Below, piece by piece: positions 1 through 64,000 of a stretch of 64,000 bases of DNA (positions are counted from its first letter, which is position 1; every line of letters begins with the position of its first letter). The stretch covers positions 59,148,782-59,212,781 of the forward strand of contig NC_083344.1 of NCBI RefSeq assembly GCF_019175385.1. Reading direction: 5' to 3'. A model generated the notes under the pieces. The model saw only the letters and a list, made by a program, of their open reading frames with translations, ran no database searches and was not told the DNA's origin. Origin of the DNA: Lycium barbarum (taxonomy: Eukaryota; Streptophyta; Magnoliopsida; Solanales; Solanaceae). The translations under genes and the position numbers were made by a program.

Positions 1-561
1 CATGCTCAGTACATATTTCGTACTGACCCCCTCTCTCCGGGGGCTGCGTTTATGCCCGCAGGTGCAGACATCGGTGATCCTCCGCAGTAGGCTTCACTTC
101 TTGCTTTCCGGAGTACTCTTATTTGGTCCGGAGTCCACTCTTGGTACAGACTCCTCTACTCTGTATATACTTTGTATATTTGACAGTTGGGTACGGCGGG
201 GCCCTGTCTCGCCATATGTTATGTTTTGAATTCGTAGAGGCCTGTAGTCATCTTTGTGGGGCGAGGGTCCTATGTGTATGTTGTCTGATTTTGCTTTCGG
301 GTCTTAAAGCGGTCTGTTTGATATGATGGCCCCAAATGGCCCTTCTGTATATATTTGTATTTTGACCGGCGATGCCTATTCCGCCGCTTTGTTTGAGTTT
401 GATTTGATATGACCGCTTAAGACATGTTTTCGAGATAAATTATGTTTGATATAACTTTTTGAAAAATTCTGAAATAAGTTTAGATTCGGAAATGAATATG
501 CGATTTGGTCTGGGTACCCAGGTAGGGTGCCAGTCGCGGCCCACGGGGCTGGGTCGTGACA
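1..561 (+). repeat. A1 5' LTR, 3' portion only
   Basis: This is the end of an LTR finishing in GGGTCGTGACA, followed four bases later by the primer-binding site. It holds the LTR double hairpin (6-43) and a GC-rich hairpin (195-213, arms GGCGGGG and TCTCGCC). The sequence pairs with 8070-8632 in the 3' LTR. About 2.3 kb of this LTR lies left of the window. Confidence 0.93.
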
Positions 562-565
562 AAAG

Positions 566-577
566 TGGTATCAGAGC
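566..577 (+). other. A1 primer-binding site (initiator Met-tRNA)
   Basis: TGGTATCAGAGC is complementary to the 3' end of plant initiator Met-tRNA and primes minus-strand cDNA synthesis. It begins four bases after the LTR terminus. Confidence 0.95.
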
Positions 578-618
578 GGTTTGTCCTCGGAATGTCTACA
601 GGCCGTGTCTCGTAGAGT

Positions 619-658
619 CTTGTTTATCGATGTGTTGTGCACCACGTCTATAAGCAGG
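619..658 (+). promoter_or_regulatory. A1 leader hairpin with palindromic loop (dimer-initiation-like)
   Basis: Outer arms CTTGTTTAT (619-627) and ATAAGCAGG (650-658) pair with G-U wobbles. After one mismatch, inner arms GATGTG (629-634) and CACGTC (643-648) pair. The apical loop is 8 nt and ends in GTGCAC (637-642), which is self-complementary. The same structure follows the primer site in every family here, at 14686-14725, 21564-21603, 35464-35503, 45445-45483 and 60745-60784 on +, and at 32632-32670 and 49176-49215 on -. The loop hexamer is GTGCAC in A and F and GCCGGC in B and C. Role as an RNA dimer or packaging signal is inference by analogy with the HIV-1 dimer-initiation loop. Confidence 0.7.
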
Positions 659-679
659 AAGCTACAGGGCATTTAGGAT

Positions 680-762
680 GTTACTTTCTTTGTAATCTTA
701 GATCGTGCGATAGAGCTGAGCTATTAGGATGATTTTGATCTGACTCGCCTTCGTGTTTGCAG
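680..762 (+). other. Candidate 3' splice sites upstream of A1 gag
   Basis: A pyrimidine-rich stretch ends in TTAG at 701, followed by a conserved ATCGTGCGATAGAGC segment. A second acceptor-like TTTGCAG ends at 762, three bases before the gag ATG. Families B and F keep the first TTAG and the segment; in E the acceptor reads TTAAG before the segment, and in C the TTAG is lost. Use of these acceptors is not shown by sequence alone. Confidence 0.35.
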
Positions 763-764
763 TG

Positions 765-2468
765 ATGCCTCCGAAGAAGGCAACGGCGGCCCAGAAGGGC
801 AAGGCGAGGATTGGAGAGACTAGCCAGGCACAGCGAGCTACCCGGGCTCGTGTTTATGATTTGCCTGAGGATGTGCCACAGTCTGAGGGGTCTGCTACAC
901 CCCCACCAGTACAACCTGAAGTAGGACCTTCGGCAGCTCCAGAGGTCCGTGTACCCGCACCTGAGGCTCCAGCTCCTCAGCCAGGGGCGGAGGATCGGAC
1001 CCTGAGGGAGGCTGTACAGTTGCTGACTACGCTGGTAGCAGGACAGGCTCGCAGACGCGGGCGGAGGGATGATGATGACGATGACAGGCGGGACAGCCTG
1101 CGAGTTCGGGAGTTTCTGTTGTGTGGGCCTCCAGAGTTCTTCGGGTCTAAGCCCGATGAGGACCCCCATGACTTTATTCGGGGGATGCGACGCTCACTGG
1201 ACCTGGTCAGGGCTTCTGAGACCGAGTCAGTTGAGCTGGCTTCACACAGGCTCCGAGATGTGGCTACTCATTGGTACGAGACTTGGGAGCTATCTAGGGG
1301 AGAGGGTGCCCCTCCAGCCACTTGGGATCAGTTTGTGACAGCATTCACCTGCCACTTTTTGCCACCAGAGTTACGGCGGGCACGAGCTGATCGGTTTTTA
1401 CGTCTGCAGCAGAGGGGTCGGAGTGTTCGCGAGTATAGCCTTGAGTTTGATTCTCTGGCCCGATATGCACCGGCCGTGGTAGCAGATATGTCCGATCGGA
1501 TGCACCGCTATGTTATGGGATTGGACCGGTATTTGGTAGACAGCTGTATGGCCGTGTCACTGCAGACAGATATGGATATTTCCCGGCTTCAGGCCTATGC
1601 GATGGGTATGGAGGACCGTCGTAGATCTGATCCTGCTGGCAGAGATCGAGACAGGAGGCCGCCCAAGAGGGCTAGATCCGCGGGTTACTCAAGAGATTCT
1701 CGAGGCGGACAGCATCAGCAGCAGCAGCAGTCTGATAGATATTTTCCTCCCTCCGGCCGGGGTACTCAGTCAGGCAGCCGGAGATTCGACAGTACGGGAC
1801 CGTCTGGGGCCGGTCAGAGCTCCAGAGCGGCAGGATCGCAGGTATCCAGGGGTCCCAGTCAGGCCAGACCACCTAGACCCCGTTGTCCACATTGCGGGAA
1901 GTCTCATCCCGGGGAGTGTTACCGAGCGACGGGAGCTTGTTTTTCTTGTGGCGGTCAGGGCCACTTTATGAGAGACTGCCCATTGGCTAGCGGTTCGGGT
2001 AGTGCGGCTCAGCAGACAGGGTCAGCCGCTGGTTCTTCCTCTGTCCCATCTACTGCACGCCCTGGAGGGCGGGGTATTCCAGCACCGGCAGGGCGCGGTC
2101 GAGGCCGCGGTGGCGCTTCAAGTTCTAGCGGTCCCTCGAACCGCATATATGCTTTGGCCAGCCGCCAGGATCAGGAGGCTTCGCCAAACGTTGTCACAGG
2201 TACATTACTGGTTTTCTCCAGATCTGTATATGCTTTGATTGACCCTGGCTCTACTTTATCATATATTTCCCCGCTCGTTGCTAGTAAGATTGGGATAGTG
2301 TCTGAGCCTATAGAGCCATTTGAGGTAGCCACGCCAGTTGGGGATTTTATTGTAGCGAGACAGATCTATAGGGATTGTTCTGTGACCATTTATGATCGTG
2401 CCACTAAGGCTGATTTGATAGAGTTAGACATGCTTGAGTTTGACGTCATTATGGGTATGGACTGGTAG
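765..2468 (+). CDS. gag: A1 gag and aspartic protease polyprotein
   Basis: About 567 codons from the ATG of MPPKK. An in-frame GTG four codons upstream gives a longer open frame, but the ATG matches A3 and the gag start of E. Order: basic and Pro/Ala-rich N-terminus, acidic DDDDD stretch near residue 110, capsid-like retrotransposon gag domain (about 125-300), Gln/Ser-rich linker, then two zinc knuckles near 375-410. The second knuckle is the classical CX2CX4HX4C. A retroviral-type aspartic protease follows with active-site DPGS near 498. Gag packages genomic RNA in cytoplasmic particles and the protease matures it. A TAG at 2466-2468 ends the frame straight after GMDW, where related elements read through into RT in the same frame. 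Confidence 0.9.
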   Translation: MPPKKATAAQKGKARIGETSQAQRATRARVYDLPEDVPQSEGSATPPPVQPEVGPSAAPEVRVPAPEAPAPQPGAEDRTLREAVQLLTTLVAGQARRRGRRDDDDDDRRDSLRVREFLLCGPPEFFGSKPDEDPHDFIRGMRRSLDLVRASETESVELASHRLRDVATHWYETWELSRGEGAPPATWDQFVTAFTCHFLPPELRRARADRFLRLQQRGRSVREYSLEFDSLARYAPAVVADMSDRMHRYVMGLDRYLVDSCMAVSLQTDMDISRLQAYAMGMEDRRRSDPAGRDRDRRPPKRARSAGYSRDSRGGQHQQQQQSDRYFPPSGRGTQSGSRRFDSTGPSGAGQSSRAAGSQVSRGPSQARPPRPRCPHCGKSHPGECYRATGACFSCGGQGHFMRDCPLASGSGSAAQQTGSAAGSSSVPSTARPGGRGIPAPAGRGRGRGGASSSSGPSNRIYALASRQDQEASPNVVTGTLLVFSRSVYALIDPGSTLSYISPLVASKIGIVSEPIEPFEVATPVGDFIVARQIYRDCSVTIYDRATKADLIELDMLEFDVIMGMDW

Positions 2469-3881
2469 TCTTCCTGTTATGCTATTGTCGACTGCCAGAA
2501 AAAGGTAGTCCGTTTTCAGTTTCCAGGGGAACCAGTCATAGAGTGGTTCGGATCTACTGCATCGCCGAGGGGTAAGTTTATTTCATACCTCAAGGCTAAG
2601 AAGATGATCCAGAAGGGTTACATCTATCATTTGGTTCGTGTGCACGATACTGCAGCGGAGGTACCTACTCTTCAGTCTGTCCCGGTCGTCAGTGAGTTTC
2701 CAGATGTTTTTCCTGATGAACTTCCTGGCCTTCCGCCTGAGCGGGAGATTGATTTTTCTATAGAGTTGATGCCGGATACGCAGCCTATATCTATTCCTCC
2801 GTACAGGATGGCACCGGCTGAGTTGAAGGAGTTGAAGGAGCATCTTAAAGATTTGCTGGATAAGGGCTTCATCAGGCCCAGCACATCACCCTGGAGAGCG
2901 CCGGTATTATTTGTCAGAAAGAAGGATGGGTCGTTGCGGATGTGTATTGACTACCGGCAACTGAATAAGGTGACTATTAAGAATAAATATCCCCTTCCCC
3001 GGATTGATGACTTGTTTGATCAGCTGCAGGGTGCTAGACACTTCTCCAAGATAGATCTGCGCTCAGGCTATCATCAGGTGCGAGTACGGGAGTCCGATAT
3101 CCCGAAGACTGCTTTCAGGACCCGGTACGGGCATTATGAGTTCAGAGTTATGTCTTTCGGGCTGACTAATGCTCCCGCAGTATTTATGGATCTGATGAAC
3201 CGGGTATTTCGGCCTTTTCTGGATATGTTTGTTATTGTATTTATTGATGATATTCTGATTTACTCGCGCTCAGCCGAGGAGCATTCAGATCATTTTAGGA
3301 CAGTACTTGGCATTCTCCGTCAGCAGAAGTTATATGCTAAATTCTCTAAATGCGAGTTCTGGTTGACTTCTGTGGCATTCTTGGGTCATATTGTCGGCGC
3401 AGACGGTATTCGGGTCGACACGCAGAAGATTGAGGCTGTGCAGAATTGGCCCAGGCCTACTACACCGACTGAGGTGCGCAGTTTTCTGGGATTGGCTGGG
3501 TATTATCGCAGGTTTGTGGAGGACTTCTCTTCCATTGCAGCACCACTGACGAGGCTTACCCAGAAAGCAGCAAAATTCCAGTGGTCAGATGCCTGCGAGC
3601 GCAGCTTTCAGATGCTGAAGGAGAGATTGATTACAGCGCCAGTTTTGGCTCTTCCAGAGGGGTCTGATGGGTATGTTGTATATTGTGACGCCTCTGGTAT
3701 TGGGATAGGATGTGTATTGATGCAGCACGGTCGAGTTATAGCCTATGCTTCCCGGCAGCTCAGACCGCACGAGAAGAACTATCCCACTCATGATCTTGAG
3801 TTGGCCGCGGTGATTCATGCATTGAAGATTTGGCGGCATTATTTTATATGGGGTCCATGTGGATATCTATACGGACCATAA
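2469..3881 (+). pseudogene. pol: A1 pol, first part: reverse transcriptase and most of RNase H
   Basis: The frame is the same as gag and has no further stop until a frameshift. Internal ATG 2604 is unlikely to be a real start. RT motifs appear in order: [12 protein letters not shown] (near 2930), SGYHQV (near 3060) and the catalytic FIDDILIYS (near 3240). RNase H follows with YCDAS (near 3680) and DLELAA (near 3795). Near 3842 a run of four T, against three in A2 and A3, shifts the frame, so this ORF ends in an unrelated tail at 3881 and loses the third RNase H acidic residue. Copies RNA to cDNA and removes the RNA strand. Considered broken because of the stop at 2466 and the frameshift. Confidence 0.9.
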
Positions 3882-5601
3882 GAGCCTCCAGTATATTTTT
3901 AAGCAGAAGGAGCTGAATCTGCGGCAGCGGAGATGGCTTGAGCTACTAAAGGATTACGATGTTGATATTCTGTACCATCCAGGGAAAGCCAACGTGGTAG
4001 CTGACGCGCTTAGCCGCAAGTCCGTAGGCAGTCTGGCTGATGTTCCATCTGATAAGAGAGATCTGGTTCGTGATATTCATCAGCTGGCCAGCCTCGGAGT
4101 TCGTTTGGCCGATTCTGGAGATTCTGGGATTTCTGTTCGCCCAGTTGCTGAGTCATCTATTATTCAGGAGGTAAAGCAGCGCCAGTTTCAGGATCCTCTT
4201 TTGATTCAGTACAGAGATGTGGCCCTTAATAAGACAAAGACCCAGTTTGAAATCTCGCCTGAAGGAGTATTATTGTACGACGGCAGGTTCTGTGTACCGG
4301 ACGTTGCGGGCATACGGCGGCAGATTATGGGCGAGGCACACTATGCCCGGTATTCTGTTCACCCTGGTTCCACTAAGATGTATCGGGACCTCAGGTGTTT
4401 GTATTGGTGGGACGGCATGAAGAAAGACATTGCTGAGTTTATTAGTCCGTGGCCGAACTGCCAGCAAGTCAAGGTCGAGCACCAGAAGCCCGGTGGCTTG
4501 TTACAGGAGATGGAGATTCCAGCCTGGAAATGGGAGATGATTAATATGGACTTCATTGTTGGGTTGCCGCGTACTCTACGCAGGTACGACTCTAATTGGG
4601 TTATTGTGGACAGGCTGACAAAATCAGCCCATTTCCTTCCGGTCCGGACTACATTTTCGGCTGAGGACTATGCCAGATTATACATCAGAGAGATAGTCAG
4701 ACTTCACGGGGTCCCTGTATCTATTATTACTGACCGAGGTGCTCAGTTTACAGCTAATTTCTGGAGGTCATTCCAGGAGGGATTAGGGACCCAGGTGACC
4801 CTCAGTACAGCTTTCCATCCTCAGACCGACGGGCAGGCCGAGCGCACTATCCAGACGCTCGAGGATATGTTACGGGCTTGCGTTATTGATTTCAGGGGCA
4901 GCTGGGATGATCATTTTCCACTTATAGAGTTTGCTTACAATAACAGTTATCACTCCAGCATTCAGATGGCCCCGTATGAGGCCCTTTATGGCAGGAGATG
5001 CAGATCTCCTATTGGCTGGTTTGACGTGGGCGAGACTAAGCTGATTGGGCCAGATGTGATCCAGGAGGCTGTGGATAAGGTGAAGCTCATTCGGGAGCGA
5101 TTGTTAGCTGCTCAGAGTCGACAGAAAGCGTATGCTGATAGGAGACGTCGACCGTTGGAGTTCCAGACTGGTGACTGGGTATTCCTGAAGGTGTCGCCTA
5201 TGAAGGGCGTTATGAGATTTGGCAGGAAGGGTAAGCTGAGTCCGCGGTACATCGGGCCATACCAGATTGTTCGGAGGATAGGCGCAGTCGCCTACGAGCT
5301 AGACTTGCCATCCGATTTGGAGTCCGTGCACCCGGTGTTTCATGTATCTATGCTGCGGAAATGTATTGGTGACCCTTCCAGGGTATTCCCAGTAGATGAT
5401 CTTCAGGTGACGGAGCAGCTATCTTATGACGAGCAGCCAATATCTATTCTGGATCGTCAGGTGAGGAGATTGCGCACTAAAGAGGTGCCTTCGGTCAAGG
5501 TTCTGTGGCGCAATAACAATCGGGAAGAGATGACTTGGGAGGCGGATGATGAGATGAAGAAGAGATTCCCCCATTTATTCCCTACGCCTCCTGTAATCTA
5601 G
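3859..5601 (+). pseudogene. pol: A1 pol, second part: RNase H end, integrase, GPY/F and chromodomain-like tail
   Basis: The frame resumes at YTDHKSLQ, the RNase H end. The integrase N-terminal zinc region is present but its first Cys is Trp (PWPNC; A2 has QCPNC), so zinc binding is probably lost. The catalytic triad is visible: Asp in MDFIVG (near 4549), Asp in TDRGAQF (near 4732) and Glu in GQAERTI (near 4840), at the expected D-35-E spacing. The GPY/F motif is at about 5245-5320. The last 55 codons (LDRQVRRLR to WEADDEM...PHLF) resemble the chromodomain-like end of Tekay/Del integrases, which in the family guides insertion to heterochromatin. Ends at TAG 5599-5601. Confidence 0.9.
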
Positions 5602-5700
5602 ATTCTCGTATTAGTTGTATTAATGAACGGATGGACCATGTGTGCTATATATAAGAATGGTTTTCCCGTTATGCTTGTGAGCCTTCATAAGATTTGTTTA

Positions 5701-5735
5701 ACATTCGGGGACGAATGTTCTTAAGGGGGGGAGAA
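5701..5735 (+). promoter_or_regulatory. A1 polypurine tract with preceding hairpin
   Basis: Arms ACATTCG and CGAATGT around a GGGA loop (5701-5718) form a perfect 7-bp hairpin. A purine tract, seven G then AGAA, runs into the LTR start. The tract primes plus-strand DNA. The same hairpin stands before the tract in A2, B, C and F, with loops GGGA, AAAA or AGGA and one arm mismatch in F. Confidence 0.88.
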
Positions 5736-6009
5736 TGTTAGGCCCCGTGTTTTCGTACAATTGGAAATCGAGAAATAATTATAACTCGGGTGTTAGAAGG
5801 GCATAAATTTAATTTTTGTGAATATGACTATGTTGGTTGTGAAATCTTTAATGCTAAGACCTCGGGGAAGGCCGAGGATAAATTTGGAATTTCGGAAATT
5901 AGTTTCGGGAATTACAAATCGGGACTTTTCAAGAAGTGGGCCAAAGAAAAAAAATTTCAATTGAAGCCCAAAGGAAAGAGAGGGGCCGGCCAAGCCCATT
6001 TTTAAAAGG

Positions 6010-6048
6010 GTCATGTGCTATGCACATGACCCCAAACGGATATATATC
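6010..6048 (+). promoter_or_regulatory. Candidate LTR promoter: 21-bp palindrome plus TATA box
   Basis: Perfect inverted repeat GTCATGTGC-TAT-GCACATGAC at 6010-6030, then TATATATC at 6041-6048. A2 has the same at 11633-11671. A3 (58034-58070) keeps the eight outer arm bases but has a different 5-base centre. An arm-conserved, centre-variable palindrome directly upstream of a TATA box suggests a dimeric transcription-factor site. The transcription start is probably about 30 bp downstream (inference). Confidence 0.55.
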
Positions 6049-7055
6049 ACTATGAAGTCTTAGCAATTTAGATCAAATCAAAAAAATCAAGAACACACCA
6101 AGAACCAAAGGGGTTCGGCCGAGAGCAATAGGGAAGAGGAAAAAAAATTCCAAGCTTTCTTGTGATCCAAAAATCTTGTTCTTCTCATATTTGTGAAGTA
6201 CTCAAGGCCCTCTTCAACGGGGTATAATTAGTTTGGCACGAGATCGACGTTTGCGACAAGTCGGGGTTTCAAGGAAAGGTATGAATTTTGTCCCTTTTAT
6301 GTTATAGAATTGATATGAATATGCTAAGGATTGTAAATTGATAGAAATCCCGTGACTTGGATGTTGGGGAAACAAACGTGGGTGTGTGTGGAGTGTGTAT
6401 TGGCCGTGACTTATGGAAGAAAGAAATGGTTTGAATTGATCTTGTTTAAGTTGGCATAATGTGTTGTTGTGATCCTTATATCGTAAATGATTAATTGTTG
6501 AATTAAATTGGCGGTGGAAAACGAATTCGGATATTATCGGAAAGCGTATACCTTCGGTATCGCAATGTATATCAATGTATATTTTGGGTGCTAGAGACTT
6601 TAGATATGACTTTGCAATGATATTGATGAATTCGGAATGAAACGACGTTAGTTAGAGTGTTCGTCGTGAATTTTAATGTTTTGAAGAATTATGGAAACTA
6701 ATGGATTTTTGGTGCAATTTTGTGTATGTCTTAGATTGAATTTGGAATGTGTTTGACTAGTGTTGGATGGGTAAATGAATGCACTTATGTGAATATAGAA
6801 TTGGGATTTTGAAAGTTTGAACGGAAGTTGCCAACTTAAGAAATTATGTAGAACTTTGAAGCTAGGGTGACTTGATTGTTGTTTATATTGTTTGGTTGAT
6901 GTGTGGGCTGTTGTGGTTGGTTAATTTGAGCCGAGCTTCGCCTCGGGGATGTTAGATTTATAGGGGAAATGCTGCCGAAATTTCGGTAGGCAAATATGGA
7001 ATTAAAGGCAATTTTAAGCCTAAGAATCTCAATTGGTAACTTTGACCATTTGCAG

Positions 7056-7107
7056 ATTTTTGACGAAACGGGACGGGACTTTTGGAGGAGCTTACGACAT
7101 CTGTGAG
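7056..7107 (+). other. Exon-like block inside the A1 LTR
   Basis: Preceded by an acceptor-like CATTTGCAG and followed by a donor-like GAG/GTATGTAAAGC. The same arrangement occurs in A2 (12686-12737), A3 (59093-59144), B (20032-20078), D (43326-43376), G (56047-56097) and, on -, in F (near 51130-51185). Lengths are 47-52 nt although the sequence between differs. Upstream, each LTR also has a GTAAG or GTATG donor. Splicing is a hypothesis. Confidence 0.4.
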
Positions 7108-8075
7108 GTATGTAAAGCTTCCCACTCCTTCATTTGGCATATCCTAGTGTACTGGTAGAATATGAGACCTCCCGGAGCATTTCTGCTCCTCGAAACCCGA
7201 TCCACAGAAAAGTTACTATTCATTCAATTCGATTGAAGCCTAAAGGCACCCTTTTGGCTAGAATGCCACTATTCGTCCGAAACCTATCGTAATGTGGTCG
7301 GGTAACCTAGAAATGATTATGTATAACCCTTGGCATATAACTGCTCGTAAAAATATGTTCGCCACCTCACTTCGACTCGAGGTGGATTCGCTACCCCAAA
7401 ATGCCCGATTTGCCTTCGGGCCATCTTTGAGAATAAAGTTGAAAGTACTACTTCTGATCTTTGGAACATCCTCCTACGGGGTATGTTGGGACTATTCGAT
7501 GCGCAAATCTATGTTTTGAACTATATGGACCATTTTGGAATCGTTTTGCAAAATGAAACTTTATGTCGGCTAAGTAATCGACTATTTTGTATTCTAATAT
7601 GACTTATGAGTTCACTTCGCTTTGAAAGACTATTTTGAAATACGATTTGCATTTGTTTGCTCACGACTCCGCTCGTGCCTTATTATGACTTCGTCCACCG
7701 GTTCCCGGGCCGGTTTTGATTCGTGCGCTGTATGATAAATTCGGCTGTATGCTGTGTTACGGTTCCCGAGGCTTCGCCATAGGGCCCGGTTCCGTTTGGA
7801 GTTATGCTGTGATATGGCTCGGGACGCGATACGCTCACCGATGATTATGATTATGTTCGGGGATGTACGGAGATTTGAAACCTTCTGGTGTTATGCTGTG
7901 TGTGGCGCCAGCGTCGGAGTGGCGACCACGTTCTTAAGCGTTTGCATGATTTTATTTGCATAAAATATATGTATATGATTCCGATGCAGATTTGACATAC
8001 CAGTTTGTACCCCACTTTGATATCTGATTTGCTTTCGGTTTTGATCCATAATTCTGTACTCCGTGCTTTACATGC

Positions 8076-8113
8076 TCAGTACATATTTCGTACTGACCCC
8101 CTCTCTCCGGGGG
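8076..8113 (+). promoter_or_regulatory. LTR double hairpin, reference copy in A1
   Basis: Hairpin 1: TCAGTAC, 7-nt loop, GTACTGA. Hairpin 2 follows directly: CCCCC, 7-nt loop, GGGGG. Other copies on +: 6-43, 13697-13734, 21038-21075, 35116-35153, 41800-41837, 44210-44247, 44934-44973, 57130-57167, 60119-60156. On -: 27350-27387, 46750-46787, 49733-49770. Every family has it, about 0.4-0.6 kb before the LTR end. Function unknown; an RNA structure in the R or U5 region is likely given the covariation in E. Confidence 0.7.
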
Positions 8114-8632
8114 CTGCGTTTTATGCCCGCAGGTGCAGACATCGGTGATCCTCCGCAGTAGGCTTCACTTCTTGCTTTCCGGAGTACTCTTATTTGGTCC
8201 GGAGTCCACTCTTGGTACAGACTCCTCTACTCTGTATATACTTTGTATATTTGACAGTTGGGTACGACGGGGCCCTGTCTCGCCATATGTTATGTTTTGA
8301 ATTCGTAGAGGCCTGTAGTCATCTTTGTGGGGTGAGGGTCCTATGTGTATGTTGTCTGATTTTGCTTTCGGGTCTTAAAGCGGTCTGTTTGATATGATGG
8401 CCCCAAATGGCCCTTCTGTATATATTTGTATTTTGACCGGCGATGCCTATTCCGCCGCTTTGTTAGAGTTTGATTTGATATGACCGCTTAAGACATGTTT
8501 TCGAGATAAATTATGTTTGATATAACTTTTTGAAAAATTCTGAAATAAGTTTGGATTCGGAAATGAATATGCGATTTGGTCTGGGTACCCAGGTAGGGTG
8601 CTAGTCGCGGCCCACGGGGCTGGGTCGTGACA

Positions 8633-11203
8633 ATATCCCCTCCCCCGGATTGATGACTTGTTTGATCAGCTGCAGGATGCTAAATATTTTTCGAAGATAG
8701 ATCTGCGCTCAGGTTATCATCAGGTGCGAGTACGGGAGTCAGATATCCCGAAGACCGCTTTCAGGACCCGGTACGGGCATTATGAGTTCAGAGTTATGTC
8801 TTTCGGGCTGACTAATTCTCCAGTGGTATTTATGGATCTGATGAACCGGGTATTTCGGCCTTTTCTGGATATGTTTGTTATTGTGTTTATTGATGATATT
8901 TTGATTTACTCGCGATCAGCCGAGGAGCATTCAGATCATTTGAGGACGGTACTTGGCGTTCTCCGTCAGCAGAAGTTATATGCTAAATTCTCTAAATGTG
9001 AATTCTGGTTGACTTCTGTGGCATTCTTGGGCCATATTGTCGGCGCAGACGGTATTCGGGTCGATACGCAGAAGATTGAGGCTGTGCAGAATTGGCCCAG
9101 GCCTACTACTCCGACAGAAGTGCACAGTTTCTTGGATTGGCCGGGTATTATCGCAGGTTCGTGGAGGATTTTTCTTCTATTGCAGTACCACTGACGAGGC
9201 TTACTCAGAAAGCAGCAAAATTCCAGTGGACCGATGCCTGCGAGCGCAGCTTTCAGATGCTGAAAGAGAGATTGATTACAGCACCAGTTTTGGCTCTTCC
9301 AGAGGGATCTGACGGGTATGTTGTCTATTGTGACGCCTCTGGTATAGGGATAGGTTGTGTATTGATGCAGCACGGTCGAGTCATAGCCTATGCTTCCCGG
9401 CAGCTCAGACCGCACGAGAAGAACTATCCCACTCATGATCTTGAGTTGGCCGCGGTGATTCATACTTTGAAGATTTGGCGGCATTATTTATATGGGGTCC
9501 ATGTTGATATCTATACGGACCACAAGAGTCTCTAGTATATTTTTAAGCAGAAGGAACTAAATTTGCGGCAGCGGCGATGGCTTGAGTTACTAAAGGACTA
9601 CGACGTTGATATTCTATACCATCCGGAGAAAGCCAATGTGGTAGCTGACGCGCTTAGCCGCAAGTCCGTGGGCAGTCTGGCTGATGTTCCATCTGATAAG
9701 AAAGATTTGGTTCGTGATATTCATCAGCTGGCCAGCCTCGGAGTTCGTTTGGTGGATTCTGGAGATTCTGGGATTTCTGTTCGTCCAGTTGCTGAGTCAT
9801 CTATTATTCAGGAGGTAAAGCAGCGCCAGTTTGAAGATCCTCTTTTGATTCAGTACAGATATGTGGCCCTTAATAAAGCAAAGACTCAGTTTGAGATCTC
9901 GCCTGAAGGAGTATTATTATATGATGGAAGATTCTGTGTACCGGACGTTGCGGGCTTACGGCGGCAGATTATGGGCGAGGCACATAATGCACGGTATTCT
10001 GTTCATCCTGGTTCCACTAAGATGTATCGGGATCTCAGGTGTTTGTATTGGTGGGACGGCATGAAGAAAGATATTGCCGAGTTTGTTAGTCAGTGCCCGA
10101 ACTGCCAGCAAGTTAAGATCGAGCATCAGAAGCCTGGTGGATTGTTACAGGAGATGGAGATTCCAGCCTGGAAATGGGAGATGATTAATATGGACTTCAT
10201 TGTTGGGTTACCGCGTACTCTACGCAGGTACGACTCTATTTGGGTTATTGTGGACAGGCTGACGAAATCAGCCCATTTCCTTCCGGTCCGGACTACTTAT
10301 TTGGCTGAGGACTATGCCAGATTATATATCAGAGAGATAGTCAGACTGCATGGGGTCCCTGTATCTATTATTACTGACCGAGGTGCCCAGTTTACAGCTA
10401 ACTTCTGGAGGTCATTTCAGGAGGGATTAGGGACTCAGGTGAGCCTCAGTACAGCTTTTCATCCTCAGACCGACGGGCAGGCCGAGCGCACTATTCAGAC
10501 GCTCGAAGATATGTTACGGGCCTGCGTTATTGATTTCAGGGGCAGCTGGGATGATCATTTGCCGCTTATCGAGTTTGCTTATAATAACAGTTATCACTCC
10601 AGCATTCAGATGGCTCCGTACGAGGCCCTTTATGGCAGGAGATGCAGATCTCCTATTGGCTGGTTTGACGTTGGCGAGACTAAGCTGATTAGGCCAGATG
10701 TGATCCAGGAAGATATAGACAAGGTGAAACTTATTCGGGAACGATTATTGGCTGCTCAGAGTCGACAGAAAGCTTATGCTGATAGACGACGTCGACCGTT
10801 AGAGTTCCAGATTGGTGGCTGGGTATTCCTGAAGGTGTCGCCCATGAAGGGTGTTATGAGATTTGGCAGAAAGGGTAAGTTGAGCCCGCGGTATATTGGG
10901 CTAGACTTACCATCCGATTTGGAGGCTGTATACCCGGTATTTCATGTGTCTATGCTGCGGAAGTGCATTGGTTATCCTTCCAGGATATTCCCAGTAGATG
11001 ACCTTCAGGTGATGCAGCAGTTGTCTTATGACGAGCAGCCTGTATCTATTCTGGATCGTCAGGTAAGGAGATTGCGCACCAAGGAGGTGCCTTCTGTCAA
11101 AGTTCTGTGGCGCAATAATAACCGGGAAGAGATGACTTGGGAGGCGGAGGATGAGATGAAGAAGAGATTCCCCCATTTATTCCCTACGCCTCTTGTAGTC
11201 TAG
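8633..11203 (+). pseudogene. pol: A2 pol fragment: RT, RNase H, integrase (frameshifted)
   Basis: RT starts in the middle ([12 protein letters not shown]) and keeps FIDDILIYS (near 8886). A 1-base loss near 9128 shifts the frame. RNase H reads in the new frame, and a C-to-T change makes TAG at 9533-9535 after HKSL. From 9536 the frame is open to TAG 11201-11203. The integrase zinc region is intact (HX4H and CPNC) and the D, D, E residues are present (near 10195, 10377, 10485). An in-frame 42-bp loss near 10898 removes 14 codons of the GPY/F motif. Non-functional. Confidence 0.92.
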
Positions 11204-11311
11204 ACTTTTGTATTTGTTGTATTAATGAACGGATGGACCATGTGTGCTATTTTAAAAAAAAAAAAAAATGGTTTTCCCGTTATGTTTGTGAGGCTTCATA
11301 AGATTTATTTA

Positions 11312-11346
11312 ACATTCGGGGACGAATGTTCTTAAGGGGGGGAGAA
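11312..11346 (+). promoter_or_regulatory. A2 polypurine tract with preceding hairpin
   Basis: Hairpin arms ACATTCG and CGAATGT at 11312-11329, then a G-rich tract to 11346. Upstream at about 11250-11265 the 3' UTR holds an A15 run that A1 lacks. Confidence 0.88.
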
Positions 11347-14266
11347 TGTTATGTCCCGTGTTCTCGTATAATTGGAAATCAAGAAATAATTACGACTTGT
11401 GTGTTATAAGGAAATATTTTGATTTTGGTGAATATGACTATGTTGGTTATGGAATCATTGATGTTAAGACATCGGGGAAGGCCGAGGGTAAATTTGGAAT
11501 TTCGGAAATTAGTTTCGGGAATTACAAAACGGGACGTTTAATTAATTGGGCCAAGAAAAATATAAAACAAAATTGAGGCCCAAAAATCTTGAAGTGGCCG
11601 GCCATAGCATTGGTCCAAGCCCACTTTTAAAGGTCATGTGCTATGCACATGACCCCTATATGGATATATATCAACAATAACACTTAGAATTATCAAGAAC
11701 AAAACAAAATTCAAGAAAGCACCTCAAACTACCTCTCGGCCGAATAGGAGAAAGGAAAGAAAAATAATTCCCAAGCCTTTGTGTTGTGATCCAAAAATCT
11801 TGATTTTTACATAGTTGTGAAGTACTCAAGACCCTCTTCAACGGGGTACAATTAGTTTGGCGTAAGGTGCGCGTTTGCGACAAGTCGGGTTTTCAAGAAA
11901 AGGTGAGAATTCTTACACTTTTGTGTTATAGAATTGATATGAATGTGTTAAGGATTGAGAATAGACGAGAATCCCGTAACTTTGATGTATGTAGAAAGTC
12001 GTGGGTGTGTGTGTGTTTGGTGTTGGAGCCGTGGCACTTATGAAGTGCAAAGTAATGTGAATTGATCTTGTTTAGTTTGTTTAGTGTGTCGTTGTGACCT
12101 TTATGTCGTAAATGAGCGTTTAAAGAATTGAATTGGCGTTGGAAAAGGATTTCGGATCATTACGGGAAAGTGTATACCTTTTGTATATTTGCATATATCA
12201 TTGTATATCTTTGATGCCAAAGACTTTAAATATGACTTACGGTTGATGTTAATGAATTCGGAATGAAACGAAGCAAGTTAGAACGTTCGTTGTAAGTTTT
12301 GATGTTTTGAAAGAATTATGGAAAGTAATGAATTTTGGGCAATTTCGTATATGGCTTGGAATATATTTGGAATGTGATTGAATAATCTTGAATGAGTGAA
12401 TGAATACAATGATGTGGATATAGATTTGGAGTTTTGGAAGTTTGAATGAAGAGTTGCCAACTTAGGTAATAAGGTAGAACTTTGAAGCTAGAGTGGTTTG
12501 ATTATGATTTGTGTTGTTTGATGATGTGTGGGCTGTTGTTGTTGATGTATTTTGAGCCGAGTTAAGTCTCGGGGATGTTAGATTTATAGGGGAAATGCTG
12601 CCGAAATTTCGGTAGGCAAAAATGAAGTTAATGGCATTTTTTTTAAGCCTAAGAATCTCAAATTGGTAACTTCGACCATTTGCAGATTTCGGACGAAACG
12701 GGACTTGACTTTTGGGAGAGCATAAGACGTCAGTAAGGTATGTAAAGCTTCCCACTTCTTCGTTTGGCATGTCTTAGTATGTTAGGTGAATATTGGAACC
12801 TCCAGAGCATTTCTGCTCCTCGAAACCCGATCCACAGACAAGTTACTATTCATTCAATTCAATTGAAGCCTAAGGGCTCTATTTTGGCTAGAATGCCACC
12901 AATCGTCCGAAACCTATCAAAATGTGATCGGGTCACTTGATAATGATTATGTATGACCTTTTGGCCTATAAATGTTCGTAAACTATGTTCGCCACCTCAA
13001 TTTGACTCGAGGTGGGCCCGCTAACCCCGAGATGCCCTATTTGTCCTATCGGGCTCTCCTTTTGAATAAAGTTTGATATGACCCCTTTGATTTCGAAACG
13101 TTCCTCTATGAGATATGCTGCGATTACTATGATATGTTAAATTACACTTTTGAGTTATATGCACTACTTTGAAAACGTTTTGTGGAATGAACATTCGTAC
13201 CAACTAACGAATTGACTATTTCTGGTTTATGAAGGGATATATGAACTCATTATGTTTTGAAATATGTATTGCATTTGTTTGCTCACGACTCCGCTTGTGC
13301 CCTATTATGACTTCGTTCACCGGTTCCCGGGCCAGTTATGATTCGTGCGCCTTATGATAATTCGACCGTATGCTGTGTTCCGGTTCCCGAGGCCTCGCCA
13401 TAGGGCCGGGTTCCGTTTGGAGTTATGCTGTGATATGGCTCGTGATGCGATACGCTCACCTATGTTGTGTTTGTGTTCGGGGATGTACGGAGATTTGAAA
13501 CCTTCTGGTGTTATGCTGTGTGTGGCGCCAGCGTCGGAGTGGCGACCACGTTCTTAAGCGTTTGCATGATTTCGTTTGCATTATGTATACGTATATGGTT
13601 TTGATACGGATTTTGACATACTGATTTGTACTCCACTTTGTCATCTGATTTGCTTTCGGTTTTGGCCCATATTTCTGTACTCCGTGCTTTACATACTCAG
13701 TACATATTTCGTACTGACCCCCTTTCTTCGGGGGTTGCGTTTCATGCCCGCAGGTGCAGATATTGGTGATCCTCCACTGTAGGCTTCACTCTTTGCTACT
13801 TCGGAGTACTCCTTCTTGACTCGGAGTCCACTTTTGGTACAGACTCCCTTTTGCTATGTATATTCTGTACATTTGACTATTTGGGTACGGCGGGGCCCTG
13901 TCTCGCCATATGTCTTTGTTTTGAGTTCGTAGAGGCCTGTAGTCATATATGTGGGGCGAGGGCCCTATATATGTTTGTCTGATTTTGTTTTCTGGTCTTA
14001 AAGCGGTCCGTTTGTTTTGATGGCCCTGAATGGCCCTTATGCTTATATTTGCATTTTTGACCGGCGATGTCTATTCCGCCGCTCAGTTTGGATCCGATAT
14101 GACATTTTGATTTGTGCGACCGCTTAAGACATATTTTGATATAAACTATGTTTGATATGACTTTTATGAAATTCTGAAATAAGTTTGGATTTGGCAATGA
14201 ATATGTAATTTGGTCTGGGTACCCAAGTAGGGTGCCAGTCGCGGCCCACGGGGCTGGGTCGTGACA
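11347..14266 (+). repeat. A2 3' LTR
   Basis: 2,920 bp from TGTTATGTCCCG to GGGTCGTGACA. Clearly the same family as the A1 LTR but more diverged from it than the two A1 LTRs are from each other. Landmarks: palindrome and TATA (11633-11671), donor-like GT (11903), CCGAAATTTCGG (12601-12612), exon-like block (12686-12737), double hairpin (13697-13734). The five bases after it, ATTGG, are the expected right target duplication. Confidence 0.92.
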
Positions 14267-14627
14267 ATTGGCGAGCTCCATTTCCTTCCGGAGTGTTGCC
14301 AAGTCAGAGTACATATATATATGTTACGATTTCTTGATTGACGTTAGAGACTTTGCAGACAGAGTCACGTATGTGGGTTGTCAGTCTTGTAAGCGGCTCT
14401 ACAAGCCGATGTACCATTATGCATTATGTTGCAAATTCCATATGATTACAGATTTTACTTGACTTGATAACAACGTAAGGAATGTTTCTAAAGCCTTTAC
14501 TATGTATTTCGGTTTATTTGATTTAAAAGTCCAAAGAGATTATGAGTGTAATAAGAATCAGTGGGTTCACTCGGCCCTAAATAAGGGTCGGGTGACCATC
14601 ATGCCCTATCAAGGTTACGGTGTGACA
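14267..14627 (+). repeat. B first LTR, last 361 bp
   Basis: Matches 21143-21505 of the intact B LTR and ends in GTGTGACA. The left part was separated by the A2 insertion and should lie upstream of the window. Confidence 0.9.
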
Positions 14628-15549
14628 AAGTGGTATCAGAGCAGGTCGTCCTAGGGGTTGTCTGCAATGTCGTGTCCAGTAGAGTCCTGTTTATGGGTGT
14701 GAAGCCGGCCACATTTATAAACAGGAGGCTGCAGGGCATCTAGGGATTGTTGACTTTCTTTTTGTCTTAGATCGTGCGATAGAGCCAATTCATAGGAAAT
14801 GAGATTCCTGGCACTAACCCTTGATTTTAGCAAATGCACAGTATCGACGGGAGAAGATGAATGAAGATATGGAAAGTCACAAGGGTAAGTTCTGATATTT
14901 TCATTCTTTTACCTGAAATTGGGAGCTCTAGGTGGCTGAAATGTGTCGTATACATATGTATGCCCTGTGAGGCATTGTTGGTATTTGCTGCGTGCAGATT
15001 CTGAATAGTAAGAATTGTAAAGGAGATTCTGCCAGAATTTTTCAAAATCAGGTCATTTAGTTAGGTACGCCTAACAGAAGGAAGCGTAGAAAGGGAATAT
15101 TGTAAATAGACAATAAGTGAGGTGCGTTGTTCTAAAGGAGTTATGGATTTGGCATGGCATGAAGAATAATTGCAAAAAAGACGATTAGCATCCGAAGGAT
15201 TAAGATGGACAACATTCGAGGTTTAGTAGGAGCAAGGTCTGTTGGAGGATTTAGAGAAAGTCGGCAATCAGTTTTGCTGTAGATTATTATATAAGGATGG
15301 TGAGTGGGAATCCAAACAGGCTGATACCCGAGTATTCATAAGTAACGACAACAAAGGTGTGTTCACTACCATCGGGAATCTAGGAATCTAGGACGAAAGG
15401 TAGTCATACACATAAGTTAAAGGTGAATATTGAGGATTGAAATGGGTAAAATAGTAATTGTAAAGGGAAGGACGTGTTACGAGAATGTCTTGGAATCTGT
15501 AAGACTTCGACTTGCTCCAGATCATGTAATGAAGGTCATGCAATGAGGT

Positions 15550-15653
15550 GGGTGCGATTATACCAGCACTAATGCACCGGATTTCATCGGAGTTTCAAGG
15601 TTAAGCGTGCTGGGGTGAGAGAAATCTTAGGATGGGTGACCCCCTGGGAAGTG
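15550..15653 (+). ncRNA. 5S rRNA-derived segment in B internal domain 1
   Basis: Colinear with plant 5S rRNA from position 1 (GGGTGCGATTATACCAGCAC) to about 100. It includes the A-box region (GTTAAGCGTGCT), GAGAG and the C-box region (GGATGGGTGACC, CCTGGGAAGT), with no indel between A and C boxes. The last 20 or so bases of 5S are missing. Same strand as the element. It is a derived copy, not a ribosomal gene. It could still bind TFIIIA or ribosomal protein L5, or recruit Pol III (inference). Confidence 0.85.
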
Positions 15654-18600
15654 CACTAAAAGTTCTGCAAAAGCAGACATAAAAGAAAAAAAAATGAGAA
15701 GCTAGAGTAGCCTAAGGGAAATCAGATTATACGGAATAGCTGGAAACCTTAAGAGGTTGCATAAGACGAGGTAGACTAGATCGGTGAAGAGAAAGAAGGT
15801 GCACCACGACTCTAGAACTAGGAAGAGGTTGAATAGCATTTGGAAATATTTTGTAAGCGAGGTGGTAGTAAATATATATATATGTATGCATATGGTATCC
15901 TATTTATGACTGTATCGATGGGCATGTGTATCCCAGCAACCGGTGTTACAGTATGGAAGGCATCAATAAAGTAAGGGTACCGAAGTTCAAGTGACAACAA
16001 AAATAAACGGTACAAGTGTTACAAGGTAAGCTGATGCTATTTTCACTACAGGTTAAGATTGGAAAGTTCTAATACAATGATATTTGGAAAAGAAAGAGAG
16101 TGAGTAAGTAGAAGGCAAGGAGATCAAAATGTTGGGAAAAGTGAAAAGCAAGAAACATGATTGAGTAAAGCCTCCAAAAGAAACGACGGGCAAAGCACGA
16201 GACTATTTGGGGGAAAAATTCGAAAGTAGGCATATGAAGGGGATAGAGTATGGTAATATGGAACAAAAGAGGAATATGAAGTAAGAGAAGGAATGATTAA
16301 GCCTTGCGTCGATGTTAGGAGATTTCGGCCCTTGAAAGGTATATAAAGGGATAAATGTGTGCCATATTAATGTGGTTGCCTCAGACATGGAGGAGCTTTC
16401 CTGAAAGAATGACTTAAGAATAGGAAGGATTTGCGCGTCTAAAGCGATATTTCACGAACTTCAGAGCCGATGTTACAAATAACAAGAGAAGAAAGGAACT
16501 CGAGGAGGAATAGACCCAAGGAAGGTTAAGGATGAAAGTAGGAAAGGTATACTAATGGGTTTGTCGAAGAAAGAGGAGAGCATTTAGGAATGGAGTAACT
16601 GGAAATCTCTAACTATGGGAGTAAGAAGGATACTTTAACTAAATGACGGTAGGAGACCGATTACTCATCAAGGAAAGAACGAGGATGGTGAGTTGACACA
16701 ATTGATTAGAATATTAGTGATATGAGTCAAGAACTTCTGTAAAGACCGAAAGGTTCGATTATAAAGGAAATAGAATGAAATGTAAGAAACGTGATTGGAG
16801 GAGAAGACAAACTTGGCCGTGGCAACAAAACGATAAATAAAGGATTGATCGGGATGGATAACTACAAGGGAAATGCGACGAGTCTATTAGTAAAACGAAG
16901 TAACATCGTGACGGGGACAGGGGCATATAATACTAAGGTTTGTAATGAATGTGAATAACTTGGTAAAACAACTTATGTGGTAAGTGTAATAGGGTCAATT
17001 AGAAAGAGTTACCAGTTAAGTAAGCTTACTCTACGAGCCTTATTCTGTTTTATAAGCAGTGTTATGAATGAGATCAAGAAATGGTACTCTATAGAGTTGA
17101 TTATGATTGGGATATAATGAGAACGTAGCAAGAACTACAATAAAAAGTAAGGAATAGCAAGGAAACGACTAAGAGAGGTGACATGCTTTATGTGAATAGA
17201 GAGTGAATGCAAGTGTGAAACCAATAAGCGAGCCACGAAGCAGTGAATAAGAAATCTTATAAGACCTTGTTAAGGAAAGTTCGGCATAGAGGTTTTTGCA
17301 ATAACAGGACTAATAAAGCAAGGATGTGCTAAAGGAAAAGTGGACTTGAATTAACTCCATGTATATAATGAAACCGACATGGGAAAGAGGCGTGACAAGA
17401 TAATAGAGGTTTATAAAATCAAGGAAATAAATTTTGTCAATACAATATGTCATGTTTCGGGCTATAGTTCGAATCCCTCACACCAGAGAAAAATATTGTG
17501 TTACCAGTAAATATGCAGCAGATGTACCCCAAAAGGAAACGAAGGAAGTGAAAGGCCTACGAGCGATTAAGGATAAGTATTAAGGACAGACGGGACTACT
17601 AAGGAAAAATCGCAGCTCTGGAAGAGATGAGAGTTGAAAATATCTTCTACGTCGGGAAATTATAAGTCACTGCTTGTATTAAATCACGAGAGTATGTGTC
17701 ACAGGACCATATGAATAGTTGTCCTGATGAAGTGGCTAGTAAAATGGTGTAGGACGACAACAAATATTTAAAAAGAATGAAAGTTAGTAAAGTTGCAATT
17801 AACCACTGGTATAGGAGAGCCAAGGACTTGAAGAGAGAAGTACACTCGTATTAAAAGGAAGATATGATTAAGTAAGATTTTATTTGAGTCCCCGGCTTAT
17901 GAGTTATCTTGTAATGATGTCCAAATCGGACGAGAACAAAAAGGAAGAAGGATTCAAATAAGGATTTGAAAATATTTTGAATGGTGGATTAGTATGTTGT
18001 AAATATACTCCTGTGATAGGGGATAACAACGGTGATATGAAAATGTTGTACACAAAAATATAAGGAATGGCGCTGAGGATTGTTGTATGAGTCGAATGGA
18101 GTCCCATATGAATATAGATCCGTTTGCTATGGTATTTTTGGTGCCTTGGATGAGTAATCCGAGGTAAAGTAATTAAAGAGAATAATAAAACGTTGATAAG
18201 AATTGTCGTGAGATAGCCAAGGCCCAGAAATCCAATTGGAGGAAAGAGAAATCAAACGAGATGTTTCGGTGTTAAACTAGTCGAAAGACAAAGTACCGCA
18301 AAGATTGATTCGACTGCTACAGAAAGAAAATGATGCTAAATGTGATTAGCCTTGAGGTTATCCTTAAGGAAGTAAGAATAAGAATAATTCAACTTTAAGA
18401 AGATAAAGGCTTGGGTCATCTAGGAAACGTAAGGAAGACACGTGGAGATTGAAGGGAACAAAAAGAAGATAAAACAAAAGGATTGGATAAAAGTATGTTG
18501 TAAATACGGCATGAAAGGGCATGCAAGAATGTAAACAACGAAAGCTGAAGAGGCAATGAGAACGATAAAGTATAAACAGTTAGTAGACAGACATATAATG

Positions 18601-18749
18601 TGAAAAGGGACGATTTTGAGTACAGGCATAAATTTTGGCCACAAAAGAAGAAAAATAGGCTGCATAATTTGGATAAATTCGTTTTCAAATGAGAAAGTAA
18701 GTAAAGTAATTACTAACAAGTATAGGTAAGAACATTGACATCTACCTCA

Positions 18750-18795
18750 ACATTCGAAAACGAATGTTTTTAAAGGGGGGGGGGGGGGGGGAGGA
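18750..18795 (+). promoter_or_regulatory. B polypurine tract 1 with G17 run
   Basis: Hairpin arms ACATTCG and CGAATGT with loop AAAA, then TTTTAAA and 17 G followed by AGGA and the LTR start. The third unit (39513-39548) has a shorter run of eight G and loop AGGA. Confidence 0.85.
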
Positions 18796-21505
18796 TGTTA
18801 TACCCCGCATTTTCAGAGCATGAGCATGATATGTGCTTCCTAAAAAAAAATTGAAAAACATTGACAATTATGTTGTTGCTACGTAATTTAAACTCACGTT
18901 GATAGTGTTGTATCCCGTATTTTAGTACGTCGGATTATTTGTAAGCTGAGGTGGGGCCCACACGTCGAGATTTTTTTGGACATGTGAAAAATTATATGAA
19001 GCACATATGTGAATTTAAACACAACTCAAGAACGACCCTTGAGCCAAATCGAAGTGGAAGTCCTCCAAACAAATATTTTTAAGTAACGATTTCGGGTGAT
19101 CTGACTTCAAGGGGAAAAAACGGTATTATAAGTTTGGAATTTGGAACAATACCAAGCAATGGAAGTTGTAGATAATTGAATTATCTTTCCAAAAAAAGGT
19201 CTTGGGTCCACAGGTTACGTCGGCACAAAGAGATATGGACGTTTTAAGGCAGAAAGGTCCGTGGGCTAGGCCCAATCAGAGCCCAACCGGGTTGGGCCCA
19301 TGACCCATGTTTATTTAAGTGAAACTTCGGCCCTTTTCTCCTCAATTTTCATACCAAAACACCAGAAAATTCTGGAAAAAGAGAAAGAGGAGCCTTGGAG
19401 AGAAGAAAAACCAATTTTGACCAAAATCTGAGCCCTGAATCCCGAAGCCCATGAAGGGAAAAGTGTTGTACGCTGCGTTGTCTTCAATCTGAGCTAAAAA
19501 TAAATCAATAAAAAGAGGATGGACGTGATGGCTGCACACTTGGGGTAAGCTTACGATCCCTTTTCATTGTTAACAAGTTTATTTAAAGTTTTAACGAATT
19601 AGAACGGAGAAAATAGCGATATAAATTCGTTTGTTGATGTTGTTGAATTATGGTTTGAGTTTGAGGAGAACTTTGGATAAAATATATATATATATATTTC
19701 TTGTAGGATGTTATTATTAATGTTATTGGTAATTATTTCAGCTTCTCTACGGAAATAAAATTACTAAATAGTTATACCGCAAATTGGTTGGTTGAGAAAT
19801 TTACAAACAAGTGTGTGGGTTATTCTTTGGCATACGTTGGTATTGGAAATGATGTTAATACTATTGGTATTGTTGTTGATGTTGTTGGTTGCTGAATTGG
19901 AATTCGGGCTAGGCATATAAACAGGGGAGATGCTGCCCGATTTTCGGCAGGATATAAAATAGTATGATTTCAAATATGGTACAAATGTGCGATGAAATGG
20001 CTAACATTAGCATAAATCCCTTCAAATGTAGATTTACGAGCTCAGAATAATAAGCATAGCTAATAGGAGGTTGAACAGGTATGTAAGGCTTACCCTTTCT
20101 TTCTTATGGCATGATCCTTATGAAATAAACAGACGATGTGTATATGACTCCAAAGAAATTCCTATTCTTAGAGCCACTAGGATGGCTAATGTTCTTGATT
20201 TCCATAAGCTATTCTGTATGGTTTTGATACGTATCTATGATTTTCGGAGTTCTATTTGATATGTTTCCGAGTGGGATTCGAAAGATATTTGATATGACAA
20301 TTTTCTTGATTTCAAATGATAGTTCGTTTTGATAATTTCATTGAGTCTTTGATATATCTTGGTACGTATATATGATCCCAGAAGTTCTGTTCTGATATAA
20401 TCCACAGTGACATCCGAAAGGTATTTAATATGACTATCGTCCTGATTCTCAAATGACAATTCGTTTTGATTATTCCATTGAGTCTTTGATAATGTTTTAA
20501 TTTGTATATGGTTGCTCACTACTCTACTCGTGCATGCCTCAATATGTCTTTCACCGAGTCCCGGGCCGGGTATGTTGTCGTGCGCACTCCACTGCATTGT
20601 TCACCGAGTCCCTCACTAGAGGGCCGGGTACGGTATGTATATATATGATGACATGATGAGATGATGATATGTTATGGCGGCCAGGAGGGCATATGATGAC
20701 TTCATTCGCCGAGTCCCTCACTAGAGGGCCGGGTACGGTATATATATGCATGATGATATGATAGTATGCTGACATGATGACATGATTTTATCCACCGAGT
20801 CCCTCACTAGAGGGCCGGGTACGGTATATATATGCATTATGATATGATAGTATGCTGACATGATGATATGATTTTATCCACCGAGTCCCATAATGGGCCG
20901 GGTATGGTATATGATGATGGTATGCATGATTTTCTTTTCAAAAGGCATATGTATTGATGTTTTAAAAATCATACTTGTTTCTAGTAAATCTCCATTTTGG
21001 TTATGATCCTCTTTACGGTATATCATGCTTTACATGCTCAGTACATATTCCGTATAGACCCCCTTTCTTCGGGGGCTGCGTTTCATGCCACGCAGGTACA
21101 TACAGATGAGAAGAAGACATTGCTAGAAGATGTTCCAGCGGGATTGGCGAGCTCCATTTCCTTCCGGAGTGTTGCCGAGTCAGAGTACATATATATATAT
21201 ATGTTATGATTTCTTGATTGATGTTAGAGACTTTGCAGACAGAGTCACGTATGTGGGTTGTCAGTCTTGTAACCTCTACAAGCCGATGTACCATTATGCA
21301 TTATGTTGCAAATTCCATATGATTACAGATTTTACTTGACTTGAGAACAGCGTAAGGAATGTTTCTGAAAGCCTTTACTATGCATTTGGGTTTATTTGAT
21401 TTAAAAGTCCAAAGAGATTATGAGTGTAATAAGAATCAGTGGGTTCGCTCGGCCCTAAATAAGGGTTGCGTGCCCATCATGCCCTATCATGGTTAGGGTG
21501 TGACA
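18796..21505 (+). repeat. B LTR 1 (intact, 2,710 bp), shared by units 1 and 2
   Basis: Starts TGTTATACCCCG directly after a polypurine tract and ends GTGTGACA directly before a primer site, so it serves as 3' LTR of one unit and 5' LTR of the next. At 18906 a second LTR-start-like sequence (TGTTGTATCCCG) begins, homologous to the start of LTR G. Donor-like GGGGTAAGC at 19545, exon-like block 20032-20078, tandem hairpin repeats 20552-20912, double hairpin 21038-21075 with a weakened first stem. Confidence 0.92.
20552..20912 (+). repeat. B LTR tandem repeats with hairpin cores
   Basis: Five units begin CACCGAGTCCC (CGCCGAG in one) at 20552, 20602, 20706, 20793 and 20879, with AT-rich spacers of 50-104 bp spacing. 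Cores are CCCTC-ACTA-GAGGG, CCCA-TAA-TGGG or CCCGGG, followed by GCCGGGTA. Core bases change while the inverted symmetry is kept. Copies also occur in the other B LTRs, and related cores in LTRs A, D and F. Confidence 0.75.
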
Positions 21506-24500
21506 AAGTGGTATCAGAGCAGGTCGTCCTAGGGGTTGTCTGCAAAGTCGTGTCCAGTAGAGTCCTGTTTATGGGTGTGAAGCCGGCCACATTTATAAAC
21601 AGGAGGCTGCAGGGCATCTAGGGATTGTTGACCTTCTTTTTGTCTTAGATCGTGCGATAGAGCCAAGTCATAGGAAATGAGATTCCTGGCACTAACCCTT
21701 GATTTTAGCAAATGCACAGTATCGACGGGAGAAGATGAATGAAGATATGGAAAGTCACAAGGGTAAGTTCTGATATTTTCATTCTTTTACCTGAAATTGG
21801 GAGCTCTAGGTGGCTGAAATGTGCCGTATACATATGTATGCCCTGTGAGGCATTGTTGGTATTTGCTGCGTGCAGATTCTGAATAGTAAGAATTGTAAAG
21901 GAGATTCTGCCAGAATTATTCAAAATCAGGTCATTTAGTTAGGTATGCCTAACAGAAGGAAGCGTGGAAAGGGAATATTGTAAATAAACAATAAGTGAGG
22001 TGCGTTGTTCTAGAGGAGTTATGGAATTGGCATGGCATGAAGAATAATTGCAAGAAAGACGATTAGCAGCCGCAGGATTAAGATGGACAACATTCGAGGT
22101 TTAGTAGGAGCAAGGTCTGTTGGAGCATTTAGAGAAAGTCGGCAATCAGTTTTGCTGTAGATTATTATATAAGGATGGTGAGTGGGAATCCGAACAGGCT
22201 GTTACCCGAGTATTCATAAGTAACGACAACAAAGATGTGTTCACTACCATCGGGAATCTAGGAATCTAGGACGAAAGGTAGTCATACGCATAAGTTAAAG
22301 GTGAATATTGAGGATTGAAAAGGGTAAAATAGTAATTGTAAAGGGAAGGACATGTTATGAGAATGTCTTGGAATCTGTAAGACTTCGACTTGCTCCAGAT
22401 CATGTAATGAAGGTCATGCAATGAGGTGGGTGTGATTATACCAGCACTAATGCACCGGATTTCATCGGAGTTTCAAGGTTAAGCGTGCTGGGGTGAGAGA
22501 AATCTTAGGGCAAAGCACGAGACTATTTGGGGGAAAAATTCGAAGGTAGGCATATGAAGGGGATAGAGTATGGTAATATGGAACAAAAGCGAAATATGAA
22601 GTAAGAGAAGGAATGATTAAGCCATGCGTCGATGTTAGGAGATTTCGGCCCTTGAAAAGTATATAAAGGGATAAATGTGCGGCCATATTAATGTGGTTGG
22701 CTCAGACATGGAGGAGCTTTCCTGAAAGAATGACTTAAGAATAGGACGGATTTGTGCGTCTATAGGAATATTTCACGAACTTCAGAGCCGATGTTACAAA
22801 TAACAAGAGAAGAAAGGAACTCGAGGAGGAATAGACCCAAGGAAGGTTAAGGATGAAAGTAGGAAAGGTATACTAATGGGTTTGTCGAAGAAAGAGGAGA
22901 GCATTTAGGAATGGAGTAACTGGAAATCTCTAACTATGGGAGTAAGAAGGATACTTTAACTAAATGACGGTAGGAGACCGATTACTCATCAAGGAAAGAA
23001 CGAGGACGGTGAGTTGACACAATTGATTAGAATATTAGTGATATGAGGCAAGAACTTCTGTAAAGCCCGAAAGGTTCGATTATAAAGGAAAAAGAATGAA
23101 ATGTAAGAAACGTGCATGGAGGAGAAGACAAACTTGGCCGTGGCATCAAAAAGATAAATAAAGGATTGATCGGGATGGATAACTACAAGGGAAATGCGAC
23201 GAGTCTATTAGTAAAACGAAGTAACAGCGTGACGGGGACAGGGGCATATAATACTAAGGTTTGTAATGAATGTGAATAACTTGGTAAGACAACTTATGTG
23301 GTAAGTATAATAGGGTCAATTAGAAAGAGTTACCAGTTAAGTAAGCTTACTCCACGAGCCTTATTCTATTTTATAAGTAGTGTTACGAATGAGATCAAGA
23401 AATGGTACTCTATAGAGTTTATTATGATTGGGATATAATGAGAACGTAGCAAGAACTACAATACAAAGTAAGGAATAGCGAGGACACGACTAAGAGAGGT
23501 GACATGCTTTATGTGAATAGAGAGTGAATGCAAGTGTGAAACCAATAAGCGAGCCACAAAGCAGTGAATAAGAAAGCTTATAAGACCTTGTTAAGGAAAG
23601 TTCGGCACAGAGGTTTTTGCAATTACATGACTAATAAAGCAAGGATGTGCTAAAGGAAAAGTGGACTTGAATTAACTTCATGTATATCATGAAACCGACA
23701 TGGGAAGGAGGCATGTCAAGATAATAGAGGTTTATAAAATAAAGGAAATAAATTTTGTCAATACAATATGTCATGTTTCGGGCTATAGTTCGAATCCCTC
23801 ACATCAGAGAAAAATATTGTGTTACCAGTAAATATGCAGCAGATGTACCCCAAAAGGCAACGAAGGAAGTGAGAAGGCCTACGAGCGATTAAGGATAAGT
23901 ATTAAGGACAGACGGGACTACTAAGGAAAAATCACAGCTCTGGAAGAGATGAGAGTTGAAAATATCTTCTACGTCGGGAAATTATAAGTCACTGCTTGTA
24001 TTAAATCACGAGAATATGTGTCACAGGACCATATGAATAGTTGTCCTGATGAAGTGGCTAGTAAAATGCTGTAGGATGATAACAAATATTTGAAAAGAAT
24101 GAAAGTTAGTTAAGTTGCAATTAACCACTGGTATAGGAGAGCCAAGGACTTGAAGAGAGAAGTACACTCGTATTAAAAGGAAGATATGATTAAGTAAGAT
24201 TTTATTTGAGTCCCCGGCTTATGAGTTATCTTGTAATGATGTCCAAATCGGACGAGAAAAAAAAGGAAGAAGGATTCAAATAAGGATTTGAAAATATTTT
24301 GAATGGTGGATTAGTATGTTGTAAATATACTCTAGTGATAGGGGATAACAACGGTGATAAGAAAATGTTGTACACAAAAATATAAGGATGAGTACACAAA
24401 AATATAAGGAATGGCGCTGAGGATTGTTGTATGAGTCGAATGGAGTCCCATATGAATATAGATCCGTTTGCTATGGTATTTTTGGTGCCTTGGATGAGTA

Positions 24501-25022
24501 ATCCGAGGTAAAGTAATTAAAGAGAATAATAAAACGTTGACAAGAATTTTCGTTAGATAGCCAAGGCCCAGAAATCCAATTGGAGGATAAAGAAATCAAA
24601 CGAGATGTTTCGGTGTTAAACTAGTCGAAAGACAAAGTACTGCAAAGATTGATTCGACTGCTACAGAAAGCAAATGATGCTAAATGTGATTAGCCTTGAG
24701 GTTATCCTTAAGGAAGTAAGAATAAGAATAATTCAACTTTAAGAAGATAAAGGCTTGGGTCATCTAGGAAACGTAAGGAAGACACGTGGAGATTGAAGGG
24801 AACAAAAAGAAGATGAAACAAAAGGATTGGATAAAAGTATGTGGTAAATACGGCATGAAAGGGCATGCAAGAATGTAAACAACGAAAGCTGAAAAGGCAA
24901 TGAGACCGTTAAAGTATAAACAGTTAGTAGACAGACATATAATGTGAAAAGGGACGATTTTGAGTACAGGCATAAATTTTGGCCACAAAAGAAGAAAAAT
25001 AGACTGCATAAATTATATGAAT
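21506..25022 (+). other. B internal domain 2 (non-coding, two large deletions)
   Basis: Primer site 21509-21520 and leader hairpin 21564-21603. Compared with domain 1, about 559 bp are missing after 22509 (matching 15631-16189). The 3' end, with the polypurine tract and the first 150 or so bases of the next LTR, is also missing near 25012-25023. Without its polypurine tract and LTR start this unit could not transpose alone. No gene. Confidence 0.85.
22428..22509 (+). ncRNA. Truncated 5S rRNA-derived segment in B domain 2
   Basis: Same as the 15550 copy up to the sequence just before the C box; the deletion after 22509 removed the C-box half. The A-box region remains. Confidence 0.8.
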
Positions 25023-26930
25023 TGGGGCCCAAACATCGAGATTTTTTTGGACATGTGACAAATTATATGAAGCACGTATGTGAAGTTAACCACAACTCAA
25101 GAAGGACCCTTGAGCCAAATCGAAGTGGAAGTCCTCCAAACAAATATTTTTAAGTAACGTTTTCGGGTGATCTGACTTCGAGGGGCAAAAACAATATTAT
25201 AAGTTTGAAATTTGGAAAACTACCACGAAATAGAAGTTGTAGATAATTGAATTATCTTTCCCACCATAGGTCGCGGGTCCACAGGTAACGTCGGCACAAG
25301 GAGATATGGATGTTTTAAGGCAGAAAGGTCTGTGGGCTAGGCCCAATCCGAGCCCAACCGGGTTAGGCCCATGACCCATGTTTATTTAAGTGAAACTTCA
25401 TCCCTTTTCTCCCCAATTTTCATACCAAAACACCAGAAAATTCTGGAAAATGAGAAAGAGGAGCCTTGGAGAGAAGAAAACCCAATTTTGACCAAAATCT
25501 GAGCCCCGAATCCCGAGCCCATGAAGGGAAAAGTGTTGTACGCTGCGTTGTCTTCAGTATGAGCTAAAACTCAATCAAGAAAAAGAGGATGGACGTGATG
25601 GCTGCACACTTGGGGTAACATTACGATCCCTTTTCATTGTTAACAAGTTTATTTAAAGTTTTAACGGATTAGAACGGAGAAAATAGCGATATAAATTCGT
25701 TTTTTGATGTTGTTGAATTATGGTTTGAGTTTGAGGAGAACTTTGGATAAAAAATATATATATTTCTGGTAGGATGTTGTTATTAATGTTATTGGTATTG
25801 ATTTCAGCTTCTTTACGGAAATAAAATTACTAAATAGTTATACCGCAAATTGGTTGGTTGAGAAATTTAGAAAACAGTGTGTGGGTTGTTCTATGGCATA
25901 CGTTGGTATTGGAAATGATGTTAATACTATTGGTATTGTTGTTGATGTTGTTGGTTGCTGAATTGGAATTCATGCTAGGCATATAAACAGGGGAGATGCT
26001 GCCCGATTTTCGGCGGGATATAAAATAGTATGATTTGAAATATGGTACAAATGTGCGATGAAAAGGCTAACATTAGCATCAATCCCTTCAAATGTAGATT
26101 TACGAGCTCGGAGAAATAAGCGTAGCTAATAGGAGGTTGAACAGGCATGTAAGGCTTACCCTTTCTTTCTTATGTTATGATCCTTATGAAATAAACAGAC
26201 GATGTGTATATGACTCCAAAGAAAATCCTATTCTTAGAGCCACTAGGACAGATAATGTTCTTGATTTTCATAAGCTATTTCGTATGGTTTTGATACGTAT
26301 CTATGATTTTCGGAGTTCTATTTGATATGTTTCCGAGTGGCATTCGAAAGATATTTGATATGACAATTGTCATGATTTCAAATGATAGTTCGTTTTTATC
26401 ATTTCATTGAGTCTTTGATATATCTTGGTACGTATATATGATCCCAGAAGTTCTGTTCTGATATAATCCACAGTGACATCCGAAAGGTATTTAATATGAC
26501 TATCGTCCTGATTCTCAAATGACAATTCATTTTGATTATTCCATTGAGTCTTTGATAATGTTTTAATTTGTATATGGTTTCTCACTACTCTACTCGTGCA
26601 TGCCTCAATATGTCTTTCACCGAGTCCCGGGCCGGGTATGTTATCGTGCGCACTCCACTGCATTGTTCACCGAGTCCCTCACTAGAGGGCTGGGTACGGT
26701 ATGTATATATATGATGACATGATGAGTTGTTATGGCGGCCAGGAGGGCATATGATGACTTCATTCACCGAGTCCCTCACTAGAGGGTCGGGTACGGTATA
26801 TATATGCATGATGATATGATAGTATGCTTACATGATGACATGATTTTATCCACCCAGTCCCTCACTAGAGGGCCGAGTACGGTATATACATGCATGATGA
26901 TATGATAGTATGCTGATATGATGATATGAT
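25023..26930 (+). repeat. B LTR 2, left part (5' end deleted)
   Basis: Begins at the GGGGCCC that matches 18953 in LTR 1, so the first 157 or so bases are missing. Runs to 26930, where element C is inserted inside the tandem hairpin repeats. The last five bases, ATGAT, are the left target duplication of C. Confidence 0.9.
26926..26930 (+). other. Target-site duplication of C, left copy
   Basis: ATGAT, repeated exactly at 34946-34950. The uninterrupted site is seen in the sister LTRs near 20868-20880 and 41628-41640. Confidence 0.93.
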
Positions 26931-29900
26931 TGTCACACCCTGATCTTATTAGGGTGTGATGGGCACCGGACCCCACATACGGAGCCGAGCGAACCTGCAG
27001 ACCCTGATTACACACCTAATTTTTTTTTCTGAAAGTCAATTACAAATAAAATACATGTTGTGTTTTCGAAATCTTCCGCTTACTATTTCCAGAATTTAAC
27101 AATTCTGTAATTGTACGAAATTTATTATGCGACACACAAAATAACATATCGGCTGATGAAACCGCTTACAGACTGACTATCATTACCCACGACGTTGTCT
27201 GCAAAGTCTCTAATACTGATCGGACATCACAACATACATACCCTGACTCGGCAGCACTCCTGGAGGAAATGGAGCCCGCCAATCCACTGGACCATCTTCA
27301 GCTCATCTCGTCTAGCCATTTGTGGGTACCTGCGCGGCATGAAACGCAGCCCCCAAAGAACACGGGGTCAGTACGGATATGTACTGAGTATGTAAGGCAT
27401 AAGTACAGAAAACGAAACCATGACTGATATAGACAGAACAACATACAAAAACTTATTCAGAAATATCAAACACTTATCATTTTTCTTTTCCAGACACGAA
27501 TCATACTTACTCATCTCGTATACCAGACAGATTTCAGAACGTACAAATTGCTTGAATGACATCACATAGCAGACGGAATACAGAATGTACGGAAGGTCAG
27601 AATACTTACTTTCCCACATAAGTCATGCATATCAGAATCGGATATCGTATCACATACGCGGCAACCCCGGGGACAAATAACACGCCGGGACAAGTGCCAT
27701 ATCATACAGACGATAACCTCGGGGACAAATAGCACGCCGAGGGACGGTCACATCATATCATATGCATGGTGGCCTCGGGGACAGATAACACGCCGAGGAA
27801 CCGATGAACAGTGCCAATGAATGCGCACGATAGCATAGGAACGTGGCTGCCACTCCTGCCTTTGGCGCCACAGCACATCTAACTTCCAGAAGTTTTTCTC
27901 CGATCTCCGTCACACATCACACATAACCACGGTACCCGGGGGCGGACAGATAACACAGCACCCCGAGCCCGGACACATCATACTTCGTAACATAACCTCG
28001 GTAACCGGGGACGGACATATAACACAGTACCCCGGAACCGGACACATCATACTTCAGAATTCATATATGGAACCCGGCCCCCAACAGAGGACCCGGCGAA
28101 CCATCCGCACGATACATACCGGCCCGGGACTCGGTGAAGGAACTCATAACATATGCACGAGCAGAGTCGTGAAGAATCAAATGCGCATAACTCAAGCTCA
28201 ATAAGTTAATCAAACGTATTCTCAGAATGTCCATACAGATTACTTATTACCGATTACTTATAGATTATTCAAACATATTCTCATAATATGCATAACAGAT
28301 TCCTTATTGCAGAATACTTTATGTCAAATTACTCTTAACAGAATATTTCTATCAAGGTACTTATCGCTTTTACTCAACCAGAATACATGTTCCAAATTGC
28401 TTGCATCGGATTTCCTCTAACCGACTACTTAGGTCCGAATACATATATCAAAAGGATTATGACAGAATGCCTATCGACATGTGAAGGTCCAGAACAAGTT
28501 TCGGGTCAATCGGAGTTAGTATACAAAAGTTACGAGCGTTCGAAGTACAAGACGCTCTCCAATCATTTCAGAAGCTTTTCTTGGAAAACCAAAGCCGTAA
28601 TCAGGTTAACTACCCTTTTAGACATGATTATGGATCAAACCAAATAGAACCTTTGGAATCATACGTACGTCGGAATACTTAAGTCAGAATAAATATATCA
28701 AAAGGGTTATGCCAGGATACTTAATTCAACCTACTTATGTCGGAATATTCAGGTCAGAGTCCATACTTGTATCTGAATTTCTCATATCGGAACACTTATG
28801 CCAAATACTTACGTCAGAACATTTGTGTCGGCACGATTAGTCCAGAATGTTTATATCAAAAATACTTAAATCACGATTCACCTATCAGACTCATTTGACA
28901 CTTAAGTTAGGGAAAACATACAGATCACAAACAGACTTCGAATTACAGAATGGAATAACCTCAAGATACATATTATATCATATCCTACATGGCTCTAGGG
29001 CATGCCAAGGAAAGAAAGGTAAGCCTCACATACCTGGGCGACGACCAACTGGTTGTGCTTACGCATCCAACTTGTTTTCTTACACGCAAGAGGGTTCATC
29101 CATCTTGTCAATCTACGTCCAAAAGGATTCATTCATTCGTTAGACTCGTTGTCACATACTTGCCTTAACCTTTCAAACACGTTTTCTTATGTTCTGCCGG
29201 AATTTCGGCAGCATCTCCTCTGTAAATGTACCAATCCCGAGAATAAGGCTCGGCCCCAAATCAACAACAACCATCCTGGAATTTAACCCGGCCAAACCAA
29301 CAAAGATACTAACACACCAATAAGAGGTTCAAAACACATTTTCACATTAGCGACTCCTACACAATTCAACATCATAATCTTATACTTAATTCGACTACTT
29401 ACACTCAAACCAACATCATCGTTCATACATTCCATTTCTAATCCGAACCCAATCGAAATAATATTCCAGACCCTTTAAACAATTCACACGATATTACAAA
29501 CAACTCAACCAACACTAAACACATTCTTTCCTCCCAAATTCACACATTATGCTACAATACATTCATTTACAACTTCATTTCATAAATTCAAGAAACCGCA
29601 TCACGACTATATTACAATCACATTAGCTTCCAAATCAGCCCGCATAATTAAAATCTTAACTTGGATTATCAAAACATCATTTTCCATCATAGAACTCACA
29701 ACGACGACAACCAAAATACTAACAACAATTTATTCATTCCCAACTACACAAAAGGGGACCATACGGCCAACCCCCAACAATTCCATATTTCATGAATTTC
29801 TTCCAATTCCATATACTACAATACGCATGAATCCTTCATAACAACAATTTTAATACGAAGTAAAATTTGCTTATTGTTTCTATTCCAAAACAGCCCATAC

Positions 29901-30676
29901 ACACGACTACACACACCAATACACACATGTTTCACAAATTTCACTCATTTCTACATACTACAATACTTCAACAATATTCATAACACAGAAAAGAGGGTTA
30001 GTTCTTTACCTTCATTCTTCATCTTTTACACTTGGTTATGACTCATGAACCATCCATATAAGTATTCTACTTGCTCCAACAACTCCACCTTGTTGACAAG
30101 CATCTTTCCCATAGCAAGAAACTAGAAGAAAACAACCTTCCATGATCAAATTTGAGGGGCTGGTTCCTAGCCGAACTCACCTCTCTCTCTTTCTTTTATT
30201 TTTGTTCATCTTTATCTTGTCTTGAATTAGAAAGGGAGTCACATATATATAGTTATAATTTCAAGCATGTGAGGGGCACATGCCCCTCTCTAGAAGTTTC
30301 CTTTAATTTCTTGAAATTTTCCTAGCATAAAAAATGAACCAAAGTCTTGCCATGTACACCTTGGCCCATATAGTTTCCATCACATGGCCAATGTGGCCCT
30401 TTTGAACTTTCATAAAATTTTTGTGAAATTCCCGTTCCGTCCCTCGACTTTTCTCAATATGACCATTTTACCCCTAGCCTTCCACATTGTTTCCATTGGT
30501 CATTTTGCAAATTTCTCCTCTTGCCCCTAGGTTCTCACATTATTTTCATACTAATAATGGTCATAAATGATATTCTTAACGACTTGCGCATTAATGTAGT
30601 TTTTGAATATGGTTTCGTCCTTAACTTCCCACGACGACTTTGAAATATCCAAACGTTCAAAATACGGGCTATAACA
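26931..30676 (-). repeat. C 3' LTR (full length, 3,746 bp)
   Basis: Contains on the minus strand the double hairpin (27350-27387), hairpin-bearing tandem repeats (about 27658-28060), CCGGAATTTCGG box (29197-29208), donor-like GGTATGTGAGG (near 29032) and GGTAAAG (near 30008), and a promoter-like palindrome with TATATATA (about 30244-30290). Plus-strand short ORFs such as 28847-29143 are repeated in the other LTR and are not genes. Confidence 0.92.
27658..28060 (-). repeat. Short tandem repeats with hairpin arms in C LTR
   Basis: Units of about 55-60 bp carry CCTCGG...CCGAGG or CCCCGG...CCGGG arms around ACAAATAACACG-like loops (near 27665, 27717, 27771). A second pair of units lies near 27933 and 27995. 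They occupy the same LTR zone as the CACCGAGTCCC repeats of B. Confidence 0.6.
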
Positions 30677-30710
30677 TCCTCCCCCCTTTAGAACATTCGT
30701 CCTCGAATGT
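30677..30710 (-). promoter_or_regulatory. C polypurine tract with preceding hairpin
   Basis: On the minus strand: arms ACATTCG and CGAATGT with loop AGGA (30710-30693), then TCTAAAGGGGGGAGGA running into the LTR. Confidence 0.88.
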
Positions 30711-31946
30711 TCAACTGACCTTATGGGGTATTATAGTACTTCGGGAGGGTCCGTCCTATAGACGCATCTTCTCTTTATGCCCGTTCTTCATCCTTTATCT
30801 CATTCTCATTTAAGGGATTCCTTATACGTCAACAGTTCATTTCTTCGTCTCGGTGCACGACATAGCGAAATTTCTTCCATAAGTCTTCCTTTTACTTCCA
30901 GTCGACGACATCATTCTCGTCAGCATTCTCATGTCTTTCCATCCACCATTGATCCTTTCGCACATTTAGTTCGCTTACTTACTTGTAGGTTTTCCTTAAC
31001 CGTGCTCTTGTATCACAACGGGGCATCCGTATTTTGAGCATTCCACCGCTCTTGTTTTCAGCATCGACTTAAAGTTTATAATGTATTCCTTCTAGTGCAC
31101 AAATTTGTCCTATCCCTAGATCACCTTTCTAGGAGAGTTCTTCCGTACTCGAGGAGACCGTATTAGTGTAGCTACTCGTTTATTCCCTTACACACCTTTC
31201 AAAAGCCGGGATCTCCTAACAGCGTCACAAGACCTAATCATTCTTCTCTCTTATCTCACGTTCCTGATCATGGCCGCTATTCTTTTGGCTCTACTCATTC
31301 AGATTGGTCTTCAACCCTTGCACACTTTTCCTTTGTTCATGTTGCCACACTTTGTTCCTTTTACGCACCTGTGCTTGCAATTTCATCTCAGATAATTCCG
31401 TGTTCTTCCAGTTATTCCCCCTTTTTTTTTTGGAGGTCTTGTCCATTCATGTTTCTTATCTTTCGCTCCTTTTGGATATTTAATCTCTTTAGCTTCCACC
31501 TACTTACTTATTTTCTTCTTCAAACATCATAGTATTCAGACTTTTCTATCCCTAATCCATACCGAAAACAACGGCTCATCTCGTGGCGCTTGCACCATTT
31601 GTTTCCTTACTATTGCTCAGGTTCCGGTATCCCTCTTTCTATTGTAGCATAGATCGTTGGGGCACACATGTCCACTGGTACCTTCACACAGGAGATATCA
31701 CACACGTTCATATACACATACACACATAATCAATACCACTAATCCGCAAAACACTTTCAGACGCTATTCAAGCCTATCCGAATTCCTGAGCTGTGAGGTA
31801 CTCTTTGTCTCTTTACCGAGCTGAGCTGCCTCGTTCTACGCATCCTCTTAAGGTTTCCAGTCATCCTATATACTATAGTTTCACTTAGATTATTCTGGGT
31901 TTCCATTTGTCTTTTATATCAAAATATGTAGAATTTCTTGTAAACA

Positions 31947-32044
31947 TCCCAGGGGGTCACCCATCCCAGGATTGCTCCCACCTGAGCACGCTTAACTTCA
32001 AGACTTCACTGGGATTCGATGTCTTAATGCTGATATTTTCGCGT
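31947..32044 (-). ncRNA. 5S rRNA-derived segment in element C
   Basis: On the minus strand it aligns with plant 5S rRNA without indels from the A-box region (AAGTTAAGCGTGCT) to the C-box region (GGATGGGTGACC, CCTGGGA). The 5' third is more diverged (CAGCATTAAGACATCG). Same orientation relative to the element as in B. Confidence 0.82.
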
Positions 32045-32714
32045 CAACTTCTGCGCATGATCTTTACTACATAATTTGAGGCTAGTCGAGGTCTTACAGA
32101 TCCCGGGACACCCTCGTAACACGTCTTTTCTTTCACAATTACCATTTTACCCTTTTTGGGCCTTAGAGCACATCTTTCACTTCCGTGTATAACTACCTTC
32201 CATCCTAGATTCCCAAATTCCTGATGGTAATGGTTATGGCCTCGTTGCCACTATGTTATGGTTGCCCCGATATCAGTCCGTTCGAATTTCTTACTTACCG
32301 TCTTTTCATAAAAACCGACAGCAGGATTAATTGTCAACTTTCTGAACCCTCCATCCGACCTTGTCTCTCTTATACCATACTCCTGTATACAGCAAATACC
32401 AGTGGCACCTTACAGAACATACAGCTATACCACGTTCTGGCCATCCGAAGCTGTTCATTCCAGATGATAGATCAAATACGTCAATGCTTATCCTTGTGAC
32501 TTTCCGGGTTGCTACTTACTTTTTCCGTCGTATGTGAGGCCCATATAAGAAATCTCATTTCCTATAGTTTGGCTCTATCGCACGATATATGTCAGAAAGA
32601 TGGTCAACAATTCCTAAATGCCCTGTAGTCTCTTGTTTATACATGTGGCCGGCACCACACCATAAACAGGACTCTACTAGACACGACTTTGCAGACAACC
32701 CACGGACAGACCTC

Positions 32715-32726
32715 GCTCTGATACCA
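32715..32726 (-). other. C primer-binding site
   Basis: Reverse complement of TGGTATCAGAGC, three bases from the 5' LTR terminus at 32730. Confidence 0.93.
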
Positions 32727-32729
32727 CTC

Positions 32730-34945
32730 TGTCACACCCTGATCTTATTAGGGTGTGATGGGCACCCGACCCCACATACGGAGCCGAACGAACCCGCAGA
32801 CCCTGATTACACACCTAAATTTTTTTTCTGAAAGTCAATTACAAATAAAATACATGTTGTGTTTTCGAAATCTTCCGCTTACATGATTATGGATCAAACC
32901 AAATAGAACCTTTGGAATCATACGTACGTCGGATTACTTAAGTCAGAATAAATATATCAAAAGGGTTATGCCAGGATACTTAATTCAACCTACTTATGTC
33001 GGAATATTCATGTCAGAGTCCATACTTGTATCTGAATTTCTCATATCGGAACACTTATGCCAAATACTTACGTCAGAACATTTGTGTCGACACGATTAGT
33101 CCAGAATGTTTATATCAAAAATACTTAAATCACGATTCACCTATCAGACTCATTTGACACTTAAGTTAGGGAAAACATACAGATCACAAACAGACTTCGA
33201 ATTACAGAATGGAATAACCTCAAGATACATATCATATCATATCCTACATGGCTCTAGGGCATGCCAAGGAAAGAAAGGTAAGCCTCACATACCTGGGCGA
33301 CGACCAACTGGTTGTGCTTACGCATCCAACTTGTTTTCTTACACGCAAGAGGGTTCATCCATCTTGTCAATCTACGTCCAAAAGGATTCATTCATTCGTT
33401 AGACTCGTTGTCACATACTTGCCTTAACCTTTCAAACACGTTTTCTTATGTTCTGCCAGAATTTCGGCAGCATCTCCTCTGTAAATGTACCAATCCCGAG
33501 AATAAGGCTCGGCCCCAAATCAACAACAACCATCCGGGAATTTAACCCGGCCAAACCAACAAAGATACTAACACACCAATAAGAGGTTCGAAACACATTT
33601 TCACATTAGCGACTCCTACACAATTCAACATCATAATCTTATACTTAATTCGACTACTTACACTCAAACCAACATCATCGTTCATACATTCCATTTCTAA
33701 TCCGAACCCAATCGAAACAATATTCCAGACCCTTTAAACAATTCACACGATATTACAAACAACTCAACCAACACTAAACACATTCTTTCCTCCCAAATTC
33801 ACACATTATGCTACAATACATTCATTTACAACTTCATTTCATAAATTCAAGAAACCGCATCACGACTATATTACAATCACATTAGCTTCCAAATCAGCCC
33901 GCATAATTAAAATCTTAACTTGGATTATCAAAACATCATTTTCCATCATAGAACTCACAACGACGACAACCAAAATACTAACAACAATTTATTCATTCCC
34001 AACTACACAAAAGGGGACCATACGGCCAACCCCCAACAATTCCATATTTCATGAATTTCTTCCAATTCCATATACTACAATACGCATGAATCCTTCATAA
34101 CAACAATTTTAATACGAAGTAAAATTTGCTTATTCTTTCTATTCCAAAATAGCCCATACACACGGCTACACACACCAATACACACATGTTTCACAAATTT
34201 CACTCATTTCTACATACTACAATACTTCAACAATATTCATAACACATAAAAGAGGGTTAGTTCTTTACCTTCATTATTCATCTTTTCCACTTGGTTATGA
34301 CTCATGAACCATCCATATAAGTATTCTACTTGCTCCAAAAACTCCACCTTGTTGACAAGCATCTTCCCCATAGCAAGAAACTAGAAGAAAACAACCCTCC
34401 ATGATCAAATTTAAGGGGCTGGTTTCGGCCAGCCCCTAGCCGAACTCACCTCTCTCTCTTTCTTTTATTTTTGTTCATCTTTATCTTGTCTTGAATTAGA
34501 AAGGGAGTCACATATATATAGTTATAATTTCAAGCATGTGAGGGGCACATGCCCCTCTCTAGAAGTTTCCTTTAATTTCTTGAAATTTTCCTAGCATAAA
34601 AGATGAACCAAAGTCTTGCCATGTACACCTTGGCCCATATAGTTTCCATCACATGGCCAATGTGGCCCTTTTGAACTTTCATAAAAATTTTGTGAAATTC
34701 CCTTTCCGTCCCTCGACATTTCTCAATATGACCATTTTACCCCTAGCCTTCCACATTGTTTCCATTGGTCATTTTGCAAATTTCTCCTCTTGCCCCTAGG
34801 CTCTCACATTATTTTCATACTAATAATGGTCATAAATGATATTCCTAACGACTTGCGCATTAATGTAGTTTTTGAAAATGGTTTCGTCCTTAACTTCCCA
34901 CGACGACTTTGAAATATCCTAACGTTCAAAATACGGGCTATAACA
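32730..34945 (-). repeat. C 5' LTR with 1.54-kb internal deletion
   Basis: Same ends as the 3' LTR, but sequence matching 27085-28623 is absent; the junction near 32881 shows a 2-base overlap (AC). The missing part includes the double hairpin and the hairpin repeats. A small extra segment near 34425 is absent from the other LTR. Confidence 0.9.
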
Positions 34946-35405
34946 ATGATTTTATCCACCGAGTCCCATAATGGGCCGGGTACGGTATATGATGATGGTA
35001 TGCATGATTTTCGTTTCAAAGGGCATATGTATTGATGTTTTAAAAATCATACTTGTTTCTAGTAAATCTCCATTTTGGTTATGATCCTCTTTACGGTATT
35101 TCATGCTTTACATGCTCAGTACAAATTCCGTACTGACCCCCTTTCTTCGGGGGCTGCGTTTCATGCCACGCAGGTACATACAAAATGAGAAGAAGACATT
35201 GCTAGAAGATGTTCCAGCGGGATTGGCGAGGTCCATTTCCTTCCGGAGTGTTGCCGAGTCAGAGTACATATATATATGTTATGATTTCTTGATTGATGTT
35301 AGAGACTTTGCAGACAGAGTCACGTATGTGGGTTGTCAGTCTTGTCGCTCGGCTCTAAATAAGGGTCAGGTGCCCATCATGCCCTATCAAGGTTAGGGTG
35401 TGACA
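34946..35405 (+). repeat. B LTR 2, right part
   Basis: Resumes with the right ATGAT duplication and continues the hairpin repeat that C interrupts. Double hairpin at 35116-35153 with a perfect first stem. About 180 bp matching 21273-21450 are missing near 35346. Ends GTGTGACA before a primer site. Confidence 0.9.
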
Positions 35406-36644
35406 AAGTGGTATCAGAGCAGGTCGTCCTAGGGGTTGTCTGCAAAGTCGTGTCCCGTAGAGTCCTGTTTATGGGTGTGAAGCCGGCCACATTTATAAAC
35501 AGAAGGCTGCAGGGCATCTAGGGATTGTTGACCTTCTTTTTGTCTTAGATCGTGCGATAGAGCCAAGTCATAGGAAATGAGATTCCTGGCACTAACCCTT
35601 GATTTTAGCAAATGCACAGTATCGACTGTAGAAGATGAATGAAGATATGGAAAGTCACAAGGGTAAGTTCTGATATTTTCATTCTTTTACCTGAAATTGG
35701 GAGCTCTAGGTGGCTGAAATGTGCCGTATACATATGTATGCCCTGTGAGGCATTGTTGTTATTTGCTGCGTGCAGATTCTGAATAGTAAGAATTGTAAAG
35801 GAGATTCTGCCAGAATTGTTAAAAATCAGGTCATTTAGTTAGGTACGCCTAACAGAAGGAAGCGTGGAAAGGGAATATTGTAAATAGACAATAAGTGAGG
35901 TGCGTTGTTCTAGAGGAGTTCTGGATTTGGCATGGCATGAAGAATAATTGCAAGAAAGACGATTAGCAGCCGAAGGATGAAGATGGACAATATTCGAGGT
36001 TTAGTAGGAGCAAGGTCTGTTGGAGGATTTAGAGAAAGTCGGCAATCAGTTTTGCTGTAGATTATTATATAAGGATGGTGAGTGGGAATCCGAACAGGCT
36101 GATACCCGAGTATTCATAAGTAACGGCGACAAAGGTGTGTTCACTACCTTCGGGAATCTAGGAATCTAGGACGAAAGGTAGTCATACACATAAGTGAAAG
36201 GTGAATATTGAGAATTGAAAAGGGTAAATTAGTAATTGTAAAGGGAAGGACGTGTTACGAGAATGTCTTGGAATCTGTAAGACTTCGACTTGCTCTAGAT
36301 CATGTAATGAAGGTCATGCAATGAGGTGGGTGCGATTATACCAACACTAATGCACCGGATTTCATCGGACTTTCAAGGTTAAGCGTGCTGGGGTGAGAGA
36401 AATCTTAGGATGGGTGACCCCCTGGGAAGTGCACTAAAAGTTCTACAAAACCCGACATAAAAGAAAAAAAATGAGAAGCTAGAGTAGCCTAAGGGAAATC
36501 AGAGTATACGGAATGGCTGGAAACCTTAAGAGGTCGCATAGGACGAGGTAGACTAGACCGGTGAAGAGAAAGAAGGTGCACCACGACTCTAGAACTAGGA
36601 TGAGGTTGAATAGCATTTGGAAATATTTTGTAAGCGAGGTGGTA

Positions 36645-36675
<31 letters not shown>

Positions 36676-39548
36676 CATATGGTATCCTATTTATGACTGT
36701 ATCGATGGGCATGTGTATCCCAGCAACCGGTGTTACAGTATGGAAGGTATCAATAAAGTAAGGGTACCGAAGTTCAAGTGACAACAAAAATAAACGGTAC
36801 AAGTGTTACAAGGTAAGCTGATGCTATTTTCACTACAGGTTAAGATTGCAAAGTTCTAATACAACGATATTTGGAAAAGAAAGAGAGTGAGTAAGTAGAA
36901 GGCAAGGAGATCAAAATGTCGGGAAAAGTGAAAAGCAAGAAACATGATTGAGCAAAGCCTCCAAAAGAAACGACGGGCAAAGCACGAGATTATTTGGGGA
37001 AAAAATTCGAAGGTAGGCATATGAAGGGGATAGAGTATGGTAATATGGAACAAAAGAGGAATATGAAGTAAGAGAAGGAATAATTAAGCCTTGCGTCGTT
37101 GTTAGGAGATTTCTGCCCTTGAAAGGTAAATAAAGGGATAAATGTGCGGCCATATTAATGTGGTTGCCTCAGACATGGAGGAGCTTTCCTGAAAGAATGA
37201 CTTAAGAATAGGACGGATTTGCGCGTCTAAAGGAATATTTCACAAACTTCAGAGCCGATGTTACAAATAACAAGAGAAGAAAGGAACTCGAGGACGAATA
37301 GACCCAAGAAAGGTTAAGGATAAAAGTAGGAAAGTTATACTAATGGGTTTGTCGAAGAAAAGGGAGAGTATTTAGGAATGGAGTAACTGGAAATCTCTAA
37401 CTATGGGAGTAAGAAAGACCGATTACTCATCAACGAAATAACGAGGATGGTGAGTTGACACAGTTGATTAGAATATTAGTGATATGAGGCAAGAACTTCT
37501 GTAAAGACCGAAAGGTTCGATTATAAAGGAAATAGAATGAAATGTAAGAAACGTGCATGGAGGAGAAGACAAACTTGGCCGTGGCATCAAAAAGATAAAT
37601 AAAGGATTGATCGGGATGGATAACTACAAGGGAAATGCGACGAGTCTATTAGAAAAAAGAAGTAACAGCGTGACGGGGACAGGGGCATATAATACTAAGG
37701 TTTGTAATGAATGTGAATAACTTGGTAAGACAAATTATGTGGTAAGTGTAATAGGGTCAATTAGAAAGAGTTACCAGTTAAGTAAGCTTACTCCACGAGC
37801 CTTATTCTGTTTTATAAGCAGTGTTACGAATGAGATCAAGAAATGGTACTCTATAGAGTTGATTATTATTGGGATATAATGAGAACGTAGCAAGAACTAC
37901 AATACAAAGTAAGGATTAGCGAGGACATGACTAAGATAGGTGACATGGTTTATGTGAATAGAGAGTGAATGCAAGTGTGAAACCAATAAGCGAGCCACGA
38001 AGCAGTGAATAAGAAAGCTTATAAGACCTTGTTAAGGAAAGTTCGGCATAGAGGTTTTTGCAATAACACGACTAATAAAGCAAGGATGTGCTAAAGGAAA
38101 AGTGGACTTGAATTAACTTCATGTATATCATGAAACCGACATGGGAAGGAGGCATGACAAGATAATAGAGGTTTATAAAATCAAGGAAATAAATTTTGTC
38201 AATACAGTATGTCATGTTTCGGGCTATAGTTCGAATCCCTCACACCAGAGAAAAATATTGTGTTACCAGTAAATATGCAGCAGATGTACCCCAAAAGGCA
38301 ACGAAGGAAGTGAGAAGGCTTGCGAGCTATTAAGGATTAGTATTAAGGACAGACGGGATTACTAAGGAAAAATCGCAGCTCTGGAAGAGATAAGAGTTGA
38401 AAATATCTTCTACGTCGGGAAATTATAAGTCACTGCTTGTATTAAATCACGAGTGTATGTGTCACAGGACCATATGAATAGTTGTCTTGATGAAGTGGCT
38501 AGTAAATTGGTGTAGGACGACAACAAATATTTGAAAAGAATGAAAGTTAGTTAAGTTGCAATTAACCACTGGTATAGGAGAGCCAAGGACTTGAAGAGAG
38601 AATTACACTCGTATTAAAAGGAAGATATGATTAAGTATGATTTTATTTGAGTCCCCGGCTTATGAGTTATCTTGTAATGATGTCCAAATCGGACGAGAAA
38701 AAAAAGGAAGAAGGATTCAAATAAGGATTTGAAAATATTTTTAATGGTGGATTAGTATGTTGTAAATATACTCTTGTGATAGGGGATAACAACGGTGATA
38801 AGAAAATGTTGTACACAAAAATATAAGGAATGGCGCCGAGGATTGTTGTATGAGTCGAATGGAGTCCCATATGAATATAGATCCGTTTGCTATGGTATTT
38901 TTGGTGCCTTGGATAAGTTATCCAAGGTAAAGTAATTAAAGAGAATAATAAAACGTTGACAAGAATTGCCGTTAGATAGCCAAGGCCCAGAAATCCAATT
39001 GGAGGAAAGAGAAATCAAACGAGATGTTTCGGTTTTAAACTAGTCGAAAGACAAAGTACTGCAAAGATTGATTCGACTGCTACAGAAAGCAAATGATGCT
39101 AAATGTGATTAGCCGTGAGGTTATCCTTAAGGAAGTAAGAATAAGAATAATTAAACTTTAAGAAGATAAAGGCTTGGGTCATGTAGGAAACGTAAGGAAG
39201 ACACGTGGAGATTGAAGGGAACAAAAAGAAGTTGAAACAAAAGGATTGGATAAAAGTATGTGGTAAATACGGCATGAAAGGGCATGCAAGAATGTAAACA
39301 ACGAAAGCTGAAGAGGCAATGAGAACGATAAACTATAAACAGTTAGTAGACAGACATATAATGTGAAAAGGGACGATTTTGAGTACAGGCATAAATTTTG
39401 GCCACAAAAGAAGAAAAATAGACTGCATAATTTGGATAAATTTGGTTTCAAATGAGAAAGTAAGTAAAATAATTACTAACAAGTATAGGTAAGAACATTG
39501 ACATCTACCTCAACATTCGAGGACGAATGTTTTTAAAGGGGGGGAAGA
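35406..39548 (+). other. B internal domain 3 (non-coding, 4.14 kb)
   Basis: Primer site 35409-35420, leader hairpin 35464-35503, 5S-derived segment 36328-36433, a (TA)13 microsatellite at 36649-36674 that is much shorter in domain 1, then the same purine-rich non-coding DNA as domain 1. Ends in hairpin (39513-39530) and polypurine tract. No gene. Confidence 0.85.
36328..36433 (+). ncRNA. 5S rRNA-derived segment in B domain 3
   Basis: Nearly identical to the 15550 copy, including both A-box and C-box regions, with a few private substitutions (for example CCAACAC for CCAGCAC). Confidence 0.85.
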
Positions 39549-42266
39549 TGTTATACCCCGCATTTTCAGAGCATTAGCATGACACGTGCTTCCTCAAAAA
39601 AAATTGAAAAAAATTGACAATTATGTTGTTGCTACGTAATTTAAACTCACGTTGATAGTGTTGTATCCCGTATTTTAGTACGTCGGATTATTTGTAAGCT
39701 GAGGTGGGTCCCACACGTCGAGATTTTTTTGGACATGTGAAAATTTATATGAAGCACATATGTGAATTTAAACACAACTCAAGAACGACCCTTGAGCCAA
39801 ATCGAAGTGGAAGTCCTCCAAACAAATATTTTTAAGTAACGTTTTCGGGTGATCTGACTTCGAGGGGCTAAAACGGTATTATAAGTTTGGAATTTGGAAC
39901 AATACCAAGCAATAGAAGTTGTAGATAATTGAATTATCTTTCCAAAAAAAGGTCGGGGGTCCACAGGTTACGTCGGCACAAGGAGATATGGACGTTTTAA
40001 GGCAGAAAGGGCCGTGGGCTAGGCCCAATCCAAGCCCAACCGGGTTGGGCCCATGACCCATGTTTATTTAAGTGAAACTTCAGCCCTTTTCTCCTCAATT
40101 TTCATACCAAAACACCAGAAAATTCTGGAAAAAGAGAAAGAGGAGCCTTAGAGAGAAGAAAAACTAATTTTGACCAAAATCTGAGCCCCGAATCCCGAAG
40201 CCCATGAAGGGAAAAGTGTTGTACGATGTGTTGTCTTCAATATGAACTAAAAATCAACCAAGAAAAAGAGGATGGACGTGATGGCTGCACACTTGGGGTA
40301 AGATTACGATCCCTTTTCATTGTTAACAAGTTTATTTAAAGTTTTAACGGATTAGAACGGAGAAAATAGCGATATAAATTCGTTTGTTGATGTTGTTGAA
40401 TTATGGTTTGAGTTTGAGGAGAACTTTTGATAAAAAATATATATATTTCTGGTAGGATGTTGTTATTAATGTTATTGGTATTGATTTCACCTTCTCTACG
40501 GAAATAAAATTACTAAATAGTTATACCGCAAATTGGATGGTTGAGAAATTTAGAAAACAGTGTGTGGGCTGTTCTATGGCATACGTTGGTGTTGTAAATG
40601 ATGTTAATACTATTGGTATTGTTGTTGATGTTGTTGGTTGCTGAATTGGAATTCGGGCTTGGTATATAAACAGGGGAGATGCTGCCCGATTTTCGGCAGG
40701 ATATAAAATAGTATGATTTCAAATATGGTACAAATGTACGATTAAAAGGCTAACATTAGCATAAATCTCTTCAAATGTATATTTACGAGATCGGACAAAT
40801 AAGCATAGCTAATAGGAGGTTGAACAGGTATGTAAGGCTTACCCTTTCTTTCTTATGGCATGATCCTTATGAAATAAACAGACGATGTCTATATGACTCC
40901 AAAGAAATTCCTATTCTTAGGGCCACTAGGATGGCTAATGTTCTTGATTTCCATAAGCTATTTCGTATGGTTTTGATATGTATCTATGATTTTCGGAGTT
41001 CTATTTGATATGTTTCCGAGTGGCATTCGAAAGATATTTGATATGACAATTGTCTTGATTTCAAATGATAGTTTGTTTTGATAATTTCATTGAGTCTTTG
41101 ATATATCTTGGTACGTATATATGATCCCAGAAGTTCTATTCTGATATAATCCACAGTGACATCCGAAAGGTATTTACTATGACTATCGTCCTGATTCTCA
41201 AATGATAATTCGTTTTGATTATTCCATTGAGTCTTTGACAATGTTTTAATTTGCATATGGTTGCTCACTACTCTACTCGTGCATGCCTCAATATGTCTTT
41301 CACCGAGTCCCGGGCCGGGTATGTTATCGTGTGCACTCCACTGCATTGTTCACCGAGTCCCTCATTAGAGGGCCGGGTACGGTATGTATATATGTGATGA
41401 CATGATGAGATGATGATATGAGATGATGATATGTTATGGCGGCCAGGAGGGCATATGATGACTTCATTCACCAAGTCACTCACTAGAGGGCCGGGTACGG
41501 TATATATATGCATGATGATATGATAGTATGCTGACATGATGACATGATTTTATCCACCGAGTCCCTCACTAAAGTGCCGGGTACGGTATATATATGCATG
41601 ATGATATGATAGTATGCTGACATGATGATATGATTTTATCCACCGAGTCCCATAATGGGCTGGGTACGGTATATGATGATGGTATGCATGATTTTCGTTT
41701 CAAAAGGCATATGTATTGATGTTTTAAAAGTCATACTTGTTTCTAGTAAATCTCCATTTTGGTTGTGATCCTCTTTACGGTATTTCATGCTTTACATGCT
41801 CAGTACATATTCCGTACAGACCCCCTTTCTTCGGGGGCTGCGTTTCATGCCACGCAGGTATATACAGATGAGAAGAAGAGATTGCTAGAAGATGTTCCAG
41901 CGGGATTGGCGAGTTCCATTTCCTTCCGGAGTGTTGCCGAGTCAGAGTACATATATATATGTTATGATTTCTTGATTGATGTTAGAGACTTTGCAGACAG
42001 AGTCACGTATGTGGGTTGTCAGTCTTGTAAGCGGCTCTACAAGCCGATGTACCATTATGCATTATGTTGCGAATTCCATATGAATACAGATTTTACTTGA
42101 CTTGAGAACAATGTAAGGAATGTTTCTGAAAGCATTTACTATGTATTTCAGTTTATTTGATTTAAAAGTCCAAAGAGATTATGAGTGTAATAAGAATCAG
42201 TGGGTTTGCTCGGCCCTAAATAAGGGTCGGGTGCCCATCATGCCCTATCAAGGTTAGGGTGTGGCA
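39549..42266 (+). repeat. B LTR 3 (last LTR of the array)
   Basis: 2,718 bp, starting TGTTATACCCCG after the polypurine tract. Second LTR-like start at 39659, double hairpin 41800-41837. The terminus reads TGGCA instead of TGACA, a single change at 42264. It is followed by LTR D sequence instead of a primer site, so the array ends here. Confidence 0.88.
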
Positions 42267-44782
42267 TGGGCCTTGGCCCACATGGATGTATAATATATGT
42301 GTATATTAGATGACTTATTAGTCATATTTATCATCATCTTCACACTTAGAAAATTCAAGAAACTTGGAGAAAAACAAAGAGAAGCCATTCGGCCATAGCA
42401 TAGCCAAACAACCATCTTGGAAAAATTGATCACAAAAATTATTTTCTTCTAGCAATTCAACCAATTGGAAGGTCCTCTTTAACGTGAGATAGTTGTTGGA
42501 GCAATTAAACCACTCTTTGTTGCAAATTCATAACCCTAGCCAAGTGAGAAGTGTGGTGAAAAGGTAAGGTTTAATCTTCTTTTTATATGTTATGGATGGT
42601 TGTGTATGTTGTAGTATGTAGAAATGGATGAAATTCATGAAAATATGGATGTTTTGTTGTAGCCGTGTAGGTGTAAGTGTTGTGTAGAAAGGATGAATTA
42701 ATTTTATTTAGTATTTTGGTTGTTGTTGTAATGGATTCTATGATGGAAGTGAAAGTTTAATAATTCTAGTTAAAGTTGTAATTGTTGGAGAGTTGTTTTA
42801 GAAGCTAATGTGACTTTAATACCACTTCTTGTATTTATGGAAAATAATGTTGCAAGCATGTGAATTGTTAGTGAAGTTCCTGAATTTGAAAGAAGGAAAT
42901 GTGTTGTTATTGCTCTTGTTGCATATGGAAGGTTTCGGGTGGAGTGGAGTTTTGGTTGGGTTGTTTTGAATATTGTGCGGATTGTTTGAAGCTTTCTTGA
43001 GTTTTGTTTGAATGGTTTCGGATTAGTATTTGAGTGTGCGAGCATTGGTGTTAGCTTGATTGTATGTAGTTGAAGTGAATGTAAATGGAATGCCGTCGAA
43101 TTATGTAAAAGGGAGTTGCTAATGTTAGAATGCGTTTTGAATTAATTGTTGATGTTGTTAATAGGGTTGTTGGTATTGTTGTTGAGGATTTGGCCGAGTT
43201 GAATTCTCGGGGTTGTTGAATTTACAGAGGATATGCTGCCGAAATTTCTGTAGACAAGTGCTAGCTTAGGATTGAATCCCTAAGTACTTGTAGCTAACAT
43301 TTGGTATTTAATGACGTTATTGTAGATCTTGGGGAGCTCGAGACTTGAGTTGGGATTGGCTTAGGAAGCAGACGAGGTATGTAAAGCTTACCCTTTCCTT
43401 CTTTTGGCATGTCCTAGTTGCAAGTAAGCTATGAAACGAGCCTCGGGGTAACTCTATTCATAAGATCCGAGCATGTCGACGATTTTTATTCACTTCTTGG
43501 TGTTAGTATTCCTAATATAGTCGAACTATGGTTTTTGTGGCTTTTGTATGAGTGGATAATAAATATGTGTAAAAGATTTTTATTCCTAACAACTTTATGT
43601 CGAAAAATGTCCGTAACTTTCATAGACGAGCTCAGATCGCTCCGATACGTTCCTAGAGGATCCTAAAGCGAACAATGTCCATAACTTTCTTATACTAACT
43701 CGAATTGACTCGAAACGTGTTTATGATCTTCAAGCGTCGACTAGTGTATGTATCTATCGAGTCTTAAAAATTCTTTTATATGCATATAGTTTCTCACTAC
43801 TCTGCTCGTGCATACTGTTTTTATATCTTTCGCCGAGTCCCGGGCCGGTTTTGTCATCGTGCGCACTATGTTATATTCGGCAGTATGATGTGTTACGGTT
43901 CGCCGAGCCACTCACTAGAGGGCCGGGTACCGCTTATATACGGCGTTATGATGTGTTATGGCGTATGATGTGCTATGATGTTATGATGTGTTTCGGGGTT
44001 GTACGGAGATATGAAATCTTCTGGAGTATGATGTGTTGTGGCGCCAGCGTCGGAGTGGAGACCACGTTCCTGAGCCCTATGCATGATTTTTTTTATATGC
44101 ATTATTTGTGTTTCAAAAACAAGTTTTTGGTATACTGATTTTTGTACTCGTGTTCCATACTTCTTATTTCAGTTATGATCTTGATTATTGTATTTCATGC
44201 TTTATATACTCAGTACATATTTCGTACTGACCCCCTTTTTTCGGGGGCTGCGTTTCATGTCCGCAGGTACAGACGCTCATTGTGGTAATCCGCCAGCCTA
44301 GGATACCCATTCTGCTAGTTTGGAGTGCTCCCTTGATCCGGAGCCCATACTTCTGGTACAGATCTTTCTGTTGTACATATTTATGTGTATATGACTATTT
44401 AGGGGTACGGCGGGGCCCTGTCCCGTCATATGCTTCTGTTGTTATTCTTAGAGGCCTGTAGACATGTATGTGGGTCATGGGTCGTTATTGTTCAGTTATG
44501 TCTGTGTGATTTGCGTCATAAGCGGTTCCATTTGCTGTGACAGCCTTAACGGCTTGTATGTATGTTTATGTTTTGGGCGATGTGTTTTACGATAGCCTTG
44601 TCGGCTTCTATGTGAAACATTAGTTATATGTGACCGCTTAAGACGACATCTGACTTTCGTATCTGTATAAGTCAGTGTACGCCAAATATGGATAAGCCCT
44701 TGGTATGCCGATTTTGGTAAATGAGTGTGTACGGGTGTCCAGCTTGGGCACTAGTCATGGCCTACGGGGTTGGGTCGTGACA
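42267..44782 (+). repeat. LTR D, 5' end missing
   Basis: A-like LTR of another family, ending GGGTCGTGACA. Contains donor-like AAAAGGTAAGG (GT 42564), diverged CCGAAATTTC box (near 43244), exon-like block 43326-43376, hairpin motif (near 43912), double hairpin 44210-44247 and a GC-rich hairpin (near 44410). The first few hundred bases are absent; the B array probably inserted here and separated them. No primer site follows, so it is a solo or partial LTR. Confidence 0.8.
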
Positions 44783-45385
44783 TTATACAAATATGCATAC
44801 ATGATATGATGATGATTATGGAGTAAGCCAGCATGCATTATTTCATTTATAATTGATAGTCAGTTTCAGGTTGCTCCTCATTTGATGCTTCCTTATTTCA
44901 TTAACGTATTGTTAGTGTTGATGCCTTACATACTCAGTACAATGTTTGTACTGACGTCCTTTATTCTTGGACGCTGTGTTCATGCCCACAAGTAGACACG
45001 GAGACGGTGCAGATCCATAGGAGCTATCAGCAGATTTACAGGAGCACTCCATTATTCCGGAGGTGCTATTTGGTTTAATTATTTTGTGTACATATTTGGG
45101 CACGGCAGGGTCCTGTCCCGTCCTCATATCTAGTACTCTAGTAGAGGCTCGTAGATACGCATGTGTGGGTAGTATGGTCTCACGATTTTTCCCACGTGTA
45201 TATATATATATTTTTGATAGCCGAAGGGCTTATGTATATAAAGGTAACTATGTTTCAATGTGAAAAATGGTTTTCCAGTATAAGATAAATGAATGAACGC
45301 TTAATGTGTACGATGGGTAATGGTAAGAGCGGTGCTCGGCGGTTAGCCCCGGGTACCCGTCATGGCCCCTAGTCAGATCGTGACA
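44783..45385 (+). repeat. Element E 5' LTR, 3' portion
   Basis: Ends CAGATCGTGACA and is followed by a primer site at 45390-45401. Starts abruptly after LTR D, so D (with B inside it) probably interrupts it. Double hairpin at 44934-44973. Confidence 0.82.
44934..44973 (+). promoter_or_regulatory. LTR double hairpin with compensatory changes (element E)
   Basis: Hairpin 1 arms are TCAGTACA and TGTACTGA. Hairpin 2 arms are CGTCC and GGACG, where all other families have CCCCC and GGGGG. Two base pairs are replaced on both sides, keeping the stem. The hairpin 2 loop is 9 nt instead of 7. Confidence 0.75.
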
Positions 45386-45444
45386 AAAGTGGTATCAGAG
45401 CAGTTTAGTCCTAGGAAGTTTCTACGAGCCGTGTCTAGTAGGGT

Positions 45445-45483
45445 CTTGTTTATGGTGTGTTGCACGCCACACTAATAAACAGG
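45445..45483 (+). promoter_or_regulatory. Element E leader hairpin
   Basis: Arms CTTGTTTAT/ATAAACAGG and GGTGTG/CACACT with one bulged A. The 8-nt loop (TTGCACGC) is one substitution away from keeping a fully self-complementary hexamer, in line with the decay of E. Confidence 0.6.
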
Positions 45484-45580
45484 CGACTACAGGGCATTTA
45501 GGAAAAATGACCATCTTTCATCTTAAGAGATCGTGCAATAGAGCTGTGTTATAAGATTTTCTCCTCCTTAATAGTGTGCT

Positions 45581-46288
45581 ATGGTTTCAGAAATACCGCC
45601 AAAGGAAAAAGCTATAGCCGCCCAGAAGGGCAAGACTACGATGAAAAGGCGGGTAGAAAGAGAGCCGCCAATGAATGTAGGAGAGGGCGAATCACATAAT
45701 GAGGCCGCATCTAATACTTCCTCCACTCCGCCCAAATTAGAAAAACAAGAAGGGGCTTCAGCTCTAGCTCCTATGCCTCCAGTTCCTCCACCGGCTACTT
45801 CGGGTTAACAAGTGACCGAGGCTATTCATCTATTGATGCAGTTAGTTGCCGCCCAGGCACAGCGGTAGAATGCGGGTCCAAGTGATCGGGCAGCTAGTAC
45901 CAGAGCCCGTGATTTCATGAGTTTGAATCCTCTGGAGTTTTTCGGGTCAAAGCCAGATGAAGACCCACAATATTTTATCGATGAAATGTTGAGAACATTG
46001 AAGATTATTCATGCCTCCGAAACTGAATCTTTGGAGTTGGCATCTTATAGACTCCGAGACGTGGCGGTATTATGGTACAATAATTGGCTATCATAAAAAA
46101 AAATAGAATGTGCCTCCTCCCGTTTGGCAAAAATTTGTAGATGCTTTCATCCGCCACTATTTGCCACCCGAGGTCCGCCGAGCTAGAGCGGATAGGTTCT
46201 TGAATCTAAAACAAGGAAATATGAGTTCCCGAGAGTATAGCCTTCAGTTTAATTCATTGGCTAGATATGCTCCGACTATGGTGGCCGA
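45581..46288 (+). pseudogene. gag: Element E gag, decayed and interrupted
   Basis: Starts MVSEIPPKEKAIAAQKGK, matching the A gag start. In-frame stops at 45806 (TAA), 45866 (TAG) and 46094 (TAA), and a frame change in the A-rich run near 46095-46104. The capsid part is still readable (SLEFF-like LEFFGSKPDEDP, LASYRLRDVA, YLPPEVRRARADRFL, SLARYAP). It stops at 46288 because family F is inserted. No protease or RT of E is in the window. Confidence 0.88.
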
Positions 46289-47455
46289 TGTCACGACCCA
46301 ACCCCGTGGGCCGCGACTGGTTCCCTAACTGGGTACCCGTACATACCTACCCGACCGACTTTCGAATCATACGGATTTTTTTTTTTTTTTTTAAAACAGC
46401 TGTTACAGAAGTAAGCCGATACAGATACGGCACGCGCGCAAACATACATATATATACATACATACCTGAACATACAGACATTTACATATAAGCCGATAAG
46501 GCTAACATACCGACGAAACCCGTAACCCACACATCTATCTACAGGCCTCTACAGACATACAGAATCATATGACGGGACAGGGCCCCACCGTACCCAGAAT
46601 TTCCATACATACAGAACATACGGAAGAACAGAAGATATATACCAAAAGTATATGCTCCGGATCGAAGGAGCTCTTCAAACAGCAGAGTCAGAAACCTACG
46701 CTGGCGGCGTATCACCTGGTGCGTCTGTACCTGCGGGCATGTAGCGCATCCCCCGAAGAGCGGGGGTCAGTACGAAAAATGTACCGAGTATGTAAAGCAG
46801 AAACATAGCAAATATAAACATAGTCCGAACCGGAGTCACAGAAATATAACGGACAGACCCATAAATCAGACGGACGGACAGAGTCATGATCCAGACAGAC
46901 ATACAGAGTCGTGGTTCATACAGATAAACAGAATCATGGTTCGGACAGACAGACGGAATCATAACACGGACAGACGAGCAGAATCAGTATCCATACAGAC
47001 ATACAGAATCGGAGTCCATACGGGCGTACCGAATAAAAATCCATACGGACATACAGAATCAGAATCCACACGGGCGTACCGAATAAAAATCCATACGGAC
47101 ATACAGAATCAGAATCCATACGGACATACAGAATCAGAATCCCTACGGACATACAGAATCAGAATCCATACAGACATACAGACATAGTCGTAATTCAGAC
47201 GGACAGACAGAAGTATGTCGGACAGAATTATGCATGCAGAGTAGTACAGAGTCATACAGAATCATACAGAGGCATGTGCTTAAATAAATACAGATGGCAC
47301 ACGCATACATTCATACAGATCCCGGCCCTATCTGGGGGCGCGGTAACAGAACCCGGCCCTCTTAGTACGGGACGCGGTGGACAGACAGAATCAGATTAGA
47401 TCATATGCCATCCTGGCCGCCATCCCCATACACAGATCATAATATCATACAGACA
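46289..47455 (-). repeat. F LTR, left copy (5' 2.2 kb deleted)
   Basis: Starts on the plus strand with TGTCACGACCC. Matches 49273-50437, then runs straight into internal sequence inside a CATACA-rich stretch, so about 2.2 kb of LTR, the polypurine tract and about 1.2 kb of internal domain are missing. Contains the double hairpin (46750-46787) and 25-bp minisatellite (46991-47190). Confidence 0.87.
46991..47190. repeat. 25-bp minisatellite in F LTR (left copy)
   Basis: Eight units of 25 bp, with two alternating types beginning CCATACGGACATAC and CCATACGGGCGTACC. The same array is at 49974-50173 in the other LTR. Open frames on both strands (for example 46936-47187) come from the repeat. Confidence 0.85.
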
Positions 47456-47703
47456 TACACATATACATACACATACACACATACATACTAATATCATACT
47501 GGCGAACGTCTTTGACCGTCATTCGAATTCGCTCAATTTCCCGAGCGATGTTGCCCTTTTTTTTTTTTGCCCATTTAATTCCGCGTCGGTCTGTGTGGCT
47601 TTTGTAAAGGCACTAATTACTCCACACATTCTCTTTTCCTTTAGATTACCCCAAACGTTTCATTTATATCCATCATACCTACACTTGTGCAAAACTTTGC
47701 ATT

Positions 47704-47806
47704 ACTTCCCAGGGGGTCACCCATCCCAGAATTGCTCTGGTTTGCGCACGCCTAACTCCAAAACTTTCATGCATTTCGACGCGTTAGGGCTGATATAATT
47801 TCGTCG
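47704..47806 (-). ncRNA. 5S rRNA-derived segment in F unit 2
   Basis: Minus strand: GAGTTAGGCGTGCG in the A-box region and an unchanged C-box region (GGATGGGTGACC, CCTGGGAAGT), with the 5S spacing kept. The A-box carries one change relative to the 54096 copy (GTTAGGC against GTTAAGC). Confidence 0.8.
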
Positions 47807-48555
47807 ATCGCCCCGCACGACCTTTGTCGTGTAATTTTAGAGCAAATCGGGGTCTTAGCAAATTTTCGGAAAATTTTTGTAGCGGGTCCCACCGCCGGCT
47901 AAGTCGTACCATTACCACATCGTCTTTCTGAATCTTAAACATTCACTTTCATACACATATACATATGATTACGGATAACCCACGGATTTAAGTCTTCGTC
48001 CCAAGAATTCCGCCTCCAAATAGTCGGTGGAATCTGATAAAATATCACCGTAAGGTGTTCTCCGGCCACCGACAGAAGAAAACTAAAGTCGGACAAGTAT
48101 CGCGGGACCTTTTTGTACTTAGTCTACATATTTACTTCCATATTTCTGGAAAAATTTGGGCAGAGGTTCCTCTGTTTTTCTTACTATCCAAAACCTGTAC
48201 ACCAGAAATACCAATCATGCCTCACAGGGCCAACACATATACACACACATACATATCATATCATGTCGTATCGCAGCCACACGGACTGACAACTTCAAAT
48301 AAGAACTATAACGTCGTCGACACTTACCACACGTGCCCAACTCAAACAGCATCGGAGGCACTTTCCTGTTTACTTTCATCCGAGATTTCTAGACTCACAT
48401 TGGTGGTGGGGACATCTCAGTCGCCCTTGCCTTTGGTCGCTAGGTCTCTAATCCTTTTAAATTTTCGTCGTCTTCATAGAACAACATTTTACAGATATCA
48501 CACACACATCGAAAATTCTAGGAAGCTTATATGTTTATACTGATCAATCTCGAGT

Positions 48556-48957
48556 CTAACCTGGGGAGCTGCCGTGGGAACCGTGTCCCTCATCATCATC
48601 GTCTGTCTGGCCCCCACTATTCCCTGCATCTGAATCGGAGGAGTGTAGGTAGCCTGGCAATTCCTGGTTCACCGACGGCCAGGACAAAGGGCTCGAGTAG
48701 GGCGTGACACTCTCCGGGGAAGCCTGTCTAACATACTGCTCCACTACCGGAGCTGCTGGCACATCCTCGGGAACCTCCTCCTCCGGCGTCCCAGAGGAAT
48801 GTTCTGGTGGCTCAGTATCGGGGCTATCCTCCTCCCTGGGAGTAAGAAACTCTGGAGGTATCGTCGCTGGGTCCTCCGAAGGGTCGGTCTCAATCGAGTA
48901 GCTGGGGATCTGCCTACTCGGTCCTGGTGATGTCCTGGGGGCCTTATTAGCACCCCA
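48556..48957 (-). pseudogene. F gag-like acidic, Pro-rich open stretch
   Basis: About 133 codons are open on the minus strand, starting after a stop near 48960; the first in-frame ATG is at 48762. An ATG at 48986 lies in another frame. The product is acidic and Pro/Ser/Glu-rich (TPREEDSPD, PEEEVPEDVP, TDDDDEGHGSH), with no capsid or zinc-knuckle motif. Its position 300 bases after the primer site is where gag begins in coding elements, and EDVP-type wording also occurs at the A gag N-terminus. Possibly a gag remnant; a protein function is not supported. Confidence 0.4.
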
Positions 48958-49256
48958 ACCCCATCATCCGACGCGCTCCTCTTCATTATTTATCAACCTG
49001 CAATCACCTGCAGGAAGAGGGTCAGAAACATTTTCCCAAAATACCGACACTCCTGCTCTTTTGGAGCCTCGCTGTAGGTACAGCCATTCGTAGGGGAGAA
49101 TCGTCCTATTCATACAGCTTTATCGCACGATCTAAGATTCCAAAGAAGGGTAACATCCTAAATGCCCTGTAGCTCTCTGTTTATAGTTGTGGTGCACAAC
49201 ACATCGATAGACAAGACTCTACTAGACACGGCCTGTGGACATACCGAGGACTAACC

Positions 49257-49268
49257 GCTCTGATACCA
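49257..49268 (-). other. F primer-binding site
   Basis: Reverse complement of TGGTATCAGAGC, four bases from the LTR terminus at 49273. Confidence 0.93.
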
Positions 49269-49272
49269 CTTT

Positions 49273-52200
49273 TGTCACGACCCAACCCCGTGGGCCGCGA
49301 CTGGTTCCCTAACTGGGTACCCGTACATACCTACCCGACCGACTTTCGAATCATACGGATTTTTTTTTTTTTTTTAAAACAGCTGTTACAGAAGTAAGCC
49401 GATACAGATACGGCACGCGCGCAAACATACATATATATACATACATACCTGAACATACAGACATTTACATATAAGCCGATAAGGCTAACATACTGACGAA
49501 ACCCGTAACCCACACATCTATCTACAGGCCTCTACAGACATACATAATCATATGACGGGACAGGGCCCCACCGTACCCAGAATTTCCATACATACAGAAC
49601 ATACGGAAGAACAGAAGATATATACCAAAAGTATATGCTCCGGATCGAAGGAGCTCTTCAAACAGCAGAGTCAGAAACCTACGCTGGCGGCGTATCACCT
49701 GGTGCGTCTGTACCTGCGGGCATGTAGCGCATCCCCCGAAGAGCGGGGGTCAGTACGAAAAATGTACCGAGTATGTAAAGCAGAAACATAGCAAATATAA
49801 ACATAGTCCGAACCGGAGTCACAGAAATATAACGGACAGACCCATAAATCAGACGGACGGACAGAGTCATGATCCAGACAGACATACAGAGTCGTGGTTC
49901 ATACAGATAAACAGAATCATGGTTCGGACAGACAGACGGAATCATAACACGGACAGACGAGCAGAATCAGTATCCATACAGACATACAGAATCGGAGTCC
50001 ATACGGGCGTACCGAATAAAAATCCATACGGACATACAGAATCAGAATCCACACGGGCGTACCGAATAAAAATCCATACGGACATACAGAATCAGAATCC
50101 ATACGGACATACAGAATCAGAATCCCTACGGACATACAGAATCAGAATCCATACAGACATACAGACATAGTCGTAATTCAGACGGACAGACAGAAGTATG
50201 TCGGACAGAATTATGCATGCAGAGTAGTACAGAGTCATACAGAATCATACAGAGGCATGTGCTTAAATAAATACAGATGGCACACGCATACATTCATACA
50301 GATCCCGGCCCTATCTGGGGGCGCGGTAACAGAACCCGGCCCTCTTAGTACGGGACGCGGTGGACAGACAGAATCAGATTAGATCATATGCCATCCTGGC
50401 CGCCATCCCCATACACAGATCATAATGTCATACAGACATACAGATCCCGGCCCGCACGCCGAGGGACGCGGTGAACAATGCAGAGAAATATGCACGATAA
50501 CAGAACCTGGCCCGGGACGCAGTGAAGGAATGCATTGAGACAGACACGAACCGATAAATGAGAAACTACTTACATACAGACTCAACATACAGACTCAATC
50601 AAACTGAAGGGTGCCAAACGGCGAGTCAAAATCAGAGTATCCAGATAGTATGCATAGTACGCGCCTATATCCTACTTGGGAAGGCACGACAGATTATTAG
50701 CAGAATCAGATTCTCAGATGTTCAGAAATCATTTTGTAAGAATTTCATAAAAATAGTTGTATCATAATCAAAATAATAGTTCAGATGGTTTCTGAGAAAA
50801 TCGGACAAAACGGAAGTATTTAAAGTATTACAGAAGATATCGGGCCTTGCGGGCCCGCCTCGGACCAACTCGAGGCAACATAGGTAAATTATCGCTAATA
50901 GACCTTATGAGGTCATCCATAATCGTTTGGAAGTGTTCCGACTCCGTTTAGGGATGTTTTGTACAAAAACTCACTTTAAAGGCAATTTGTAAGAAAATAG
51001 CTTCAATTGAATTGAAGGAATTGGAGCGGTTTTCCGTCTCGAATTCCGGGGAACGGAGTCGTACTTAAGGCTCGCGGCCGAGCCTATCACATCCAGAACA
51101 TGCCTAGGAACAAAGGGAAATGCTTCACATACCTCGATAGTGCCTTACGCTCGCTTGGCGTCGACTTCAATTTCGTCCAAAATCTAGAAATGGTCAAGTT
51201 TACCATTTGTTAGTTTCAAACTTTTCAATAATTCAACTTAACACAGACATGCCTACCGAAATTTCGGCAGCATTTCCTCTGTATATAAGAAATCCCCGAG
51301 ACTTAGCTCGGCTCAATTCATCATCACAACAACCCAGAAATAGCATCAATAACAACAATATGCATTAAACATACGATATGGCATCACTAGCCATCCTTTC
51401 GACATAACGAAACATTTTGCGTTTCAACCTTACATTTCAAACCCAAACTTATTATTCCCATATTCATCATTCATCAAAATCATTACAACATACGTCGGAG
51501 GCATATCATACCATTTCCACACAATATACACAAGATATGCAAAACATACCAACTTTCCATTAAGCCACTACTTGTCCAATTTTTCCTAACTTTCCACATA
51601 CAAGTTAATTATACATTTCCATCTTCCAAATTCATCAACAATAATCATAATTTACCTCTTGATACTTTCATTTCCATTTTTACATAAACCATAACAAAGT
51701 TGCATATTCTCCTACAACAACTTAATAGTCATTTTTCCAAGATAATAGAGATTGTTATCTTCCCATTCACTTCACCATAGCACACTTAGCATGAAAACAA
51801 GATCAAATTCATATTCCATACTCAACCTAGCACCACACGGCCACCTCCTATATTTTCCAATTTTCACTAATTCATTCCACTTTCATTTCTAACACAATCT
51901 CCATCATACTACAACTAAATTACAACATAAATTCAAGCCATCTTAAACATACAATTCATGCATAAATTCGGCCAACATGCATGATTTTCAACTCACAAAA
52001 TTTCCATGTTCTTCACTCATTCACACATACTACAACATACATATACCATTTATAACATAGCAAAAGCATGAAATCCTTACCTTTGTTCAAGTTCTTCACT
52101 TGGAGGTTAAAATTGCTTTCTTGCCACAATACTTATATCAACTTGTAGAGGGCTTTGCACTTGGTAATAATTTCACAAGAGATGATCTTTTAAACCAAAG

Positions 52201-52609
52201 AATTGGCTCCTAAATGTTTTTCTTTCTTTTCTTTCTTTTTCTCTCTCAAACCTGAACCCCTTGCTCTTTTTTTTTTCTTGAAGCTTCTTAGAGCTTATCC
52301 ATGTTATATAATTTCCCATGGAATTTAATTAATCCATGGGCTTGGATTGGCATGTGGCCGGTTGGGCCCCTTAAATTGGGCCTCCCTTCACTTATTTTTT
52401 TTTTGAGCCCAAAATGGTTGGCTAATTATTGTAACTCATGGGACAAATTTCCCAAAATTCCAATTTTGCCCTTGGCCTCCTTTCGTAATTCCACACCATT
52501 GTATTCATAACCTACACATTCATACCAAGAAATGTCCAATTATGGCCTTATTCATCACAAGTCAATTTATCTTGAATTTTTCGAATAAACAAAAATGCCG
52601 GATGTAACA
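49273..52609 (-). repeat. F LTR, full copy (3,337 bp)
   Basis: Minus strand TGTTACATCCGG...GGTCGTGACA. Contains donor-like GGTAAGG (near 52080), CCGAAATTTCGG (51256-51267), exon-like block (about 51130-51185), minisatellite (49974-50173) and double hairpin (49733-49770). A polypurine tract adjoins at 52610 and a primer site at 49268, so it is shared by two units. Confidence 0.9.
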
Positions 52610-52645
52610 TCCTCCCCCCCTTTAAAAATATTCGTCCTCGAATGT
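52610..52645 (-). promoter_or_regulatory. F polypurine tract with preceding hairpin
   Basis: Minus strand: arms ACATTCG and CGAATAT (one mismatch), loop AGGA, then TTTAAAGGGGGGGGAGGA before the LTR. Confidence 0.87.
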
Positions 52646-52969
52646 TAAATTGACCTTATGGGGCGTCATACTACTTCGGGAGGGTTCTCTTTATAGTCGT
52701 CCTTTACTGACTTTCCGGCATGGCTTCTTTACCAACATTATGGGGTAATTTTTCACATTACTGATTCAAATGCCTTCATAATATAATTTTCTCATACCCC
52801 ACATAATCATCAAACCATAAGCTATATTCTTGTAACAGACAAACGCTTTCCAGACATTATAGTCCATATCATTTCTTGTTACACTCCTGAGATCCCTACC
52901 ACGTTTTCGTAATCCCACTTCATACAAGGCACTTCATACCAACAGATTCAGAACTAGAACCGAACGCGT

Positions 52970-53490
52970 AGAAGCATATCGGACGGATTCGTAATCGGAG
53001 GTAGACGTACTCAACCATGGCGGACGGATTCGTAGTCAAAGTCAGGGGCACGGAAGTATGTCAGACAGATCTGAGATCGGAGTCAGACGTACAGAAATGT
53101 ATCATACGGAATTATGATCAAAGTCAGACAGACAGAAATGTATTAGATAGAGTCGTGATCAAGATCAGACATACGGAGATGTATCAGGCAGGCGTGCGAT
53201 CGAAATCAGATGTACAGAGGCATATAAGACGGATTCATATCCGGAGTCAGACATACAGAGGTGTGTCAGACAGATTCGTAATCAGAGTTAATCGTACAGA
53301 GATATGTCAGACAGAAACGTATTCAGAATCAATCATACAGAAGTATGTCGACCAGAAACATATTCAGAATCGGACGTACAAAGATTTATCAGGTGGGAAC
53401 ATAATCGAGTTCAGAAGCATAGAGGCGTAACAGACAGAGCCTTAGCAGAATCGGAAGTGCAGAAGTATAACAGATAGAATCTGAAGCCGA
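52970..53490. repeat. 42-bp minisatellite in F internal domain
   Basis: About ten to twelve diverged units of roughly 42 bp containing CAGA-TACAGA-type words. Because 42 is a multiple of three, one plus-strand frame stays open for 137 codons (53017-53430) and reads as a 14-residue repeat. It is antisense to the element and starts inside the repeat, so a coding role is unlikely. Confidence 0.75.
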
Positions 53491-54095
53491 ATCAGATCAC
53501 TCTTAGTAAGGCTCCAGTGATTTATGGAAAATTCCCTTATTGGTAACCTGGTTAGCCAAGTTATCATACAAATCGTCTCGCGTGTCGCTTATCGACTCTT
53601 TCAAAGATTCCACTTCTTCGCATTTCTTATCTTTCGTCTTTCCTACCATCCATACTCATTTACCTTTTCAGACATCGTCATACCAGACTGAGTCATAATG
53701 GAATAGGGGTTTTCCTAGTCCTTGACAACACTTGTGTCCTCACCCCCGCTTCGCTTCATGTATTCGGTTTAGTAAAACCTTTCATCTATCACAACGTTAG
53801 TTGCCGGGACTCGGCTCTTAACCCACATGGGCACCAAACGAAAATCATACACATATACATACACATACACACATACATACTAATATCTTACTGGCGAACG
53901 TCTTTGACCGTCATTCGAATTCGCTCAATTTCCCGAGCGGTGTTGCCCTTTTTTTTTTTTTACCCATTTAATTCCGCGTCGGTCTGTGTGGCTTTTGTAA
54001 AGGCACTAATTACTCCACACATTCTCTTTTCCTTTAGATTACCCCAAACTTTTCATTTATATCCATCATACCTACACTTGTGCAAAACTTTGCAT

Positions 54096-54201
54096 TACTT
54101 CCCAGGGGGTCACCCATCCCAGAATTGCTCTGGCTTGCGCACGCTTAACTCCAAAACTTTCATGCATTTCGACGCGTTAGGGCTGATATAATTTCGTCGA
54201 T
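54096..54201 (-). ncRNA. 5S rRNA-derived segment in F unit 1
   Basis: Same as the 47704 copy but with the better A-box GTTAAGCGTGCG. C-box region unchanged. Confidence 0.8.
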
Positions 54202-54518
54202 CGCCCCGCACGACCTTTGTCGTGTAATTTTAGAGCAAATCGGGGTCTTAGCAAATTTTTTGTAGCGGGTCCCACCCCCGGCTAAGTCGTACCATTACCA
54301 CATCGCCTTTCTGAATCTTAAACATTCACTTTCATACACATATACATATGATTACGGATAACCCACGGATTTAAGTCTTCGTCCCACGAATTCCGCCTCC
54401 AAATAGTCGGTGGAATCTGATAAAATATCACCGTAAGGTGTTCTCCGGCCACCGACAGAAGAAAACTAAAGTCGGACAAGTATCGCGGGACCTTTTTGTA
54501 CTTAGTCTACATATTTAT

Positions 54519-57500
54519 TGTTATATCCCGTATTTTTGAACCTCGAATTATCTCCTGGGGTGGGACCCACACACCGAGATTTTTTTTGGAACATCTGAAA
54601 AGTCATATGAATCACATATGTAAAGTTAAACACAACTCATGAAGTGCCCTTGGGCCAAATCAAAGTGGAAGCCCTCCAAACGAATATTTTTAATAAAACG
54701 TTTTCGGGTGAGCTGACTTTGAGGGGCAAAAACGGTATTATAAGTTTGTAATTTGGAAAAATACCAAGCAATATAAGTTGTAGATAATTGAATAGCTTTC
54801 CATCCATAGGTCGTGGGTTCCCAGGTGACGTCGGTACAAGGAGATATGAACGTTTTAAGGTCGAAAGGTCAGTGGGCTAGGCCCAACTCGGGACCAACCG
54901 AGTTGGCCCAAAAAAAATGAAAAGAAAAAAATTAGGCCCAATGTTTAAGGGGTGGCCGGCCAAGTGAGGCCCAACCCATGGTTTAATTATATTTCTCATG
55001 TGCCTAATTAATTATATAAGGCCTTATCTATTAGACTTTTCAAGAAACAAAGAGAGCATAGAAGAAGAAAACCAAGAGCAACAACATAAGGACCATTTCG
55101 GGTTTGGCCATAGAAAAATCATCCCTCAAAATCTTGCCTCTAAAATTATTTTCTTGTTGAATTCCTACTAATTCAAGGTCCCTCTACAACTTGGTGTAGT
55201 TGTTTTGGAAGATTGAGCATTAGTTTCATCAATCTCACACTTTGGACAAGTGAAGAAGATTGGAGAAAAAGGTAAGAATTCATACCTTTTCATTATGTTA
55301 TGAAGGTTTGTTTGTGTTGTAGTATACGGAAATGAGTAGAAACTATGGAAATATGGAAGTTTACAAAGTGTATATATATATATATATATATATATGTGTA
55401 TGTAGCCGTGAGTTTATATATGTTGTATACATATATGAGTTGAATTTTATGTTGTATTCTAGTTGTGGTTATGGTGAAAATTATATCGGGAATGAAAGTT
55501 GAATGAATTTTTGTTGAAGTTGGAATGTAGAAGATTATGGCACTTTAGAATGATTTTGTGATATTATGGAAATGAAGTTGTTAAGATGTGAATTATGATT
55601 ATGGTTGATGAAATTGGAAGATGGAAATATGTTATGGATATGTAGGTTGAATATTAGAAGTTTTGGATGAATTATGACTTTGGTGGAAAGTTTGTATATT
55701 TTGTATATCTTGTGAATATTTTGTGGAAATGATATGAAATGCTTCCAAATTATATTGTGATAATCTAGATTAATAATGAATATGAAAACATTGAGATTGG
55801 TTTGGAAATGGGAAGTCGGAATGAAAGTTCTTGCATTATGTCGGAAAGAGACTAGTTGTGTTATATTGTGTCCTATATTGATTGTTGTTGGTGTTGGGTT
55901 GTTGTTGATTGTTTTGGCCGAGTTAAATTCTCGGGGATGCTATATGTATAGGGGAGATGCTGCCCAAATTTCTGTAGGCAATTATGAATAAAGATTGAAT
56001 ACTTAAAGATTGGAAATTGAGAATTGGTAAATGTGACCAATTGCAGATTTTGGGCGAAACGGGAATTGACTTTGGAAAGGCGTAAAGAGCATACAAGGTA
56101 TGTAAAGCTATCCCGATTCTTCTTTTGGAATGCCCTAGGTGTACTAGGATCGGATTTGAGCCTCGGAAAGCGTTTTGCTCATCGGAATCCGCATTTGAAA
56201 ATACCTTTTTTCATTCAATGGAATTGAACCCTATAAGTATGCTTTATTGAAAGAATTGTGCAAACTTCCACAAATTGCCTAGAAAATCATGGAATGTCCC
56301 CAAAACCTCCGTAGGTGACTTTATAAGCTTAAAATATGTAATTTTAGCCCACCGCTTCGTTTGTCCCGAGGTGGGCCCACTATTTCCGATTTTACCCTTT
56401 TGTGTTTATGACTTGTCTACGAGCGGCTTTAAAGGAAATGTTTTAACTACTCCTCTAGGTATTAATTAAAAATTGTTTTAAATGTTCCGTTAAGTCTTGT
56501 AAATTGTTTTGGAACTTGGAAATGATTTCAGAAAAATTATGCCTCCGTAATCCATTATGACATCCGAAATACGCTTACTATAATTCTGTCCGGTTTTATC
56601 ATTTCGACTTGCCAGGATATGTTCTCAAGCGTATTCCTTTGCATTGTTCGCCGTGCCTCGATGTGAGGGGGCAGGTATACATGTACATGGGTTGTGGAGT
56701 ATGCTGTGCCATGTACACACATTATGATATGATATGATCTGATATGGCCATCTGATATGATATGTTATGTTACGGGGTTATTCCCCCTTTTCTGATCCTT
56801 ATGTGTTGTGGCACCAGCGTCAGGGGGTGACCACGTTCTGTCTGCCGAGTCCCTTGGCAGGGGCCGGATATGATATGGCATATGTTTCTGTACTCACTCT
56901 TTATGTTTTGAAAATATGCATTTAATACTCTGGACATCACACTCACTTTTCTGTACGTTCTGTTCCCGTTATGATTTTGTTCCGTAATGGAACCAGGTTT
57001 GACAAATGTTGTCTGCAAGTACTACTTATGCTTTATGATCAGCATTTTGCTAATCTGGATATTCCGTTCATTTTCTGTATCTTCTGCTTTGATTATGACT
57101 TTGTTTATTACGTTCCGTGCTTTACATACTCAGTACATATTTCGTACTGACCCCCTATCATCGGGGGCTGCGTTTTCATGTCGCGCAGGTACTGACAACA
57201 GATATGCTGACCTGCCTGTCTAGGACATCTATTCTGCTATTCTGGAGAGCTCTTTTGTCCAGAGCCTATACCTTGGTACAGTCTGCTGCTGTTGTATATA
57301 TGTATGCTATTCAGGGGTATGACGGGGCCCTGTCCCGCCTTATGATTCTGTCATGTTCTGTAGAGGTCTGTAGATATACTTGTGTGGGTTCTGTATATGT
57401 TTTGGGTTGATATGATCTGTGATAGCCTTATCGGCTTCCTTGTCCTATAATTGTTCATCTGTGACAACTAGCAGTGCCAATTGATCATTGTATTGATATA

Positions 57501-57588
57501 TTTTGTTAATATGTTGGTTTGGGTTATTGGGTATATATGGGTGTCCAGCACGGACACTAGTCGCGGACTACGGGGTTGGGTCGTGACA
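54519..57588 (+). repeat. Solo LTR G (3,070 bp) in F internal domain
   Basis: TGTTATATCCCG...GGGTCGTGACA with no primer site or internal domain. Flanks are TTTAT (54514-54518) and TTTAC (57589-57593). The uninterrupted F copy at 48128 reads TTTAC, so this is a 5-bp duplication with one later C-to-T change. Holds donor-like GGTAAGAATT (55272), a TA microsatellite (about 55373-55396), exon-like block 56047-56097 and double hairpin 57130-57167. Formed by recombination between the LTRs of a full element. Confidence 0.92.
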
Positions 57589-57748
57589 TTTACTTCCATA
57601 TTTCTGGAAAAATTTGGGCAGAGGTTCCTCTGTTTTTCTTACAATCCAAAACCTGTACACCAGAAATACCAATCATGCCTCACAGGGCCAACACATATAC
57701 ACACACATATATATCATATCATGTCGTATCGCAGCCACACGGGCTGAC
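57589..57748 (-). other. F internal domain, unit 1, part 2
   Basis: Continues the sequence interrupted by LTR G, matching 48131-48288, and is cut at 57748 by A3. No gene. Confidence 0.88.
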
Positions 57749-60687
57749 TGTTATGTCCCGTGTTTTCGTATAATTGGAAATCGTGAAATAATTACGACTT
57801 GTGGATTATAAGGACATATTTTGATTTTAGTGAATATGACTATGTTGGTTATGGAATTATTAATGTTAAGACCTCGGGGTAGGCCGAGAATAAATTTGGA
57901 ATTTCGGAAATTAGTTTCGGGAATTACAAAACAGGACTTTTGTGAATTGGGCCAAGAATTGGAGTACAACAAAATTGAGGCCCAAATGTTTAGGGTGGCC
58001 GGCCAAGGCCAAGCCCGAGCTTTATTTTAAGTGGTCATGTGTTTATCACATGACCCTTAATCAATATATATCCTTATGTTCCCTTTGAACTTTCAAGAAA
58101 AACCAAGATAAACACAAAAAAAATTGAAGAATGCCCTCTTGAGGCTCTCGGCCGAACCACATATTCCTCAACAAAATATTTTTCTAGCCTTTTGTTTTGA
58201 TCACAAAATCGTGTCCCTTTGGTAAGTATAGTAAGCACAAGACGCTCTCCGACGTGATACAATTTGTTTGGCACAAGAACTACGTTTGCGACAAGTCGGA
58301 AAATCAAGAAAAGGTAAGAATTTTGCCCCTCTAAGGTTATAGAATTGATATGAATGTGTTAAGGATTGGAAATAGACGAGAATCCCGTAATTTTGATACA
58401 AATAGAAAGCTGTGGGTGTGTGTGGATAGTGTGTGTTGGCCGTGAGCCATAGAGAGGAAAATTGATGTGAATTGATCTTGGTTAAGTTGGTATAATGTGT
58501 TGTTGTGACCTTTATGTCGTAAATGATTAATTGGTGAATGAAATTGGCGTTGAAAAATGATTTTGGACATTATCGGAAAGCGTATACCCTTGGTATCATT
58601 ATGTATATCATTGTATATTTAGGGTGCTAGAGACTTTAGATATGAACTTATAATGATGTTAATGAATTCGGAATGAAACGACGTGAGTTAGAATGTTCGT
58701 CGTGAACTTTTGATTGTTTTGAAGAATTATGGAACATAATGGATTTTGGTGTAATTTCGTGTATGGCTTGGATTGTAGTTAGGATGTGATTGTATAAGTT
58801 TGAATGTAAAAATGAATACAATTATGTAGATTTAGAGTTGGAGTTTTGAAAGCTTGAATGAAAGTTGCCAACTTAGATAGCAAAGTAGAACTTTGAAGCT
58901 AGAATGGTTTGATTGTTGTTTGTGTTGTTTGTTGTCGTGTGGGCTGTTGTGGTTGATGTATTTTGAGCCGAGCTAAGCCTCGGGGATGTTAGATTTATAG
59001 GGGAAATGCTGCCGAAATTTCGGTAGGCAAAATTGGAGTTAAAGGCATTTTTAAGCCTAAGAATCTCAATTGGTAACTTTGACCATTTGCAGATTTTTGA
59101 CGAAACGGGACTGGACTTTTGGAAGAGCATACGACGTCTGTGAGGTATGTAAAGCTTCCCGCTCCTTCATTTGGCATATCTTAGTGTGTCAGTCGGATAT
59201 GAGACCTTCCGGAGCATTTCTGCTCCTCGAAACCCGATCCACAGAAACGTTACTATTCATTCAATTCAATTGAAGCCTAAAGGCTCCATTTTGGCTAGAA
59301 TGCCACTATTCATCCAAAACCTATCGAAATGTGGTCGGGTAACCTAGAAATGATTATGTATGACCCCTTGGCATATAACTGCTCGTAAAAATATGTTCGT
59401 CACCTCACTTCGACTCGAGGTGGGTCCGCTACCCCAAAATGCCCGATTTGCCCTTCGGGCCATCTTTGAGAATAAAGTTGAAAGTACCACTTCTGATCTT
59501 TGGGACATCCTCCTACGGGGTATGTTTGGACAATTCGATGCGCTAATCTATGTTTTGAACTATATGGACCATTTTGGAAACGTTTTGCAAAAAAATGAAA
59601 CTTTATGTCGGCTAAGTATTCGACTATTTTGTATTCTAATATGACTTATGAGTTTACCTTGTTTTGAAACACTATTTTGAAATACGATTTGCATTTGTTT
59701 GCTCACGACTCCGCTCGTGCCTTATTATGACTTCGTTCACCGGTTCCCGGGCCGGTTTTGATTCGTGCGCCTTATGACAATTCGGCCGTATGCTGTGTTA
59801 CGGTTCCCGAGGCTTCGCCATAGGGTCGGGTTCCGTTTGGAGTTATGCTGTGATATGGCTCGTGATGCGATACGCTCACCGATGATTATGATTATGTTCG
59901 GGGATGTACGGAGATTTGAAACCTTCTGGTGTTATGCTGTGTGTGGCGCCAGCGTCGGAGTGGCGACCACGTTCTTAAGCGTTTGCATGATTTTGTTTGC
60001 ATAAAAATACATGTATATGATTTCGATACAGATTTTGACATACCAGTTTGTACCCCACTTTGACATTTGATTTGCTTTCGATTTTGATCTATAATTCTGT
60101 ACTCCGTGCTTTACATACTCAGTACATATTTCGTACTGACCCCCTTTCTTCGGGGGCTGCGTTTTATGCCCGCAGGTGCAGATATCGGTGATCCTCCGCA
60201 GTAGGCTTCACTTCTTGCTATCCCGGAGTACTCTTATTTGATCTGGAGTCCACTTTTGGTATAGACTCTTTTGCTTTGTATATATTTGGTATATTTGACT
60301 ATTTGGGTACGGCGGGGCCCTGTCTCGCCATATGTCTTTGTTTTGAGTTCGTAGAGGCCTGTAGTCATATATGTGGGGCAAGGGTCCTATGTATGTTTGT
60401 CTGATTCCGTTTTCTGGTCTTAAGGCGGTTTGTTTGTTATGCCGGCCCCAAATGGCCCTTATGCTTATATTTGCACTTTTGACCGGCGATGTCCATTCCG
60501 CCGCTCAGTTTGTATTTAATACGACATTTTGATTTGGCACGACCGCTTAAGACATACTTGATATAAATTATGTTCGATATGATTTCGAAAAATTATGAAA
60601 TAAGTTTGGATTTGAAAATGAACGTGCGATTCGGTTTGGGTACCCAGGTAGGGTGCCAGTCGCGGCCCACGGGGCTGGGTCGTGACA
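57749..60687 (+). repeat. A3 5' LTR (2,939 bp)
   Basis: TGTTATGTCCCG...GGGTCGTGACA. Palindrome and TATA 58034-58070, donor-like AAAAGGTAAGAATT (GT 58314), CCGAAATTTCGG 59012-59023, exon-like block 59093-59144, double hairpin 60119-60156. The short frames in it are not genes. Confidence 0.93.
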
Positions 60688-60691
60688 AAAG

Positions 60692-60703
60692 TGGTATCAG
60701 AGC
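60692..60703 (+). other. A3 primer-binding site
   Basis: TGGTATCAGAGC, four bases after the LTR terminus. Confidence 0.95.
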
Positions 60704-60744
60704 GGTTTTTCCTCGGAATGTCTACAGGCCGTGTCTCGTAGAGT

Positions 60745-60784
60745 CTTGTTTATCGATGTGTTGTGCACCACGTCTATAAGCAGG
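60745..60784 (+). promoter_or_regulatory. A3 leader hairpin with GTGCAC loop
   Basis: Identical in structure to the A1 copy; loop hexamer at 60763-60768. Acceptor-like TTAG follows at 60827. Confidence 0.7.
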
Positions 60785-60890
60785 AAGCTACAGGGCATTT
60801 AGGATGTTACTTTCTTTGTAATCTTAGATCGTGCGATAGAGCAGAGCTATTAGGATGATTTTGATCTGACTCGCCTTCGTGTTTGCAGTG

Positions 60891-62591
60891 ATGCCTCCGA
60901 AGAAGGCAACGGCGGCCCAGAAGGGCAAGGCGAGGATTGGAGAGACTAGCCAGGCACAGCGAGCTACCCGGGCTCGTGTCTATGATTTGCCTGAGGATGT
61001 GCCTCATTCTGAGGGGTCTGCTACACCCCCACTAGTACGGCCTGGAGCAGGACCGTCAGCAGCTCCAGAGGTCCGTGTACCCGCACCTGAGACTCCAGCT
61101 CCTCAGCCAGGGGCGGAGGATAGGACCCTGAGGGAGGCTGTACAGCTGTTGACTACACTGGTAGCAGGACAGGCTCGCAGGCGCGGGCGGAGGGACGACG
61201 ATGATGATGACAGGCGGGACAGCCTGAGAGTTCGGGAGTTTTTGCTATGTGGCCCTCCAGAGTTCTTCGGGTCTAAGCCCGACGAGGACCCCCACGACTT
61301 TATTCGGGGGATGCGACGCTCACTGGACTTGGTCAGGGCTTCAGAGACCGAGTCGGTTGAGCTGGCTTCGCACCGGCTTCGAGATGTGGCTACCCACTGG
61401 TACGAGACTTGGGAGTTGTCTAGGGGAGAGGGTGCCCCTCCAGCCACTTGGGATCAGTTTGTGACAGCATTCACCCGCCACTTTTTGCCCCTAGAGTTAC
61501 GGCGGGCACGGGCTGATCGATTCTTACGTCTGCAGCAGAGGGGTCGGAGTGTTCGCGAGTATAACCTTGAGTTTGATTCTCTGGCCCGATATGCACCGGC
61601 CGTGGTAGCAGATATGTCCGATCGGATGCACAGATATGTTATGGGATTGGACCGGTATTTGGTTGATAGTTGTATGGCAGTGTCATTGCAGGCAGACATG
61701 GACATTTCCCGGCTTCAGGCCTATGCGATGGGTATGGAGGACCGTCGCAGATCTGATCCTGCTGGCAGAGATCGAGACAGGAGGCCGCCCAAGAGGGCTA
61801 GATCCGTGGGTTATTCAGGGGATTCTCGAGGCGGACAGCCTCAGCAGCAGCAGCAGTCTGACAGATATTTTCCTCCTTCCGGCCGGGGTACTCAGTCAGG
61901 TAGCCGGAGATTCGATAGTACAGGACCATCTGGGGCCGGTCAGAGCTCCAGAGTGGCAGGTTCACAGGTACCCAGGGGTCCCAGCCAGGCCAGACCACCC
62001 AGGCCCCGTTGTTCTCATTGCGGGAAGTCTCATCCCGGGGAGTGTTACCGAGCGACTGGAGCTTGCTTTTCGTGTGGTGGTCAGGGCCACTTTATGAGAG
62101 ATTGTCCATTGGCTAGCGGTTCTGGTAGTGCTGCTCAGCAGACAGGGTCAGCCGCCGGTTCTTCTTCTGCTCCATCAGTTGCACGCCCTGGAGGGCGAGG
62201 TATTTCAGCACCGGCAGGACGCGGTCGAGGCCGCGGTGGCACTTCAGGTTCTAGCGGTCCCTCGAACCGCATATATACTTTGGCCAGCCGCCAGGATCAG
62301 GAGGCTTCGCCAAATGTCGTCACAGGTACATTGCTGGTTTTCTCCAGATCTGTATATGCATTGATTGACCCTGGCTCTACTTTATCATATATTTCCCCGC
62401 TCGTTGCTAGTAAGATTGGGATAGTGTCTGAGCCTATAAAACCATTTGAGGTAGCTACGCCAGTTGGGGATTTTATTATAGCGAGACAGATTTATAAGGA
62501 TTGTTCTGTGACCATTTATGATCGTAGCACTAAGGCTGATTTGATAGAGTTAGACATGCTTGAGTTTGACGTCATTATGGGCATGGACTAG
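60891..62591 (+). CDS. gag: A3 gag and aspartic protease polyprotein
   Basis: 566 codons from ATG 60891 (MPPKK), colinear with A1 gag: acidic DDDDD stretch, capsid domain, Gln-rich linker, two zinc knuckles (CSHCGKSHPGEC and CFSCGGQGHFMRDC) and protease DPGS. The frame ends at TAG 62589-62591, directly after GMD: the Trp codon that A1 still has is a stop here, consistent with a G-to-A change. It is a different site from the A1 stop, one codon earlier. Confidence 0.92.
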   Translation: MPPKKATAAQKGKARIGETSQAQRATRARVYDLPEDVPHSEGSATPPLVRPGAGPSAAPEVRVPAPETPAPQPGAEDRTLREAVQLLTTLVAGQARRRGRRDDDDDDRRDSLRVREFLLCGPPEFFGSKPDEDPHDFIRGMRRSLDLVRASETESVELASHRLRDVATHWYETWELSRGEGAPPATWDQFVTAFTRHFLPLELRRARADRFLRLQQRGRSVREYNLEFDSLARYAPAVVADMSDRMHRYVMGLDRYLVDSCMAVSLQADMDISRLQAYAMGMEDRRRSDPAGRDRDRRPPKRARSVGYSGDSRGGQPQQQQQSDRYFPPSGRGTQSGSRRFDSTGPSGAGQSSRVAGSQVPRGPSQARPPRPRCSHCGKSHPGECYRATGACFSCGGQGHFMRDCPLASGSGSAAQQTGSAAGSSSAPSVARPGGRGISAPAGRGRGRGGTSGSSGPSNRIYTLASRQDQEASPNVVTGTLLVFSRSVYALIDPGSTLSYISPLVASKIGIVSEPIKPFEVATPVGDFIIARQIYKDCSVTIYDRSTKADLIELDMLEFDVIMGMD

Positions 62592-64000
62592 TTGTCTTCC
62601 TGTTATGCTAATGTCGACTGCCAGAAAAAGGTAGTCCATTTTCAGTTTCCAGGAGAACCAGTCATAGAGTGGTTCGGATCTACAGCATCGCCGAGAAGTA
62701 AGTTTATTTCATACCTCAAGGCTAAGAAGATGATCCAGAAGGGGTATATCTATCATTTGGTTCGTGTGCACGATACTGCCGCGGAGGTACCTACCCTTCA
62801 GTCTGTTCCGGTCGTCAGCGAGTTTCCAGATGTTTTTCCTGACGAGCTTCCTGGCCTTCCGCCTGAGCGGGAGATTGATTTTTCTATTGAGTTGATGCCG
62901 GATACGCAGCCTATATCTATTCCTCCGTACAGAATGGCACCAGCTGAGTTGAAGGAGTTGAAGGAGCAGCTGAAAGATTTGCTGGATAAGGGCTTTATTA
63001 GACCCAGCACATCACCCTGGGGAGCGCCGGTACTGTTTGTCAGAAAGAAAGACGGGTCATTGCGGATGTGTATCGACTACTGGCAGCTGAATAAGGTGAC
63101 AGTTAAGAATAAATATCCCCTCCCCCGGATTGATGACTTGTTTGACCAGCTGCAGGGTGCTAGACACTTTTCAAAGATAGATCTGCGTTCTGGTTATCAT
63201 CAGGTGCGAGTACGGGAGTCAGATATCCCGAAGACTGCTTTCAGGACTCGGTACGGGCATTATGAGTTCAGAGTTATGTCTTTCGGGCTGACTAATGCTC
63301 CAGCAGTATTTATGGATCTGATGAACCGGGTATTTCGGCCTTTCCTGGATATGTTTGTTATTGTGTTTATTGATGATATTCTGATTTACTCGCGATCAGT
63401 CGAGGAGCATTCAGATCATTTGAGGACGGTACTTGGCATCCTCCGTCAGCAGAAGTTATATGCTAAATTCTCTAAGTGTGAGTTCTGGTTGACTTCTGTG
63501 GCATTCTTGGGCCATATTGTCGGCACAGATGGTATTCGGGTTGACACGCAGAAGATTGAGGTTGTGCAGAATTGGCCCAGGCCTACTACACCGACAGAGG
63601 TGCGTAGTTTTCTTGGATTGGCTGGGTATTACCGCAGGTTCGTGGAGGATTTCTCTTCTATTTCAGCACCACTGACGAGGCTTACCCAGAAAGCAGCAAA
63701 ATTCCAGTGGACAGATGCTTGCGAGCGCAGCTTTCAGATGCTGAAGGAGAGATTGATTACAGCACTAGTTTTGGCTCTTCCAGAGGGATCTGACGGGTAT
63801 GTTGTCTATTGTGACGCCTCTGGTATTGGGATAGGATGTGTATTGATGCAGCACGGTCGAGTCATAGCCTATGCTTCCCGGCAGCTCAGACCGCACGAGA
63901 AAAACTATCCCACTCATGATCTTGAGTTGGCCGCGGTGATTCATGCTTTGAAGATTTGGTGGCATTATTTATATGGGGTCCATGTTGATATCTATACGGA
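62592..64000 (+). CDS. pol: A3 pol: reverse transcriptase and RNase H, open to window end
   Basis: I read this in the gag frame from 62592 to 64000 and found no further stop or frameshift. RT motifs are present: catalytic FIDDILIYS near 63365 and SGYHQV near 63190. One conserved position differs: DYWQLNK where A1 has DYRQLNK (near 63080). RNase H YCDAS (near 63808) and DLELAA (near 63921) are intact. Apart from the TAG at 62589 this would be continuous with gag. Integrase and 3' LTR lie beyond the window. Confidence 0.88.

Follow-up and report, generated by a model that had tools for sequence, protein, structure and literature searches.

Dimer initiation in LTR retrotransposons has been worked out for the yeast elements Ty1 and Ty3 (PMC5454406, PMC11381356); here and below, statements on published systems refer to excerpts of the cited papers. 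In Ty3, the DS/PAL6 signal is a CUGCAG palindrome which lies towards the tip of a short hairpin and is required for 5' RNA dimers in vitro (PMC11381356). Kissing loops near the primer site have been proposed to start dimerisation in Ty1, and divergence of the Ty2 loop has been proposed to hinder co-packaging (PMC5454406). In HIV-1 the prevalent hexamers are GCGCGC, GUGCAC and GUGCGC, and the virus reportedly depends on the two central G-C pairs (PMC5874298). Barley BARE1/BARE2 includes a Gag-less plant parasite which is packaged in helper particles, with a mention of conserved dimerisation/packaging signals (PMC3735527). The Conserved Hairpin Site of fungal GalEa elements is a conserved hairpin with a palindrome right after the 5' LTR (PMC5445492). 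Searches of the open-access literature, which covers few subscription papers, list studies of fungal Copia elements, BARE, Ty1 and Ty3; no title or abstract opening among those listed reports such a site for plant Ty3/gypsy elements.

Like HIV-1 SL1/DIS, the plant leaders described here have a hairpin past the primer site whose loop contains a self-complementary hexamer (PMC5874298, PMC516450). The HIV-1 hexamers GCGCGC and GUGCAC are also the commonest ones in the plant leaders, GUGCGC is found once (leader L043), and every plant hexamer except TGATCA has a G-C centre, comparable to the central G-C pairs of HIV-1 (PMC5874298). Unlike SL1, the plant loop has 8 nt, no base is unpaired behind the hexamer, the two bases before it are purines in only 8 of 58 leaders and TT in 43, and there are more kinds of palindrome. 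Since flanking unpaired purines are not the rule, the plant site would work like SL1 without being filed as a lentiviral SL1, and the hexamers in common have presumably been reached by convergence. Ty3 is a Ty3/gypsy relative with a hairpin palindrome, but PAL6 is located at nt 391, apparently in the GAG frame, and the excerpt presents it for a single element, without covariation evidence (PMC11381356). Ty1 differs in having complementary 7-nt motifs in two separate loops, SL1a and SL3a (PMC5454406). BARE belongs to the Copia superfamily, and the excerpt describes no hairpin or palindrome (PMC3735527). The GalEa site replaces the primer site and has its palindrome in the stem, a feature which its authors contrast with a DIS (PMC5445492).

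The window, by which we mean the whole stretch of 64,000 nucleotides analysed (contig C8, 59148782-59212781), is part of a 1.67 Gb genome and contains LTR retrotransposons. It has eight exact primer sites, and the GTAG arm of a hairpin starts about 35 bases past each of them. The features are as follows, with fold z-scores computed against dinucleotide shuffles.

Starts 566, 14631, 21509, 35409, 45390 and 60692, + strand: exact primer sites (TGGTATCAGAGC), that of A1 covering 566..577
Starts 32726 and 49268, - strand: exact primer sites (TGGTATCAGAGC)
606..671, + strand: full hairpin domain of A1 (RNAalifold consensus, pair counts and single-sequence fold)
619..658, + strand: hairpin of A1, 15 pairs and 1 mismatch, -22.8 kcal/mol, z -4.9
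637..642, + strand: loop hexamer GTGCAC of A1
60745..60784, + strand: hairpin of A3, identical in its letters (and fold) to A1, hexamer GTGCAC at 60763-60768
14686..14725, + strand: hairpin of B1, 16 pairs, -28.9 kcal/mol, z -6.0, hexamer GCCGGC
21564..21603, + strand: hairpin of B2, same values as B1, hexamer GCCGGC
35464..35503, + strand: hairpin of B3, hexamer GCCGGC
32632..32670, - strand: hairpin of C, 13 pairs, -21.9 kcal/mol, z -4.4, hexamer GCCGGC partly absorbed into the stem
45445..45483, + strand: hairpin of E, 15 pairs, -20.7 kcal/mol, z -3.1, stem intact, loop hexamer GCACGC (a broken GCGCGC)
49176..49215, - strand: hairpin of F, 12 pairs and 4 mismatches, hexamer GTGCAC at 49192-49197
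753..5601, + strand: coding part of A1, with gag-protease at 753-2468, reverse transcriptase-RNase H at 2604-3881 and integrase at 3859-5601

The Pfam models Retrotrans_gag, zf-CCHC, RVP_2, RVT_1 and Integrase_H2C2 exceed their cut-offs in A1, whose gag has a zinc knuckle. The Chromo model (cut-off 25.1) gives 21.8 bits in A1, below the cut-off, and 25.2 bits in A2, just above it. With reverse transcriptase, integrase and a chromodomain (sub-cut-off in A1) in one element, A has the make-up of a chromovirus, that is, a chromodomain Ty3/gypsy element, and may belong to the Tekay clade. In the partial copy A2 (from 8632) the LTR passes directly into pol, and both leader and gag are absent. E has a gag similar to that of A1. 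B, C and F present no similarity to A1 gag or pol at E 1e-4, in agreement with the earlier claim that they lack gag, and no family D has been identified in the window. The DNA common to A1 and B3 is limited to four tracts: 70–200 bases of LTR; some 210 bases which begin at the LTR end and take in primer site and leader; some 56 bases at 5700, PPT-like in their position; and some 85 bases near 7645. The leader is thus among the few parts which a coding and a non-coding element have both retained.

Some other features of these elements may be mentioned. There are LTR chains, in which one LTR is common to two neighbours (8071-8640 and 21143-21510): the LTR ending at 8633 continues straight into A2 pol, and that at 21143-21508 is common to B1 and B2. 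In C (26931-34945) the LTRs share 98.26% identity in a segment of 2065 bases and 97.4% in another of 153, and a stretch of about 1.5 kb (27084-28621) is found in the 3' copy only. The LTRs of F (46289-50442) are 99.66% identical over 1171 bases and contain 25-base tandem repeats; F starts where the gag similarity of E ends, so it seems to be inserted into that gag. A 5S rRNA-like segment is found in the internal region of B1 (15550-15668, 45.5 bits) and B3 (36328-36446, 42.2 bits), across the whole Rfam 5S model. Similar segments in L101 (5200-5309, - strand, 34.4 bits) and L102 (763-872, 29.5 bits) are both below the gathering score of 38, and DNA resembling the 5S-like region of B3 is found in C (31052-32376) and F (47421-47972). 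In Cassandra elements the 5S sequence is located in the LTRs, whereas the B1/B3-type segment is internal.

The full domain is larger than first described: It is formed by a base helix TGTCT/GGGCA, a helix GTAG/CTAC, a long helix and the 8-nt loop. The sequence-only reading had placed a hairpin with a 13–16 bp stem behind the primer site of every family. We find it at all eight exact primer sites, in A, B, C, E and F; "every family" applies to elements which retain the leader, which A2 does not. The stem length also agrees for A, B, C and E, while F falls short of it. A and B have the best-fitting hairpins, the stems of C and F are damaged and the loop of E is broken. The best fold of F is a different one (-11.5, z -0.2), and in that of C the stem takes up the final bases of the hexamer. 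The predicted probability that all six hexamer bases are unpaired is 0.93 for A, 0.99 for B, 0.88 for E, 0.28 for F and 0.000 for C. The hexamers had been read correctly, and E is the only window leader which has lost its palindrome, although its stem is intact and only the loop is broken; the lost palindrome, GCGCGC, is a third one, absent from the window. The proposed covariation of the outer arms is, strictly taken, not found in the window, where two-sided changes are present in 0 of 25 stem pairs (one-sided variation in 8) and in two of the three hexamer pairs. Rfam gives no match at the hairpin at gathering thresholds.

We have used a larger sample from a single genome, mostly from the first 14 Mb of contig C1, where about 100 primer-site matches were listed; a looser primer-site pattern has about 41,600 matches in the genome. 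We picked 51 leaders by their family-like bases after the primer site, before any hairpin had been seen, and 28 others were also taken. The hairpin is present in 50 of the 51, with the loop 70–73 bases from the start of the primer site, and the hexamer at that exact place is a perfect palindrome (GTGCAC, GCGCGC or GCCGGC) in 43 of these 50; the figure for the window is seven of eight. Applying the same caller, the best loop is palindromic in 44 of the 51 family loci (including L058) versus 1 of 16 unrelated primer-site loci. Two arbitrary 10-kb places, scanned on both strands, give palindromes in 19 of 284 scanning windows, and in 5 of the 56 with strong stems.

Our alignment contains 57 leaders, 49 from the genome sample and 8 from the window; L058, which has no family leader, and L054, a near-copy of L053, were omitted. 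GTGCAC is found in 29 of them, GCGCGC in 15 and GCCGGC in 5; the other eight hexamers are singletons: GCACGC (E), ATGCAC, ACGCGC, GTGCGC (L043), GTACAC, GTGAAC, ACGCAC and GCGCTC. GCGCGC had been proposed as the source of the E hexamer before the genome was sampled, it then turned out to be the second commonest, and E nests within the GCGCGC clade (support 97/87).

Other collections have added little. In viral contigs, two leader patterns and one integrase-region ORF gave no matches, and none of the 12 stretches with the primer-site pattern has a leader. Four stretches matched in a further genome contig collection, none of them a leader, and there was no match in plasmids and phages. A protein search with the leader peptide detected six short proteins (E up to 1). 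Five of them span the loop, and all five fit GTGCAC or GCCGGC at the peptide level, a weak agreement since a peptide leaves the bases unfixed.

The evolution of the hexamer was followed on a tree of the 57 leaders, from which the loops had been excluded. The best tree requires 5 changes from palindrome to palindrome among the three palindromes, or 13 counting broken forms. Each of the eight broken hexamers occupies a tip of its own, so breakage is limited to single copies. Many branches are weak; the starred branches alone force three changes for the GTGCAC label, three for GCGCGC and one for GCCGGC. Among palindromic rows, sites 2 and 5 change four times each and sites 3 and 4 twice each, and the pairs which they form change equally often. 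Neutral drift was simulated on this tree (Jukes-Cantor, GTGCAC root, no CpG bias, four rates with 2,000 runs each): None of the 8,000 runs reached 49 palindromic tips of three kinds, and tips with a shared broken hexamer averaged 18.6–35.0 in the simulations versus 0 observed. The claim that the hexamer was swapped between lineages while remaining self-complementary is thus borne out: Self-complementarity is conserved, rather than the letters themselves.

Methylation-driven C to T decay at CpG is another way to obtain paired changes, which would then be mutational: Two hits turn GCGCGC into GTGCAC. The two commonest hexamers are separated by exactly such hits, and those of E and L043 are one hit away from GCGCGC. 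Nevertheless, each one-hit form is found once in 57 leaders and is shared by no two tips, versus 29 cases of the two-hit form GTGCAC. Furthermore, two such hits on GCGCGC do not yield GCCGGC, GAGCTC, GACGTC, GGCGCC or TGATCA. We consider this explanation extremely unlikely.

The stem has been analysed in larger samples, and there two-sided changes do appear. In the 54 distinct leaders, 95.0% of the cells are paired (93.0 after shuffling), 9 of 28 pairs are two-sided (shuffled 3.3) and there are 42 two-sided cells (shuffled 12.8). The hexamer alone has 25 two-sided cells (shuffled 9.4), as high as in 0 of 500 shuffles; its number of two-sided pairs, 2 versus 1.2, is reached by 121 of 500 shuffles and is not unusual. 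A second alignment combined 13 chosen class-1 leaders of the 58, all palindromic, with six CCTAGG-class leaders, and omitted L078, L080, L085 and the TGATCA class. As its rows were chosen to be palindromic, the 100% hexamer pairing there is a matter of choice, and the stem counts are the result: 13 of 28 pairs are two-sided (shuffled 8.5), with 51 cells (shuffled 17.1) and a covariation score of 0.407, versus 0.237 when shuffled and at most 0.138 when slid.

The G-U pairs and the covariation place the action in RNA. Perfect six-base palindromes would also suit a dimeric protein which binds the hexamer as double-stranded DNA. On the other hand, the letters differ between lineages, and the loop which contains the hexamer caps a stem maintained with the help of many G-U pairs, a kind of pairing meaningful in RNA; the probability of such a DNA-level site is close to negligible. 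A different possibility is a packaging hairpin whose stem is bound as a monomer by Gag or a host protein, the palindrome being incidental. A kept and covarying stem fits this idea, as does the zinc knuckle in the gag of A1, but it leaves unexplained why the loop letters change while self-complementarity stays, and we think it very unlikely. It does not explain either why there are so many palindromes, as the other leader classes illustrate.

Other Ty3/gypsy classes share the hairpin: A leader of the same build is found in 12 of the 28 other primer-site loci, and 9 of the 12 have a palindrome in their best loop: GAGCTC in L079, L081, L082 and L084, GACGTC in L083, GGCGCC in L080 and TGATCA in L086-L088. 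In the other three, GACGTC occurs in the second-best hairpin of L069, the hexamer of L078 is AACGTC, and a duplication has broken the hairpin of L085, which contains GAGCTC. Seven different palindromes are therefore present in one genome. Some of these leaders belong to coding elements: The L086 locus (L099, TGATCA) encodes gag, protease, reverse transcriptase, integrase and chromodomain, and the L082 locus (L097, GAGCTC) encodes protease, reverse transcriptase and integrase. Their reverse transcriptases are 74% and 64% identical to that of A1, respectively. In L098 (the locus of L083, GACGTC) there is only weak similarity to reverse transcriptase within the 5.5 kb examined.

The hairpin is present in young copies. 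A matching 3' LTR end was found in 11 of 20 long loci, with 94.5–100% identity (three at 100%; L020 over 78 bases only). Palindromic loops are present in all 20, and thus in all 11 datable copies; the dated set consists of long loci, and the seven genome copies with a broken hexamer, sampled as 321-base stretches, are outside it. As a separate observation, the LTR ends of L027 and L035 are identical over 596 bases, and both match gag and part of the protease, with reverse transcriptase and integrase unmatched, so they look like gag-only elements.

Elements with no gag or pol similarity also retain the leader hairpin, although they share little else with coding ones. In L102 (GCGCGC) the sole A1 remnant is the integrase/chromodomain end (3290-3435, 54 residues matched at 50% across two frames), which hints at a chromovirus origin of this non-coding group. 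This distribution also bears on translation control, in which a short upstream ORF would end at the stem foot and ribosomes would shunt over the stem. Such an ORF exists in A, from an ATG past the primer site to a TAG at the stem foot. We have rejected this explanation, which has next to no probability: An ATG between primer site and stem is found in just 26 of 58 leaders (a count which does not cover LTR-initiated ORFs), the hairpin is kept by elements without gag/pol similarity, and the palindromes would be unexplained.

The sequence-only reading also suggested that compatible hexamers match helper to parasite. This is not supported: GTGCAC occurs with or without gag or pol similarity in the element (without it in L018, L025 and F), and so does GCGCGC (without it in L017 and L036). 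GCCGGC was seen in five elements, B1-B3, C and L061/L101, all without gag/pol similarity, so B and C match no sampled coding element by hexamer. In the tree the F leader groups within the GTGCAC clade to which A belongs; the hexamer which they share thus reflects descent. We have rejected helper-parasite matching on both grounds; a self-complementary hexamer requires no partner element.

We propose that the genomic RNA of these elements uses the hairpin as its dimer initiation site, and would put the probability at roughly 0.87. The proposal was already made from the window and is supported by the stem covariation and the palindromic loops of datable copies; the dimer itself is a prediction, and pairing, timing, Gag binding and packaging are part of the model. 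Within an 8-nt loop, a six-base palindrome is unable to fold back on itself, so it is readable only by a second molecule. A stem of some 25 pairs, in the position which the site has in retroviruses, would display the hexamer, two like RNA molecules would join through their hexamers as kissing loops, and the complex may perhaps open into a longer duplex. The paired RNA would be what Gag packages and reverse transcriptase copies. Predicted self-duplexes of the bare hexamers have -7.9 (GUGCAC), -10.9 (GCGCGC) and -11.7 kcal/mol (GCCGGC), and the bare GUGCAC/GCCGGC heteroduplex -2.2. Several facts count against a dimer initiation site: the poor stem of F despite its near-identical LTRs, the partly hidden hexamer of C, the broken hexamers of E and 7 of 50 genome leaders, and the two CpG-type changes which separate GTGCAC from GCGCGC.

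A further step would be to consider the hexamer as a self-recognition tag: Lineages would repeatedly switch palindrome and pair their RNA solely with their own kind. We regard this as rather unlikely. L017, a non-coding GCGCGC element, adjoins the GTGCAC clade. If the tag were real, the non-coding parasites B, C and L061, with GCCGGC, and L017, with GCGCGC, would escape pairing and recombination with the helper which supplies their proteins, and several mutually exclusive types of RNA pairing would coexist in the same genome.

In summary, this genome has in effect run a compensatory-mutation experiment in many copies, which makes the site, its stem and the accepted hexamers testable at once. 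A dimer initiation site of this kind would give a handle on the packaging of gag-less elements, and would be an independent case of arriving at hexamers known from HIV-1.
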